Positions 1 through 64,000 of a DNA stretch of 64,000 nucleotides are shown here, one piece after another. Numbering within the stretch: the first letter of the stretch is position 1; each line of letters starts with the position of its first letter. A program made the translations under genes and the position numbers. The notes below the pieces were generated by a model that was given only the letters and a program-made list of their open reading frames with translations, searched no databases and was not told the origin of the DNA. The DNA is from Lathyrus oleraceus. Taxonomy: Eukaryota; Streptophyta; Magnoliopsida; Fabales; Fabaceae. The stretch spans positions 429,368,136 through 429,432,135 of the forward strand of contig NC_066581.1 of the NCBI RefSeq assembly GCF_024323335.1, written 5' to 3'.

Positions 1-229
1 TCTAGGGTTTCATACTTTAACCCATATTAGATGACATACCATAATCTCTAGGGTTTGATTTTCAAGCAAACCTTAGCTTTTATTAGGTATGAATAGCCAC
101 AAACTTTGAATCCATGATGATTTATACATACATGATATGAATGGATTTGACATGAATGAGTGTAAATGAGTCTCAAACCAAAAGTCAGATGAAAAATGAA
201 AATGGGAGGGCAAATTCTGGGGTATGACA
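1..229 (-). mobile_element. Element D: start of 3' LTR (Tat/Ogre-type, partial)
   Basis: Read on the minus strand, the segment starts at 229 with TGTCATACCCCAGAATTTGC. This resembles the TGTAACACCTCAAAATTTGC start of elements A and B. It lies directly downstream of a polypurine tract of the same type as theirs. Only the first 229 bp of this LTR are in the window; the rest lies to the left. The short open frames here have no coding character. Confidence 0.75.
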
Positions 230-246
230 ACTGCCCCTATTTAATC
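230..246 (-). other. Polypurine tract of element D
   Basis: The minus strand reads GATTAAATAGGGGCAGT immediately before the LTR start at 229. The matching tracts of A, B and C read GATTGAATAGGGGCAGC. This is the plus-strand priming site and it fixes D in the minus orientation. Confidence 0.75.
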
Positions 247-671
247 ATCTTGGACTTGAATGTACGAATAACGATGACTTTCAGACATTCGAGGTAGAAG
301 AGGATTAAATACCAGAATATCCAAGAATTTTCCCATTGAGAATGGTTGTAGTGCGAGGAGGATAAATGTATTGGGGATATGGAATGATATGTAGACTTTT
401 ATAGGTTCATTTGCTGGGGGTTGATTGAAGTATTATGTGGGGAAATAAATCAATCTCAAAGGGGAAACATGATATTCATGCCATGCATAATGTGTGCTTT
501 ATTTTTATGATGTATGAATGATTATGTGTCAATATACGTGATGTTCACAAGGTAGGGTTTCTGACGTAGGATAAACTTTGACTCGCCACTGACTATACCA
601 AAGAAACTGTACTATAAGAATACTTCATATTACCACCACTACTAGAGATTTCACATGACCCTGCTGGGGAG
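247..671 (-). mobile_element. Element D 3' UTR, distal piece
   Basis: This is non-coding sequence between D's polypurine tract and the point where element A inserted. It ends with the target duplication GGGAG (667-671), repeated at 55907-55911 on the far side of A. On the minus strand the end reads CTCCCCAGCAGGGTC, a CCCCAGC motif like those in the 3' UTRs of A, B and C. No gene is seen. Confidence 0.6.
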
Positions 672-1926
672 TGTAACACCTCAAAATTTGCCCTCCTCTT
701 CTTGGGACTAGTTTAGCATTTTACATTTCATGTTTTAGGACATTAGGCATTTGCATATTGCATATCATGTGGAAATAATGAAGTCATCCTCCAAAGTCTT
801 TTCAGAGATGGAGAAGTGGTGTGATTCAAGCCTAAGGGTTTTCTATGGATTGGTGATCAACCATCTGAGGGCTTGAGCTTCAATTAGGGTTTTCTTGGTC
901 CTTCAAAAGGTTGAGTGTTATCTTGTTGGCAAGGGTATATTACCATCATCATGGTTATGTCATTCTCAAGGGGTTCATTGTTCATGATCAGTTTCCTTTG
1001 GATTAGGGTTTTGACCTCTGGTCAACCCTAATCAATGTCATTCTTTCAACCAGGGATTTTCAAGGAGAAGAGGTATTCTATTGAGATGGAGATCACATGG
1101 TTATGTGGAGAAGCTTATATGAGTGAGGGTTCCATTTCTGAGCCAATTCCTCAAGTGGTTGAGGCTCAAGCTGATCAGAGCATGTCAAGGTCATCTGAGG
1201 ACCTATACAGTCGACTGTGTAAGAGTTGAGGGCTAGGAGGGGGAGAAATGAGTTTCAACATCTCATTCATGTTCAAAAGAGGTTAATTTGTCATTATAAA
1301 CATCTACCTTGAAGATTTTGAAGTCAGATCAAAAGTTTCCCAAAATGGAAAGTGACATGTAATTGAAAGTTTCCAAAAATGGCAAATTTTTGGACCACAT
1401 TCAACTTGACTTTCCAACATCGAAGAAGCTTCAAATGAAATTTTGTCCAGCATGAAAGTTGAAGATCTTTCTCTCCCATTTCCAAAAAGTCTAAGATCAT
1501 GAGCATCTGATGAATGATTGAGGAGTTATGATCAAATGATTGCCAAGGGTGCATGGAACTTCAAAATGCCATAACTTTTGTTTCAAAACTCCAAATGAAG
1601 TCACTCTTTTTGAATATTTCTTCTCATGACCTATATTTTCCAAATCCAACATTGCATTGCATGAAATTTACTCATATGATCATTTGGCCATGCATGAATA
1701 TTTTGGAGGGAAGATGCCTAATTTAAATTTGGTGAATCACATGGGTAAATTTCCACTTCCATTGAGTTTATGAGAGGATTTTAAGTGGCTTTGGATATTT
1801 GCATGAGAAAATTCACGTGGTGCATGGCCATACAAGTCCACTATTCATTTTTGGCAAGGCATTTCAATTTTCACTAATCTTAATTAACCAAGTTCAGTTG
1901 TGATTAGCATGGTGATTAGTGGACCA

Positions 1927-1933
1927 TATAAAA
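1927..1933 (+). promoter_or_regulatory. TATA box of A 5' LTR
   Basis: TATAAAA lies in the context ACCATATAAAAGAC about 1.25 kb into the LTR and is unchanged in the 3' LTR at 52237-52243. A pyrimidine-rich stretch follows within about 60 bp. This is the best candidate for the core promoter that starts the genomic RNA. Confidence 0.55.
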
Positions 1934-4591
1934 GACAAATCCTAACAGAATTGCTCATAATCACATTTTCTAGATCTAGAATTTGCTTTTCCCTCCAAAA
2001 TTCTCTCTCATTGGATTTCAAAAATTCTCCACACAAACACACATTTTCTTCATAGATCCATCATCCTCATGGAATTTGGAGCATGAATCAGTCATAATTC
2101 GTGGAAATTGAGCAAGATTTGGAGCTGTTCAAGCACATCAACACTTCAATGGAGGTTTGAAATTCAGCAAGATCCAGGGTGTGGCAAGCATCCATTCATG
2201 CATAAGCTTCCTAACAAGAGTAGAGGAGAAGATTTGGACACTTTTGAGGCCTTGAATCAAAGGAATAAACACACTGTTCTTCAAGAGGTTAGAAATTTGA
2301 ATCTCTTAATTCTTCAAATCAGTGCCATGTTTAGGTAGATCTCATCATGCTGAGAATTAAGATGGTTATAGAATTGAATTTGGTTGAGATTTGGTTGAGA
2401 TATGTTAGTTTTAAGTTTTGAACATGAAAGATGTTTTCACTCGATCCATGGAATATATGATGTTTTAGGCTTAGCTAACGTGATATCCTTGTTCTACGCG
2501 TCAAGATCTTTCCATTGATGTGCTTGGTTGTAAATTCTGCAAAAAAAATTATGAATGCTACTGTTGCGCCACCGTCTCAACGAGGAAGACGGTGGAAACC
2601 ACCGCCATGAACAGTACTGACCGCCGTCTGGTATGAACTTAGGGCAAGGCCTTAAACGGCGTCGTTTTGCTTCCAGCGTGTTTGCAACCTTGTACAAGGT
2701 TCGATTCCATGCGAAGGATTTTTGGGATTTATTTGTTTCAGCGCTTGTTTTTGGCCATACCCAGTTCGATTCCTCCATGATGCATTTCCATATTATTTTC
2801 ATATTATTCCCATGTTACATTTCATGTTTATTTCAAATATTTTCCTTAACTTCCAAAATTCATAACAAATGGAAAATTAATCCAAATCACTTCCAATTTT
2901 TTGCTACATGTTCATTTGGATGTCTTTTATTTTTTGATGTGGTTTTCCTGAATTTTGCATTTCTGGATTTTTGGTTGTGATTGATTATTTGAACATGTAT
3001 GCAAATGTGACATGTTGTACCAATTCTTTTGTGAAATGCTCATACATTGTCCAATTGCCATGAAATTTGATATGCTGATTCCTAACATGTTGATTGATTT
3101 TTGAGGCTTGGTTTGGCATTTTTAGCATTTTCCATTTCTGTTTGGGACACATGAATGTAAGGTGTGACAATGTGTGTCACACATTTTGATGTTGATCTTG
3201 TTCATTTTCATTTCCATGCCATTTGACATCTTCTGATTCTAATTTTTGGCATGAGGCTTGTGTTTAACATGTTGTATGCACATAAAAGTTTCCATGGTTA
3301 TTTGATTCATTTCTGTTTTAATATGGAATTTCTACTCTTAATGTCCAATTGTGAACACCATTGTGTGCCTTTGCCTTAGCATGACCATTAGATGGATTTG
3401 CCTTAGGATTTGGATTTGATCCTTTTTAGGACATGTTCTCCCTTGAATAAATGTGCTTCATGTTGAATATCACCTTCTGTTTTGACTTTTTGCTATGCCT
3501 TTGACCCTAGTCTTGGTACTAGTGGTTTGTACTCACCTTTTGAGCTTTGCATTTCAGGTTCAAGCTTCTAGTCCTAATGGTTGATGTTGATCTCATGGCT
3601 TGAGATGTAAATTTGCTTTGTCCACTAACCTTTGTTGTGTTGTAGGTCCCTTGGTGATGAACTCACTTGAGTTGATTGACTTGCATTGTGCATATTGGTT
3701 GTAACACTGTTGACTATTTGTTGGATTTGTCTGAATGTGAACATTGACTTGTTTGACTTTCTTACAGGTACTTTAGTCGCTTTAGCTCATTGCTTGAGTT
3801 GCTTTGCTTGTGGTTGGCATACCACCTAGGTAATCATTCTCTAACTCCATGTAGTCTGGAAGCCCTGTCGTTTCTTTTGGCAGGCGTTTGGTTGAAGTCC
3901 TCCTTAAGAGGCAATGTCTGTGATTGTTTACTTTTGTGCCATGTACTTCAAGTCCTCCTAAGTGAAGAGGCAATTGGCAGATAGAAGGGATTAGCAATCA
4001 ATCCCCTACTAATTGTTTGAGTCGTTCATTATGCTTGCACTACGTGCTGATGCTCTTGGACACGTCCCCTAGATCTTGTATAGAGTCAGTCAAGTGGAAT
4101 AGGGTCCCTCATTCTGGACCCCCACATTTTCATTGATTCAAGCTCACCCAGGCCCGGGTTAAGAGCTCTGAGGTCCAACCCTCATTACCTTTCATCTGCT
4201 CACCCTGACGGTCAATGTTAGTGGTTAAGAGCTTCATCATACCTTTCTAGTGTTGGCTTGTTTGTCGAGGTTGATATGACTCCTTGACTAAAGCCCATCC
4301 TTGTATGAGCCGTTTGTGTGCAGATAGAGTGTGATGATTGCTTTTGATGTTTATCTGCTTTTGCTTCTCATCTCCTTTCTGTAGGAGTCGTATGGTCAAC
4401 TTTCGAGGAAGTTGACCGTACGTAGAGATAGACTTGAGTTGACTCACTGCCTGTGTGAGTCAAACTCTTGTTAGAGATTTCAACATAGGGATCGTTTGCA
4501 TGACAACTTCTAGGCTCGAGTCGTAGTCTCCCTTTTAGTTGTTATCTCCCTAGTCTCTGGTTAGGAGAAAGTTTTTCCCTGTTAAGGAGAA

Positions 4592-4659
4592 CTACGTCGC
4601 CCTGATCCTCATTCCAGATGAGGTACGTAGGCAGGAGATCGTGTGAGATCTCTCTGGGC
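4592..4659 (+). other. Pseudoknot RNA module A-1 (predicted)
   Basis: The order is helix a, helix b, hairpin, a', hairpin, b'. Helix a: CTACGT 4592-4597 with ACGTAG 4625-4630. Helix b: GCCC 4599-4602 with GGGC 4656-4659. First hairpin: CCTCAT/ATGAGG 4607-4623, loop TCCAG. Second hairpin: GAGATC/GATCTC 4635-4652, loop GTGTGA. Single-stranded TGAT joins b to the first hairpin. The 3' LTR counterpart at 54903-54970 has lost pairs in a and b through single changes. Confidence 0.6.
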
Positions 4660-4875
4660 AACCTTTTTCTTTTTTGAGTGTGTTTTGCTTGACAACTATT
4701 AGGTCCGAGTTCCCGACTCCCTTTTAGTCTGTGTGTTCAACCTTTGTTTCTTTTGACGTCTCAGCGTCTTCTTGGTGTTTGTGTGATAGCTATTAGGCTC
4801 GAGTTCCAGACTCCCTTTTAGTTTGTCAGTTGGAGAACCTTTGGTGTTCGCTGGTTAGCGATTGTTTATTTGTTT

Positions 4876-5086
4876 GGAGTCGGATGTAAGCCCATTGATT
4901 GGCATTCAGTTTCCTTGTGCTGTTTGTATGGAGTTGGATGTAAGCCCATCGATTGGCATTCCGTTTCCTTGTTTGTTTTGTGGAGTCAGATATAAGCCCA
5001 ACTATTGGCATTCCGTTTCCATATTTGTTTTGTGGAGTCGGATATAAGCCCAACTATTGGCATTTCGTTTCCTTGTTGAGTTTCTT
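4876..5086 (+). repeat. Tandem repeat, 4 copies of 52-54 bp in the LTR
   Basis: Units starting GGAGT at 4876, 4930, 4982 and 5034 each hold GGAT(A/G)TAAGCCCA then ATTGGCATT. Two looser copies occur at the same place in the LTRs of B (about 18510-18610) and C (about 30175-30285), next to the pseudoknot modules. The function is unknown. Confidence 0.8.
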
Positions 5087-5139
5087 TTGACGTCTCAGCG
5101 TCTTTGTGTTGTGTTTTGTTTCGGCGTGCATTAGCCGAA

Positions 5140-5204
5140 CTACGGTAGCTCTGATTCTCATTCCAGATGAGATACGTGGCATAGGATGCGATATCCTACC
5201 GAGC
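5140..5204 (+). other. Pseudoknot RNA module A-2 (predicted, helix a damaged)
   Basis: Helix b pairs GCTC 5148-5151 with GAGC 5201-5204. First hairpin: TCTCAT/ATGAGA 5156-5172, loop TCCAG. Second hairpin: TAGGAT/ATCCTA 5182-5198, loop GCGAT. Helix a starts with CTACG at 5140, but its partner reads CGTGG because one A is missing. The 3' LTR counterpart at 55451-55516 keeps CGTAG. Confidence 0.5.
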
Positions 5205-5224
5205 CCGTTTCCCACTTCCCCGAA

Positions 5225-5291
5225 CTACGTCGACTCTGATGTTTGTTTCTGACAAACTACGTAGGCCCAGGATGCGATATCCTGCCGAGTC
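5225..5291 (+). other. Pseudoknot RNA module A-3 (predicted)
   Basis: Helix a: CTACGT 5225-5230 with ACGTAG 5259-5264. Helix b: GACTC 5232-5236 with GAGTC 5287-5291. First hairpin: GTTTGT/ACAAAC 5241-5257, loop TTCTG. Second hairpin: CAGGAT/ATCCTG 5268-5284, loop GCGAT. All four helices are perfect. The 3' LTR counterpart is 55537-55603. Confidence 0.65.
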
Positions 5292-5391
5292 CGCTTCCTC
5301 CGTTTTCTTCCACCTGTTTGTTATTCCATTGTGTGTGCATTCTTTGAGCAGTTATTCAGCAACCTTATTCTATTCTTTTGGAGCGTGGATC

Positions 5392-5439
5392 CCGTCGAGT
5401 ACGGCGGACGTGAGGGGTGCTAATACCTTCCCCTTGCGT
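5392..5439 (+). other. Conserved hairpin pair upstream of the primer-binding site (A)
   Basis: Hairpin one is CCGTCG-AGTA-CGGCGG (5392-5407) with one G.T pair. Hairpin two pairs ACG 5408-5410 with CGT 5437-5439 and AGGGG 5413-5417 with CCCCT 5430-5434. B has CCGTCG-AGTA-CGACGG and C has CCGTAG-AGTA-CTACGG at the same place, so the stem changes while the AGTA loop stays. Confidence 0.6.
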
Positions 5440-5596
5440 AACCGACTCCCGTACCTTGCAATCTCTGGTCGTAAGACCATTCCTTTCCCTTTTTCAGGTT
5501 TACTTCGAGCGTTTCCTTTCCCTCCTTTGGGATAAATAACGCACGGTGGCGGTTTGTGTACTTTTTCCCGCCGGTTGTTTTTCGCGTTGCGACAAC

Positions 5597-5614
5597 TGGC
5601 GACTCTGCTGGGGA
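5597..5614 (+). other. Primer-binding site of A
   Basis: TGGCGACTCTGCTGGGGA begins two bases after the LTR end and is identical in B and C. Its complement ends CGCCA, as the 3' end of a tRNA should. Ogre elements are known to use tRNA-Arg; assigning this site to tRNA-Arg is by that analogy. Confidence 0.85.
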
Positions 5615-6897
5615 TATCATAAGAAGTTGACCTCTTGCTGGTCCATCTTCCCTAAGCAAGTCAATCCTAGCGCTCTCTAGGATAGTTTTGGTTGCTTTTA
5701 CTGCTTTATTTATTACATTTATGATTATTATACTGTGACTGTATATATTTGCATATATGTTTGCATGCATCATATTATCATTGTGCTGGACTCTATACAG
5801 GTTGGTTCCTTTGATTTGGGGTGGGTGTTCTGAGTGGGGCTAAAACCCAGGCCCGAGTATACATCTAGGATTAGTGTTGTCTCACGTTTCCTCACATGTT
5901 GGATCAGCATGTTGTTGCGACGTGACATACCACAAGCCGGACGAGGTTCTTTTGAGAGAGCTCTTCCTTTGTGGAGTATCCACTTTGGTCGAGTCACATC
6001 ATCTGAGCTGTTGACTTCGGTGACCGTTCTTTCCTGGATCTTTGGTTTAGACGATCTTATGAGAGCTGCAGCGGCACACCCGAAAGGGCAAACCCGTTGA
6101 GTATCTTGTCCGATTGTTGAGACCATTATCCGCCTTAGGATGACCTTGTTAGAATTCACCTGTGAGGGGAGGGTTGATTCCTACAGATGCATGTTCTGGT
6201 GGTGATGTTCTGATGGTGACTATTGGTTCGGTTATTGATCTGGGTTCTATTTATGAGTTGGGTTTATGGATTTATTTCTGAGACGCCGGAGTTCTGTCCG
6301 TGGTATTTATCAGTGGGGATCCGTTTATTTCAGGATTCCCTGGGTTGGTCCAGAGGTTCATGTTGTTATCAGATCAGTGGTTTTCCAGTGATGATGGTGG
6401 TATATCCTCAGGTTCCGTTTATTTCGGAACTCTCAAGTTGGATTTATGGTTACTCAGTACCTCAGATGGTTGTGATCAGTTCCAAGACCGTAACTCAGTG
6501 CAGTGGATGTTCAGATGACTTGGAGGATGGCACCAGTGACTTGTATTCATGCATTTGCATCATTCCCATTTTGCATTCATCTGCATCTAACCCATGTCTA
6601 TCCATACTCAGGGTACATTCTCGATTGAGATTCTGGTTGAGAGACATCCTGATGCCAGAATGTTATTGTCGAATTTTTATCCGTCTCGATGAAACCAGGA
6701 TCGAAGGATAGAATGTTCCTCATACGGATAGACATTGCATTCATGCGTGAGTTATAATAACCTGTCTTCTGTTTTGCAGGTGTCAGTTTCTAACCTGTTT
6801 GATTGACTCAGGAATCATTGCTCGCGCACACCGAGTCATTCCTCTACACGTAGCACGTCCACACAGATACCCTACCAGGTGCAACAAATCCAAACTG
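5615..6897 (+). other. Untranslated leader of A
   Basis: About 1.3 kb lies between the primer-binding site and the gag start, with closely related sequence in B (19036-20251). It has many stops. An open frame of 162 codons at 6223-6711 has no recognisable domain and is not kept in B. Full Ogre elements carry an extra ORF1 here, and that ORF is absent. The leader probably holds packaging signals. Confidence 0.6.
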
Positions 6898-8160
6898 ATG
6901 GATCTACCCAACGCAGATATTCTCGAGCTGAAAGAGAAGATGGGAGAGTTGATTAGTGCTATGCAAGGGTTCGCCTTGGGGTAGAAAGCAATATCCGAGA
7001 GGTTGGAGAGGATTGAAAACTGGCTGAGAATGGGGGAAATACAGGGAAATGCTTCGTCGTCTAGAGTAAAGAAACCCTCTGGTAATGGTCAGCACAAGAA
7101 GGAGGGTGAATCAAGTGATGTGCATGCCAAAAGGGGTAAGGATCGTTACCACCCGTATGCTGCTGCAGTAAATATTACTGCTGGTAATCAATCTGTACAA
7201 CAACAACAACAGCCACCTCAACAGAGAGCACAAAAAGCCGGGTGCCAAGTGAGAAAAGGGAAGACAGATCGGCAGTTTGATAAGCCACCCATGACGTATG
7301 CTCTCCTGTTGAAGAGGTTGAAGGATCTTGGATTGGTGCAGCCAAGGATGTTGGCTCCGTTGAGACCTGACTAGAGGCCTGCCAATTATGATGAGAACGC
7401 CAAGTGCGAATTCCACTCTGGTGCCCCTGGACACAATGTGGAGAATTGTAAAGCTTTTAAGCATGTTGTCCAGGACCTGGTGGATTCCAAGGCCATCAAT
7501 TTTGCACAATCTCCAAACGTTAATGCTAATCCCATGCCCGCGCATGGTCAGATGAGAGTAAATGCAATTTCTGAGGATAAGAGGACGACTGGGCCAATGA
7601 AAGTAGATCAGGTGAGAACTCCGTTGGCTGAGATCAAGAGACAACTGTTGAAGAATAGGGTTTTTCCGGGTTGTGATAATTGGTGTGCGGCTGTCGCCAC
7701 AAATGGGTGTGCAATGATGAGGGAAATGATTCAGAGAATGATGAAGGCGGAAGTGGATGGTGAACTATTTGGGACACCCTATCAGGCTTTTGAAACCGTC
7801 AAGATGAAGAATGCCATCTTTGCTGAAGAAGATAAAAGGCCGTCCATTTCTTCTTACAAACAGGCCATGGAAGTGGTGAAGAATGGAAAAGCCCAAGGCT
7901 GGGGAAGAATGGTAGACATTACGGTGAAAGCAGATAGGTTCGGGGTTGGCTATCAGCCGGGCTTAGACTCGTCTGAGCAAAACAGAGGACGTCGTCAACC
8001 GTTCACGTTCATCAGTGCTGGAATGCTGGATCCAGGTCACGCCTGTGCGGTGGGTGAAGAGATTGACAGTGATTGGGAACTTGACTCGTGGATAAAATCG
8101 TGCGTACAAGGGAACTGGAAGGCCTCAAAGATCATCACTGTCACTCATCGTGAAGAGTAA
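6898..8160 (+). pseudogene. Mini-gag / post-protease region of A, two in-frame stops
   Basis: The ATG at 6898 aligns with the gag start of B (20252) and C (31919). The frame opens with a helical stretch (LELKEKMGELISAMQ) and then jumps to the C-terminal half. The gag core seen in C is absent. A basic, Gln-rich linker leads to a zinc knuckle of the C-X2-H-X5-H-X4-C kind (CEFHSGAPGHNVENC). After it comes a region like that flanking the Tat protease (PGC...NGC...MMREMIQRM and GWGRM...GVGYQP). The protease catalytic segment itself is missing. TAG stops at 6982-6984 and 7372-7374 both replace CAG codons kept in B. The product would be the capsid/nucleocapsid precursor. Confidence 0.8.
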
Positions 8161-8331
8161 TATTTCTGTTTTTCAATTCTGTTTGCATGAAAGCCATACG
8201 TTTTGCCCGAAACGTAATGGTCCATTGTAAGGGCCACCTCATGTGTTTCATTTTGCAACATTTTGCATCATTAATGAATGGATGTTTTTGTAGTAAAAGC
8301 GGTGCTCCCTATTTTTCGTTTATTTTTGCAG
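8157..8331 (+). other. Candidate intron / conserved gag-RT spacer of A
   Basis: The sequence runs from GTAATATTTC at the end of the gag frame to TTATTTTTGCAG at 8331. B has a matching GT...CAG interval at 21068-21243. Ogre elements are known to carry an intron between the protease and RT. The two copies agree well although the segment is non-coding. Other acceptors are possible, so the 3' boundary is uncertain. Confidence 0.35.
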
Positions 8332-8507
8332 TTTAAAATAAAAATAAAAAATGGCAATGTTTGTTTTCATTTTCTTTCCTTTTGATTTGTCTCGTTCCGA
8401 CCTCAAAAGCAATGCATGAATCCGCATTCATGTAGATGCGACTATTCTCTTGATCTCATTGATAGCAATTCGGTTACACCTTTGTATGACTTCGACGATT
8501 CGATCTA

Positions 8508-9488
8508 TCATGACCGAAGAAGAAGGCGAAGAAGATTGTGAACTGCCGGAAGAATTAGCCAGGTTGTTGAGACAGGAGGAGAAGGTGATTCAACCGCATG
8601 AAGAGCAAGCCGAGGCTGTTAATCTGGGGACCGACGAGGTCAGAAGGGAAGTAAAGGTTGGGGCCGCCTTGGAGGCGAGTGTCAAGAGCAGAGGTGATGC
8701 CATTCAGTCTCAAGAACGCCGGTGCCACGTATCAGAGGGCTATGGTGACTTTGTTTCATGATATGATTCATCATGAAATTGAATGCTATGTTGATGACAT
8801 GATAGCAAAGTCCCAAACAGAAGAGGGGCATCTGGTAGATCTGGCCAAACTGTTTGACCGATTGAGACAATTCAGACTGAGGTTGAATCCGAATAAGTGC
8901 ACTTTCGGAGTGCGGTCCAGTAAATTACTGGGGTTTATTGTGAAAGAAAAGAGGAATCGAGGTTGATCCTGCTAAGGAAAAAGCAATACAAGAAATGCCT
9001 GAACCGAGAACAGAGAAGGAGGTTCGTGGTCTCTTAGGTAGATTGAACTACATTTCATGGTTCACATCTCATCTAACAGCCACGTGTGAACCCATATTCA
9101 AGCTGTTAAGAAAAGATCAAGCGGTCAGGTGGAATAATGATTGCCAAGCGGCATTTGAAAAAATAAAAGAATATTTGCAGGAGCCTCCGATTCTGATGCC
9201 TCCCGTGGAGGGACGACCATTAATTATGTACTTGACAGTCCTCGAGGGGTCTATGGGGTGTGCACTGGGGCAGCATGACGAGTCTGGTCGAAAAGAGCAT
9301 GCAATTTACCTTAGCAAAAAGTTTATCGACTGTGAAACAAAATATTCACTGCTTGAGAAAACTTGCTGTGCTTTGGCATAGGCTGCTCGCCGACTGAGAC
9401 AGTATATGCTGGTTCATACCACTTTATGGATTTCTAAGATGGATCCGATCAAGTACGTATTTGAGAAGCCATCATTGAGAAGCCAACA
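8508..9488 (+). pseudogene. Reverse transcriptase / RNase H remnant of A
   Basis: The acidic N-terminal lead (EEDCELPEELARLL) is joined by a deletion near 8690 to the middle of the RT at MPFSLKNAGATYQRAM. The catalytic YVDD box survives at 8787-8798. The thumb and connection follow (RTEKEVRGLLGRLNYIS at about 9000), then the first RNase H piece. Breaks are a frame change near 8950, a TAG at 9379-9381 where the family has Trp, and a duplicated GAGAAGCCA near 9475 that shifts the frame. The RT fingers and first palm motifs are missing. The product copied the genomic RNA into DNA in the parent element; this copy cannot. Confidence 0.85.
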
Positions 9489-9827
9489 TTGACCGGACGA
9501 GTTGCGAGATGGCAGATGATTTTAACTGAATATGATATTCAGTACACTTCTCAGAAAGCAATCAAGGGGAGTGTATTGTCTGATTATCTCGCCCAGCAAC
9601 CCATGGAAGATTATCAACCGATGAAGTTTGAATTCCCTGATGAGGACATCGAGGTTCTCAAATCGAAAGATTGTGAGGAACCGATTCCGGAGGAGGGGCC
9701 TGACCCTGAATCCGAACGGATTCTGATGTTTGATGGGGCCGTTAACGTGAATGGTAGTGGGGTTGGTATTGCTTTGGTTACGCCAAAGGGGATCCCACGG
9801 TCCTTTTGCTGCCCGGCTAGCATTTGA
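9489..9827 (+). pseudogene. RNase H region, second domain start, of A
   Basis: The frame holds TGRVARWQMILTEYDIQY, the end of the first RNase H, then an acidic linker. After it comes LMFDGAVNVNGSGVGIALVTPKG, the start of the second RNase H domain typical of Tat/Ogre elements. It breaks off after the CTNNN stretch and runs near 9860 straight into integrase tail sequence. The rest of RNase H and the integrase zinc finger and DDE core are absent. B has the same junction. Confidence 0.75.
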
Positions 9828-9883
9828 ATGCACCAACAACAATATGGCAAGTACGAAGCTTGTATCCTGGGTATCGAACCTCG

Positions 9884-10330
9884 GTGCGTCCGTCTACTAG
9901 GGCAACGCCTTTCTCACTTGGGTATGGGATGGAAGCCGTGCTGCCAGTCGAGGTCCAGATTCCGTCATTGAGAGTCCTGATGGACGTAAAATTGAAAGAG
10001 ACGGAGTGGGTAAGGACTCGGTATGAAGAGTTGAGCCTAATTGAGAAAAAGAGGTTGGCAGCCACTCGTCACGGGCAGTTGTACCAGCAGCGAATGAAGC
10101 ATGCTTTTGACCGAAAGGTACGACCTCGTGTGTATCATGTAGGGGATATGGTGTTGAAAAGGATCCTTCCTCCTCAGAACGACCGTAGGGGCAAGTGGAC
10201 ACCCAATTATGAGGGTCCATTCGTGGTCAAGAAGGTTTTCTCTGGCGAAGCCTCGTTGTTGACGACCATGGATGGCGAGGATTCCCCATCCCCTGTGAAT
10301 GCGGACGCAGTTAAAAAATACTTCGTATAA
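9884..10330 (+). pseudogene. Integrase C-terminal tail of A
   Basis: About 149 codons are open to the natural stop at 10328-10330. The block starts STRATPFSLGYGMEAVLPVEV, a conserved segment after the DDE core of Ty3/gypsy integrases. It ends in the basic C-terminal domain (GDMVLKRILPPQNDRRGKW, then PNYEGPFVVKKVFSGEA). The catalytic core is missing. The same tail is kept in B (22819-23265) and in decayed form in C (34180-34496), always just before the hairpin array. Confidence 0.85.
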
Positions 10331-10334
10331 GAGA

Positions 10335-10540
10335 CCCGCTGGACGAAAAGAATAAAATAGTCCAGGCAAAAATGGGCATCCCGGCGAACCAGAAAAAAAA
10401 TGAAAAAAGGTTCGGGCAAAAATTAGGGATAAAGAGAAAAAACTGTACACCCGGCAAGTCGAAAACCCCACAAGGGCGGCTTGGGCAAAAAAGGGTATCC
10501 CGGTGGACTGAAAACCCGAAGGGGCGGTCCAGGCAAAAGA
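10335..10540 (+). other. Hairpin array downstream of pol (A)
   Basis: Four stem-loops follow the pol stop, each with different arms. They are CTGGAC 10339-10344 with GTCCAG 10360-10365; CGAACC 10385-10390 with GGTTCG 10409-10414; CAAGTC 10455-10460 with GGCTTG 10478-10483 (one G.T); and TGGACT 10504-10509 with GGTCCA 10526-10531 (one G.T). Most are framed by CCCG on the left and GGCAAAA on the right. Confidence 0.65.
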
Positions 10541-11389
10541 GGGATTGAAACGAACAACTACGTCTAGCATGATCGTTTGTGCTTTGGATATGACATGGAT
10601 AATCCTCGACAGGGATCGGTCGGAAGTGTCTTGTTCAGAAGGCAGAAAGCGCGGAGAGTCTTGAGGACATATGGGGTGTAACCGAGTTGGAACTCGATGA
10701 GATCACGGGTTCACATTGCCATTAGGATAGATTTTCCTTTTGTGTGCAATTACCTCTTTTCAGGGATTGCTTCCTGTGTATTGCTCGGTTTTGAGCCACC
10801 TTTTTTCAATCAATAAAATGCATATTCAGTCAAATAATGTTGTTTTTGTTTTCATTACCGCTTTGATTGCAAAAACATCCAGTTTATTTTGATAAAGAAT
10901 ATTTGCATTTTGAGACATACAGGTCCCTTCCAATGCATGTTTATAAGATTGAAAACTTGAAATCTTATTCGGAAGGTGGAGTGACCCAAGTGTTGAAATT
11001 TTGGCACGCCTGGGGCACATTTTATCTAACGATCTCTTTTGCAGGTGCTGTTAGATATTTTCACTCGCTTGCAGTTTGTGATGTGAAGCCTTTTTGACAA
11101 AAGATCCCCGTGGAGTCCAATCAGGGACAAGGATTGAAGAATGGTGAAAAGACGGTGAAAGAATGGCGACGATCCTGGAGGGTTAATCAAGAAGACTCTT
11201 TAAAGTCGGAGGACTGGAAAGTTTGTACGAGTCCAAGGAGTTCGATCTCCGTAGAGTACGGAGAAGCCGAGAATACAAGGTGAATCAGAAGAGACCGGAT
11301 GAGTCTGGGAACTCTCGAAAGCGAAAAGCTGACACTGTGGTGGGATGGTGAACACCAGTGTTCGACGGGTCGACGGGCGTTCCGTGTCC

Positions 11390-11880
11390 AATAGGCCCTA
11401 TCTTCCCAGCGGGTTCGAGGATGTCATCTCCCCAGCGGATTCGAGATCGGTGTTTCCTCAGCAGGTCTGGAGTTTGCTGTAATCCCCAACAGGGTTGAGA
11501 ATGTTAGTTCCCGAGCAAGTCTGAAGTTTGCTGTTTCCCCAAGCAGGGTTGGGATTGTTATGTCCCCAGCGGGTTCTAGATCGGTGTTGCCTCGGCAGCC
11601 AGGCCTGAGGTTGTTTCCCTAGCAGGGTGGAGGTTGTTATTTCCCCAGCAAATCGAAGATTGCTGTTTTCCCCGCAGAGTGCGTTGGTGGTTTCTTCCCC
11701 AGCGAAGTCCCCAAGCGGATCGGGTTCAGTGGAGTTCATCCCTGTTGAGGGTTGTCCTTTCCCCAGCGGCAATGCTATTCCCCCAATAGGGTGGAGATTG
11801 GAGCGATAGCGAGCTCCTCAGCTGAGTGCCTCGAGCTTCCCAGTAGAGTCCCTTGAGGGGGATACTTTTTTAGGCATTCA
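11390..11880 (+). repeat. CCCCAGC-motif cluster in A 3' UTR
   Basis: A dozen or more degenerate units of CCCCAGC(A/G)G(G/A)(T/G) occur at irregular spacing of about 30-60 bp. The motif resembles TCCCCAGCAG, the complement of the right half of the primer-binding site. Similar clusters lie at the same place in B and C. No gene is seen between the hairpin array and the solo LTR. Confidence 0.7.
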
Positions 11881-12959
11881 TCATTTAGATAAGCATAGCA
11901 TATTGCATAGCTAATTGCGTAGCATTTCCATGGTTCTGGAGCATTACGCTGTAAAAAAAATCATGCATCAGCATTGCAAGCATAAACTAGTCTCAAGCCA
12001 TGGTTACCGTTTGAGGATTGGTTTCGCTGGTTGGAAGATCAGCGTTGCAAGTATAAATTCGACTCAAGCTGTGGTTACCGTTTGAGGATTGGTCTCGTGT
12101 TGGTGTAAGCCCTAGAGGCCAATACCTTTTGGTACTTGTATCGAATTAATAAAAGGCTTTTTCTTTATTATGATTGATTAATAAAGTCCCTAGAATAGAT
12201 AGTCCGTTTAATGTATTAAGTGTGACTTAATCATGAGAACGCATTAAACATAAGGACACTATTCTTAAAGTATCCGTAGTCGAGCTTTAGTGTGAAGTGG
12301 GATAACATTAAAGCATTAAGACTATTATGTTTGTAGACTGATGATCACATCTCATGGATCATGGATAAAGAGTTGTCAAGTCTTAAACATAGGTATGAAT
12401 ATTAGGAGTAATATTTATACCGGATTGACCCGCTATGAGAATACTATATAGAAAGTTATGCAAAGTGTCATAAGTTATTCTCATGGTGATAATAGTGTAT
12501 TCCACTCTTCGACCTGAAACCACTATGGATCCTAGATGTAGAGTCGAGTGCTTTATTGCTGATCCAACGTTGTCCGTAACTGGATAACCATAAAGACAGT
12601 TGATGGGTACTCCACGAAGCATGCTGAGGGACATGAGTGACCTAGATGGAATTTGCCCATCCTGCATAACAGGATAAATGTCTATGGGCCCAATATTGAA
12701 CTGGACAAGGATGACACGGTCTATGCCTTGTGTTCAATATAGACATAAGGGCAAAAGGGTAATTATACACATAATTATTATCACAGAAGGAATTGTCAGA
12801 TCACATGACATTTTCGTGTCTTGGGTAGCAGTGATGTGTTGCTAGATACCACTCACTGTTTATTATGTTAAATGTGTGATTTAATATAATTGCCAACGTC
12901 ACGAAAACCTACAGGGTCACACACAAAGGACGGATTGATGAGAGATAGAGTAACTAAGG

Positions 12960-13062
12960 AATACCGTAAGGTACGGTGCCCTTAAGTGAGTTATAGAACA
13001 TCGTAAGGTACGGTGTACTTGAGTAGAATACGAAATATGGTAAGGTACCATGGGCTTAAGTG
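12960..13062 (+). repeat. Three short direct repeats with small inverted repeats in the solo LTR
   Basis: Three units of about 45 bp share GTAAGGTAC followed by CTTAAGTG or CTTGAGTA. Unit one contains ACCGT-AAGGT-ACGGT and unit three ATGGT-AAGGT-ACCAT, so the arms differ while pairing is kept. Unit two has one arm changed. They lie just upstream of the TATA box and could be promoter elements. Confidence 0.6.
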
Positions 13063-13138
13063 ATTTTGGGCATATTATAAGATATGGGCCAAAATACACT
13101 TAAGTGGGCTTTTAGCTTGAAGCCCACACAAGTGGTTC

Positions 13139-13146
13139 TATAAATA
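13139..13146 (+). promoter_or_regulatory. TATA box of the copia solo LTR
   Basis: TATAAATA in the context GTTCTATAAATAGAACCC lies about 330 bp before the LTR end, where a copia core promoter is expected. A CT-rich stretch follows at about 13196. Confidence 0.6.
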
Positions 13147-13478
13147 GAACCCTTGTGCAGAAGCAAAAATGGCGGTTGCATTCTTTTCGTTTTCACTCTC
13201 TCTCTCTCACTCAAAAGCCTTCATTCGTACCAGCTAGCACTGAGATTGAAGGAAGCCGTTCGTGTGGACTGAGTAGAGACGTTGTCATCGTTCAACGTTC
13301 GTGATCGCTTTGTGGATCTGCATCAAAGGTTTTGATCGTTACAAGAGATCTGCACCAAAGGTTTCAACCGTCATAAGAGGTAAATATTCTATCACTGATC
13401 ATGACCATTCGTAAGGATCTCTAAAGGAGAAATTTTAATTTCCGCTGCGCTTTGGGTCGCAAATTCTCCTTCATCTCG

Positions 13479-14178
13479 CCGGATGATGACGATGTTACTC
13501 TGAGGAGTTTAGCATCGTGACGTTGGGTCAATAGTTTTCCCCAGTAGTGCGATATTGGAGGAAGAGATTCCATCGGGCGGAGATGGAAATGAAGATCAGA
13601 GAATGTTACGCGATCAGCGCGAAAATCGAGGTTCAAATGGAGAAAGGGAAGTGCAGGGCATATTCTGGAGAACGGGGTTCAACTGGAGATTGGAGTTGAA
13701 GATGGTATCCGGGATGAGGTCCTCAGGATTGTCTTCTGATCATGTGTCACCTTAGACTTTGGCAAGGCCAAAAGAAGTCGTTATGGGTGTCTTCGGAGTA
13801 AGAAATACGCATGATTACCTTCATGTTGCGAAGGTGTACCCTCTGATATGTCGCCATCAGAGTGGTGTTTGGTGTTATTTCCGACGTTGCCAGCGGAATT
13901 ATCACAAGAGAATGGAGAGCGGGGTCCAAAAGGAGAAAGGGAGGCACAGGGTGTTTTCTGGAGAACGGGGTTCAAAACGGCGATCGCGAGTTATCGTCAG
14001 GCGACTGGGGTTCAAATGGAGAACGGGGTTCATTATTTGGCAGTAGGAGTGACATGAAATTATCGGGGTCCAAATGCGGTGATCAGGGATCATCCTTGTA
14101 AAAAATCAGAAAGTTTTGGGGTTCAAGAAAAGCAAAAAGAAGATAAAAATCCCCAGCTGAGCGCAAATTGGTCGTTCA
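13479..14178 (+). other. A 3' UTR between solo LTR and element B
   Basis: This is non-coding sequence. It holds repeated GGTTCAAATGGAGA(A/G) units and a hairpin CCAGTA-GTGCGA-TATTGG at 13541-13558. It ends with the target duplication GTTCA (14174-14178) of element B. The matching region of B is 43623-45015. Confidence 0.7.
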
Positions 14179-15420
14179 TGTAACACCTCAAAATTTGCCC
14201 TCCTCTCTTGGGACTAGCTTAACATATTACATATCATTTTTTAGGTCATTAGGCATTGCATATTGCATATCATGTGGTTACATGGTGCAAGCCATTCTCC
14301 CAAGTCTTGATCAGAAGAAAGGAGGTCATGTGCAAGCTAGGGTTTCATTGGACTGGTCATTAATCATCTGAGGATGTGGAGGTCCAAATTAGGGTTTTGT
14401 GGTTCTCAAAGGGGATTGGTCTTCATCTTGATTGAAATGATTCATCATCATCATCATGGTTTGTCATCATCAAGTGTGGGAGCACATTCTTTGAGATTAG
14501 GATTTTGACCACTGGTCAACCCTAATCAGGTGCATTGGGCCAATCAGGGCATGGCTAGGAGATGGGGTCTATGATGGATATGAGGATCATTTTATGATTA
14601 TATGGAGCTTATTGGAGCTAGGGTTTCACCCTTGAGCCATTTCATCAGAAGATTGGGGCTCAGATTGATCAGTGCATTGCCAGATTCATCTATCAGTTGA
14701 AAAAGTCAACTGTGGTCAACTGTGCTTGATTTAATGGATTTGGAGGTGGGAGAGAGTTGGATACACTTCATTCATGTTGGAACAAGTGTTATTTGACATG
14801 TCAAAGCTCAAGAATGGAGAAAATAAAGTCAAAACAAAAATTGCCAAAAATAGAAAGTGACTTGTAATGGAAGTTTCCAAAAGTGGAAAGTTTTGACCTC
14901 AAAATTACATGTCCAAGGAAGCTTCAAATGAAAATTTGTTCAACATGAAAGTTGTAGATCTTGGTCTCACCTTTCCAAAAAGTCCAAGAACTTGAAATTC
15001 CCATGCATGGTTGGCAAGTTATGGTCCATTCAATTTCAAAAAAGACCCATAATCAAAGGGGCATAACTTTCACATGGAGTGTCCAAATTGGATGATCTTT
15101 TTATGAGCAAACTCCATTTGACATGTACCTTCATGGTGCATAATCAAAATTCATCAAAAATGGTCAATGCAAAAGGTCAATTTTCAAGTGCACTAATTTA
15201 AATCCAAGGGCAAAATGGTCCAACTTGCAAAATAATTGGAATTTTGACATGAGGGTTTTTGCAACACATTCCAGATGCAAATTGAAGCTTGTTCCAACTG
15301 TCATGAGTTGTCATATGGTGATATTTGGCAAGGTCATTTTGGAACTTTCATTAAAAGTGCAATTATGCTAATCCATTTCATTTTGGCTAATTGGTGATTA
15401 AGAGAGTGATTAAGGGATAG

Positions 15421-15426
15421 TATAAG
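15421..15426 (+). promoter_or_regulatory. Probable TATA box of B 5' LTR
   Basis: TATAAG at about 1.24 kb into the LTR is the positional match of the TATAAAA box in A. It is less canonical than A's. Confidence 0.4.
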
Positions 15427-18393
15427 ATGTTAATCATAACAGAATTGCAAACCATAATCACATTTCTCAAGAGCTGTAACAAACTTTCACCAAAACCTCT
15501 CAAAAACTCTTCAATCTTCATCAAGCATTTTTCAACTTTTCTCCATCAAATCTCAATCAATTTGCACGATTCTTGATGGATTCATCTTCTCCAAGCCTCA
15601 ATCTCCAACTGTTTTGACAAATCAAAGCCGAAAACTCCAAGATCAAGGACTGTCATGCTTGTGCTCATCAATGGCATTTGGAGAGTTCTCGCATCTGGAT
15701 CAACCTCGAGCTAAGATAACTTCTCCATTCACCTTCCTATACTTGGATACACATCTGTTTCGGACAATTGGAGCAAGAAACCTCAAATTCGAGCACTGCC
15801 ATCTCCAAGGTACCAAAACTCGAATCTCACCATTTCTTGAATTGTGATATGCTTTTGGTAGTTTATTCATCATAGATCATTATGCTGTGCTTAGTTTTTA
15901 AAATGATTGAGTGTGGAGTGAGATATTTCGATTCAAAGTTTTGTTGTCATTTCTTTTTTCGCTCGATCTGTGAGATATAGTAGGAATTAAGAGAAATCAT
16001 TAGCATATTCTTGATTTACATTGAGAGACGGTGAGAACGGTGTGCCATTTGTTGATTTTGGTTGAGGTTTGAGCCGAACCGTTGCTGGACATGGAGGCGC
16101 GAAGAACACGCGATGAAGATGGAAAATTCTGGGAAAAAGCTGTGTTTGATCCGTCCGATTCCTTGTTTTTTTTTGAATTTCTGTTTGCCGCCTGTTTGAG
16201 CCAACCAGAAGCTGCCACTGAATTAATGCCATGCGCTGTCGTTTTGATCCCTGGGCACGGCAATTACGAGATTGCCATTCAAGCCTTAATAAATCAATAA
16301 TCCACTTAAATAATTATTCAATAATTAACAAAACTTTAGAAAATCCAAACAAATCCATTTTTAATCCAAAATTAGTGAGACTTTTTTTGTTGGATTCATA
16401 ATTTTGTCTAGAATTTTATAGGTATGATATCATAAGTTGTGCTTGGAGGATTTTTGGATTGGCCTACTGATTTTGTTCATGTGCTCATTTTTTGCATGTC
16501 TTGCCAAAACCATCATGAAATGCTCATACTTGTAAAGAAATGGATGAAAATATTTGTGCTTATTCTAGACATGTTGATGGTGATTTTCATGTAGAGTTTG
16601 TGATTTTTGGATACTTGGTGTTGGAGATATGATTTTTTGAATCTAGGTGTGACAATTTGTGTCACACCAAGCTAGGTCAAATTTCTGATTTTATTTGCAT
16701 GGCCTAGGATTGTTGAATTGCTGCAATTTTTTGCATGAATGATTATTGATATGTCAAGATAACATGTGATTTTTTCTGGAATTATTGGTTTCATTTTCAA
16801 ATTGATTGATAATTTTCTTCTCTGTGTGCTCATTTTGCAACATTGTGTGACACATGTTTGTATTTTGTTTGTGAAATTCTCATAGTGTATTGGATGAAGA
16901 TGAAATTTGGTGTAAGCATTGTAGACACATTATAGGACATCATGGTTTTGATCCCATTCATTTCTTAGTTGTTGTCACTGTTTTATGAATTATGGAAGTT
17001 GATGCTTATGTGGATGCCTTGAATTGGTTTGTATAATTGTGTCTGGACTTCTTGATTTTCATTGACCTACTTTCTTTTGTCCAATTGAGCTGAAAATTGA
17101 CATGCTATACATTGAATATGTCCTGTTTAGGTGTGAATTTTTGTGGAATTAATTGAATTGATTTGGTATGCTTTTGAGTGAAATAGTTCTGTTTGGTCTT
17201 TGGAAGTTGCAAATTGCATGATTGATGTTAAATTGTGCATGGAATGATAATGGTGATTGATATGAGCATGGGACCAATTGCATTTGCTTTTGATTTGTTT
17301 GAATATGATTTTGGATGAGTTGCACTTGCTGTTTAGAATTTTTATCCCATTTGGACCCTAGGCTTGGCCTAGTGGTCTAGTTTCTCACATTTGGTTTGGA
17401 TTTTCAGGTTAAAAGTGCAAAAGGCTTAAGGAGAGAAATGGAAATTGAAAATTGAATTTGTTTGATGTTGTCCACTAACATGACTTTGTTTTGTAGGGAT
17501 TGATGCTTGAGCTTGAGCTTATAGCTTGCACTTGTGTGCATTAACTTGTGTTGTCTGTATAGATTAACATTTGTTGTTTATTGTTGGTTTGTCTGAGTAC
17601 TGATGATACTTGATTGATTTCAGGTACATTTAGTCGCTTACAGTTCTTTAAGAACTTGCTTGCTGCTGCTTGGTTTTTTAACCAATTGAGGTAGGACTTC
17701 TATTCTTCATGTAGTCTGGAAGACCTGGCCTGTTACTTGGCCAGGCAACTGTCTGAAGTCCTCCTTAAGAGGCGATGTTTGTGGTTGTTTACATTTGTGC
17801 CCAAGCAGGTAAAGACCTCTATGAGGCAATTGGCGGATCATAGGGATATGCAATCTATCCCCCGCTATTCTGTTGAGTCGTCCCTCTGCTCACACGGCTG
17901 TGTGTTGATGCATTGGGACACAAACCCAAGATCTTGTGCTGTTGCACAATCGAGTCAGAGTCTTGAGCGTAGAAGGGTCCCTCCATTCTGGACCCACGCT
18001 CCTTTGTCCGAAGCTCTCCCTGGTCAGGGATAAGAGCTGTGAAGTCTAATCTTCACTCACCTTTCATCTGCTTCACCTTAGCCCCGCAATGGCAAGGTTA
18101 AGAGCGAATACTACCCATGTACAGATGACTTGCTTCGGCAGTCAAACCCATTGTTTGAGCCTCACTTGACTGGTTATAGTGTGTGCTATGTGAATATTTG
18201 CTTGAAATGCTTGTTTTGATCTGTTGATGCTTGCATGCTTGTTTTCCTGGATAGGATTAGCTTGCAGTTGTGCAAGTAGGTAGAAACCACAACATAGGGC
18301 AATGATGCATGACAACACTAGGCTCGAGTACAACTCCCTGGTAGTGTGTCTCCCCTTGGTTTCTGGCTAGATTTTATTTCCCTTTCAGGGGAA

Positions 18394-18462
18394 CTACATC
18401 GCCCTGATCCTCGTTCCAGACGAGGTATGTAGGCAGGAGACCGTGCGAGGTCTTCTCCGGGC
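18394..18462 (+). other. Pseudoknot RNA module B-1 (predicted)
   Basis: Helix a: CTACAT 18394-18399 with ATGTAG 18427-18432, a compensated change from CTACGT/ACGTAG in A. Helix b: GCCC 18401-18404 with GGGC 18459-18462. First hairpin: CCTCGT/ACGAGG 18409-18425, loop TCCAG. Second hairpin: AGACC/GGTCT 18438-18453, loop GTGCGA, extended by one pair in the 3' LTR copy (49249-49316). Confidence 0.65.
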
Positions 18463-18657
18463 ACTTTTTTTCTTTTTTACGTGTGTTTGCTTGTTATCTT
18501 CTTGTGTGTCAGGATATGGACGTAAGCCCAGCGATTGGCTGTACGTATCTTGATTGTGTTTGTTTGGTTCGGAAGCCGATGTAAGTCCAGCGATTGGCAT
18601 TCAGGTTCCAGGTTTGCCTGTGGGTGTGTGTGTCTTGTTTGGCGTGCGTGAGCCGAA

Positions 18658-18724
18658 CTACGGCAGCTCTGATTCTCGTTCCAGACGAGATACGTAGGCA
18701 TAGGATGCGATGTCCTATCGAGCT
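18658..18724 (+). other. Pseudoknot RNA module B-2 (predicted)
   Basis: Helix a: CTACG 18658-18662 with CGTAG 18693-18697. Helix b: AGCTC 18665-18669 with GAGCT 18720-18724. First hairpin: TCTCGT/ACGAGA 18674-18690, loop TCCAG. Second hairpin: TAGGAT/GTCCTA 18701-18717 with one G.T, loop GCGAT. The 3' LTR copy is 49512-49578. Confidence 0.65.
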
Positions 18725-18810
18725 CTCTTCCTCTTAACCCCACCTGTGTTGTCTTCGGTATGTGTGTGTGTGATGTTTTAGCAACCTTTTCTTTTCCTAG
18801 AGCGTGGATC

Positions 18811-18857
18811 CCGTCGAGTACGACGGACGTGAGGGGTGCTAATACCTTTCCCTTGCG
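18811..18857 (+). other. Conserved hairpin pair upstream of the primer-binding site (B)
   Basis: The first hairpin, CCGTCG-AGTA-CGACGG (18811-18826), is perfect where A has a G.T pair. A second hairpin like A's follows (AGGGGT... with ...CCCTT). Confidence 0.55.
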
Positions 18858-19017
18858 TAACCGACTCCCTTACCCTTTCTCTTTGGTCGCGAGACCATGC
18901 TTTTTCCAGGTTTCTCTGAGCGTTTCCTTTCCCTATCTTGGGATAAATAACGCGCAGTGGCGGCTCTATGTTGTGTTTTGTTTTAGCCCGCCGGTTGTTT
19001 TTCGCGGATGCGACAGC

Positions 19018-19035
19018 TGGCGACTCTGCTGGGGA
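19018..19035 (+). other. Primer-binding site of B
   Basis: TGGCGACTCTGCTGGGGA, two bases after the LTR end and identical to A and C. Confidence 0.85.
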
Positions 19036-20251
19036 CTGCATAGATGTTGACCTGTGCTGGTCCATCTTCCCTAAGCGAGTCCTTCCTAGCGTTCTAGGAT
19101 AGTTTAGGTTGCTTGTGTTGCTTTATTTATTGCATTTATTATTCTAACCTGTGTATATATTTGCATAAATATTTGCATGCATCGTACTATCATGTTGCCG
19201 TCCTCTGTGCAGGTGGTTCCTCTGTTTTGGGGTGGGTGTTTTGAGTGGGGTTAAAACCCAGGCTCGAGTATACACCTAGGATTAGTGTGGTCTCATGTTG
19301 CCTCCTTCATGTTAGGTCAATATGTGCCTGGCAGCATGATGTACCACAAGCCAGACGAGGTTCATTTGATAGTGCTTTCCTCTGTGGAGTATCCACTTTG
19401 GTTGAGTTACTTCATTTGACCTGTTGACTCTGGTGACCGATCATTTCCCGGATCTTTGGTTTAGACGATCTCAGGAGAGCTACAATGGCACACCCGAAAG
19501 GGCAAACCCATTGAGTATCTCTGCCCGATTGTCGAGACTATTATCCGCCTTAGGATGACCTGATTAGAATTTACCTGTGAGGGGAGGGTGATTCTTTCAG
19601 ATGCATGTTCTGTTGGTGACTTTGATGGTGACTATTGGTTTCGTTGATCAGAGTCATATTTATAAGGCGGATTTATGGCCATTTATTTCTGAGACGCCGG
19701 AGTGCTGTCCGAGTTATTTATCAGTGGGGATCCGTTTATTTCAGGATTCCCCGGGCCGATTCAGAAATGGTTATGGGTATCTGCTCAGAGATTTTTTGGT
19801 GATGATGATGGTGTATCAGTCAGTTCCGTTTATTTCGGAACTCTCTTGAGTCAGATTTGTGGTTACATATTCCCTCAGATGGTTGTGATCGGTTCAGAGA
19901 TCAGGGTTGTGACTCAGAGCGACAGTTGATGATCAGATGACTTGGAGGATGGCCCATTGCATTCATTCATCTGCATCATTCTCATTTTGCATTCATCTGC
20001 ATCGAACCTATGTCTAGCCATATAGGGAGTATTATTGATTGAGAATCTGGTTGAGAGACATCTTGAATTTCAGAATATGGATGTCAACATATTATCTGTC
20101 TCGATGAAGCCAGAATCAAAGGAAGGAATTTTCCTCATATGGATAGATGTTGCATTCATGCATATTAACCCATTTGCTGTTTTGTAGGTGTCAACCGGTG
20201 CGCATAGCTTGTTTGCTTAGATATCCTGCTAGGGGCAGCAAATCCAAACTG
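19036..20251 (+). other. Untranslated leader of B
   Basis: The sequence parallels A's leader (5615-6897), with many stops in all frames. No ORF1 is seen. Confidence 0.6.
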
Positions 20252-21037
20252 ATGGATCCGCCCAACGCCGACATTCTCGAACTGAAAGAGAAGATGGGAG
20301 AGCTGATCAATGTCATGCAAGAGTTCGCCTTGGGGCAGAGAGTAATTGCTGAGAAGGTGGAGAAGATTGAAGACTGGCTAAGGAAGGGGGAGATACAGGG
20401 AAACGTTTCGTCGTCTGGACCGAAGAAATCCTTTGGTAACGACCAGCGCAAGAATGAGGGTGAATCAAGTGCTGTGCATGCCCAGAGAGGACACGGTAGG
20501 GGTCGTTACTACCAGCACACTGCTGCTATAACCATCCCTGCTGGTAATCAGTCAGTACGACAGCAACGTCAGCCACCTCAACAGAGAGCCGGATATCAAG
20601 TGAAAGGTAAAGGGATTGATCGTCATTTTGATAAGCCGCCCGTGACATACGCTGTTCTGTTCAAAAAGTTGATGGATCTTGGGTTGGTTCAGCCGAGGGC
20701 GATGGTTCCGATGAGATCAGATCAGAGGCCTCCGAACTATGATGAGAACGCCCAGTGCGAATTTCATTCTGGAACACCGGGGCATAACATTGAGGGCTGT
20801 AGGGCATTCAAGCATGTTGTCCAGGATCTGGTAGACTCCAAAGCCATCAATTTTGCGCCATCACCGAATGTTAATACTAATCCTATGCCGGCACATGGTC
20901 AGGCGATGGTGGGTGCAATTGTTGAAGATTCGGATCACGCCTTTGCGGTAGGTGAAGAAACTGACAGTGACTGCAAGTTTGATGGTTGGATAAAGCCGTG
21001 CGTACCAGGGATGGAAGTCCAGAACTGGAAGGCCTAA
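20252..21037 (+). CDS. Mini-gag of B (gag core deleted)
   Basis: An uninterrupted frame of 261 codons. The ATG at 20252 (MDPPNADILELKEKMGELI) is chosen because it aligns with the gag starts of A and C; the frame stays open further upstream to 20147 but that part belongs to the leader. Residues 1-45 are helical, like the start of C's gag. The capsid core seen in C (residues about 165-330) is absent. A basic stretch and a Gln-rich linker follow, then the zinc knuckle CEFHSGTPGHNIEGC and the helix KHVVQDLVDSKAI. The frame then jumps to the acidic tail that ends A's gag region. If made, it could bind RNA through the knuckle but not build a capsid. That role is inferred. Confidence 0.6.
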   Translation: MDPPNADILELKEKMGELINVMQEFALGQRVIAEKVEKIEDWLRKGEIQGNVSSSGPKKSFGNDQRKNEGESSAVHAQRGHGRGRYYQHTAAITIPAGNQSVRQQRQPPQQRAGYQVKGKGIDRHFDKPPVTYAVLFKKLMDLGLVQPRAMVPMRSDQRPPNYDENAQCEFHSGTPGHNIEGCRAFKHVVQDLVDSKAINFAPSPNVNTNPMPAHGQAMVGAIVEDSDHAFAVGEETDSDCKFDGWIKPCVPGMEVQNWKA

Positions 21038-21067
21038 AAAGATCATCACTGTCATTCTACTTGAAGA

Positions 21068-21243
21068 GTAATAATTTCTGTTTTCAGTTTTATTTGCATG
21101 AAAGCCATGCGTGTTGCCCGACACGTAATGGTTCATTGTAAGGGCCACCTCATGTTCATAATTTGCAACATTTCTGCATCATTAATAAATGGATGTTTTT
21201 CAGTCAAAAAGCGGTGTTCCCTGTTTTTCATTTATTTTTGCAG
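21068..21243 (+). other. Candidate intron / conserved gag-RT spacer of B
   Basis: GT at 21068 and CAG at 21241-21243 match the candidate intron of A in position, length and sequence. It is non-coding and AT-rich. Confidence 0.35.
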
Positions 21244-21409
21244 TTTAAAAAAAAAAACAAATAAAAATGGCAATGTTTGTTTTCATTTTTCTTCTTTTTG
21301 ATTTGTCTCGTTCCGACTTCGAAAAAGTAATTCTTCGGATCTCGTTGATAACAATTTGGTTACACCTCACATGACTTCGAAAAACCGATCTATCATGCCG
21401 AAGAAGAAG

Positions 21410-22480
21410 GCAAAGAAGATTGTGATCTGCTGGAATTAGCCAGGTTGTCGAAACAAGAGGAGAAGGTGATTCAGCCGCACGTGGAGCGGATTGAGATTGT
21501 TATTCCAAGCACCGCCGAGGTCAGGAAGGAAGTGAAAACTGGGGCCGCTTCAGAGGCGAGTCAAGAGCAGGATGGTAGCCTTGTTAAAAGAGCTTGTGGA
21601 TATCTTCACCTGGTCATGTCAGGATATGCCAGGGTTGGATACCGGTGTCGTTGTGCACAAGCTGCCATGGAGAGAAGATTGTCCTCTAAAGAAGCAGAAC
21701 GCCAGTGCCTGTATCAGAAAGCCATGGTGACTTTGTTTCATGATATGATTCATCATGAAATTGAATGCTATGCTATGACATGATAGCAAAGTCCCAAACA
21801 GAAGTGGGGCATCTGGCAGATCTGGGCAAGTCGGTTGACCGGTTGAGACAATTCAAACTGAGATTGTATTCAAGTAAGTGCACTATCAGAGTGCGGTCCG
21901 GTAAGATGTTGGGGTTCATTGTAAGAGAGGAATCAAGGTTGATCCTGCTAAAAAAAAAAAAAAAAGTAAAGTAAAAGAAAATATGAGAAAAATGCCTGAA
22001 CCGAGAACAGAGAAGGAGGTTTGTGGTTTCTTAGAAAGATTGAACTACCTGTCATGGTTCACATCTCATTTAATAGCCACGTGGGAACCTATTCAAGCCA
22101 TTCAAGAAAAAAAATCAAACGGTCAGGTGAAATATTGATTGCCAAGGGGCATTAAAAAAAATAAAATAAAAGAAAAATTTGCAGGAACCTCTGATTCTGA
22201 TACCTCCTGTGGAGGGAGCAATTGTCAAATCTGGTACTTGACGGCCTTCGAGGGGTCTACGATGTGTACTGGGGCAGCATGACGAGTCTGGTCGAAAAGA
22301 GCATGCAATTTACCTTAGCAAAAAGTTTACCGACTGTGAAACAATACATTCACTGCTCGAGAAAACTTGATGTACTTTGGCATAGGCTGCTCGCCGACTA
22401 AGACAATATATGCTGGTTCATATCACTTTGTGGATTTCAAGATGGATCTGATCAAGTAAATATCTGAAGAGCCAGCAATG
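21410..22480 (+). pseudogene. Reverse transcriptase / RNase H remnant of B
   Basis: Traces appear in several frames. They include the acidic lead, a piece reading close to DIFTWSCQDMPGLDTG that A has lost, and then a jump to the VTLFHDMIHHEIECY stretch of the RT palm. The YVDD box is destroyed (CYAMT followed by a stop). A run of 16 A with more A-rich sequence at about 21950-21980 interrupts the next part. The RTEKEV thumb and the first RNase H are present but broken by indels. Its RT deletion has a different left edge from A's, so the RT losses were at least partly separate events. Confidence 0.75.
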
Positions 22481-22760
22481 ACCGGACGGGTTGCGAAAGG
22501 GCCAATGATTTTGATTGAATGTGATATTCAGTACACCGCTCAGAAAACAATCAAGGGGAGTGTATTGTCTGATTACCTCGCCCAACAACCCGTAGAGGAT
22601 TATCAACCGAGGAAGTTTGAATTCCCTGATGAGGACATCTCGAGGTGCTCCAATCGAAAGATTGAGAGTAACCGATCCCGGAGGAGGGGCCTGACCCTGA
22701 ATCCGAACGGATTCTGATGTCTGATGGGGAGGTTAAGGTGAATGAGCTTTTGTTGCCCAG
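22478..22760 (+). pseudogene. RNase H remnant of B
   Basis: TGRVAKGPMILIECDIQY and the acidic linker match A's 9489-9720. The second RNase H start is shorter than in A. The sequence joins the integrase tail near 22820 at the same place as in A. Confidence 0.65.
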
Positions 22761-22818
22761 ATAACGTTTGGATGCACCGACGGTGTGATTGAGTATGAAG
22801 CTGGTATCCTGAGTATCG

Positions 22819-23265
22819 ATGCGTGCATCTACTGGGGCAACGCCTTTTTCATTGGTATATGGAATGGAGGCTGTATTACCTGTTGAAGTTCAGATTCCCT
22901 CTTTGAGAGTCCTGATGGATGTCAAGTTGCAAGAGGCTGAATGGGTAAGAACCCGGTACGAAGAATTAAGCCTGATCGAGGAAAAGAGGCTAGCAGCCAT
23001 CTGTCATGGGCAGCTATACCAGCAAAGGATGAAGCGTGCTGTTGACAAGAAGGTGCGACCTCGGGTATATCACGTGGGTGATATGGTGCTGAAAAGGATC
23101 CTTCCTCCTCAAAACGATCGAAGGGGCAAGTGGACACCCAATTATGAAGGTCCATTCGTGGTCAAGAAGGTTTTCTCTGGTGGAGCCTTGTTGCTAACGA
23201 CTATGGATGGCGAAGATTTTCCATCCCCTGTGAATGCGGACGCAGTTAAAAAATACTTCGTATAA
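22819..23265 (+). pseudogene. Integrase C-terminal tail of B
   Basis: The 148 open codons start at STGATPFSLVYGMEAVLPVEV and end in the same tail and stop as A (NADAVKKYFV). The catalytic core is absent. The frame is clean, unlike the neighbouring RT and RNase H remnants. Confidence 0.8.
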
Positions 23266-23270
23266 AGAGA

Positions 23271-23466
23271 CCCGCTGGACGAAAAGAATAAAATAGTCCA
23301 GGCAAAAATGGGCATCCTGGCGAACCAAAAACAGAAAGAAAGGTTCGGGCAAAAATTAGGGATATAAAATGAGAAAACGTACACCCGGCAAGTCGAAAAC
23401 CTGAAAAGGCGACTTGGGCAAAAAAGGGTATCCCGGTGGACTGAAAACCCGAAAGGGCGGTCCAGG
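23271..23466 (+). other. Hairpin array downstream of pol (B)
   Basis: The four stems are CTGGAC 23275-23280 with GTCCAG 23296-23301; CGAACC 23321-23326 with GGTTCG 23342-23347; CAAGTCG 23389-23395 with CGACTTG 23410-23416 (perfect, where A has G.T); and TGGACT 23437-23442 with GGTCCA 23459-23464. The last one encloses CCC-GAAA-GGG at 23448-23457. Confidence 0.7.
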
Positions 23467-24459
23467 CAAAAGAGGGATTGAAACGAACAACTGCGTCTAG
23501 CATGATCGTTTGCGCTTTGGTTAAGGCATCATGGATAATACCCGGTAGGGATCAGTTGGAATTGTCTTGTTCAGAAGGCAGAAAGCACGGAGAGTCTGAG
23601 GACATATGGGGTGTAACCGAGTTGGAACTCGATGAGATCACGGGTTTCACATTGCCATTAGGATAGATTTTTCCTTTTGTGCGTAATTACCTCTTTTCAG
23701 GAATTGCTTCCTTTGTATTGCTCAATTTGAGCCACACTTTTCAAATCAATAAAATGCATATTCAGTCAAATAATTTTGTTTTTTGTTTTCATTACCGCTT
23801 TGATTGCAAAAACATCCGATTATTTTGATAAAGAATCTTGCATTTTAAGACATACAGGTTCCTTCCAATGCATGTTTATAAGATTGAAAGCTTGAAATCT
23901 TATTTGGAAGGTCGAGTGACCCAAGTGATGAAATCTTGGCACGCCTGGGGCATGGTTTTATCTGACGATCTGTTTTGCAGGTACTGTTAGGTATGTTCAC
24001 TCACTTGCAGGTTGTGATGTGGAATCTGTTGACAAAGGCAAATCCCCATGGAGTCCGATCAGGGACGAACGAATGTGAAGGGATGACGAAGAGACGTTGA
24101 GACGTACGACGATCCTTGATGTTAATCAAGAAGACTCTTCAAAGTCGAAAGATTTGAAAGTCTGTAAAATTCCTCGCAGAGTCTGGTCAGGGACAAGCCA
24201 GTTAGAGAACGGTGAAGAGGCGACGAGAGACGTCCGACGACCTTTGGAATTAATCAAGAAGACTCTTCAAAGTCGGAAAATTGAAAAGTCTGTATAGTCC
24301 CCAGGAGTTCGCTCTCCGTCGAGCATGGAGCGATTGGGAATACAAGATGATGGAGCAGAAAAGGTCCAGACGAGTCTGGGAATTCTCAAAAGTGGAAAGC
24401 TGATACGAGATTGGGAGGTGGATACCATGGTTCGACGGGTCGATGGGTGTTCTGTACCA

Positions 24460-25110
24460 ACTTTTCTCATTTCCCCAGCTAGGTCCCCAAGCAGAGTTGT
24501 GAGGACTAGCTCCCCAGCAGATCCAAGGTCTGTGGATCCCCCAGCCGAGTCGGGATGATTATCCCTGGCAGGTAAATGGTGTTTCCTCAGCAGCCAGGCC
24601 TGGAGGTTGCTATTCCCCGAGTGGAGCGGGTTTCAATGAAATATATCTCCAGCAGTGTTCATCCTACCAGTGGATTGGACAAGTTTCCGTAGCAGGCCGA
24701 TATCTGCATCCCCAGCTGAGTGTATCCTACGTGTGGATTGCATGGGTTGTCCCCAGCGGAGTAGCATTCGTTTTCCCTAGCAGGGTTTGGATGGTTATCC
24801 CCAGCAGGTGTTAGATCGATGCTTCCCCAGTTGCCAGGCCTGGAGGTGGCTGTTTCCCAACAGAGTATCGGTGAGCATTTCCCCAGTGAAGTCGTCAGGT
24901 ATCTGTGGGGTTTCCCCAAAGCAGGTTCGGGATTGATATCCCCAGCAAGTCAAAGATTGTTGTATCCCCATAGAGTGCAAAGGAGGTTCTTCCCCAGCAA
25001 GGGTTGCCTTGTCCCAGCAGCAGTATTATTCCCCAGCGGGGTGGAGATTGGAGTATTGACGAGTTCCTCAGCAGAGTGTCTCGTGCTCCTCAGCAGAATC
25101 CCTTGAAGGG
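24460..25110 (+). repeat. CCCCAGC-motif cluster in B 3' UTR
   Basis: Many degenerate CCCCAGC(A/G)G units recur at irregular spacing, like A's 11390-11880. The segment just after it ends at TGGAG (25196-25200), the target duplication of element C. No gene is seen. Confidence 0.7.
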
Positions 25111-28100
25111 GATACTTTTTATACATTCATCATGAAAAAAATAGCATAGCATGTTGCATAGAAAAATAATAAAGCGCGTAGCATTTCCATAATTATGGAG
25201 TGTAGCACCTCAGATTTGCACCTATCATTATACATACCATCTCATATTAGGTCATAGCATATCATGATCATTTGCATTGTCCCCAGTTGCCTCAAGTGCA
25301 AGCAAGCAAGAAATTAGGTCAAACTGATCAGGAGATCAGTCAACCAATCAAGCAAGGTTGTTTCTCAAGGGATCAAAGCCTTAGGGTTTGTCCAACAAGT
25401 TCTCATGTCTTGGAGTATCATTTGAAGGGTTCAAGTCAAAGGTTGGAGCCTCATTTGTCATCAGTCGATGCACAGACAAGCCAAAACCCTAGAAAGTCAA
25501 AGTTGGTCAACTGTGATTGATTCTTTGGATTTGGTGGATGGAAATGGTTTGAGGGAGTTTATTCATGTCCTAATAAGCCTCATCTATCATGTCAAACCTC
25601 ATCATGGAAGAAAATCAAGCCAATCAGAAAATTTTCCAGAAATAGCAAGTGGACCTGTAATTTCAACTGCCAAAAATGGAAACTTCTTGATCCTCAACTT
25701 ACATCATGATACAAGCTCCAAATGAATTTTTGCCCAACATGAAAGTTGAATATCTTGTTCTCCCATTTTCAAAAAGTCCAAGAACATCAAAATCCCATGT
25801 GTGGTTGTCAAGATATGATCAAATCATTTTCACAAAAATCTTGAACTTCAACTGAGCATATCTCCCAAACCATAAGTCCAAATTTGGTGGGGTTTTTTTC
25901 CTACAAACCACATTTTTCATCCTCTTTCCAAAAATATAAATTTCACTCATCAAAACCCTACCATTCAAAATGGCATTTTTGGACCTTTTTCATTTAAAAT
26001 CAAGGTTTGACCAAAGTTTGACTTTTTGAGTTTTTGATTTTTTCTCATTTTTACCAATTGGAAAATGTTCTAAATCACATTTGTGACTTGTCTCAAGCCC
26101 TAAATCATCATCATGCCACCATTTTTCCACCATTTTGGACAAAAATTCAAAGTTGGCAATTTGTGCATTTTGCTTCATACAAGTAAAACAAAGTTGGCAA
26201 TTAAAGAGCAAATAGCAAACAGCAAATTTGTTAGTCATTTTGCAGCCAATGCCAAGCCCAGCTCGTGTAGAATACACCTCCTTTGTTCACTTATGCCAAT
26301 TAGCAAAATTTGCAATTTGCTCCATTTAAGCTAAAACAACTTAGCACATGTTTAAGTGAGGATTAACAGGTCATATTTAAGCTTCCTTCTGTCCAAACAA
26401 ACCCTAGTTTTTACAGCCTACACACAGAAAACACACTCTCACTCTCTTCTTGCAAATTGGCAATTGGAAAAATTCTGAGCAAACCATCACAAACCACAAG
26501 AAACCCTTGTTTCCTCCATCAATTGAACAACATTTTGGGCCTATTTGAATCACTACTTCACATCTGGAAAGCTTCATCTCCCTGCTGCTATTTCAAACCC
26601 CTTCCAATGGCAAAGTTCGAGTCAGTTGGGTTCCAGCTAATTTGAGCAAAGGACCTTCAAGAATCCATCAGCATTGACCTTAATCTACCTCTGTTTGCAT
26701 TTGAATCCACCGATACACCACTGCACATCAGTTTTTCTCCAAACAAGTGAGTTTTTTCGATTACCTTATTTTGACAAATAATGATATGCTTTAAGTAGGC
26801 TTTGCTTCACTGATTCTAAAGAGCTATAGTTTGCTTGAATTGATGAAATATTGCATGAGATATTTGAAATTTGAGTTTTGTGTACAAGTGAAGTCTTGCT
26901 CGATTTGCCATGTTTGATTTGATTCTGGGAAGTTTGATGTTGTATTCTTGTTATTTGATGCTTAAATGATGCTGTGACCATGCTTAATTTGAACTTCTGG
27001 GTGACTTGATTTTGTTCACGTTGGAATGATAATGATGGGTACCCTGTTTATCTATGCTGCTGTTTAAATCCATGCCCAGAATTTCCTGTGGTCGATGCTT
27101 GTCTTGTTGTGATTGATGTTGCATGAGGAGGAGTTTGCATGGCCGTTTTGATATTGGTTGTTTTGATCGTGCATAATTGATGAATATGTATGATGAATGT
27201 TGCTATTTTCTAAAACCCTAGCTGTGGCACGAGATTCCCAGAACATGAAGTTGGATTGGCTGTGGTTGTTAATTGTTCATGCGTGTACTGTTTCATTAAA
27301 AATGGGCCAATCACAACATTTCCAGCCTTTGCCTGATGCGCAGTCGTTTTACTTAGTGATGCGCCATATTACCAGTTTGCCATTCCTTTGACTTATGTTG
27401 ACCAATTGCCTTGCCTTTTGTTCATGCTTGCTACATTATTTCATCCAACTTCAACAATTATTTTCTAATTCATTTTTCATCCAAAAATTATGATTCTTTT
27501 TCCATGATGTTCATGATTGAGTCTATTATTTAATTATGAATTTTAATTATTTTTCCATTGGTTGGTTTTTTAATTGATAATTGTTTTCCCAACATGTATG
27601 CCAAAATGATACATTGTGCCATTCCTCTTGTGAAATTGTCATGTTGCATCCAATGAGCCTGAATTTTTTTGTGGTGAAACTAGACACATTGACCTTCATT
27701 TCCATATAAAGTTTGTGCATTTATCATTTGTGGTTTGAGAGTTATGATTTTTTGAAGTCATGTGTTACATTTGAGGTCACACCATGATCATGCATTTTCC
27801 TTAATTTTGTTCACATGCTTCCCTACATCCAATTGACTCCAAATTTTGCATGAATGATCCCTTGTATGTCTAATTGATGTATGAATTTTCTTGGAATTAA
27901 TCTTGCTGTTTTCCATTTATGTGAGAATTTTCTTCCATGCTTGGTCATCTGTTGACTTTTTGTGCTATGCCTTGCCAAATCCTTTGGGAAATTCTCATAA
28001 CATATCACATGATCATGAAATTTCATATGTGAAAACTAGACATGTCAAGCTTTGCATTGGTGTTAATCTCATTCATTTCTCTTCTGTTTTCAAATTGATA

Positions 28101-29431
28101 TGATTTTTTGAAGTTGACCCATGCTTGTTGACTTTCACCATGCTTACTTGAATTTGGTTTGACTTCATGATTTTACTTGACTGCCTTCCTCTCATCCAAA
28201 TGCCATGAAATTTTACATGCTTACCATGTTAGATGTTAGGATTGAGTGTGATTTATTTGTTGATTTTTGAAAATGTTTGGGTTGACTTTTGATGCAAGTC
28301 ATTCTGTTGACTTTTGTGTGCTTTCCTTTGCCTTACTTTGACTTCAAATGTTCATGAAATGATCATAATGCATGATATGGTTGTGGGCCCAATTGTGATT
28401 GCTTTCTAATTGGTTGACTTTGACTTTGAGTTGACTTTTCCTTGCTGCCTTGACTTTTTCTTTCATCTTTGACCCTAGGCTAGCCCTAGTGGTCCTTTGG
28501 ACTTATGTTGAGTTCATCTGTTTCAGGTTGAGCATAGTGCTTCCAAGATCATACCAATTTGATTGATGTTTGTTTGTCTATATTGTGCTAACCTTTTATT
28601 TTGTAGGTGACTCATGTAACTTGAGTTTTGCTTTGCACAGTTGACCTTCTGTGGTTGACTGTTTATCCATTTCCTTTGGTTTTAACTGTGGAACTGTGAA
28701 CTGATTGTTTTGACTTTTTCAGGTACTTTAGTTGCTTAAGTTCTCTGAACTTGCTTGCTTTGCTATTTTTAGCATTTGCTTTTGAGGTATAAATACTTCT
28801 TCTTCATGTAGTCTGGAGACCCGGTCTGTTATTTGACCGGGCAAACTGTCTGAAGTCCTCCTTAAGAGGCAATGCCTGTGTATGTTTACTTTGTCCCTGT
28901 ACAGAGTCAAAGACCTCCTAAGTGAAGAGGCAATTGGTGGAAGGTAGGGATATGCAGTCTATCCCCCACTATTCAGTGTGTCTTCTGTTTTGCTCACACT
29001 ACTGTGTTGATGCAATTCAGATAAAAACCCAAGATCTTGTGCAATTGCACAGCTGAGTCAGTTTTAAATGTGTAGAAGGGTTCCCACTTTCTGAACCCAC
29101 ACATTCTTGTCAAGTGCTCTCCCTGGCCAGGGATAGAAGCAATGAGGCACACCCCTCATCTCCTATTCATTCGCTTCACCTTAGCCTCTCAATGGCAAGG
29201 TTAAGAGCGCACTGACCCCATTCCAGTTGGCCCTAGTGCCTAACCTTTTGCTTGAGCCTCTTGTATGCATATAGAGTGTGCTTTGTGTGATTGCCTGTTT
29301 GCTTTGCCTCTTTAGGTTTAGCTTAGACTTGCCCTCGTGCAAGGTAGGTTGCGCTTGACTTGCTTCCTGTGCAAGTCAAGTCTGTGTGGCTTGCTTCCTA
29401 TGTGAGCCATACTTAGAACTGTTCGGCCGAA

Positions 29432-29499
29432 CTACGGCAACTCTGATTCTCACGTTCAGGTGAGATACGTAGGCACGAGACGCGATGTCTTGCCGAGTT
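29432..29499 (+). other. Pseudoknot RNA module C-1 (predicted)
   Basis: Helix a: CTACG 29432-29436 with CGTAG 29468-29472. Helix b: AACTC 29439-29443 with GAGTT 29495-29499. First hairpin: TCTCAC/GTGAGA 29448-29465, loop GTTCAG. Second hairpin: CGAGAC/GTCTTG 29476-29492 with one G.T, loop GCGAT. The 3' LTR copy is 42271-42338. Confidence 0.65.
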
Positions 29500-29634
29500 T
29501 TGACTAACAACTAACAGCTAATCCTTGCTTGCTTTCGCCCTCGTTGCGATCCTTTCTCTCGCCCTCGTTGCGATCGAGACTTTCCCTTTCTCTTGCCCTA
29601 GTTGCAATCGAGTCCTTTTTCCCAGCCGGCCGAA

Positions 29635-29702
29635 CTACGGCAACTCTGATTCTCACGTTCAGATGAGATACGTAGGCACGAGACGCGATGTCTTGCCGAG
29701 TT
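29635..29702 (+). other. Pseudoknot RNA module C-2 (predicted)
   Basis: A near duplicate of C-1. Helix a: CTACG 29635-29639 with CGTAG 29671-29675. Helix b: AACTC 29642-29646 with GAGTT 29698-29702. One loop-closing pair of the first hairpin is lost (C against A). The 3' LTR copy is 42474-42541. Confidence 0.6.
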
Positions 29703-29964
29703 TGACTAACCACTAACATCTAATTTCTTTTCTCTCACCCCTGTTGTGATTGAGATATCCCCTTTCTCTTGCCCTAGTTGCAATCGAGACTTTGCTTTTT
29801 CCTGTGTCTGTTCAGGATAGGTTGGCCCTTGTGCCATTTAGCTAGAAACCTTAACTTAGGGTTGACTTTGCATGACAACATCTAGGCTCGAGTCGTAGTC
29901 TCCCTAGTGTTGTGTCTCCCTCTGTTATCTGGTTAGGCTAGATCCTTGTCCCTGCGTAGGGGAA

Positions 29965-30032
29965 CTACATCGCCCTGATCTTCATACCAGATGAAGTATG
30001 TAGGCAGGAGATTGAGCTGATCTCTCCGGGCG
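29965..30032 (+). other. Pseudoknot RNA module C-3 (predicted)
   Basis: Helix a: CTACAT 29965-29970 with ATGTAG 29998-30003. Helix b: CGCCC 29971-29975 with GGGCG 30028-30032. First hairpin: CTTCAT/ATGAAG 29980-29996, loop ACCAG. Second hairpin: GAGAT/ATCTC 30008-30024. The 3' LTR copy is 42803-42870. Confidence 0.65.
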
Positions 30033-30326
30033 CCCTTTCTTTCTTTTGTGTGTGTTGTTTGACCTTTGCTAAGCTCGAGTCCCCGTACTCCTTAGCATTT
30101 GCTGTCTGTTTGCTTGTGTTTGACAGCTATAGGCTGAGTCCCCGACTCCCTATCTATCTGTTGTGTTGTTTAGGTTCGGATGTCAATGTAAGTCCAGTGA
30201 TTGGCATTTGGGCTCCACGTTTGCCTCTTTGCGTGTGTTTTAGGTTCGGATGCTGACATAAGTCCAGTGATTGGCAGTCGGGCTCCATGTTTGCCTGTGT
30301 TTTGTTTGCGTGCGTGTCAGCCTGAG

Positions 30327-30397
30327 CTACGAATGCTCTGATTCTTCTCTCGTCCGAGAAGATACGTATGCATAGGATGCGATATCCTAGCGAGCAT
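30327..30397 (+). other. Pseudoknot RNA module C-4 (predicted)
   Basis: Helix b is the longest seen: ATGCTC 30333-30338 with GAGCAT 30392-30397. First hairpin: TCTTCTC/GAGAAGA 30343-30362, loop TCGTCC. Second hairpin: TAGGAT/ATCCTA 30373-30389. Helix a is reduced to TACG/CGTA (30328-30331 with 30365-30368). The 3' LTR copy is 43165-43235. Confidence 0.6.
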
Positions 30398-30418
30398 GTG
30401 TCGTCTCCCCAGTCCGAA

Positions 30419-30485
30419 CTACTTCGACTCTGATGTCTATGCCTGATAGACTAAGTAGGCCCAGGATGCGACATCCTGCCGAGTC
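30419..30485 (+). other. Pseudoknot RNA module C-5 (predicted)
   Basis: Helix a: CTACTT 30419-30424 with AAGTAG 30453-30458, a third compensated version of this helix. Helix b: GACTC 30426-30430 with GAGTC 30481-30485. First hairpin: GTCTAT/ATAGAC 30435-30451, loop GCCTG. Second hairpin: CAGGAT/ATCCTG 30462-30478. The 3' LTR copy is 43257-43323. Confidence 0.7.
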
Positions 30486-30576
30486 AGTTTCAGTCAGTCT
30501 CTTTTGTCTCTTTCGGCCAGTGTGTGTGTTTGAGCAGCGTTTTAGCAACCATTTTCCTTCCTTTTGTGCGTGGATC

Positions 30577-30625
30577 CCGTAGAGTACTACGGATGCGTAG
30601 GGTGCCTAACACCTTCCCTTCGCAT
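30577..30625 (+). other. Conserved hairpin pair upstream of the primer-binding site (C)
   Basis: The first hairpin is CCGTAG-AGTA-CTACGG (30577-30592). The second pairs ATGCG 30593-30597 with CGCAT 30621-30625 and AGGG 30599-30602 with CCCT 30616-30619. Both stems differ from A and B at paired positions on both sides. Confidence 0.6.
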
Positions 30626-30781
30626 AACTGACTCCCGAACCCATCCTCTTTGGTCGCGAGACCATGTTCTTTCCTAGGTTTACTTCGAGCGTTTCCTTTC
30701 CCTCTTTTGGGATAAATAACGCACGGTGGCGGCTCTGTTGTTTCTTTCTTTTCCCGCCGGTTTTTCGCGCGACGCGACAGC

Positions 30782-30799
30782 TGGCGACTCTGCTGGGGA
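30782..30799 (+). other. Primer-binding site of C
   Basis: TGGCGACTCTGCTGGGGA, two bases after the LTR end and identical to A and B. Confidence 0.85.
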
Positions 30800-31918
30800 T
30801 AAAGAGAAGTTGACCTCTGCTGGTCCATCTTCCCTGAGCGAGTCTCTCCTAGCGCTCTCTAGGTTAGGGTTTTGGTTGCTATTTGCTGTTATTTATTGCA
30901 TTCATTGTATATATGTACATTTATTGATTGCATTAATTGTGTGCATTACTGTTTGCATTTATTCATATTCATCTGCTGGCTGTGCTGTGTTTCTCTGTTG
31001 GGGTGGGATTACTCGAGGTAAAAGGCCCACTACCCAGGCTTGAGTGTACACATAGGTGTTAGAGTGGATAGTCATGAGGCTTGCGTGGTATGTTGCTACG
31101 TTAAGTCGTTCATGAGACCCACATTCTAGACGAGGTTTCTTTTGGATATATTCTGTCCTATGGGTGTTCCATAACGACAGATATTCCTTTAGAAATCGTC
31201 GACTCTGGTGGCCATTTCCCGAGAACTCAGTCGAGGCCTCTCCTCCGAGACGTGATTATGTTAGCTCTGGTGGGCGCATTCTCGCTGCTCAATCCGAGGA
31301 CCCCGAGACTGGGAACTTGCTCTAGGATATCCTGTTGAGGGGAGTCAGCAGAGGTCTTTTATCCCGTAATAATGCCAAACCTTCAGTGGTAAACGTATTA
31401 TTCTCGGCTGAAGGGCCGAAACTGACAAACTTCTGTTCTTAGAACCTACAAGTGAGGGGCGGGCTAAATTCAGGAAACCTTAACCTCCAACCAACCCGGT
31501 TTTCTGAAGCAGAGTTTTAGTCTTATATTATATTCCTCACATGGGTTCAGATGCCAGTTGATCAGATTGACTTTGGGTTTCAGATGGTTGTGATCAGAGT
31601 TCAAGCCGAAGTTCTGACCCTGTGCCTTGAGACGCACAGCTTGACCGGTCATGTTCGCATCATTTGCATCATAGCATGTTTATTTTCCAAAAAAATAGTA
31701 ATGCATGAAAATGAAAAAAGTTAACTCGCATACACATATCCTTTTCAGGATCATTCATGATAAAATAGCATCCGCATCATACACGTATCATGCACATATC
31801 ATCCTTGCATTGCAGACATGTTTGGGGACAAGACTTCTCACTCCGGTTCCTTTGTTGAGACAGGATAACTGATCGAAGACCACACCGGTATTCAACCAGG
31901 CTCAATCAACAGAGAAGT
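30800..31918 (+). other. Untranslated leader of C
   Basis: About 1.1 kb of sequence with no supported frame lies between the primer-binding site and gag. It differs from the A/B leader and has no ORF1. Confidence 0.6.
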
Positions 31919-33439
31919 ATGGATCAGGTTCAGACAGAGCTGGCCGAGATGAGGGCAAACATGGCCCAGTTCATGACAATGATGCAAGGGGTCGTTCAGG
32001 GGCAAGAGGAGCTGCGTGCCTTAGCCCAGAGACAGGAAGTTGTGATTCCAACATCCAACCGTGCTTCGCCTGTTGCTGCACCCGCTCATGAGACTATCCA
32101 TGTTGCCGCTCCCACTAACAACTACGCCGTCGGGGATGAACTTGAGGGTATAAGAATCAATGGACAGCCTCTTGCTGCAGAGGTCAATGTCAGAGCTACC
32201 CGGGCTCCGATTCGTCATCCAGCTCCGTTTGTCAACCAACAAGAGGACACGTTTACTCTCCTCAGTGAGGACTATGATGTTGTGAAAACCGAAGAGAGGG
32301 ACAGAAAAGTGGATGCTCTTGCTGAGAAAGTCCGAGCCATGGAATGTCAGAACTCCCTTGGGTTTGATGTGACCGACATGGGTCTGGTGGAAGGGTTGAA
32401 GATCCCCTACAAGTTCAAGGCACCCTCATTCGACAAGTACAATGGCACTTCCTGTCCTCGCACCCATGTGCAGGCATACTTCAGGAAGATCTCTGCTTAC
32501 ACTGACGATGAAAAGATGTGGATGTACTTTTTCCAAGATAGTCTATCTGGGGCATCTTTGGACTGGTACATGGATATGAAGCGAGAATCAGTCAGAAGCT
32601 GGAGAGAGCTGGGTGAGGCATTCCTAAGGCAATACAAGCATAATATGGACATGGCGCCGAGCCGAACTCAGTTACAGAGCTTGTATCAGAAAGACAAGGA
32701 GAGTTTCAAAGAGTATGCTCAGAGATGGCGTGAGCTAGCCGCCAGAGTGCAACCTCCTATGCTGGAGAGAGAGCTGACTGACATGTTCATTGGAACCCTG
32801 CGAGGTGTGTTCATGGATCGTTTGGGAAGTTGCCCGTTCAGTAGCTTTTCAGATGTTGTCGTCTGTGGAGAACGAACTGAGAGCCTTATCAAAGCAGGAA
32901 GGATACAAGATCCTGGCTCTTCAAACTCTTCCAATTCTAAAAGGCCATCCTCTGGGGCACCCAAAAGGGGAGAGAATGAAACAAATGCTGTGCACCGTCG
33001 AAGGAGTGCAAATAGAGGACCATATCGGCAAGTCGCTGCTGTGACTATTCCAGCAACTCAACAGCAACAGAGAAGACCAACTCAGCAGCATCAGCGTCCA
33101 CAACGTCATCCTCAGCAGCAGGCTTCCCAGCCTCACGATGGTAATCAAGCTGGTACAAATAATGGGAGGAAGGAGATCATTTTTGATCCAATCCCCACGT
33201 CCTACGCCGAACTGTATCCCTCTCTGATAGAGCGGAACTTGATTACGCCCAGAGACCCGCCGCCCATACCTGTCAACCCTCGGTGGTGGTATAGGCCTGA
33301 ACAGCATTGTGTGTATCACTCGGGTGCTCCTGGTCATGACGTGGATAGTTGTTTCCAACTGAAGATGAAGGTTCAAGACCTTGTGAGGTCAGGTATTCTG
33401 ATCTTGGAGGACTTAGGTCCCGATGCTAATCAAGTTTGA
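31919..33439 (+). CDS. gag: Gag polyprotein of element C, intact
   Basis: 506 codons without a break. Residues 1-40 are a likely coiled coil (MDQVQTELAEMRANMAQFM). Residues about 165-330 are the plant Ty3/gypsy gag core, with YFRKISAYTDDEKMWMYFF, SLSGASLDWYMDM, FLRQYKHNMDMAPSRTQLQ and the YAQRWRELAARVQPP motif. Residues about 355-410 are basic and Gln-rich. Near the end is a zinc knuckle, C-X2-H-X5-H-X4-C (CVYHSGAPGHDVDSC, residues 464-478), followed by KMKVQDLVRSGIL. Gag packages the element's RNA into cytoplasmic particles. The ATG at 31919 is the first in frame, about 1.1 kb after the primer-binding site. Gag normally runs on to protease and RT, but here it ends in a stop and pol is gone. 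Confidence 0.93.
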   Translation: MDQVQTELAEMRANMAQFMTMMQGVVQGQEELRALAQRQEVVIPTSNRASPVAAPAHETIHVAAPTNNYAVGDELEGIRINGQPLAAEVNVRATRAPIRHPAPFVNQQEDTFTLLSEDYDVVKTEERDRKVDALAEKVRAMECQNSLGFDVTDMGLVEGLKIPYKFKAPSFDKYNGTSCPRTHVQAYFRKISAYTDDEKMWMYFFQDSLSGASLDWYMDMKRESVRSWRELGEAFLRQYKHNMDMAPSRTQLQSLYQKDKESFKEYAQRWRELAARVQPPMLERELTDMFIGTLRGVFMDRLGSCPFSSFSDVVVCGERTESLIKAGRIQDPGSSNSSNSKRPSSGAPKRGENETNAVHRRRSANRGPYRQVAAVTIPATQQQQRRPTQQHQRPQRHPQQQASQPHDGNQAGTNNGRKEIIFDPIPTSYAELYPSLIERNLITPRDPPPIPVNPRWWYRPEQHCVYHSGAPGHDVDSCFQLKMKVQDLVRSGILILEDLGPDANQV

Positions 33440-33864
33440 AGATAACAAGTCCCGGGCTGGCGCCGACTTTTTCTTCGGAAGGGTTGTTCAGAAAGCAGAA
33501 GCTGCTGATGCAAGAAATACTGACAGTTGTCGTCCCCGATGGGATCTATCACAATTGGGTCACTGTGGGCTTTCCTACAGTTGTTCATAAGTCTTTGTAA
33601 TAATCACTTTGTTTAAAAACCCTTCTCCCATGCCAAAAGAAGAAGTGATGACATTGTTGGCAACATTTTGTGCGATGATATTCTCATTCAAATAAATTCA
33701 TGTTAAACATTTGTTTTCCATTTGTTTTCCCTTTTCACTTTTGCATGAAATTGGTGATCACAAAAAACCTTAAAAAACAAGAATAAAAGCAATCTTTTCA
33801 TCTGCATAACGATTGTTTTGTTTGATTTTCAAAAAAACTTTTCATATCAAAATCATTATGCAGG
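33440..33864 (+). other. Non-coding spacer of C after gag
   Basis: This is the 425 bp between the gag stop and the RT scrap. It is AT-rich with no supported frame. It occupies the place of the gag-RT spacer of A and B. Confidence 0.5.
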
Positions 33865-34005
33865 TTGTTTCTTAAACCCATTGAACATAATGATCGGACG
33901 TCATCTCCCAATTTTGAATTCCTTGTATTCGAAGCGGAAGAAGATGATGTTGAAGGGATTCCTGACGAGATTTCCCGACTTCTTGAGCAAGAAAAGAAGA
34001 TCACA
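33865..34005 (+). pseudogene. RT lead-in fragment of C
   Basis: The frame reads FEFLVFEAEEDDVEGIPDEI then SRLLEQEKK, which resembles the acidic stretch before the RT in A (EEDCELPEELARLLRQEEK). Past it the sequence becomes A-rich (34049-34170) with AAAAAG-type runs. The RT itself is absent. Confidence 0.65.
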
Positions 34006-34179
34006 CTCGGCTGCATCTCGAGAATCAGCAGAACAGCCAACTGGGGCATTTATCAAAAAAAGAAAAAAGAAAAAAGAGGAGGGTGCAAAATCAAAAAAAA
34101 AAGAAATTAATCAAAATCAAAAAAAAAAATCAAAAGAAATCAAAAGAAAAAAAACAAAAGAGAAACAGCACCCTCAAAG

Positions 34180-34496
34180 TCCCAAGTTGGCTGATGCTGA
34201 AATTCGATCGAAAAGAAGAGATCAACTGCCATGTGTCATGGTCAGTCATATCAGCAGAGAGTGAAGAAAAACATCCAACAAGAAGGTCAAGCCTCGTGTG
34301 TTCCGAGAAGGTGACCTTGTGCTCAAGAAAGTCTTGTCTTTCGTGCCCGATTCCAGGGGCAAGTGAACTCCAAGCTAAGAACGTCCATATGTTTTCAAGA
34401 GAGCCTCTTCAGGCAATGTTTTGACACTTACTACGATGGATAAAGAAGTTCACTCGTCCTGTGAATCCAGATGCAGTCAAGAAATACTTCGCCTAA
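34180..34496 (+). pseudogene. Integrase C-terminal tail of C, decayed
   Basis: The pieces LADAE, then KKVKPRVFREGDLVLKKVLS and PVNPDAVKKYFA match the integrase tails of A and B in order, but in shifting frames. A TGA at 34364-34366 replaces the Trp of the GKW motif. The catalytic core is absent. It is followed at once by the hairpin array. Confidence 0.75.
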
Positions 34497-34514
34497 AACA
34501 AAAAAAAGCAAAAG

Positions 34515-34690
34515 CTCGCTAAGTCGAACACCCCAAAGGGCGATTCAGGCAAAAAAAAAAGAGCGTCTCGGTGGATTGAAAACCCGAAAGGGCGATCCAG
34601 GCAAAAGTTAGAGACATTGAAAAAAAAAAAAAGAGAATTTGCATCCCGCTAGATTGAACACCTCACACTGGGGCAATCTAGGCAAAAATT
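34515..34690 (+). other. Hairpin array downstream of pol (C)
   Basis: The three stems are CTAAGTCG 34519-34526 with CGATTCAG 34541-34548 (one mismatch, one G.T); TGGATTG 34572-34578 with CGATCCA 34593-34599 (one G.T), enclosing CCC-GAAA-GGG at 34583-34592; and CTAGATTG 34649-34656 with CAATCTAG 34674-34681 (8 perfect pairs). The flanks match those in A and B although the stem sequences do not. Confidence 0.7.
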
Positions 34691-35269
34691 AGGGATTTGG
34701 CAAGTAACTGCATCTTGACAAGACTGTGCTGTACATCTGTCATCCGTCAGGGATTCTCGATTCGTCGTCGACTGAAGTTTTGAATACATCGAAAATTCAG
34801 AATGGTAGAGGAAAGGTCATTATGTTCAATGTAGCCCTCTCCAATATACATCACCGATTTCAAACTTGTACAGATCTATGGAGTCTTGCCCTTTGCAGAC
34901 TACCATTCCATCACATCAATTTGAGCTTTTAGCCAATTATTTGCACTCTTATTTGTTTTCAACTCAACAAACGTTTTGCATGTTTTAATTGATAAAGTAT
35001 CATTGTTTTCAAAATAAACAAATTTTTTCAAAAAAAATTGTTCTTAAACAAAGTGAACATTCGCAATGATGGAAGGATACTTAGGAGACCCACAGTGCTC
35101 TCCCGAGGGTGGTATGATTACCAACAGGTAAGACAATTGTTCGTATCTCGAGCATGACTGTATCTTTGTCCTGCAGAACCTCGTATGGTCTCTCCTCAGT
35201 GAAGTTGCCCGATGCAGTGTTGTTTGAAGTTGTTCATCTTCACGTTCCCGGCAGTACAGATTCTTCCTC

Positions 35270-35740
35270 CAAATCCCTGTTAGCTCTATGGTGGGGCATC
35301 CCCAGTAGAGTGCTGTTTGAGCCCTATCGTGGGGCATCCCCAGCAAGGCTGCTGTTTCAGACATTATTGTGGGGCAGCTCCCCTAGCAGAGTGTTTACCG
35401 AAGACTTCAACTTTCGCCTCTCCAGCAGGCCAGTCTTCCTCTCCACCAGTATGGTTGTTTTTCTTTGAAGATTCTGTATTTGGTAGATCAACATCCCAGT
35501 ACTATGTCATGCCCTCAGATGGATCCCCTAGCGGAGTTGTTGGCATGATGAGCTTTATCAATGCCTATCTATCCTCATCAGAGATCTGGCTGCTTCTTGG
35601 TATCTCTGATTTTCATCACGAGTTGTTGTGGCGCATCCGCCCGTATGTTGTAACTCTGTTCTCCGGTTGTGACCGACGATCCTTCCGGAAGCCTCTTGTG
35701 GCTCTTCCTCCCCTGCAGGATGAGGACTTTGGTTTTCTCT
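35270..35740 (+). repeat. CCCCAGC-type motifs in C 3' UTR
   Basis: A looser cluster than in A and B, with CCCCAGTAGAGTG, CCCCAGCAAGG and CCCTAGCAGAGTG, the first two each after GTGGGGCAT. The open frames crossing it are not supported. Confidence 0.55.
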
Positions 35741-36249
35741 CCGGACGGTTGATTCCCGGACCTGTGTGCTGAGCATGTCTGTTTGTCAGCGTTCATCATA
35801 CATTCATCATGCATAATGCATACATGCATAATCATAGCATTTGGATACTCATGTTGCAGCTGTTGCCGGGTATCTGTTGTTTTTTGCTTCTTGCTATTTG
35901 GTGATACAGAATCTCTCCAGCAGATTTTCCTCAAGCAAATATGGGTGTGTCTGATCTCTCCATGTAGAGTCTACCCCTTAAGCAGAAAGTGTCTATCCTT
36001 TCCTGCCATTTCCCCACTGAGATACATCCTCGTGGATGGCGGTTGCTTCCGTTCCCTCCCTACACGGGATGGGTTTTTCCCTATTGAGTTCTTTCCTCAT
36101 TAGGATGAGTCTTGTTTCAGTCTGCCTTTTTGGATCGATCCTGAATTGGCTTCCTATTGGCTGTCTCTTATGCTTCCCTGGGGCATAAATGAATAGTTGC
36201 TCACTAGTCGGCACTCATTCATCTTATCCTCAACGGAATTTGGTGGCTT

Positions 36250-36640
36250 CTACCTACGAACCGGTAGCTGTAAGTCCTTTCTTTACGGTCTTCTACCCAC
36301 TAGTTGGTAGTTGTAAATCCTTTTTTCTCACTCTGTCTCTCAGCAGACTGTTTGTTGGCCTCTACCTACAAACCGGTAGCTGTAAGTCCTATTTCCGTGG
36401 TTTTCTACCCACTAGCCGGTAGTTGTAAAATCCCACTTTCATCCCCTTGCGGATATTGTTTGTGGGCCTCTACCTACAAACCGGTAGTTGTAAGTCCTAT
36501 CTTTGTGGTTTTCTACCCACAAGCTGGTAGTTGTAAAATCCCACTTTCCTCCCCTTGTTGGAATTAACCCTTTGTGCTCATCCCGATGATGACTGGTTAC
36601 TTTTCCGTGGTTTTCTGCCTACAAACCGGTAGATGTAATC
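36250..36640 (+). repeat. Tandem repeat of about 107-113 bp in C 3' UTR
   Basis: Units begin CTACCTAC at 36250, 36363 and 36470, with a partial one at 36615. Inside each is a second half-unit starting CTACCCAC (36293, 36406, 36513). Each half carries a version of CCGGTAG(C/T)TGTAA, so the array grew from a shorter motif. Confidence 0.85.
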
Positions 36641-36812
36641 CCCTCTTTGTGGTATTGATACTCTTTTCCCCTTTGGATACTTGCCTTGATCAAGCAGTAT
36701 TGTCCCCATTGGGTCTTCACCTTCTTCGCGGATACTTGCTCCGAGTAAGCAACTTTATGCTCTCTTGATTGGTCATCTTTTGCATACCTAGTCTGGTACC
36801 CAGATGCCTTTC

Positions 36813-37667
36813 TTTTCGGTCGATTATTCATTTAACAACCTACAAACCGGTTATGGATAATCTTCCATGCGAGGTTATTATCTACGTTCTGACGGCTATA
36901 GATAATATACTTCATGCGCTCTTTGGTCAATCTTTTGATTGTTATCACCAGTCGAGTAAGATTCGTATTCCTTGTGGAATCGAATGTTCATCCTTTTACA
37001 AGTTTGCCTTCGCTCTCTTCAGGATGTTTTCGGTCGATTATTCATTTAACAACCTACAAACCGGTTATGGATAATCTTCCATGCGAGGTTATTATCTACG
37101 TTCTGACGGCTATAGATAATATACTTCATGCGCTCTTTGGTCAATCTTTTGATTGTTATCACCAGTCGAGTAAGATTCGTATTCCTTGTGGAATCGAATG
37201 TTCATCCTTTAACAAGTTTGCCTTCGCTCTCTTCAGGATGTTTTCGGTCGTTTATCCATCTAACAACCTACAAACCGGTTATGGATAATCTTCCATGCGA
37301 GGTTATTATCTACGTTCTGACGGCTATAGATAATATATCTCATGCACTCTTTGGTCAATCCTTCGATTGTTATCACCAGTAGAGTAAGATTCGTATTCCC
37401 TGTGGAATCGGATGTTCATCCTTTAACAAGTTTGCCTTTGCTCTCTTCAGGATGTTTTCGGTCGTTTATCCATTTAACAACCTACAACCCGGTTATGGAT
37501 AATCTTCCATGCGAGGTCATTATCTACGTTCTGACGGCTATAGATAATATGTCTCATGCGCTCTTGGGTCGAAGTCGTCCTCCCCAGCCGAGTAAGATTC
37601 GTATTTCTTGTGGAATCGAATGTCCATCCTTTAACAAGATCGCTTTTCTAGCCCTCTTCAGGATGTT
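36813..37667 (+). repeat. Tandem repeat, 4 copies of 214 bp in C 3' UTR
   Basis: TTTTCGGTCG begins at 36813, 37027, 37241 and 37455, exactly 214 bp apart each time. The fourth copy diverges towards its end. The long open frames here, up to 215 codons, come from the repeat having a period not divisible by three and few stops; they are not genes. Confidence 0.92.
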
Positions 37668-38022
37668 GAGTGTTTTGGAACACAAACCAATTCACGCTTT
37701 GGCACTCAGGCCAACCTTCCGGTATTCAGACCGAAGAAGTTTCCGACGATCAGGTCGATGTATTTGCGGCGCTCAAGCCATGGTTATCCCTGTGTTACCA
37801 TTTATTTTGGTATCCAGGTCGACGTTTCTGTTTCGGTATTCAGGCCGATTTCTTTTTTCCGTTCCAGACGGACTGTTCTTTCAAGACTGTTTCTTTGCCG
37901 ATCCTGACAGGCATTCCTGTATTATATCCAGTCGGTGCAAATTTCTACGGTTCTTTTGTATTCAATCCCTGTTTACCCTGAAAGTCTGACAGCCATTGCT
38001 ATCATCCGTTCGGGTTCCCAGC

Positions 38023-38040
38023 TGATTGAATAGGGGCAGC
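38023..38040 (+). other. Polypurine tract of C
   Basis: TGATTGAATAGGGGCAGC directly precedes the 3' LTR. The same tract is used by A and B. Confidence 0.8.
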
Positions 38041-41000
38041 TGTAGCACCTCAAATTTGCACCTATCATTATACATACCATCTCATATTAGGTCATAGCAT
38101 ATCATGATCATTTGCATTGTCCCCAGTTGCCTCAAGTGCAAGCAAGCAAGAAATTAGGTCAAACTGATCAGGAGATCAGTCAACCAATCAAGCAAGGTTG
38201 TTTCTCAAGGGATCAAAGCCTTAGGGTTTGTCCAACAAGCTCTCATGTCTTGGAGTATCATTTGAAGGGTTCAAGTCAAAGGTTGGAGCCTCATTTGTCA
38301 TCAGTCGATGCACAGACAAGCCAAAACCCTAGAAAGTCAAAGTTGGTCAACTGTGATTGATTCTTTGGATTTGGTGGATGGAAATGGTTTGAGGGAGTTT
38401 ATTCATGTCCTAATAAGCCTCATCTATCATGTCAAACCTCATCATGGAAGAAAATCAAGCCAATCAGAAAATTTTCCAGAAATAGCAAGTGGACCTGTAA
38501 TTTCAACTGCCAAAAATGGAAACTTCTTGATCCTCAACTTACATCATGATACAAGCTCCAAATGAATTTTTGCCCAACATGAAAGTTGAAGATCTTGTTC
38601 TCCCATTTTCAAAAAGTCCAAGAACATCAAAATCCCATGTGTGGTTGTCAAGATATGATCAAATCATTTTCACAAAAATCTTGAACTTCAACTGAGCATA
38701 TCTCCCAAACCATAAGGCCAAATTTGGTGGGGTTTTTTCCTACAAACCACATTTTTCATCCTCTTTCCAAAAATATAAATTTCACTCATCAAAACCCTAC
38801 CATTCAAAATGGCATTTTTGGACCTTTTTCATTTAAAATCAAGGTTTGACCAAAGTTTGACTTTTTGAGTTTTTGATTTTTTCTCATTTTTACCAATTGG
38901 AAAATGTTCTAAATCACATTTGTGACTTGTCTCAAGCCCTAAATCATCATCATGCCACCATTTTTCCACCATTTTGGACAAAAATTCAAAGTTGGCAATT
39001 TGTGCATTTTGCTTCATACAAGTAAAACAAAGTTGGCAATTAAAGAGCAAATAGCAAACATCAAATTTGTTAGTCATTTTGCAGCCAATGCCAAGCCCAG
39101 CTCGTGTAGAATACACCTCCTTTGTTCACTTATGCCAATTAGCAAAATTTGCAATTTGCTCCATTTAAGCTAAAACAACTTAGCACATGTTTAAGTGAGG
39201 ATTAACAGGTCATATTTAAGCTTCCTTCTGTCCAAACAAACCCTAGTTTTTACAGCCTACACACAGAAAACACACTCTCACTCTCTTCTTGCAAATTGGC
39301 AATTGGAAAAATTCTGAGCAAACCATCACAAACCACAAGAAACCCTTGTTTCCTCCATCAATTGAACAACATTTTGGGCCTATTTGAATCACTACTTCAC
39401 ATCTGGAAAGCTTCATCTCCCTGCTGCTATTTCAAACCCCTTCCAATGGCAAAGTTCGAGTCAGTTGGGTTCCAGCTAATTTGAGCAAAGGACCTTCAAG
39501 AATCCATCAGCATTGACCTTAATCTACCTCTGTTTGCATTTGAATCCACCGATACACCACTGCACATCAGTTTTTCTCCAAACAAGTGAGTTTTTTCGAT
39601 TACCTTATTTTGACAAATAATGATATGCTTTAAGTAGGCTTTGCTTCACTGATTCTAAAGAGCTATAGTTTGCTTGAATTGATGAAATATTGCATGAGAT
39701 ATTTGAAATTTGAGTTTTGTGTACAAGTGAAGTCTTGCTCGATTTGCCATGTTTGATTTGATTCTGGGAAGTTTGATGTTGTATTCTTGTTATTTGATGC
39801 TTAAATGATGCTGTGACCATGCTTAATTTGAACTTCTGGGTGACTTGATTTTGTTCACGTTGGAATGATAATGATGGGTACCCTGTTTATCTATGCTGCT
39901 GTTTAAATCCATGCCCAGAATTTCCTGTGGTCGATGCTTGTCTTGTTGTGATTGATGTTGCATGAGGAGGAGTTTGCATGGCCGTTTTGATATTGGTTGT
40001 TTTGATCGTGCATAATTGATGAATATGTATGATGAATGTTGCTATTTTCTAAAACCCTAGCTGTGGCACGAGATTCCCAGAACATGAAGTTGGATTGGCT
40101 GTGGTTGTTAATTGTTCATGCGTGTACTGTTTCATTAAAAATGGGCCAATCACAACATTTCCAGCCTTTGCCTGATGCGCAGTCGTTTTACTTAGTGATG
40201 CGCCATATTACCAGTTTGCCATTCCTTTGACTTATGTTGACCAATTGCCTTGCCTTTTGTTCATGCTTGCTACATTATTTCATCCAACTTCAACAATTAT
40301 TTTCTAATTCATTTTTCATCCAAAAATTATGATTCTTTTTCCATGATGTTCATGATTGAGTCTATTATTTAATTATGAATTTTAATTATTTTTCCATTGG
40401 TTGGTTTTTTAATTGATAATTGTTTTCCCAACATGTATGCCAAAATGATACATTGTGCCATTCCTCTTGTGAAATTGTCATGTTGCATCCAATGAGCCTG
40501 AATTTTTTTGTGGTGAAACTAGACACATTGACTTTCATTTCCATATAAAGTTTGTGCATTTATCATTTGTGGTTTGAGAGTTATGATTTTTTGAAGTCAT
40601 GTGTTACATTTGAGGTCACACCATGATCATGCATTTTCCTTAATTTTGTTCACATGCTTCCCTACATCCAATTGACTCCAAATTTTGCATGAATGATCCC
40701 TTGTATGTCTAATTGATGTATGAATTTTCTTGGAATTAATCTTGCTGTTTTCCATTTATGTGAGAATTTTCTTCCATGCTTGGTCATCTGTTGACTTTTT
40801 GTGCTATGCCTTGCCAAATCCTTTGGGAAATTCTCATAACATATCACATGATCATGAAATTTCATATGTGAAAACTAGACATGTCAAGCTTTGCATTGGT
40901 GTTAATCTCATTCATTTCTCTTCTGTTTTCAAATTGATATGATTTTTTGAAGTTGACCCATGCTTGTTGACTTTCACCATGCTTACTTGAATTTGGTTTG

Positions 41001-43617
41001 ACTTCATGATTTTACTTGACTGCCTTCCTCTCATCCAAATGCCATGAAATTTTACATGCTTACCATGTTAGATGTTAGGATTGAGTGTGATTTATTTGTT
41101 GATTTTTGAAAATGTTTGGGTTGACTTTTGATGCAAGTCATTCTGTTGACTTTTGTGTGCTTTCCTTTGCCTTACTTTGACTTCAAATGTTCATGAAATG
41201 ATCATAATGCATGATATGGTTGTGGGCCCAATTGTGATTGCTTTCTAATTGGTTGACTTTGACTTTGAGTTGACTTTTCCTTGCTGCCTTGACTTTTTCT
41301 TTCATCTTTGACCCTAGGCTAGCCCTAGTGGTCCTTTGGACTTATGTTGAGTTCATCTGTTTCAGGTTGAGCATAGTGCTTCCAAGATCATACCAATTTG
41401 ATTGATGTTTGTTTGTCTATATTGTGCTAACCTTTTATTTTGTAGGTGACTCATGTAACTTGAGTTTTGCTTTGCACAGTTGACCTTCTGTGGTTGACTG
41501 TTTATCCATTTCCTTTGGTTTTAACTGTGGAACTGTGAACTGATTGTTTTGACTTTTTCAGGTACTTTAGTTGCTTAAGTTCTCTGAACTTGCTTGCTTT
41601 GCTATTTTTAGCATTTGCTTTTGAGGTATAAATACTTCTTCTTCATGTAGTCTGGAGACCCGGTCTGTTATTTGACCGGGCAAACTGTCTGAAGTCCTCC
41701 TTAAGAGGCAATGCCTGTGTATGTTTACTTTGTCCCTGTACAGAGTCAAAGACCTCCTAAGTGAAGAGGCAATTGGTGGAAGGTAGGGATATGCAGTCTA
41801 TCCCCCACTATTCAGTGTGTCTTCTGTTTTGCTCACACTACTGTGTTGATGCAATTCAGATAAAAACCCAAGATCTTGTGCAATTGCACAGCTGAGTCAG
41901 TTTTAAATGTGTAGAAGGGTTCCCACTTTCTGAACCCACACATTCTTGTCAAGTGCTCTCCCTGGCCAGGGATAGAAGCAATGAGGCACACCCCTCATCT
42001 CCTATTCATTCGCTTCACCTTAGCCTCTCAATGGCAAGGTTAAGAGCGCACTGACCCCATTCCAGTTGGCCCTAGTGCCTAACCTTTTGCTTGAGCCTCT
42101 TGTATGCATATAGAGTGTGCTTTGTGTGATTGCCTGTTTGCTTTGCCTCTTTAGGTTTAGCTTAGACTTGCCCTCGTGCAAGGTAGGTTGCGCTTGACTT
42201 GCTTCCTGTGCAAGTCAAGTCTGTGTGGCTTGCTTCCTATGTGAGCCATACTTAGAACTGTTCGGCCGAACTACGGCAACTCTGATTCTCACGTTCAGGT
42301 GAGATACGTAGGCACGAGACGCGATGTCTTGCCGAGTTTTGACTAACAACTAACAGCTAATCCTTGCTTGCTTTCGCCCTCGTTGCGATCCTTTCTCTCG
42401 CCCTCGTTGCGATCGAGACTTTCCCTTTCTCTTGCCCTAGTTGCAATCGAGTCCTTTTTCCCAGCCGGCCGAACTACGGCAACTCTGATTCTCACGTTCA
42501 GATGAGATACGTAGGCACGAGACGCGATGTCTTGCCGAGTTTGACTAACCACTAACATCTAATTTCTTTTCTCTCACCCCTGTTGTGATTGAGATATCCC
42601 TTTCTCTTGCCCTAGTTGCAATCGAGACTTTGCTTTTTCCTGTGTCTGTTCAGGATAGGTTGGCCCTTGTGCCATTTAGCTAGAAACCTTAACTTAGGGT
42701 TGACTTTGCATGACAACATCTAGGCTCGAGTCGTAGTCTCCCTAGTGTTGTGTCTCCCTCTGTTATCTGGTTAGGCTAGATCCTTGTCCCTGCGTAGGGG
42801 AACTACATCGCCCTGATCTTCATACCAGATGAAGTATGTAGGCAGGAGATTGAGCTGATCTCTCCGGGCGCCCTTTCTTTCTTTTGTGTGTGTTGTTTGA
42901 CCTTTGCTAAGCTCGAGTCCCCGTACTCCTTAGCATTTGCTGTCTGTTTGCTTGTGTTTGACAGCTATAGGCTGAGTCCCCGACTCCCTATCTATCTGTT
43001 GTGTTGTTTAGGTTCGGATGTCAATGTAAGTCCAGTGATTGGCATTTGGGCTCCACGTTTGCCTCTTTGCGTGTGTTTTAGGTTCGGATGCTGACATAAG
43101 TCCAGTGATTGGCAGTCGGGCTCCATGTTTGCCTGTGTTTTGTTTGCGTGCGTGTCAGCCTGAGCTACGAATGCTCTGATTCTTCTCTCGTCCGAGAAGA
43201 TACGTATGCATAGGATGCGATATCCTAGCGAGCATGTGTCGTCTCCCCAGTCCGAACTACTTCGACTCTGATGTCTATGCCTGATAGACTAAGTAGGCCC
43301 AGGATGCGACATCCTGCCGAGTCAGTTTCAGTCAGTCTCTTTTGTCTCTTTCGGCCAGTGTGTGTGTTTGAGCAGCGTTTTAGCAACCATTTTCCTTCCT
43401 TTTGTGCGTGGATCCCGTAGAGTACTACGGATGCGTAGGGTGCCTAACACCTTCCCTTCGCATAACCGACTCCCGAACCCATCCTCTTTGGTCGCGAGAC
43501 CATGTTCTTTCCTAGGTTTACTTCGAGCGTTTCCTTTCCCTCTTTTGGGATAAATAACGCACGGTGGCGGCTCTGTTGTTTCTTTCTTTTCCCGCCGGTT
43601 TTTCGCGCGACGCGACA
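38041..43617 (+). repeat. 3' LTR of element C
   Basis: A near copy of 25201-30779. The differences I noticed are mostly single-base changes, plus one lost base in a T run and one in a C run. All five pseudoknot modules and the hairpin pair are unchanged. Confidence 0.95.
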
Positions 43618-45015
43618 TGGAGCATTACGCAGAAAAAATCAATCATGCATCATATTGCAAGCACAAGCTAGTCTCAAGCCGTGGTTATCGTTTGAGAGGT
43701 GGTTTTACCAGAAGTAGAGGTGTTACTCCGAGGAGTTTGGCCTCATGATTTGATCAAAGGTATTTCCCCAGTAGTGCGATACTGGAGGAGTTTTTCCGTC
43801 GGGCAGAGATGGAAAGGTTACGCGATCAGCGCGATTCAAGCCGTGGTTACCGCTTGAAGGTTTGGTTTCATCAGATGGTGAAGATGGTACTCCGAGGAGT
43901 TCAACATCACGACGTCAGATCAGCAATGTTCCCCAGTAGTGCGATATTGGAGGAAATGTTTCCGTCGGACAGAGATGGAAATAATATCAGAAGACGTTAC
44001 GCGATCAGCGCGATTCCGGGGTTCAAATGGAGAAAAGGAGATGTTGAGGCATTTTCTAGAGATGGGGTTCAAATGAAGAAAGGGAAGTGTTGTGACATTT
44101 TCTGGAGATCGGGGTTCAATCAGAGAAGAGTATATGCTGAGGCATTTTCTGGGGTTCATATGGAGAGTGGAGTTGAAGATTACATCCGGGATGAGGTCCT
44201 CAGGATTATCTTCTGTTCATGTGTCACCTTAGACTTCGGCTGAGGCTAATGGAGGTCGTTATAGGTGTCTTCTGAGGAAGAGATACACATGCTACCTTCC
44301 TTTTGTGAAGGTATACCCTCTGACATGTCGCCCTCAGAGTGGTGTTTGGTGTTATTTCCGACGTTGCCAGCGGAATTATCACGAGATATTGGAGAACAGG
44401 GTCCAAATGGAGAAAGGGAAATATTGAGGCATTTTCTGGAGAACGGGGTTCAATCGGAGAAAGGGAAATGTTGAGGCATTTTCTGGAGATGGGGTTCAAA
44501 TGGAGAAAGGGAAATGTTGAGGCATTTTCTGGAGATGGGGTTCACATTGGCGATCGCAAGTTATCGTCAGGCGACTGGGGTTCAAACTGGAGAACGGGGT
44601 TCATTATTTTGGCAAACAGGAGAGCGGGGTTCAAATGCGGTGATTTGAGGATCATTTGCGCAGAGAAAATTTCGGGGTTCAAGAAAATGAAAAAGAGCAA
44701 AGCAGAAAAATTTCGGGGTTCAAGAACAAATAAAATAAAAAGAGATATAATCCCCAGCGGATGTGGCGTTCGGGCCATAGTTATCCCTGTGTTACCATTT
44801 ATTTTGGTATCCAGGTCGACATTTTTCGGTGATCAGGCCGACTTTCTCCGTACCAGACGGATTTTTCTTCAAGATTGTTTCTTTGCCGATTCTGGCAGGC
44901 ATTGCTAATTATTATCCCATCAGAGTGCAAATTGTTCGTCTGTTCTTGGTATTCAATCACTCTTCATCCTGATCATCTGAAAGCCGAGGCTGTTCATATC
45001 GACAGGTTCACAATG
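43618..45015 (+). other. Element B 3' UTR resumed
   Basis: Starts with TGGAG, the second copy of C's target duplication, and continues GCATTACGC exactly as in A at 11940. It is non-coding. Hairpins CCAGTA-GTGCGA-TACTGG (43768-43785) and CCAGTA-GTGCGA-TATTGG (43933-43950) are present. Confidence 0.8.
44020..44590 (+). repeat. Tandem repeat of about 46-47 bp in B 3' UTR
   Basis: Units holding GGGGTTCAAATGGAGAAAGG and then GAGGCATTTTCTGGAGA recur, for instance GAGAAAGGG at 44410, 44457 and 44503, with looser copies from 44020. Part of the motif is also in A at 13630-14040. Confidence 0.8.
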
Positions 45016-45032
45016 GATTGAATAGGGGCAGC
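45016..45032 (+). other. Polypurine tract of B
   Basis: GATTGAATAGGGGCAGC ends one base before the 3' LTR start at 45033. Confidence 0.8.
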
Positions 45033-48000
45033 TGTAACACCTCAAAATTTGCCCTCCTCTCTTGGGACTAGCTTAACATATTACATATCATTTTTTAGGT
45101 CATTAGGCATTGCATATTGCATATCATGTGGTTACATGGTGCAAGCCATTCTCCCAAGTCTTGATCAGAAGAAAGGAGGTCATGTGCAAGCTAGGGTTTC
45201 ATTGGACTAGTCATTAATCATCTGAGGATGTGGAGGTCCAAATTAGGGTTTTGTGGTTCTCAAAGGGGATTGGTCTTCATCTTGATTGAAATGATTCATC
45301 ATCATCATCATGGTTTGTCATCATCAAGTGTGGGAGCACATTCTTTGAGATTAGGGTTTTGACCACTGGTCAACCCTAATCAGGTGCATTGGGCCAATCA
45401 GGGCATGGCTAGGAGATGGGGTCTATGATGGATATGAGGATCATTTTATGATTATATGGAGCTTATTGGAGCTAGGGTTTCACCCTTGAGCCATTTCATC
45501 AGAAGATTGGGGCTCAGATTGATCAGTGCATTGCCAGATTCATCTATCAATTGAAAAAGTCAACTGTGGTCAACTGTGCTTGATTTAATGGATTTGGAGG
45601 TGGGAGAGAGTTGGATACACTTCATTCATGTTGGAACAAGTGTTATTTGACATGTCAAAGCTCAAGAATGGAGAAAATAAAGTCAGAACAAAAATTGCCA
45701 AAAATAGAAAGTGACTTGTAATGGAAGTTTCCAAAAGTGGAAAGTTTTGACCTTAAAATTACATGTCCAAGGAAGCTTCAAATGAAAATTTGTTCAACAT
45801 GAAAGTTGTAGATCTTGGTCTCACCTTTCCAAAAAGTCCAAGAACTTGAAATTCCCATGCATGGTTGGCAAGTTATGGTCCATTCAATTTCAAAAAAGAC
45901 CCATAATCAAAGGGGCATAACTTTCACATGGAGTGTCCAAATTGGATGATCTTTTTATGAGCAAACTCCATTTGACATGTACTTTCATGGTGCATAATCA
46001 AAATTCATCAAAAATGGTCAATGCAAAAGGTCAATTTTCAAGTGCACTAATTTAAATCCAAGGGCAAAATGGTCCAACTTGCAAAATAATTGGAATTTTG
46101 ACATGAGGGTTTTTGCAACACATTCCAGATGCAAATTGAAGCTTGTTCCAACTGTCATGAGTTGTCATATGGTGATATTTGGCAAGGTCATTTTGGAACT
46201 TTCATTAAAAGTGCAATTATGCTAATCCATTTCATTTTGGCTAATTGGTGATTAAGAGAGTGATTAAGGGATAGTATAAGATGTTAATCATAACAGAATT
46301 GCAAACCATAATCACATTTCTCAAGAGCTGTAACAAACTTTCACCAAAACCTCTCAAAAACTCTTCAATCTTCATCAAGCATTTTTCAACTTTTCTCCAT
46401 CAAATCTCAATCAATTTGCACGATTCTTGATGGATTCATCTTCTCCAAGCCTCAATCTCCAACTGTTTTGACAAATCAAAGCCGAAAACTCCAAGATCAA
46501 GGACTGTCATGCTTGTGCTCATCAATGGCATTTGGAGAGTTCTCGCATCTGGATCAACCTCGAGCTAAGATAACTTCTCCATTCACCTTCCTATACTTTG
46601 GATACACATCTGTTTCGGACAATTGGAGCAAGAAACCTCAAATTCGAGCACTGCCATCTCCAAGGTACCAAAACTCGAATCTCACCATTTCTTGAATTGT
46701 GATATGCTTTTGGTAGTTTATTCATCATAGCTCATCATGCTGTGCTTAGTTTTTAAAATGATTGAGTGTGGAGTGAGATATTTCGATTCAAAGTTTTGTT
46801 GTCATTTCTTTTTTCGCTCGATCTGTGAGATATAGTAGGAATTAAGAGAAATCATTAGCATATTCTTGATTTACATTGAGAGACGGTGAGAACGGTGTGC
46901 CATTTGTTGATTTTGGTTGAGGTTTGAGCCGAACCGTTGCTGGACATGGAGGCGCGAAGAACACGCGATGAAGATGGAAAATTCTGGGAAAAAGCTGTGT
47001 TTGATCCGTCCGATTCCTTGTTTTTTTTTGAATTTCTGTTTGCCGCCTGTTTGAGCCAACCAGAAGCTGCCACTGAATTAATGCCATGCGCTGTCGTTTT
47101 GATCCCTGGGCACGGCAATTACGAGATTGCCATTCAGGCCTTAATAAATCAATAATCCACTTAAATAATTATTCAATAATTAAAAAAACTTTAGAAAATC
47201 CAAACAAATCCATTTTTAATCCAAAATTAGTGAGACTTTTTTTGTTGGATTCATAATTTTGTCTAGAATTTTATAGGTATGATATCATAAGTTGTGCTTG
47301 GAGGATTTTTGGATTGGCCTATTGATTTTGTTCATGTGCTCATTTTTTGCATGTCTTGCCAAAACCATCATGAAATGCTCATACTTGTAAAGAAATGGAT
47401 GAAAATTTTTGTGCTTATTCTAGACATGTTGATGGTGATTTTCATGTAGAGTTTGTGATTTTTGAATACTTGGTGTTGGAGATATGATTTTTTGAATCTA
47501 GGTGTGACAATTTGTGTCACACCAAGCTAGGTCAACTTTCTGATTTTATTTGCATGGCCTAGGATTGTTGAATTGCTCCAAGTTTTTGCATGAATGATCA
47601 CTGATATGTCAAGATAACATGTGATTTTTGCTGGAATTATTGGTTGCATTTTCAAATTGATTGATAATTTTCTTCTCTGTGTGCTCATTTTGCAACATTG
47701 TGTGACACATGTTTGTATTTTGTTTGTGAAATTCTCATAGTGTATTGGATGAAGATGAAATTTGGTGTAAGCATTGTAGACACATTATAGGACATCATGG
47801 TTTTGATCCCATTCATTTCTTAGTTGTTGTCACTGTTTTATGAATTATGGAAGTTGATGCTTATGTGGATGCCTTGAATTGGTTTGTATAATTGTGTCTG
47901 GACTTCTTGGTTTTCATTGACCTACTTTCTTTTGTCCAATTGAGCTGAAAATTGACATGCTATACATTGAATGTGTCCTGTTTAGGTGTGAATTTTTGTG

Positions 48001-49869
48001 GAATTAATTGAATTGATTTGGTATGCATTTGAGTGAAATAGTTCTGTTTGGTCTTTGGAAGTTGCAAATTGCATGATTGATGTTAAATTGTGCATGGAAT
48101 GATAATGGTGATTGATATGAGCATGTGACCAATTGCATTTGCTTTTGATTTGTTTGAATATGATTTTGGATGAGTTGCACTTGCTGTTTAGAATTTTTAT
48201 CCCATTTGGACCCTAGGCTTGGCCTAGTGGTCTAGTTTCTCACATTTGGTTTGGATTTTCAGGTTAAAAGTGCAAAAGGCTTAAGGAGAGAAATGGAAAT
48301 TGAAAATTGAATTTGTTTGATGTTGTCCACTAACATGACTTTGTTTTGTAGGGATTGATGCTTGAGCTTGAGCTTATAGCTTGCACTTGTGTGCATTAAC
48401 TTGTGTTGTCTGTATAGATTAACATTTGTTGTTTATTGTTGGTTTGTCTGAGTACTGATGATACTTGATTGATTTCAGGTACATTTAGTCGCTTACAGTT
48501 CTTTAAGAACTTGCTTGCTGCTGCTTGGTTTTTTAACCAATTGAGGTAGGACTTCTATTCTTCATGTAGTCTGGAAGACCTGGCCTGTTACTTGGCCAGG
48601 CAACTGTCTGAAGTCCTCCTTAAGAGGCGATGTTTGTGGTTGTTTACATTTGTGCCCAAGCAGGTAAAGACCTCTATGAGGCAATTGGCGGATCATAGGG
48701 ATATGCAATCTATCCCCCGCTATTCTGTTGAGTCGTCCCTCTGCTCACACGGCTGTGTGTTGATGCATTGGGACACAAACCCAAGATCTTGTGCTGTTGC
48801 ACAATCGAGTCAGAGTCTTGAGCGTAGAAGGGTCCCTCCATTCTGGACCCACGCTCCTTTGTCTGAAGCTCTCCTTGGTCAGGGATAAGAGCTGTGAAGT
48901 CTAATCTTCACTCACCTTTCATCTGCTTCACCTTAGCCCCGCAATGGCAAGGTTAAGAGCGAATACTACCCATGTACAGATGACTTGCTTCGGCAGTCAA
49001 ACCCATTGTTTGAGCCTCACTTGACTGGTTATAGTGTGTGCTATGTGAATATTTGCTTGAAATGCTTGTTTTGATCTGTTGATGCTTGCATGCTTGTTTT
49101 CCTGGATAGGATTAGCTTGCAGTTGTGCAAGTAGGTAGAAACCACAACATAGGGCAATGATGCATGACAACACTAGGCTCGAGTACAGCTCCCTGGTAGT
49201 GTGTCTCCCCTTGGTTTCTGGCTAGATTTTCTTTCCCTTTCAGGGGAACTACATCGCCCTGATCCTCGTTCCAGACGAGGTATGTAGGCAGGAGACCGTG
49301 CGAGGTCTCTCCGGGCACTTTTTTTCTTTTTTGCGTGTGTTTGCTTGTTATCTTCTTGTGTGTCAGGATATGGACGTAAGCCCAGCGATTGGCTGTACGT
49401 ATCCTGATTGTGTTTGTTTGGTTCGGAAGCCGATGTAAGTCCAGCGATTGGCATTCGGGTTCCAGGTTTGCCTGTGGGTGTGTGTGTCTTGTTTGGCGTG
49501 CGTGAGCCGAACTACGGCAGCTCTGATTCTCGTTCCAGACGAGATACGTAGGCATAGGATGCGATGTCCTATCGAGCTCTCTTCCTCTTAACCCCACTTG
49601 TGTTGTCTTCGGTGTGTGTGTGTGTGATGTTTTAGCAACCTTTTCTTTTCTTAGAGCGTGGATCCCGTCGAGTACGACGGACGTGAGGGGTGCTAATACC
49701 TTCCCCTTGCGTAACCGACTCCCTTACCCTTTCTCTTTGGTCGCGAGACCATGCTTTTTCCAGGTTTCTCTGAGCGTTTCCTTTCCCTATCTTGGGATAA
49801 ATAACGCGCAGTGGCGGCTCTGTGTTGTGTTTTGTTTTAGCCCGCCGGTTGTTTTTCGCGGATGCGACA
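45033..49869 (+). repeat. 3' LTR of element B
   Basis: It is 4,837 bp, the same length as the 5' LTR, and collinear with it. Pseudoknot modules lie at 49249-49316 and 49512-49578. It is followed by GTTCA, the target duplication of B. Confidence 0.95.
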
Positions 49870-50965
49870 GTTCATAGTGGATTAAGTAGGGATGGCATGC
49901 TCATGACTTATTACCCCCAGCATATGTCGTTGGCCCGCGTGCCGCCTCATTTGTCATTTTCCCTATTTTCTGCCGATGCTGACAAGCATGAAGAGTTTTT
50001 CCGATGTTCAGATCGAAGAAGTTTCCGACTTTCAGGTTGAAGCACTTGTGGCACTCAGGCCAGTTTTTTCGATGTTCAGATCGAAGAAGTTTCCGACGTT
50101 CAGGTTGAAGCACTTGTGGCACTCAGGCCAGTTTTTCCGATGTTCAGATTGAAGAAGTTTCCGACGTTCAGGTTGAAGCACTTGTGGCACTCAGGCCAGT
50201 TTTTCCGATGTTCAGATCGAAGAAGTTTCCGACATTCAGGTTGAAGCACTTGTGGCACTCAGGCCAGTTTTTCCGATGTTCAGATCGAAGAAGTTTCCGA
50301 CGTTCAGGTTGAAGCACTTGTGGCACTCAGGCCAGTTTTTCCGATGTTCAGATCGAAGAAGTTTCCGACTTTCAGGTTGAAGCACTTATGGCACTCAGGC
50401 CTGTTTTTCCGATGTTCAGATCGAAGAAGTTTCCGACGTTCAGGTTGAAGCACTTGTGGCACTCAGGCCAGTTTTTCCGATGTTCAGATCGAAGAAGTTT
50501 CTGACTTTCAGGTTGAAGCACTTGTGGCACTCAGGCCAGTTTTCCGATGTTCAGATCGAAGAAGTTTCCGACGTTCAGGTTGAAGTACTTGTGGCACTCA
50601 GGCCAAGTTTCTGATATTCAGGTCGGCGCGAAGGGGGCATTCAGGCCAGGTTTCAGGTATTCAGACTGGAGTGGTATTCAGGCCAGGTTTCAGTATTCAG
50701 ACTGATGAGCGGCATTCAGGCCATGGTTATTCCGGTGTTACCGTTTATTTTGGTATCCAGGTCAACATTCTTTTTCGGTATTCAGGCCGACTCTCACCGT
50801 ACCAGGCGGATTCTTCTTTTAAGATCGCTTCTTTGCCGATTCTGACAGGTATTGTTAATTATTTCCCAACGGAGCGTAAATTGTTCGTCTGTTCTTGGTA
50901 TTCAACCACTCTTCACCCTGATCATCTGAAAGCCGAGGCTATTCATATCGACAGGTTCACAGTGG
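49870..50965 (+). other. Element A 3' UTR resumed
   Basis: Begins with the second GTTCA and runs to A's polypurine tract. It holds the 68-bp array and then a 330-bp stretch collinear with the end of B's 3' UTR (44750-45015). No gene is seen. Confidence 0.8.
50003..50612 (+). repeat. Tandem repeat, 9 copies of 68 bp in A 3' UTR
   Basis: GATGTTCAG recurs at 50003, 50071, 50139, 50207, 50275, 50343, 50411, 50479 and 50546. Seven steps are exactly 68 bp and the last is 67. The copies differ by only a few bases (CGACTT or CGACGT; AGATCG or AGATTG). There are no unique spacers, so it is not a CRISPR array. Confidence 0.95.
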
Positions 50966-50981
50966 ATTGAATAGGGGCAGC
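50966..50981 (+). other. Polypurine tract of A
   Basis: ATTGAATAGGGGCAGC ends one base before the 3' LTR at 50982. Confidence 0.8.
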
Positions 50982-53900
50982 TGTAACACCTCAAAATTTG
51001 CCCTCCTCTTCTTGGGACTAGTTTAGCATTTTGCATTTCATGTTTTAGGACATTAGGAATTTGCATATTGCATATCATGTGGAAATAATGAAGTCATCCT
51101 CCAAAGTCTTTTCAGAGATGGAGAAGTGGTGTGATTCAAGCCTAAGGGTTTTCTATGGATTGGTGATCAACCATCTGAGGGCTTACGCTTCAATTAGGGT
51201 TTTCTTGGTCCTTCAAAAGGCTGAGTGTTATCTTGTTGGAAAGGGTATATTACCATCATCATGGTTATGTCATTCTCAAGGGGTTCATTGTTCATGATCA
51301 GTTTCCTTTGGATTAGGGTTTTGACCTCTGGTCAACCCTAATCAATGACATTCTTTCAACCAGGGATTTTCAAGGAGAAGAGGTATTCTATTGAGATGGA
51401 GATCACATGGTTATGTGGAGAAGCTTATATGAGTGAGGGTTCCATTTCTGAGCCAATTCCTCAAGTGGTTGAGGCTCAAGCTGATCAGAGCATGTCAAGG
51501 TCATCTGAGGACCTATACAGTCGACTGTGTAAGAGCTGAGGGCTAGGAGGAGGAGAAATGAGTTTCAACATCTCATTCATGTTCAAAAGAGGTTCATTTG
51601 TCATTATAAACATCTACCTTGAAGATTTTGAAGTCAGATCAAAAGTTTCCCAAAATGGAAAGTGACCTATAATTGAAAGTTTCCAAAAATGGAAAGTTTT
51701 TGGACCACATTCAACTTGACTTTCCAACATAAAATAAGCTTCAAATGAAATTTTTTCCAACATGAAAGTTGAAGATCTTTCTCTCCCACTTCCAAAAAGT
51801 CCAAGATCATGAGCATCTGATGAATGGTTGAGGAGTTATGATCAAATGATTGCCAAGGGTGCATGGAACTTCAAAATGCCATAACTTTTGTTTCAAAACT
51901 CCAAATGAAGTCACTCTTTTTGCATATTGCTTCTCATGACCTATATTTTCCAAATCCAACATTGCATTGCATGAAATTTACTCATATGATCATTTGGCCA
52001 TGCATGAACATTTTGGAGGGAAGATGCCTAATTTAAATTTGGTGAATCACATGGGTAAATTTCCACTTCCATTGAGTTTATGAGAGGATTTTAAGTGGCT
52101 TTGGATATTTGCATGAGAAAATTCACGTGGTGCATGGCCATACAAGTCCATTATTCATTTTTGGCAAGGCATTTCAATTTTCACTAATCTTAATTAACCA
52201 AGTTCAGTTGTGATTAGCATGGTGATTAGTGGACCATATAAAAGACAAATCCTAACAGAATTGCTCATAATCACATTTTCTAGATCTAGAATTTGCTTTT
52301 CCCTCCAAAATTATCTCTCATTGGATTTCAAAAATTCTCTACACAAACACAAATTTTCTTCATAGATCCATCATCCTCATGGAATTTGGAGCATGAATCA
52401 GTCATAATTCGTGGAAATTGAGCAAGATTTGGAGCTGTTCAAGCACATCAACACTTCAATGGAGGTTTGAAATTCAGCAAGATCCAGGGTGTGGCAAGCA
52501 TCCATTCGTGCATTAAGCTTCCTAGCAAGAGTAGAGGAGAAGATTTGGACACTTTTGAGGCCTTGAATCAAAGGAATCAACACACTGTTCTTCAAGAGGT
52601 TAGAAATTCGAATCTCTTAATTCTTCAAATCATTGCCATGTTTAGGTAGATCTCATCATGCTGAGAATTCTGATGGTTATAGAATTGAATTTGGTTGAGA
52701 TTTGGTTGAGATATGTTAGTTTTAAGTTTTGAACATGAAAGATGTTTTCACTCGATCCATGGAATATATGATGTTTTAGGCTTAGCTAACGTGATATCCT
52801 TGTTCTACGCGTCAAGATCTTTCCATTGATGTGCTTGGTTGTAAATTCTGCAAAAAAAATTATGAATGCTACTGTTGCGCCACCGTCTCAACGAGGAAGA
52901 CGGTGGAAACCACCGCCATGAATAGTACTGGCCGCCGTCTGGTATGAACTTAGGGCAAGGCCTTAAACGGTGTCGTTTTGCTTCCAACGTGTTTGCAACC
53001 TTGTACAAGGTTCGATTCCAGGCGAAGGATTTTTGGGATTTATTTGTTTTAGCGCTTGTTTTTGGCCATACTCAGTTCGATTCCTCCATGATGCATTTCC
53101 ATATTATTTTCATATTATTCCCATGTTACATTTCATGTTTATTTCAAATATTTTCCTTAACTTCTAAAATTCATAACAAATGGAAAATTAATCCAAATCA
53201 CTTCCAATTTTTTGCTACATGTTCATTTGGATGTCTTTTACTTTTTAATGTGGTTTTCCTGAATTTTGCATTTCTGGATTTTTGGTTGTGATTGATTATT
53301 TGAACATGTATGCAAATGTGACATGTTGTACCAATTCTTTTGTGAAATGCTCATACATTGTCCAATTGCCATGAAATTTGATATGCTGATTCCTAACATG
53401 TTGATTGATTTTTGAGGCTTGGTTTGGAATTTTTAGCATTTTCCATTTCTGTTTGGGACACATGAATGTAAGGTGTGACAATGTGTGTCACACATTTTGA
53501 TGTTGATCTTGTTCATTTTCATTTCTATGCCATTTGACATCTTCTGATTCTAATTTTTGGCATGAGGCTTGTGTTTAACATGTTGCATGCACATAAAAGT
53601 TTCCATGGTTATTTGATTCATTTCTGTTTTAATATGGAATTTCTACTCTTAATGTCCAATTGTGAACACCATTGTGTGCCTTTGCCTTAGCATGACCATT
53701 AGATGGATTTGCCTTAGGATTTGGATTTGATCCTTTTTAGGACATGTTCTCCCTTGAATAAATGTGCTTCATGTTGAATATCACCTTCTGTTTTGACTTT
53801 TTGCTATGCCTTTGACCCTAGTCTTGGTACTAGTGGTTTGTACTCACCTTTTGAGCTTTGCATTTCAGGTTCAAGCTTCTAGTCCTAATGGTTGATGTTG

Positions 53901-55906
53901 ATCTCATGGCTTGAGATGCAAATTTGGTTTGTCCACTAACCTTTGTTGTGTTGTAGGTCCCTTGGTGATGAACTCACTTGAGTTGATTGACTTGCATTGT
54001 GCATATTGGTTGTAACACTGTTGACTATTTGTTGGATTTGTCTGAATGTGAACATTGACTTGTTTGACTTTCTTACAGGTACTTTAGTCGCTTTAGCTCA
54101 TTGCTTGAGTTTCTTTGCTTGTGTTTGGCATACCACCTAGGTAATCATTCTCTAACTCCATGTAGTCTGGAAGCCCTGTCGTTTCTTTTGGCAGGCGTTT
54201 GGCTGAAGTCCTCCTTAAGAGGCAATGTCTGTGATTGTTTACTTTTGTGCCATGTACTTCAAGTCCTCCTAAGTGAAGAGGCAATTGGTAGATAGAAGGG
54301 ATTAACAATCAATCCCCTGCTAATCGTTTGAGTCGTTCATTATGCTCGCACTACGTGATGATGCTCTTGGACACGTCCCCCAGATCTTGTATAAAGTCAG
54401 TCAAGTGGAATAGGGTCCCTCATTATGGACCCCCACGTTTTCATTGATTCAAGCTCACCCAGGCCCGGGTTAAGAGCTATGAGGTCCAACCCTCATTACC
54501 TTTCATCTGCTCACCCTGACGGTCAATGTCAGTGGTTAAGAGCTTCATCATACCTTTCCAGTGTTGGCTTGTTTGTCGAGGTTGATATGACCCCTTGACT
54601 AAAGCCCAACCTTGTATGAGCCGTTTGTGTGCATATAGAGTGTGATGATTGCTTTTGATGTTTATCTGCTTTTGCTTCTCATCTCCTTTCTGTAGGAGTC
54701 GTATGATCAACTTTCGAGGAAGTTGACCGTACGTAGAGACATACTTGAGTTGACTCACTGCCTGTGTGAGTCAAACTCTTGTTAGAGACTTCAACATAGG
54801 GATCGTTTGCATGACAACTTCTAGGCTCGAGTCGTAGTCTCCCTTTTAGTTGTTATCTCCCTAGTCTCTGGTTAGGAGAAAGTTTTTCCCTGTTAAGGGG
54901 AACTACGTCACCCTGATCCTCATTCCAGATGAGGTACGCAGGCAGGAGATCGTGCGAGATCTCTCCGGGCAACCTTTTTCTTTTTTGAGTGTGTTTTGCT
55001 TGACAACTATTAGGTCCGAGTTCCCGACTCCCTTTTAGTCTGTGTGTTTAACCTTTATTTCTTTTGACGTCTCAGCATCTTCTTGGTGTTTGTGTGACAG
55101 CTATTAGGCTCGAGTTCCAGACTCCCTTTTAGTTTGTCAGTTGGAGAACCTTTGGTGTTCGCTGGTTAGCGATTGTTTATTTGTTTGGAGTCGGATGTAA
55201 GCCCATTGATTGGCATTCAGTTTTCTTGTGCTGTTTGTGTGGAGTTGGATGTAAGCCCATCGATTGGCATTCCGTTTCCTTGTTTGTTTTGTGGAGTCGG
55301 ATATAAGCCCAGCTATTGGCATTCCGTTTCCTTGTTTGTTTTGTGGAGTCGGATATAAGCCCAACTATTGGCATTCCGTTTCCTTGTTGATTTTCTTTTG
55401 ACGTCTCAGCGTCTTTGTGTTGTGTTTTGTTTCGGCGTGCGTTAGCCGAACTACGGTAGCTCTGATTCTTATTCCATATGAGATACGTAGGCATAGGATG
55501 CGATATCCTAGCGAGCCCGTTTCCCACTTCCCCGAACTACGTCGACTCTGATGTTTGTTTCTGACAAACTACGTAGGCCTAGGATGCGATATCCTGCCGA
55601 GTCCGCTTCCTCCGTTTTCTTCCACCTGTTTGTTATTCCATTGTGTGTGCATTCTTTGAGCAGTTATTCAGCAACCTTATTCTATTCTTTTGGAGCGTGG
55701 ATCTCGTCGAGTACGGCGGACGTGAGGGGTGCTAATACCTTCCCTTTGCGTAACCGACTCCCGTACCTTGCAATCTCTGGTCGTAAGACCATTCCTTTCC
55801 CTTTTTCAGGTTTACTTCGAGCGTTTCCTTTCCCTCCTTTGGGATAAATAACACACGGTGGAGGTTTGTGTGTTTTTTCCCGCCGGTTGTTTTTCGCGTT
55901 GCGACA
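50982..55906 (+). repeat. 3' LTR of element A
   Basis: Collinear with 672-5594 with scattered substitutions and a few indels. The TATAAAA box is at 52237. Pseudoknot modules are at 54903-54970 (two pairs lost), 55451-55516 (first hairpin damaged) and 55537-55603. GGGAG follows at 55907-55911. Confidence 0.95.
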
Positions 55907-57859
55907 GGGAGCAAAAAGATGTATGATCTAACCGGACAGTTATTGAGATGCTTCTGGGTATCCATAACCTTCCAGGTAATCAAAGAAACCTACAAAGCTT
56001 TGTTTGTTTACCCTCAAGGCTTCATGCTATGAGCAAAGAGACATGATTACCACATGTTGATGATTTATGTAAGGCTTGACCAGATGCTCATATGGCGGGT
56101 GGTGGGAGATTCAAGGCCAGAATAAAGGTCATAAAGACATGATTCTCTGATGCCAACTTTGAGATCAACAGTTGGTTTCACACCTTTTCTTGAAACATGT
56201 GGAGAATCTTGTTCCGAGGTAGCCTACCTCTGCCCCAGTCTACTGGGTATCTTTTTATCAGAAGATATCAATCTAACTTGCCCCAATATCTTGGAACTGT
56301 ATCTCCTTGGTTAACCATTTTTGGGAGCAATTGACTTATCGTGCTCTTGAGGTGGCCTACCCCCAATATGAGCCTTGAAGTAATATGCCCTTGTTTGGAT
56401 GACTTAGAGAGGTTTGTCAAATATCGATATCATTGCCCCAGATTGACTAAACTATGAAGAGATATGTGCTTCGAGAATCAAAAGAAATGTTCAATCTTCA
56501 CATTATGAGCTTTCTTGATGTCAAGTGCCTATTCGTAAGGAAAAATGCTTATTCTGAAAATGATAACTGTAATTTCATGCTCATGCAAGTTTTGAAATTC
56601 AAGTATGTTCACTAAGATTATGACATATAGCGAATGAATCACTAGTTAGAATTCCATATCAGTATCAATACCAATAACAAGCAAATCTTTAGGAGTCAGC
56701 TTTGATACGATCTTACCATAGCATGCTTTCGAAATAAACCCTGATTCAACTAGGTCTTTTGAGGGTTGTAACACGCGACATGATTCACGGTTTCAGAAAG
56801 AAAGGATATAAGAATCCAAACCTATTCTAAACCCACCTGTTCTTCGTGATGTTCTCCATTCCTATATTCAGTTAGCTTGACACAAGCATTCATCTCTCAG
56901 AAAAGTAATTTGAATAGTAGCAATGATGGTTATGGAACTTATGAGAGTTAGGAGCGACAATCACACACCTTTTGCTTTTGTTTGCAGCCACATATTTGCT
57001 CTTGATGAGGATTTATTATTAATCCTCTTTTTGTGTTTTGTTTTCCCCTTATTTTTGCCTAGACTGATCCTTTGAATTTGCAGTCCACTGGGATGCCCTA
57101 ATTTTTTCCTAAGTCACTTGTTTTCAAGTTCTTGACTTAGCGGGCTTTTCTTTTGCTTTTGATTTTTTTTCATCTTTTTGTATTGGAATAAATCATGTGA
57201 CATTTGCTTACTTGATTTGTTGCAAGGGTCGTGACTGCCTCACTCCTTTTGTAGGTAAGGAATAACCATTGTGAACTTGTGATTCAATCCTCTTGAGAGG
57301 GATATGATATGATTTATCCTTTGATGGGATGTCTCTTTTTTTGAAATTTGAACGCAAGGTTAAGTTGACTAAAGATTACCCTGCCCCTAGTTAAAATTGA
57401 GGGTTTTATGTATAAAAAGAAACTCCTACTCCAAGGTATAAAGGGGTTGAATAGGGATTATCTTCCTTATACCTTTGGTATTTAGGGATTTGAAACAATG
57501 CCTTACATCATTAGTAAGGTTTTATTCAAAAACACACATGTAGTGATCTCCCATATTTTATTTCATCATTCTTTTTTTATTTTACTTGATAAATAGTTAG
57601 ATACTGATAAATAAAATATGAGTGAACACTAATGGATTTATTCAAAACATGCATGTTTATTTCATTGTTATTATCATCTAAAAACTAGACGAGTTTTACT
57701 AATGAACAACAAATAACAAACAAGAAAAGATTACGAATGAAAAATGATTGAACAATATGATATTGCTGATGTGACTAGTCTTTATATTCATCCAGTAAAT
57801 GCAAGCTCAATTATGATCATTCTTTGTCAATGCCTTCATTCACCACCATTAGTCCTTAC
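55907..57859 (-). mobile_element. Element D 3' UTR, proximal piece
   Basis: Starts with the second GGGAG. It is non-coding on both strands apart from short chance frames. On the minus strand it lies between D's gag and D's polypurine tract at 230-246. No RT, RNase H or integrase trace was found, so D lacks pol. Confidence 0.65.
57045..57150 (-). other. Hairpin array of D
   Basis: On the minus strand, CTAAGTC (57140-57134) pairs with GACTTAG (57115-57109), seven pairs around an inner ACTTG/CAAGT hairpin. Then TGGACT (57087-57082) pairs with AGTCTA (57065-57060, one G.T). The flanks GCCCGC, TTAGGGCATCCC and TAGGCAAAAATAAGG match those of A, B and C. Confidence 0.65.
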
Positions 57860-58950
57860 ATTGGGCCCTTCCTTATAGCAAGACAAGATCTTTTGATCGA
57901 TAAGCTCTTGTACCCTGGTTTTGAACAGACTACAATCCTCGATTGAGTGCCCTATATAGCCGGCGTGAAATGCACAAGAAGTATTAGGATTATACTTCAA
58001 GCCATAGGGGTAAACAACAGGTGGTATTACCTTTGGTATAATGAGTCCTTACTGGAAAAGGTAAGGCAACATCTGAGCATATGACACATGGATCTGGTCA
58101 TGCTGAGGACGCTTTCTGTTGTTATGCTTGTTCTGCCCCTTCATTTGGTGGTTATATGGCACTATTTGTTGACTTTGCATAATATGAGACTGAGGAGGCT
58201 GTTGATCTTGGGTTGTAACATTGTGTAGGAATGAGTAGTACGACACGGGAACAAAAGGTACTTGGAACCGAGGATGAATATGAGGAGTAACCACTGGTGG
58301 GAATATCTGAGCAGAGTGCATTAAGCCAGGGTTGATATCTGATTAGAAGTATGACAATATTGAACTCCAAATGGGACGTAGGGTGCCCCAGGATAGGTAT
58401 ATTGAGGTGCAACAACAGTAGAAGACGATGCCTCAAGACAGGCCAAAGGCATTCCATTGTGATATCCTTGATTCTGATACTATACAACAGGCTGGACCAT
58501 TGAAAGAGGAACTTGCACCTGAATCGGAGGACCCTTGTATTCAAACTCCTTCTCAAAAGGCACCTCAGTAGTTACAGGGGTGGAGCATAACAACTTTTGA
58601 TCGATGAGCTCTTGAACTTTGGCCTTGAAAAGGTAACAATTCTCTATAGAATACCCTACGTGTCCAGCATGATATCCGCATGTGGCATTGGGATCATGCT
58701 TATGATGGTATGGAAACTTAGTAGGCTAGATCTGTTTGGGCATAATTGCCTTAACATTAATCAATATAGGTAGCAAGTGTGAATAAGACATAGGAACTGG
58801 ATCATAGCAAAGACATCTCCTTTATTGATCGTTATTTCCTTTTCTAATTTGTTTCTGCTTCAATTCTGATTTCCTTGAGCGGGTCTCTGATGAGCAGGAA
58901 ATACTATTCTTGGGGAGGAAGTGGCAGAATGCATGCAATCACCTTTTATA
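57860..58950 (-). pseudogene. Decayed gag of D with two zinc-knuckle segments
   Basis: In the minus direction, one segment reads PVPMSYSHLLPIL (about 58800-58755) and then a knuckle at 58680-58636. There the second His has become Tyr (CGYHAGHVGYSIENC). About 700 bp further on, a second segment repeats the plan: VSYAQMLPYLF (about 58085-58050) and an intact knuckle CAFHAGYIGHSIEDC at 57976-57932. Both are followed by a VQELIDQK helix. Stops and frame changes lie between them. This is the C-terminal part of a Tat-type gag, either duplicated in tandem or two copies fused. Confidence 0.7.
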
Positions 58951-59391
58951 TGTTACCATTCTTCAGACTGTCCCCAACTCGTTCATCTATTGCAACCTGA
59001 TTTGGGAAGTCCATTGTCATGATGTCCATGAATAACCCCAAGACCATGTCAACTCTGTCTTGATTATGACCCAAACTTCTCTTGCACATAGTGCTCTCAT
59101 GCTTACCATATTCCATGATTCTTTGATGATTGGTGTTGGCGAATCATTGGCTTTCTGGTTGAGGAAAGGACAATGTGAGTTTTTTTATGGTTGACAATGC
59201 ATGAGATGCAAGTGAATGAATGTATATGTTGTAGATGGAATGCAAATAAATGTGAAACATCCATAGATTCAAAGCATTAATGGTGTCATAACTCAAGTTC
59301 AAAATTCTGGCATATATACAACAATGCAATAATGATATACAATAATGTATGTTAATAGCATAACATAATTCGGATAATCTGCATATACTGC
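58951..59391 (-). mobile_element. Element D, sequence upstream of its gag remnant
   Basis: AT-rich sequence with broken frames on the minus strand, cut at 59391 by the Athila-type element. ACTGC at 59387-59391 is the likely left target duplication. Its partner lies beyond the window. Confidence 0.45.
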
Positions 59392-60867
59392 TGATAACGC
59401 GAAAACATATCGTATTTTTGGCTCTATATGCACTACTTTTTACTCGATTAACACTATTTATTACATATTATTTTATGTTTATCTACAGGAATTTATCGAT
59501 TAAAAGGTTTACCGCAAGAAAAATGGGAAATAGCAAAAAGGAAAGAAAAAGGCAAGAAAAGAGAAGGAAATGAGGTTTCCAATGGGATAATGGGCCACCA
59601 AAGCAAATGGGCTTGTGGCGCCCATTACCCAAAGGATGTGGCGCCCGCCACATTGGGCCAAAAGGAAGGTGGCGCCCGCCACCAACCCTTGAAAAGTGGT
59701 GCTCGCCACTCATCATGGATTTAGGGTTGTGGCAACCGCCACAACCGAGTCTCCCCACTTTTCCTACTTTTTCTCCACCCTTTTAGCCACGGTTTCCACT
59801 ACTCTTGCTACAATTGAAGAATGTGAAAAGGATATAAAAAGGGGACCATTCAGACTCACAGTTCTCTCTTTCTTCTTCTAGTTTTTACTTTACGCTTAAT
59901 TATTTTTAGCACTAATTTTCTTTTAGTTTTCTAGGAAGTTTCTTACCATTGTAAAAGTGATAGTTTCTCCACATCGGGGACTATTACGGTTTATTATTTT
60001 TTACGCATTCAAGATTCAATTGTAAGGGATATTCATTGCCAAAGCTTGCCGGAATCATTAAATCGAAGATTCATGATTCAATTCCAGTTCTTAAATTGCC
60101 ATCCAGGTTTATTATTGTTTTATTTATTTATTTATGCCTTACTGTATGTTTAATTCCCCAATTGCCATGTCTGTCACCGGATCTATGTCCGGCTAAACCC
60201 TTAGGGATCGGTATGTAAAGACAGTCGAAACGACGAGATTCAATAAATAATTGGTGTTAGTTTTTATAAAACTTATTTTTCCGGTTTTAGTTTCTTATTT
60301 TAATTAAATTGTTTTTCGTACGAGAGTACAAAATAAACTAAGGTTACTGTCAATAAAAATGAGAGTTTGAGATTTTAACCAGATAACTGAAACTAGGCAT
60401 TGATCCTAAATACAACGAGAGCGCTTTAGGATTAATTAGACTTTATCTATATTCAAAAAGTACTTTTAAATTCAAAATGAGACCGCGAGAGCCAAGCATT
60501 CTGGTTTAGGAGTATGGTCGAAGTCAATAAAACGAGAGTGTGAGGCTAAGTCCTTTCTATAAATAATTTCTACTGAAGAATATTTTAACTAATAAGATTA
60601 CACCAACTATCTATCGAATCCCCGAGATTTGATGTATTACATACCGATATCCCCTATATCTTGTATCTTTATCTTTATTCTATTCTATAGTTATTTCTCT
60701 TCATCCCTCCAATCTTAGAACAACCATTCGCCTTAGATTTACATAGTAACCTCAGACCACGATATGTTCGATTATTAGTCCTTGTGGGTTCGATAATCTT
60801 TAAAACTACGCGATAGGACTATGCACTTGCAGTCACGATTCACATAGACTTACCAAAGTCGCGATCA
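59392..60867 (+). repeat. 5' LTR of the Athila-type element
   Basis: The limits are inferred, because the partner LTR is outside the window. The start TGATAACGCG and the end CGCGATCA are imperfect inverted repeats. The end lies six bases before the primer-binding site. The 1,476-bp length suits Athila-type LTRs of legumes. A block of GTGGC-NNNN-GCCAC hairpins lies at 59615-59742. Confidence 0.7.
59615..59742 (+). repeat. Five short GC-rich hairpin repeats in the Athila LTR
   Basis: GTGGCGCCCGCCAC occurs at 59638 and 59669, GTGGTGCTCGCCAC at 59696, GTGGCAACCGCCAC at 59729, and a degenerate GTGGCGCCCATTAC at 59615. Each is a small palindrome with arms GTGGC and GCCAC. Confidence 0.8.
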
Positions 60868-60873
60868 AGTTTT

Positions 60874-60891
60874 TGGCGCCGTTGCCGGGGA
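60874..60891 (+). other. Primer-binding site of the Athila-type element
   Basis: TGGCGCCGTTGCCGGGGA lies just after the LTR end in the context AGTTTTTGGCGCC. This site is known from Athila/Calypso elements, where it is assigned to tRNA-Asp. Confidence 0.85.
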
Positions 60892-60977
60892 CTATTTTAG
60901 TCGATATCGTAACTCTAGCGTTACCTAGTATAGACTAAGGCAACAATTCTTTTTCCCTTTCTATATCTGTCGAGTGT

Positions 60978-62636
60978 ATGCTAAGTACTCGCTCTCAAGG
61001 CGAGAAATTAAAGCTACAACTCGACGAACCCGAGCGTTATCTTAGGTTAGAACGCCGGATACGAGACTTGATAGGGGAACATCGTATCAAGCTAAATCTT
61101 CCTGACCTTAACATTCCTACTTCTGAATCAGTTGTTCAACCAGAGATGGCCGAACAAGTGCAAAACCATCCTCTTAAGTATTATGTAATCCCTTCATAGG
61201 ATGAACCTCATGACAGCATCACTGCCCCTGCGATCGAACCCAACAAATTCGAACTAAAACCCTCACTGTTGTCAGTCGTACAACAAAACTAGTTTTCTGG
61301 TAGTCCCACGGTGGACCCGAACCTACACTTGTCAGTATTTTTGCAATACGCAGACACGGTGAAAGCGAATGGTGTCAGCTCAGAAGCTATAAGACTCTGA
61401 CTTTTCCCATTTTCATTAAGAGATAGAGCTAGAGCTTGGCTCCAGTCTTTACCATCCAACTCTGTCACTACATGGAACGAGTTGAAGAAAGTCTTCTTAG
61501 CCTGATATTTCCCACCTAGCAAGACGACTATGCTAAGAGCCCAAATAAACGGGTTTAAACAAAAGGATAATGAATCACTTTTTGAAGTTTGGGAGAGATA
61601 CAAAGACATGATGAGGCTATGCCCACATCACGGTCTAGAAGAATGATTGATAATTCACACCTTTTATAACGGTATCTTGTACAATACAAGATTGACAATA
61701 GACGCCGTCACAGGCGGCGCATTGATGGATAAACCATACAACGAGGCCTATCAACTCATTGAAAGTATGGCCCAAAATCATTACCAATGGGGAAGCGAAA
61801 GAACCTCTGTAGAAAAACCTCAACCGAAGGGAGGCATGTACAAATTGAGCAGTCTTGACCATGTCAACGCCAAGGTAGATGCCCTGACTCAGAAGATAGA
61901 CAGCTTGACCATAACACCAACAGCCACCGTGGCTGCCATAGCACCAAACTGCGAGATATGCGGAGTTCAAGGGCATACTTCCCTAGAATGTCAACTCTTG
62001 ACAGGAACTTCCACAGACCAGGTGAATTATGCTCAAGGAAACCCCTACTCAAATACCTATAACCCAGGTTAGAAGAACCACCTAACTTCTCATACAAAAA
62101 CAATAATGCATTGTATGCACCTAATCAAACACCTGTCGTACCACCAGGATATCAAAAAGATGCCACAAATACTCAAAATGCTCCTAAGAAATCAAACTTA
62201 GAAATAATGATGGAAAACTTTATAGCTACCCAAGCTCAAACAAATAAGGATTTCTTAAATCAAAACATACACACTAGTGAGCAAATCAAGCAGTTAGCAA
62301 GCAAGGTAGATACATTAGCCACCCATAAAAAAATGTTGGAAACACAAATCTCACAAGTGGCTCAACAACAAGCACCTACCGCTGCTTCTGCGGGCACATT
62401 TCCTGGACAGCCTCCCAAACCCAAAAGGTCATGCAAATGCTATCATACTACAAAGTGGGACAGAACTAGACGAACCGGCCGACCCTAGAACTCAAAACCC
62501 ATCCATGCATCAAGGCCCAGGTAAGGTAACTGAGAAGGAAGACGAACAAGAGTAAGATAAAAACAAAGAGGCCGTAGAGAAAGAAGAACCTTATGTGCCT
62601 CCACCACCATATAAATCCCCTATCCCTTATCCTTAA
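60978..62636 (+). pseudogene. Gag of the Athila-type element, broken
   Basis: One frame holds most of gag: the lead (LERRIRDLIGEHRIKLNLPD), the core (LRDRARAWLQSLPSNSVTTW then RAQINGFKQKDNESLFEVW), NGILYNTRLTIDAVTGGAL, and a CCHC knuckle (CEICGVQGHTSLEC). In-frame stops are at 61197, 61290, 61398, 61503, 61644 and 62070. A lost base near 62080 shifts the frame, and an extra A in the run near 62424 shifts it back. TAA codons follow at 62553 and 62634. No full product is possible. Confidence 0.9.
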
Positions 62637-64000
62637 ATACTTGTTAAATCTAAAAGTGTAGGGCAATTTAAAAAATTCGTAGAGCTTCTAAAACAATTGA
62701 ATATCACAATACCCTTTACAGAAGCCATAACTCAGATGCCCTCATATGCTAAGTTTCTCAAAGAAATCTTATCTAACAAGAAGAAGATAGAGGATAATGA
62801 AACCGTTACACTTACTACTGAGTGTAGCGCCATAATACAAAACAATATGCCTCCTAAGCTGAAAGACCCAGGTAGTTTCTCCATACCTCGCATAATCGGA
62901 AAGTTTATCATCGACAAAGCACTATGCAACTTAGGAGCTAGTATTAGTTTAATGCCCTTCTCCATATGCGAAAGGCTAAAAATGGGAGAACTAAGACTTA
63001 CGAGGATGTCTGTACAACTTGCAGATTGTTCCGTTAAATTTCTCGTAGGTATGCTAGAAAATGTTCCGGTGCGCATAGGACAATTCTATATGCCTACAGA
63101 TTTTATAATCATGGATATAAAAGAGGATTCAAACATCCCTATCATATTAGGAAGACCATTCCTAGCCACAGCCGAAGCTATCATAGATGTTAAAAGAGGC
63201 AAGCTAACCTTCAAAGTCGGTGAGGAAAAGGTCGAATTCATTTTGACACAATTCCTAAAGGCACCAACTATAGACGACACCTGGTGTCTACTAGATGTCA
63301 TCGATGAATGCATAAGAGAAATGGAGAATGAACAAGCATCATACTCTGAAATACTGAAAACTCCAAGGCCTCCTACTTATGAAGATGAAAATTTAAGCAA
63401 GGAATACCAAGATGACAACCTAAGCGAATGCCTAGCACTAACGCCCGATCATATGCCTTGCCCAAAGAAACCGACCCTAGAAATTAAGACGTTACCCAAA
63501 AATCTAAGGTACGAATTCCTAGACACTGAACTTGAGCGACCTATAATCGTAAATGCAGACTTAGGCCAGATAGAAACCGAAAAGCTTCTACACGTTTTGA
63601 GAAAATACCCAACTGCTTTAGGCTACAATATCTCAGATCTAAAAGGAATAAGCCCTTCAATATTCATGCATCGCATAATGCTAGAGGAAGACAGTAAGAC
63701 CTATAGAGAACATCAAAGAAGGATAAATCCCATTCTGAGTGATGTGGTAAAGAAAGAAGTGCAAAAGCTGTTAGAAGCAGGTATTATCTACCCGATATCC
63801 GATAGTCAATGGGTCAGCCCAGTACATGTCGTACCAAAGAAGGGAGGCGTCACATTTGTTAACAACGAAAAAGGAGAATCTATAGCACAAAGAGTGGTTA
63901 CTGGAAGTAGAATATGTATTGATTATAGAAAATTAAACAAAGCCACTCGGAAGGATCATTATCCTTTACCTTTTATCGAACAAATGCTTGAAAGATTGGC
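62637..64000 (+). pseudogene. Protease-RT region of the Athila-type element, open to the window edge
   Basis: 454 codons are open with no stop. Conserved lead: PFTEAITQMPSYAKFLKEIL. Protease: the active-site loop reads CNLGASISLMP (AAC at 62928-62930), where the lineage has Asp, and the second motif IILGRPFLAT is present at about 63148. A linker of about 170 codons follows. The RT starts near 63740 with KKEVQKLLEAGIIYP, QWVSPVHVVPKKGG and RICIDYRKLNKATRKDHYPL, then leaves the window before the YVDD box. The frame joins the broken gag upstream, so I mark it as a pseudogene although this stretch itself is intact. Confidence 0.88.

Follow-up and report, generated by a model that had tools for sequence, protein, structure and literature searches.

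Hammerhead ribozymes occur in plant LTR elements, among them the retrozymes, which are small and non-autonomous, and HDV-like ribozymes use a catalytic C in J4/2. LTR elements make up much of large plant genomes, and to our knowledge few cis-acting RNA signals are known on the transcripts of plant LTR elements. The HDV-like fold has P1, P1.1 and P4 in one stack and P2 on P3 in the other, with cleavage at the first base of P1 and a core formed from L3 and J4/2; as reported for one construct, a P1-P2 spacer of 0 nt gave no cleavage and one of 1 nt gave little (PMC4908430). HDV-like ribozymes are also described from retroelements (PMC4035085). Structured RNAs of another kind are the pseudoknotted RNA transport element of MusD and the RNA transport element of IAP (PMC12786077). 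Tat/Ogre elements are described as carrying gag and pol with an extra RNase H (aRH), and Ogre RNA as partly spliced (PMC6317226).

Here we describe an RNA module that recurs in the LTRs of three nested LTR retrotransposons (C within B within A) in the window, the whole stretch of 64,000 nt of Lathyrus oleraceus DNA that was analysed, and which we read as an apparently new family of cis-acting RNA in the Tat/Ogre-type LTRs of this genome. The LTR pairs of A, B and C are offset by about 50,311, 30,854 and 12,839 bases, respectively, and the LTRs are about 5 kb long. A PBS-like TGGCGACTCTGCTGGGGA stands at 5597, directly after the 5' copy of LTR A, and the same sequence adjoins the 3' end of all three 5' LTRs. 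We take a PBS of this type to be a marker of Ogre/Tat elements; judged by LTR length and this PBS, the window elements would be Tat/Ogre elements of the Ty3 type. A Pfam search of 10 open frames (frames broken by stops were not read through) recognised Retrotrans_gag in element C (31859-33436) as the sole domain, the other nine frames having no match, and a tRNA-gene search gave no matches. The elements also contain a 68-base tandem array in nine registers and a 214-base array (window 49858-50673 and 36813-37540); the 68-base unit has related sequence at 37700.

The earlier note on this DNA had claimed ten versions of the module, three in A, two in B and five in C; all are present in the sequence, and every arm pair quoted there can be read in it. 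The parts follow one another in the order a-b-UGAU-h1-a'-h2-b' (helices a and b, hairpins h1 and h2). Every version stands in both LTRs of its element, and the modules occupy the 3' part of each of the three nested LTRs. The features are as follows, R1 being a covariance model that was built on 12 rows and covers the nested helices:

690..5596, + strand: LTR A, 5' copy, with breaks in 5'/3' identity near 690 and 5596
about 51000-55905: LTR A, 3' copy
4592..4659, + strand: module A1; helix a 4592-4597/4625-4630, helix b 4599-4602/4656-4659, TGAT 4603-4606, h1 4607-4612/4618-4623, h2 4635-4640/4647-4652
5140..5204, + strand: module A2; this 5' copy is short by one a' base, which the 3' LTR copy has
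5225..5291, + strand: module A3; helix a 5225-5230/5259-5264, helix b 5232-5236/5287-5291, TGAT 5237-5240, h1 5241-5246/5252-5257, h2 5268-5273/5279-5284
5381..5455, + strand: hairpin-rich conserved block (GGTGCTAATACCTTCCCC) 3' of the last A module, repeat family D9
18394..18462, + strand: module B1
18658..18724, + strand: module B2
29432..29499, + strand: module C1
29635..29702, + strand: module C2
29965..30031, + strand: module C3
30327..30397, + strand: module C4; helix b ATGCTC/GAGCAT, helix a with its first pair unformed or in a bulged register
30419..30485, + strand: module C5; helix a CTACTT/AAGTAG
54898..55608, + strand: 3' LTR copies of A1-A3 (R1 matches 54898-54976, 55446-55522, 55532-55608)
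49244..49583, + strand: 3' LTR copies of B1 and B2 (R1 matches 49244-49322, 49507-49583)
42266..43328, + strand: 3' LTR copies of C1-C5 (R1 matches 42266-42343, 42469-42546, 42798-42875, 43160-43239, 43252-43328)

The C4 subtype (30322-30401), with TATGC after a', has changed A to G before a and G to T after a' jointly, and the bulged register would give back two G-C pairs; the columns of this joint change, 5-45, take places 18 and 11 among the 2,701 column pairs scored for the two sets introduced below. The GCGA loop of hairpin 2, previously described as nearly fixed, is so in the shorter-loop type only: loops of the GCCC type read GTGTGA, GTGCGA or much like GAGCTG, and those of other families differ again.

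Within the window, R1 finds all 20 module copies and nothing else (E up to 10, default filters), and all 20 matches fall inside LTRs. A descriptor free of letters has nine matches on the plus strand and one on the minus strand (35051). Every plus-strand match is a module, which accounts for 9 of the 20 copies and 5 of the ten versions; the remaining ones fail the strict stems of the descriptor. Dinucleotide shuffles, read on both strands, gave one place in 8 of 30 cases and none in 22. An alignment of 12 modules (nine 5' versions and three from the 3' LTR of A, with the 30322 version, C4, omitted) has 95.6% of its 271 cells paired and 54 cells changed on both sides, compared with a shuffled mean of 18.1 and at most 6 in slid controls. 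One of five measures on these 12 modules, the number of further pair types, was not above the shuffles (22, mean 25.3). Nested folding energies of single modules are no more than mildly better than those of shuffled sequences (z -0.14 to -2.76).

Relatives were sought in the 3.8 Gb assembly of the same genome, and loci were fetched by short patterns comprising a downstream anchor (60,919 places) and several module types. Three exact patterns that differ at the a' letter match 14,313, 26,215 and 17,842 places, about 58,000 in total, and many of the module copies are clonal. Partial patterns gave two further families (6,921 and 19,916 places), and the 5' half of the module is also present in 19 of 20 fetched places of the second. 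Altogether, 129 distinct module copies were gathered from several LTR families, which share the module and have very different LTR sequences; the number of copies per LTR is two to five in the window and one in some families, for the stretch read. Helix b takes the new forms GCCT/AGGC, GATTC/GAGTC and TGCTC/GAGCA, as well as GTTT/AAAC in the family with 19,916 pattern matches, and hairpin 1 has many further forms. The letters at the junctions vary little: GAR precedes a in 127 of the 129 distinct modules, a C lies directly 5' of b' in 120, and the linker is UGA in 126. Because three of the fetching patterns carried GAACTAC, the high conservation of these letters is partly built in; three other patterns lacked them. 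Most copies were found by a covariance model, so the set is biased toward paired copies; from one set of 46 matches, 35 were used, four identical copies and seven weak ones (E 3e-4 to 0.098) being omitted. Outside this genome, the exact patterns had no match in viral or genome contig collections, neither of which is a plant collection.

We then scored covariation with shared ancestry allowed for. MAFFT alignments were built from sequence only, columns with more than half gaps were removed, and all 2,701 column pairs at least four apart were scored by a G-test with average-product correction; the null was a simulation on a FastTree tree in which the observed substitutions were moved to random columns. 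In a set of 90 Ogre-type modules the nine best of the 2,701 pairs are all predicted pairs and represent all four helices, and the same is true of the eight best in a larger set of 128 of the 129 modules (L083 omitted). Single-pair E-values from our R-scape-like script are modest (below 0.05 for one pair among 90 modules and two among 128), and the claim therefore rests on the ranking and on the double changes per helix. Compensatory double changes on single branches number 6 in a, 6 in b (a mean of 5.3 over ten other ancestral resolutions), 12 in h1 and 10 in h2 for the 90 modules, where two nulls, each simulated 300 times, average 0.24-0.48 and reach at most 2-4. For the larger set the numbers are 7, 10, 14 and 15, with null means of 0.72-1.57 and maxima of 3-6. 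The double changes thus lie above all 300 simulations in every helix, which supports the idea of a selected RNA fold; the trees were made from the same 77 columns as were tested, which can favour double changes on the same branch.

Paired cells amount to 87% in a, 94% in b, 99% in h1 and 97% in h2 among the 90 modules. In this set h1 and h2 beat every simulation, b (0.936) is not quite beyond the null maxima of 0.958 and 0.940, and a (0.871) lies within the null range (maxima 0.897 and 0.971). In the larger set, the paired share is above every simulation for all four helices. The numbers of pair types are mostly not above the tree nulls, with h2 exceeding them in places. Support for b, h1 and h2 is strong: they form a junction kept by compensatory change.

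As a drift control, 30 modules were each paired with their counterpart in the other LTR of what is presumed to be one element. The ten pairs of the window are certain; twenty come from loci matched by distance, among which L005/L006 (three pairs, 4.7 kb apart) is doubtful and L007/L008 (four pairs, 27 kb) less certain. One pair has a deletion and another a row-shifting insertion, the shifted pair being left out. Counted by hand, the 11 substitutions at paired positions comprise 6 broken pairs, 5 wobbles and 0 double compensations (3 broken and 4 wobbles without L005/L006). The numbers are small; drift brought no compensation here, and change between replicating lineages did. Since the module is kept by matched mutations while the element multiplies, it very likely does a job for the element.

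As a' lies between b and b', the pseudoknot depends on helix a. Covariation had been claimed for all four helices, and all do exceed the null, but the both-side changes of helix a fall at one pair only, 10-41, where five of six events could each be explained by two separate CpG-type changes and the sixth is G-C to U-A. Genome-wide, an A at 10 is matched by U at 41 in 26,215 places and faces a C in 2,873, and a U at 10 is matched by A at 41 in 17,842 places and faces a C in 152; these counts are clonal and thus show that paired forms prevail, not how often they have arisen. Pair 8-43 has a changed 5' base in 270 places genome-wide, and the 100 copies listed comprise 57 G.U, 41 mismatched and two U.G pairs, with no new Watson-Crick pair. 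Among the 12 aligned modules, five of the six helix a pairs are invariant or vary only by pair loss. With both-side changes at one pair and no new Watson-Crick pair at 8-43 among the copies listed, helix a is mainly conserved in sequence. A greedy parse of the 129 modules pairs a with a' over 5-6 bp in 78 and over 7-8 bp in a further 21.

Without helix a, the fold would be a three-way junction of b, h1 and h2. It is conceivable, though rather unlikely, that this plain junction is what is selected and that no pseudoknot forms, CTACG/CGTAG being kept on other grounds such as protein binding to these letters. The nested minimum-energy folds of A3, B1 and C5 (3 of the ten) consist of b, h1 and h2 without a, a point limited by the other seven modules, whose energy folds differ or match the junction only in part. 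A plain junction would also account for the mostly unvarying pairs of helix a, for the behaviour of 8-43 among the 100 copies listed, and for a paired share of helix a inside the null range (90 modules). It does not account for pair 10-41 existing as G-C, A-U and U-A in very large numbers with few mismatches, for the complementarity of a and a' in most of the 129 modules, or for double changes in helix a that exceed all simulations. The pseudoknot of the earlier note has weaker support than b, h1 and h2 have. We consider the module fold to be probably a pseudoknot, and the complementarity of a and a' would most simply close it around the b/h1/h2 junction.

Provided that helix a forms, the module has the strand order P1-P2-P3-P1'-P4-P2' of HDV-like ribozymes, and it shares with them conserved letters in the junctions and occurrence in retroelements (PMC4908430, PMC4035085). 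The two differ in several parts of the core. HDV-like ribozymes stack P2 on P3, where the module has a 4-nt UGA(N) linker (126 of 129), and they have P1.1 pairs, for which the module lacks two free G: GG is present in 105 of 129, but its first G already closes helix a; a single P1.1 pair may form. YC is found in the hairpin-1 loop as well in 84 of 129, and the TATGC subtype has no GG. J1/2 is 0 nt in 24 of 129 and 1 nt in 40 (in a parse that extends helices greedily), and J4/2, in which the C 5' of b' lies, is only 2-3 nt. Unlike HDV-like ribozymes, the modules have a conserved GAR upstream of P1, and their P1 begins with C. Rfam at gathering scores returned one snoRNA only for the whole window, away from the modules; at E up to 10 the LTR end showed a single weak snoRNA hit, located on the opposite strand (4552-4407), and eleven loci gave seven weak matches, none on a module. 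The snoRNA of the window is the plant snoR71 (RF00097, 50.7 bits) at 61530-61636 on the minus strand. Membership among HDV-like ribozymes thus fails on the P2/P3 linker, on P1.1 and on the Rfam match, and the module appears to be at most a pseudoknot of HDV order, not an HDV-like ribozyme. The impression that the module had not been described agrees with the lack of an Rfam match and of any description in the open-licence papers searched. Retrozymes are small, whereas the LTRs here are about 5 kb. They likewise carry a small functional RNA motif in plant retrotransposon LTRs (PMC7761336), but theirs is a hammerhead fold and not a pseudoknotted junction.

A self-cleaving ribozyme with the HDV strand order and a different core, in which GAR would serve as substrate strand and the active site would include UGA and the C preceding b', is unlikely. 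The shared strand order, the gathering of conserved letters at the junctions and the HDV-like ribozymes known from retroelements (PMC4035085) would fit such an RNA; the 4 nt between b and h1, the missing pair of free G for P1.1 and the lack of an Rfam ribozyme match would not. Moreover, helix a starts with C in 129 of 129 modules (partly built in by the fetching patterns), conservation runs on upstream of the would-be cleavage site, and with two to five such sites in an LTR the genomic RNA would be cut close to its ends. Similarly improbable is a new catalytic RNA class with its own core (GAR, UGA in J2/3, C before P2') that processes the RNA ends of giant LTR elements; if true, a single plant genome would contain tens of thousands of copies of a self-cleaving or otherwise catalytic class. 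A new ribozyme is possible, and less likely than a protein-binding mark.

Such a mark on the full-length RNA, serving export or packaging, is the role that we tentatively propose, with somewhat less than even confidence. A polyA-like signal lies 3' of the modules, which are therefore expected close to the 3' end of full-length RNA and, should transcription begin 5' of them, also in its leader at the 5' end; it is because the modules are expected in full-length RNA that a protein-binding cis element suggests itself. The Gag of the element, or a host protein, might bind the folded core, the bound core would mark unspliced full-length RNA for export or packaging, and the two to five copies per window LTR would raise the dose. 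Near-invariant junction letters (GAR, UGA, C) combined with variable b, h1 and h2 fit recognition of a folded core. Nothing in the data separates export from packaging. The RNA transport elements of MusD (MTE) and IAP (RTE) are likewise structured RNAs, pseudoknotted in the MTE, in LTR-element transcripts (PMC12786077), and since Ogre RNA is partly spliced, a need for an RNA transport element is plausible. MusD and IAP differ in belonging to another element group with no known sequence link to the module, and export is here only a candidate role.

An exoribonuclease-blocking or IRES-like pseudoknot in a long, structured 5' leader is a doubtful alternative to the protein-binding mark: it would suit a compact pseudoknot in tandem copies in the window LTRs, placed upstream of gag if transcription starts upstream; nothing specific speaks against it beyond the fact that the modules match no Rfam family. 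A DNA-level feature, be it inverted repeats or factor sites of the TACGTA type, is very improbable, and so is conservation by chance among copies that are young and clonal, because, despite the TACGT/ACGTA half-sites, the five of six CpG-type changes in helix a and the many clonal copies, b, h1 and h2 change into many unrelated letter pairs, the U-A form of helix a loses the ACGT core yet has 17,842 exact matches, and double changes exceed the tree-based null in every helix. The motif would be a new Rfam family and offers a concrete handle on how LTR elements export, package or process their RNA, as well as a good way to see how widely the HDV-type strand order occurs beyond known ribozymes.

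Identity among the LTRs of A, B and C reaches 0.75 in the 60-column window that holds the first module, stands at 0.67/0.53 around the second, and falls to 0-0.32 between modules. Other conserved stretches lie just 5' of the first module (0.45-0.65), at the LTR end and, in C coordinates, at 28,805-29,200 and 25,541-25,830. The block downstream of the last A module is also found at 18800-18874 and 30566-30640, with hairpins CCGT..ACGG versus CCGTAG..CTACGG whose changes match by eye. The order of module, block (GGTGCTAAYACCTTCCC) and AATAAA-like signal recurs in L071, L049, L113 and, with a variant block, L090, whose LTRs differ, and a PBS follows the AATAAA-like signal in L071 and L113. Within the LTR, a copy of the PBS start (GGTGGCGACTC) stands just after the AATAAA-like signal at about 1838 in L071, 1796 in L049 and 3977 in L113; the PBS itself follows some 70-90 bases further on in L071 and L113.

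No transcription start could be located in A, B or C, and the TATAAATA of C at 28788 was rejected as a TATA box, as it is not conserved in A or B. L113 has a TATA-like CTATAAATAG 736 bases upstream of its module, which was not confirmed as a TATA box, its family neighbours L114-L117 giving no alignment there. L091, which adjoins L071, has a TATA-like box upstream of the module. L113 itself was considered as a short non-autonomous element and is read instead as a partial LTR followed by a longer one.

Further blocks in these LTRs may be structured. A second motif, GGATGTAAGYCCA..GATTGGCATTC (repeat families D8/D12), occurs at window 4915-5083, 18556-18619 and 30163-30296 and in the 3' LTR copies, with a spacing of 52 or 70 bases; by eye it folds as CCA/TGG within ATG/CAT and is perhaps another structured RNA module. 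A conserved hairpin block stands at window 3849-3920, 17709-17780 and 28806-28880, and its arms show, by eye, matched differences between A, B and C (CCTGGCC/GGCCAGG, CCCGGTC/GACCGGG and CCTGTC/GGCAGG). Finally, the LTR of L071, which is of another family, contains at 700-1200 three copies of a different repeat whose arm changes match by eye, CGTGGT/ACCGCG versus CATGGT/ACCATG.
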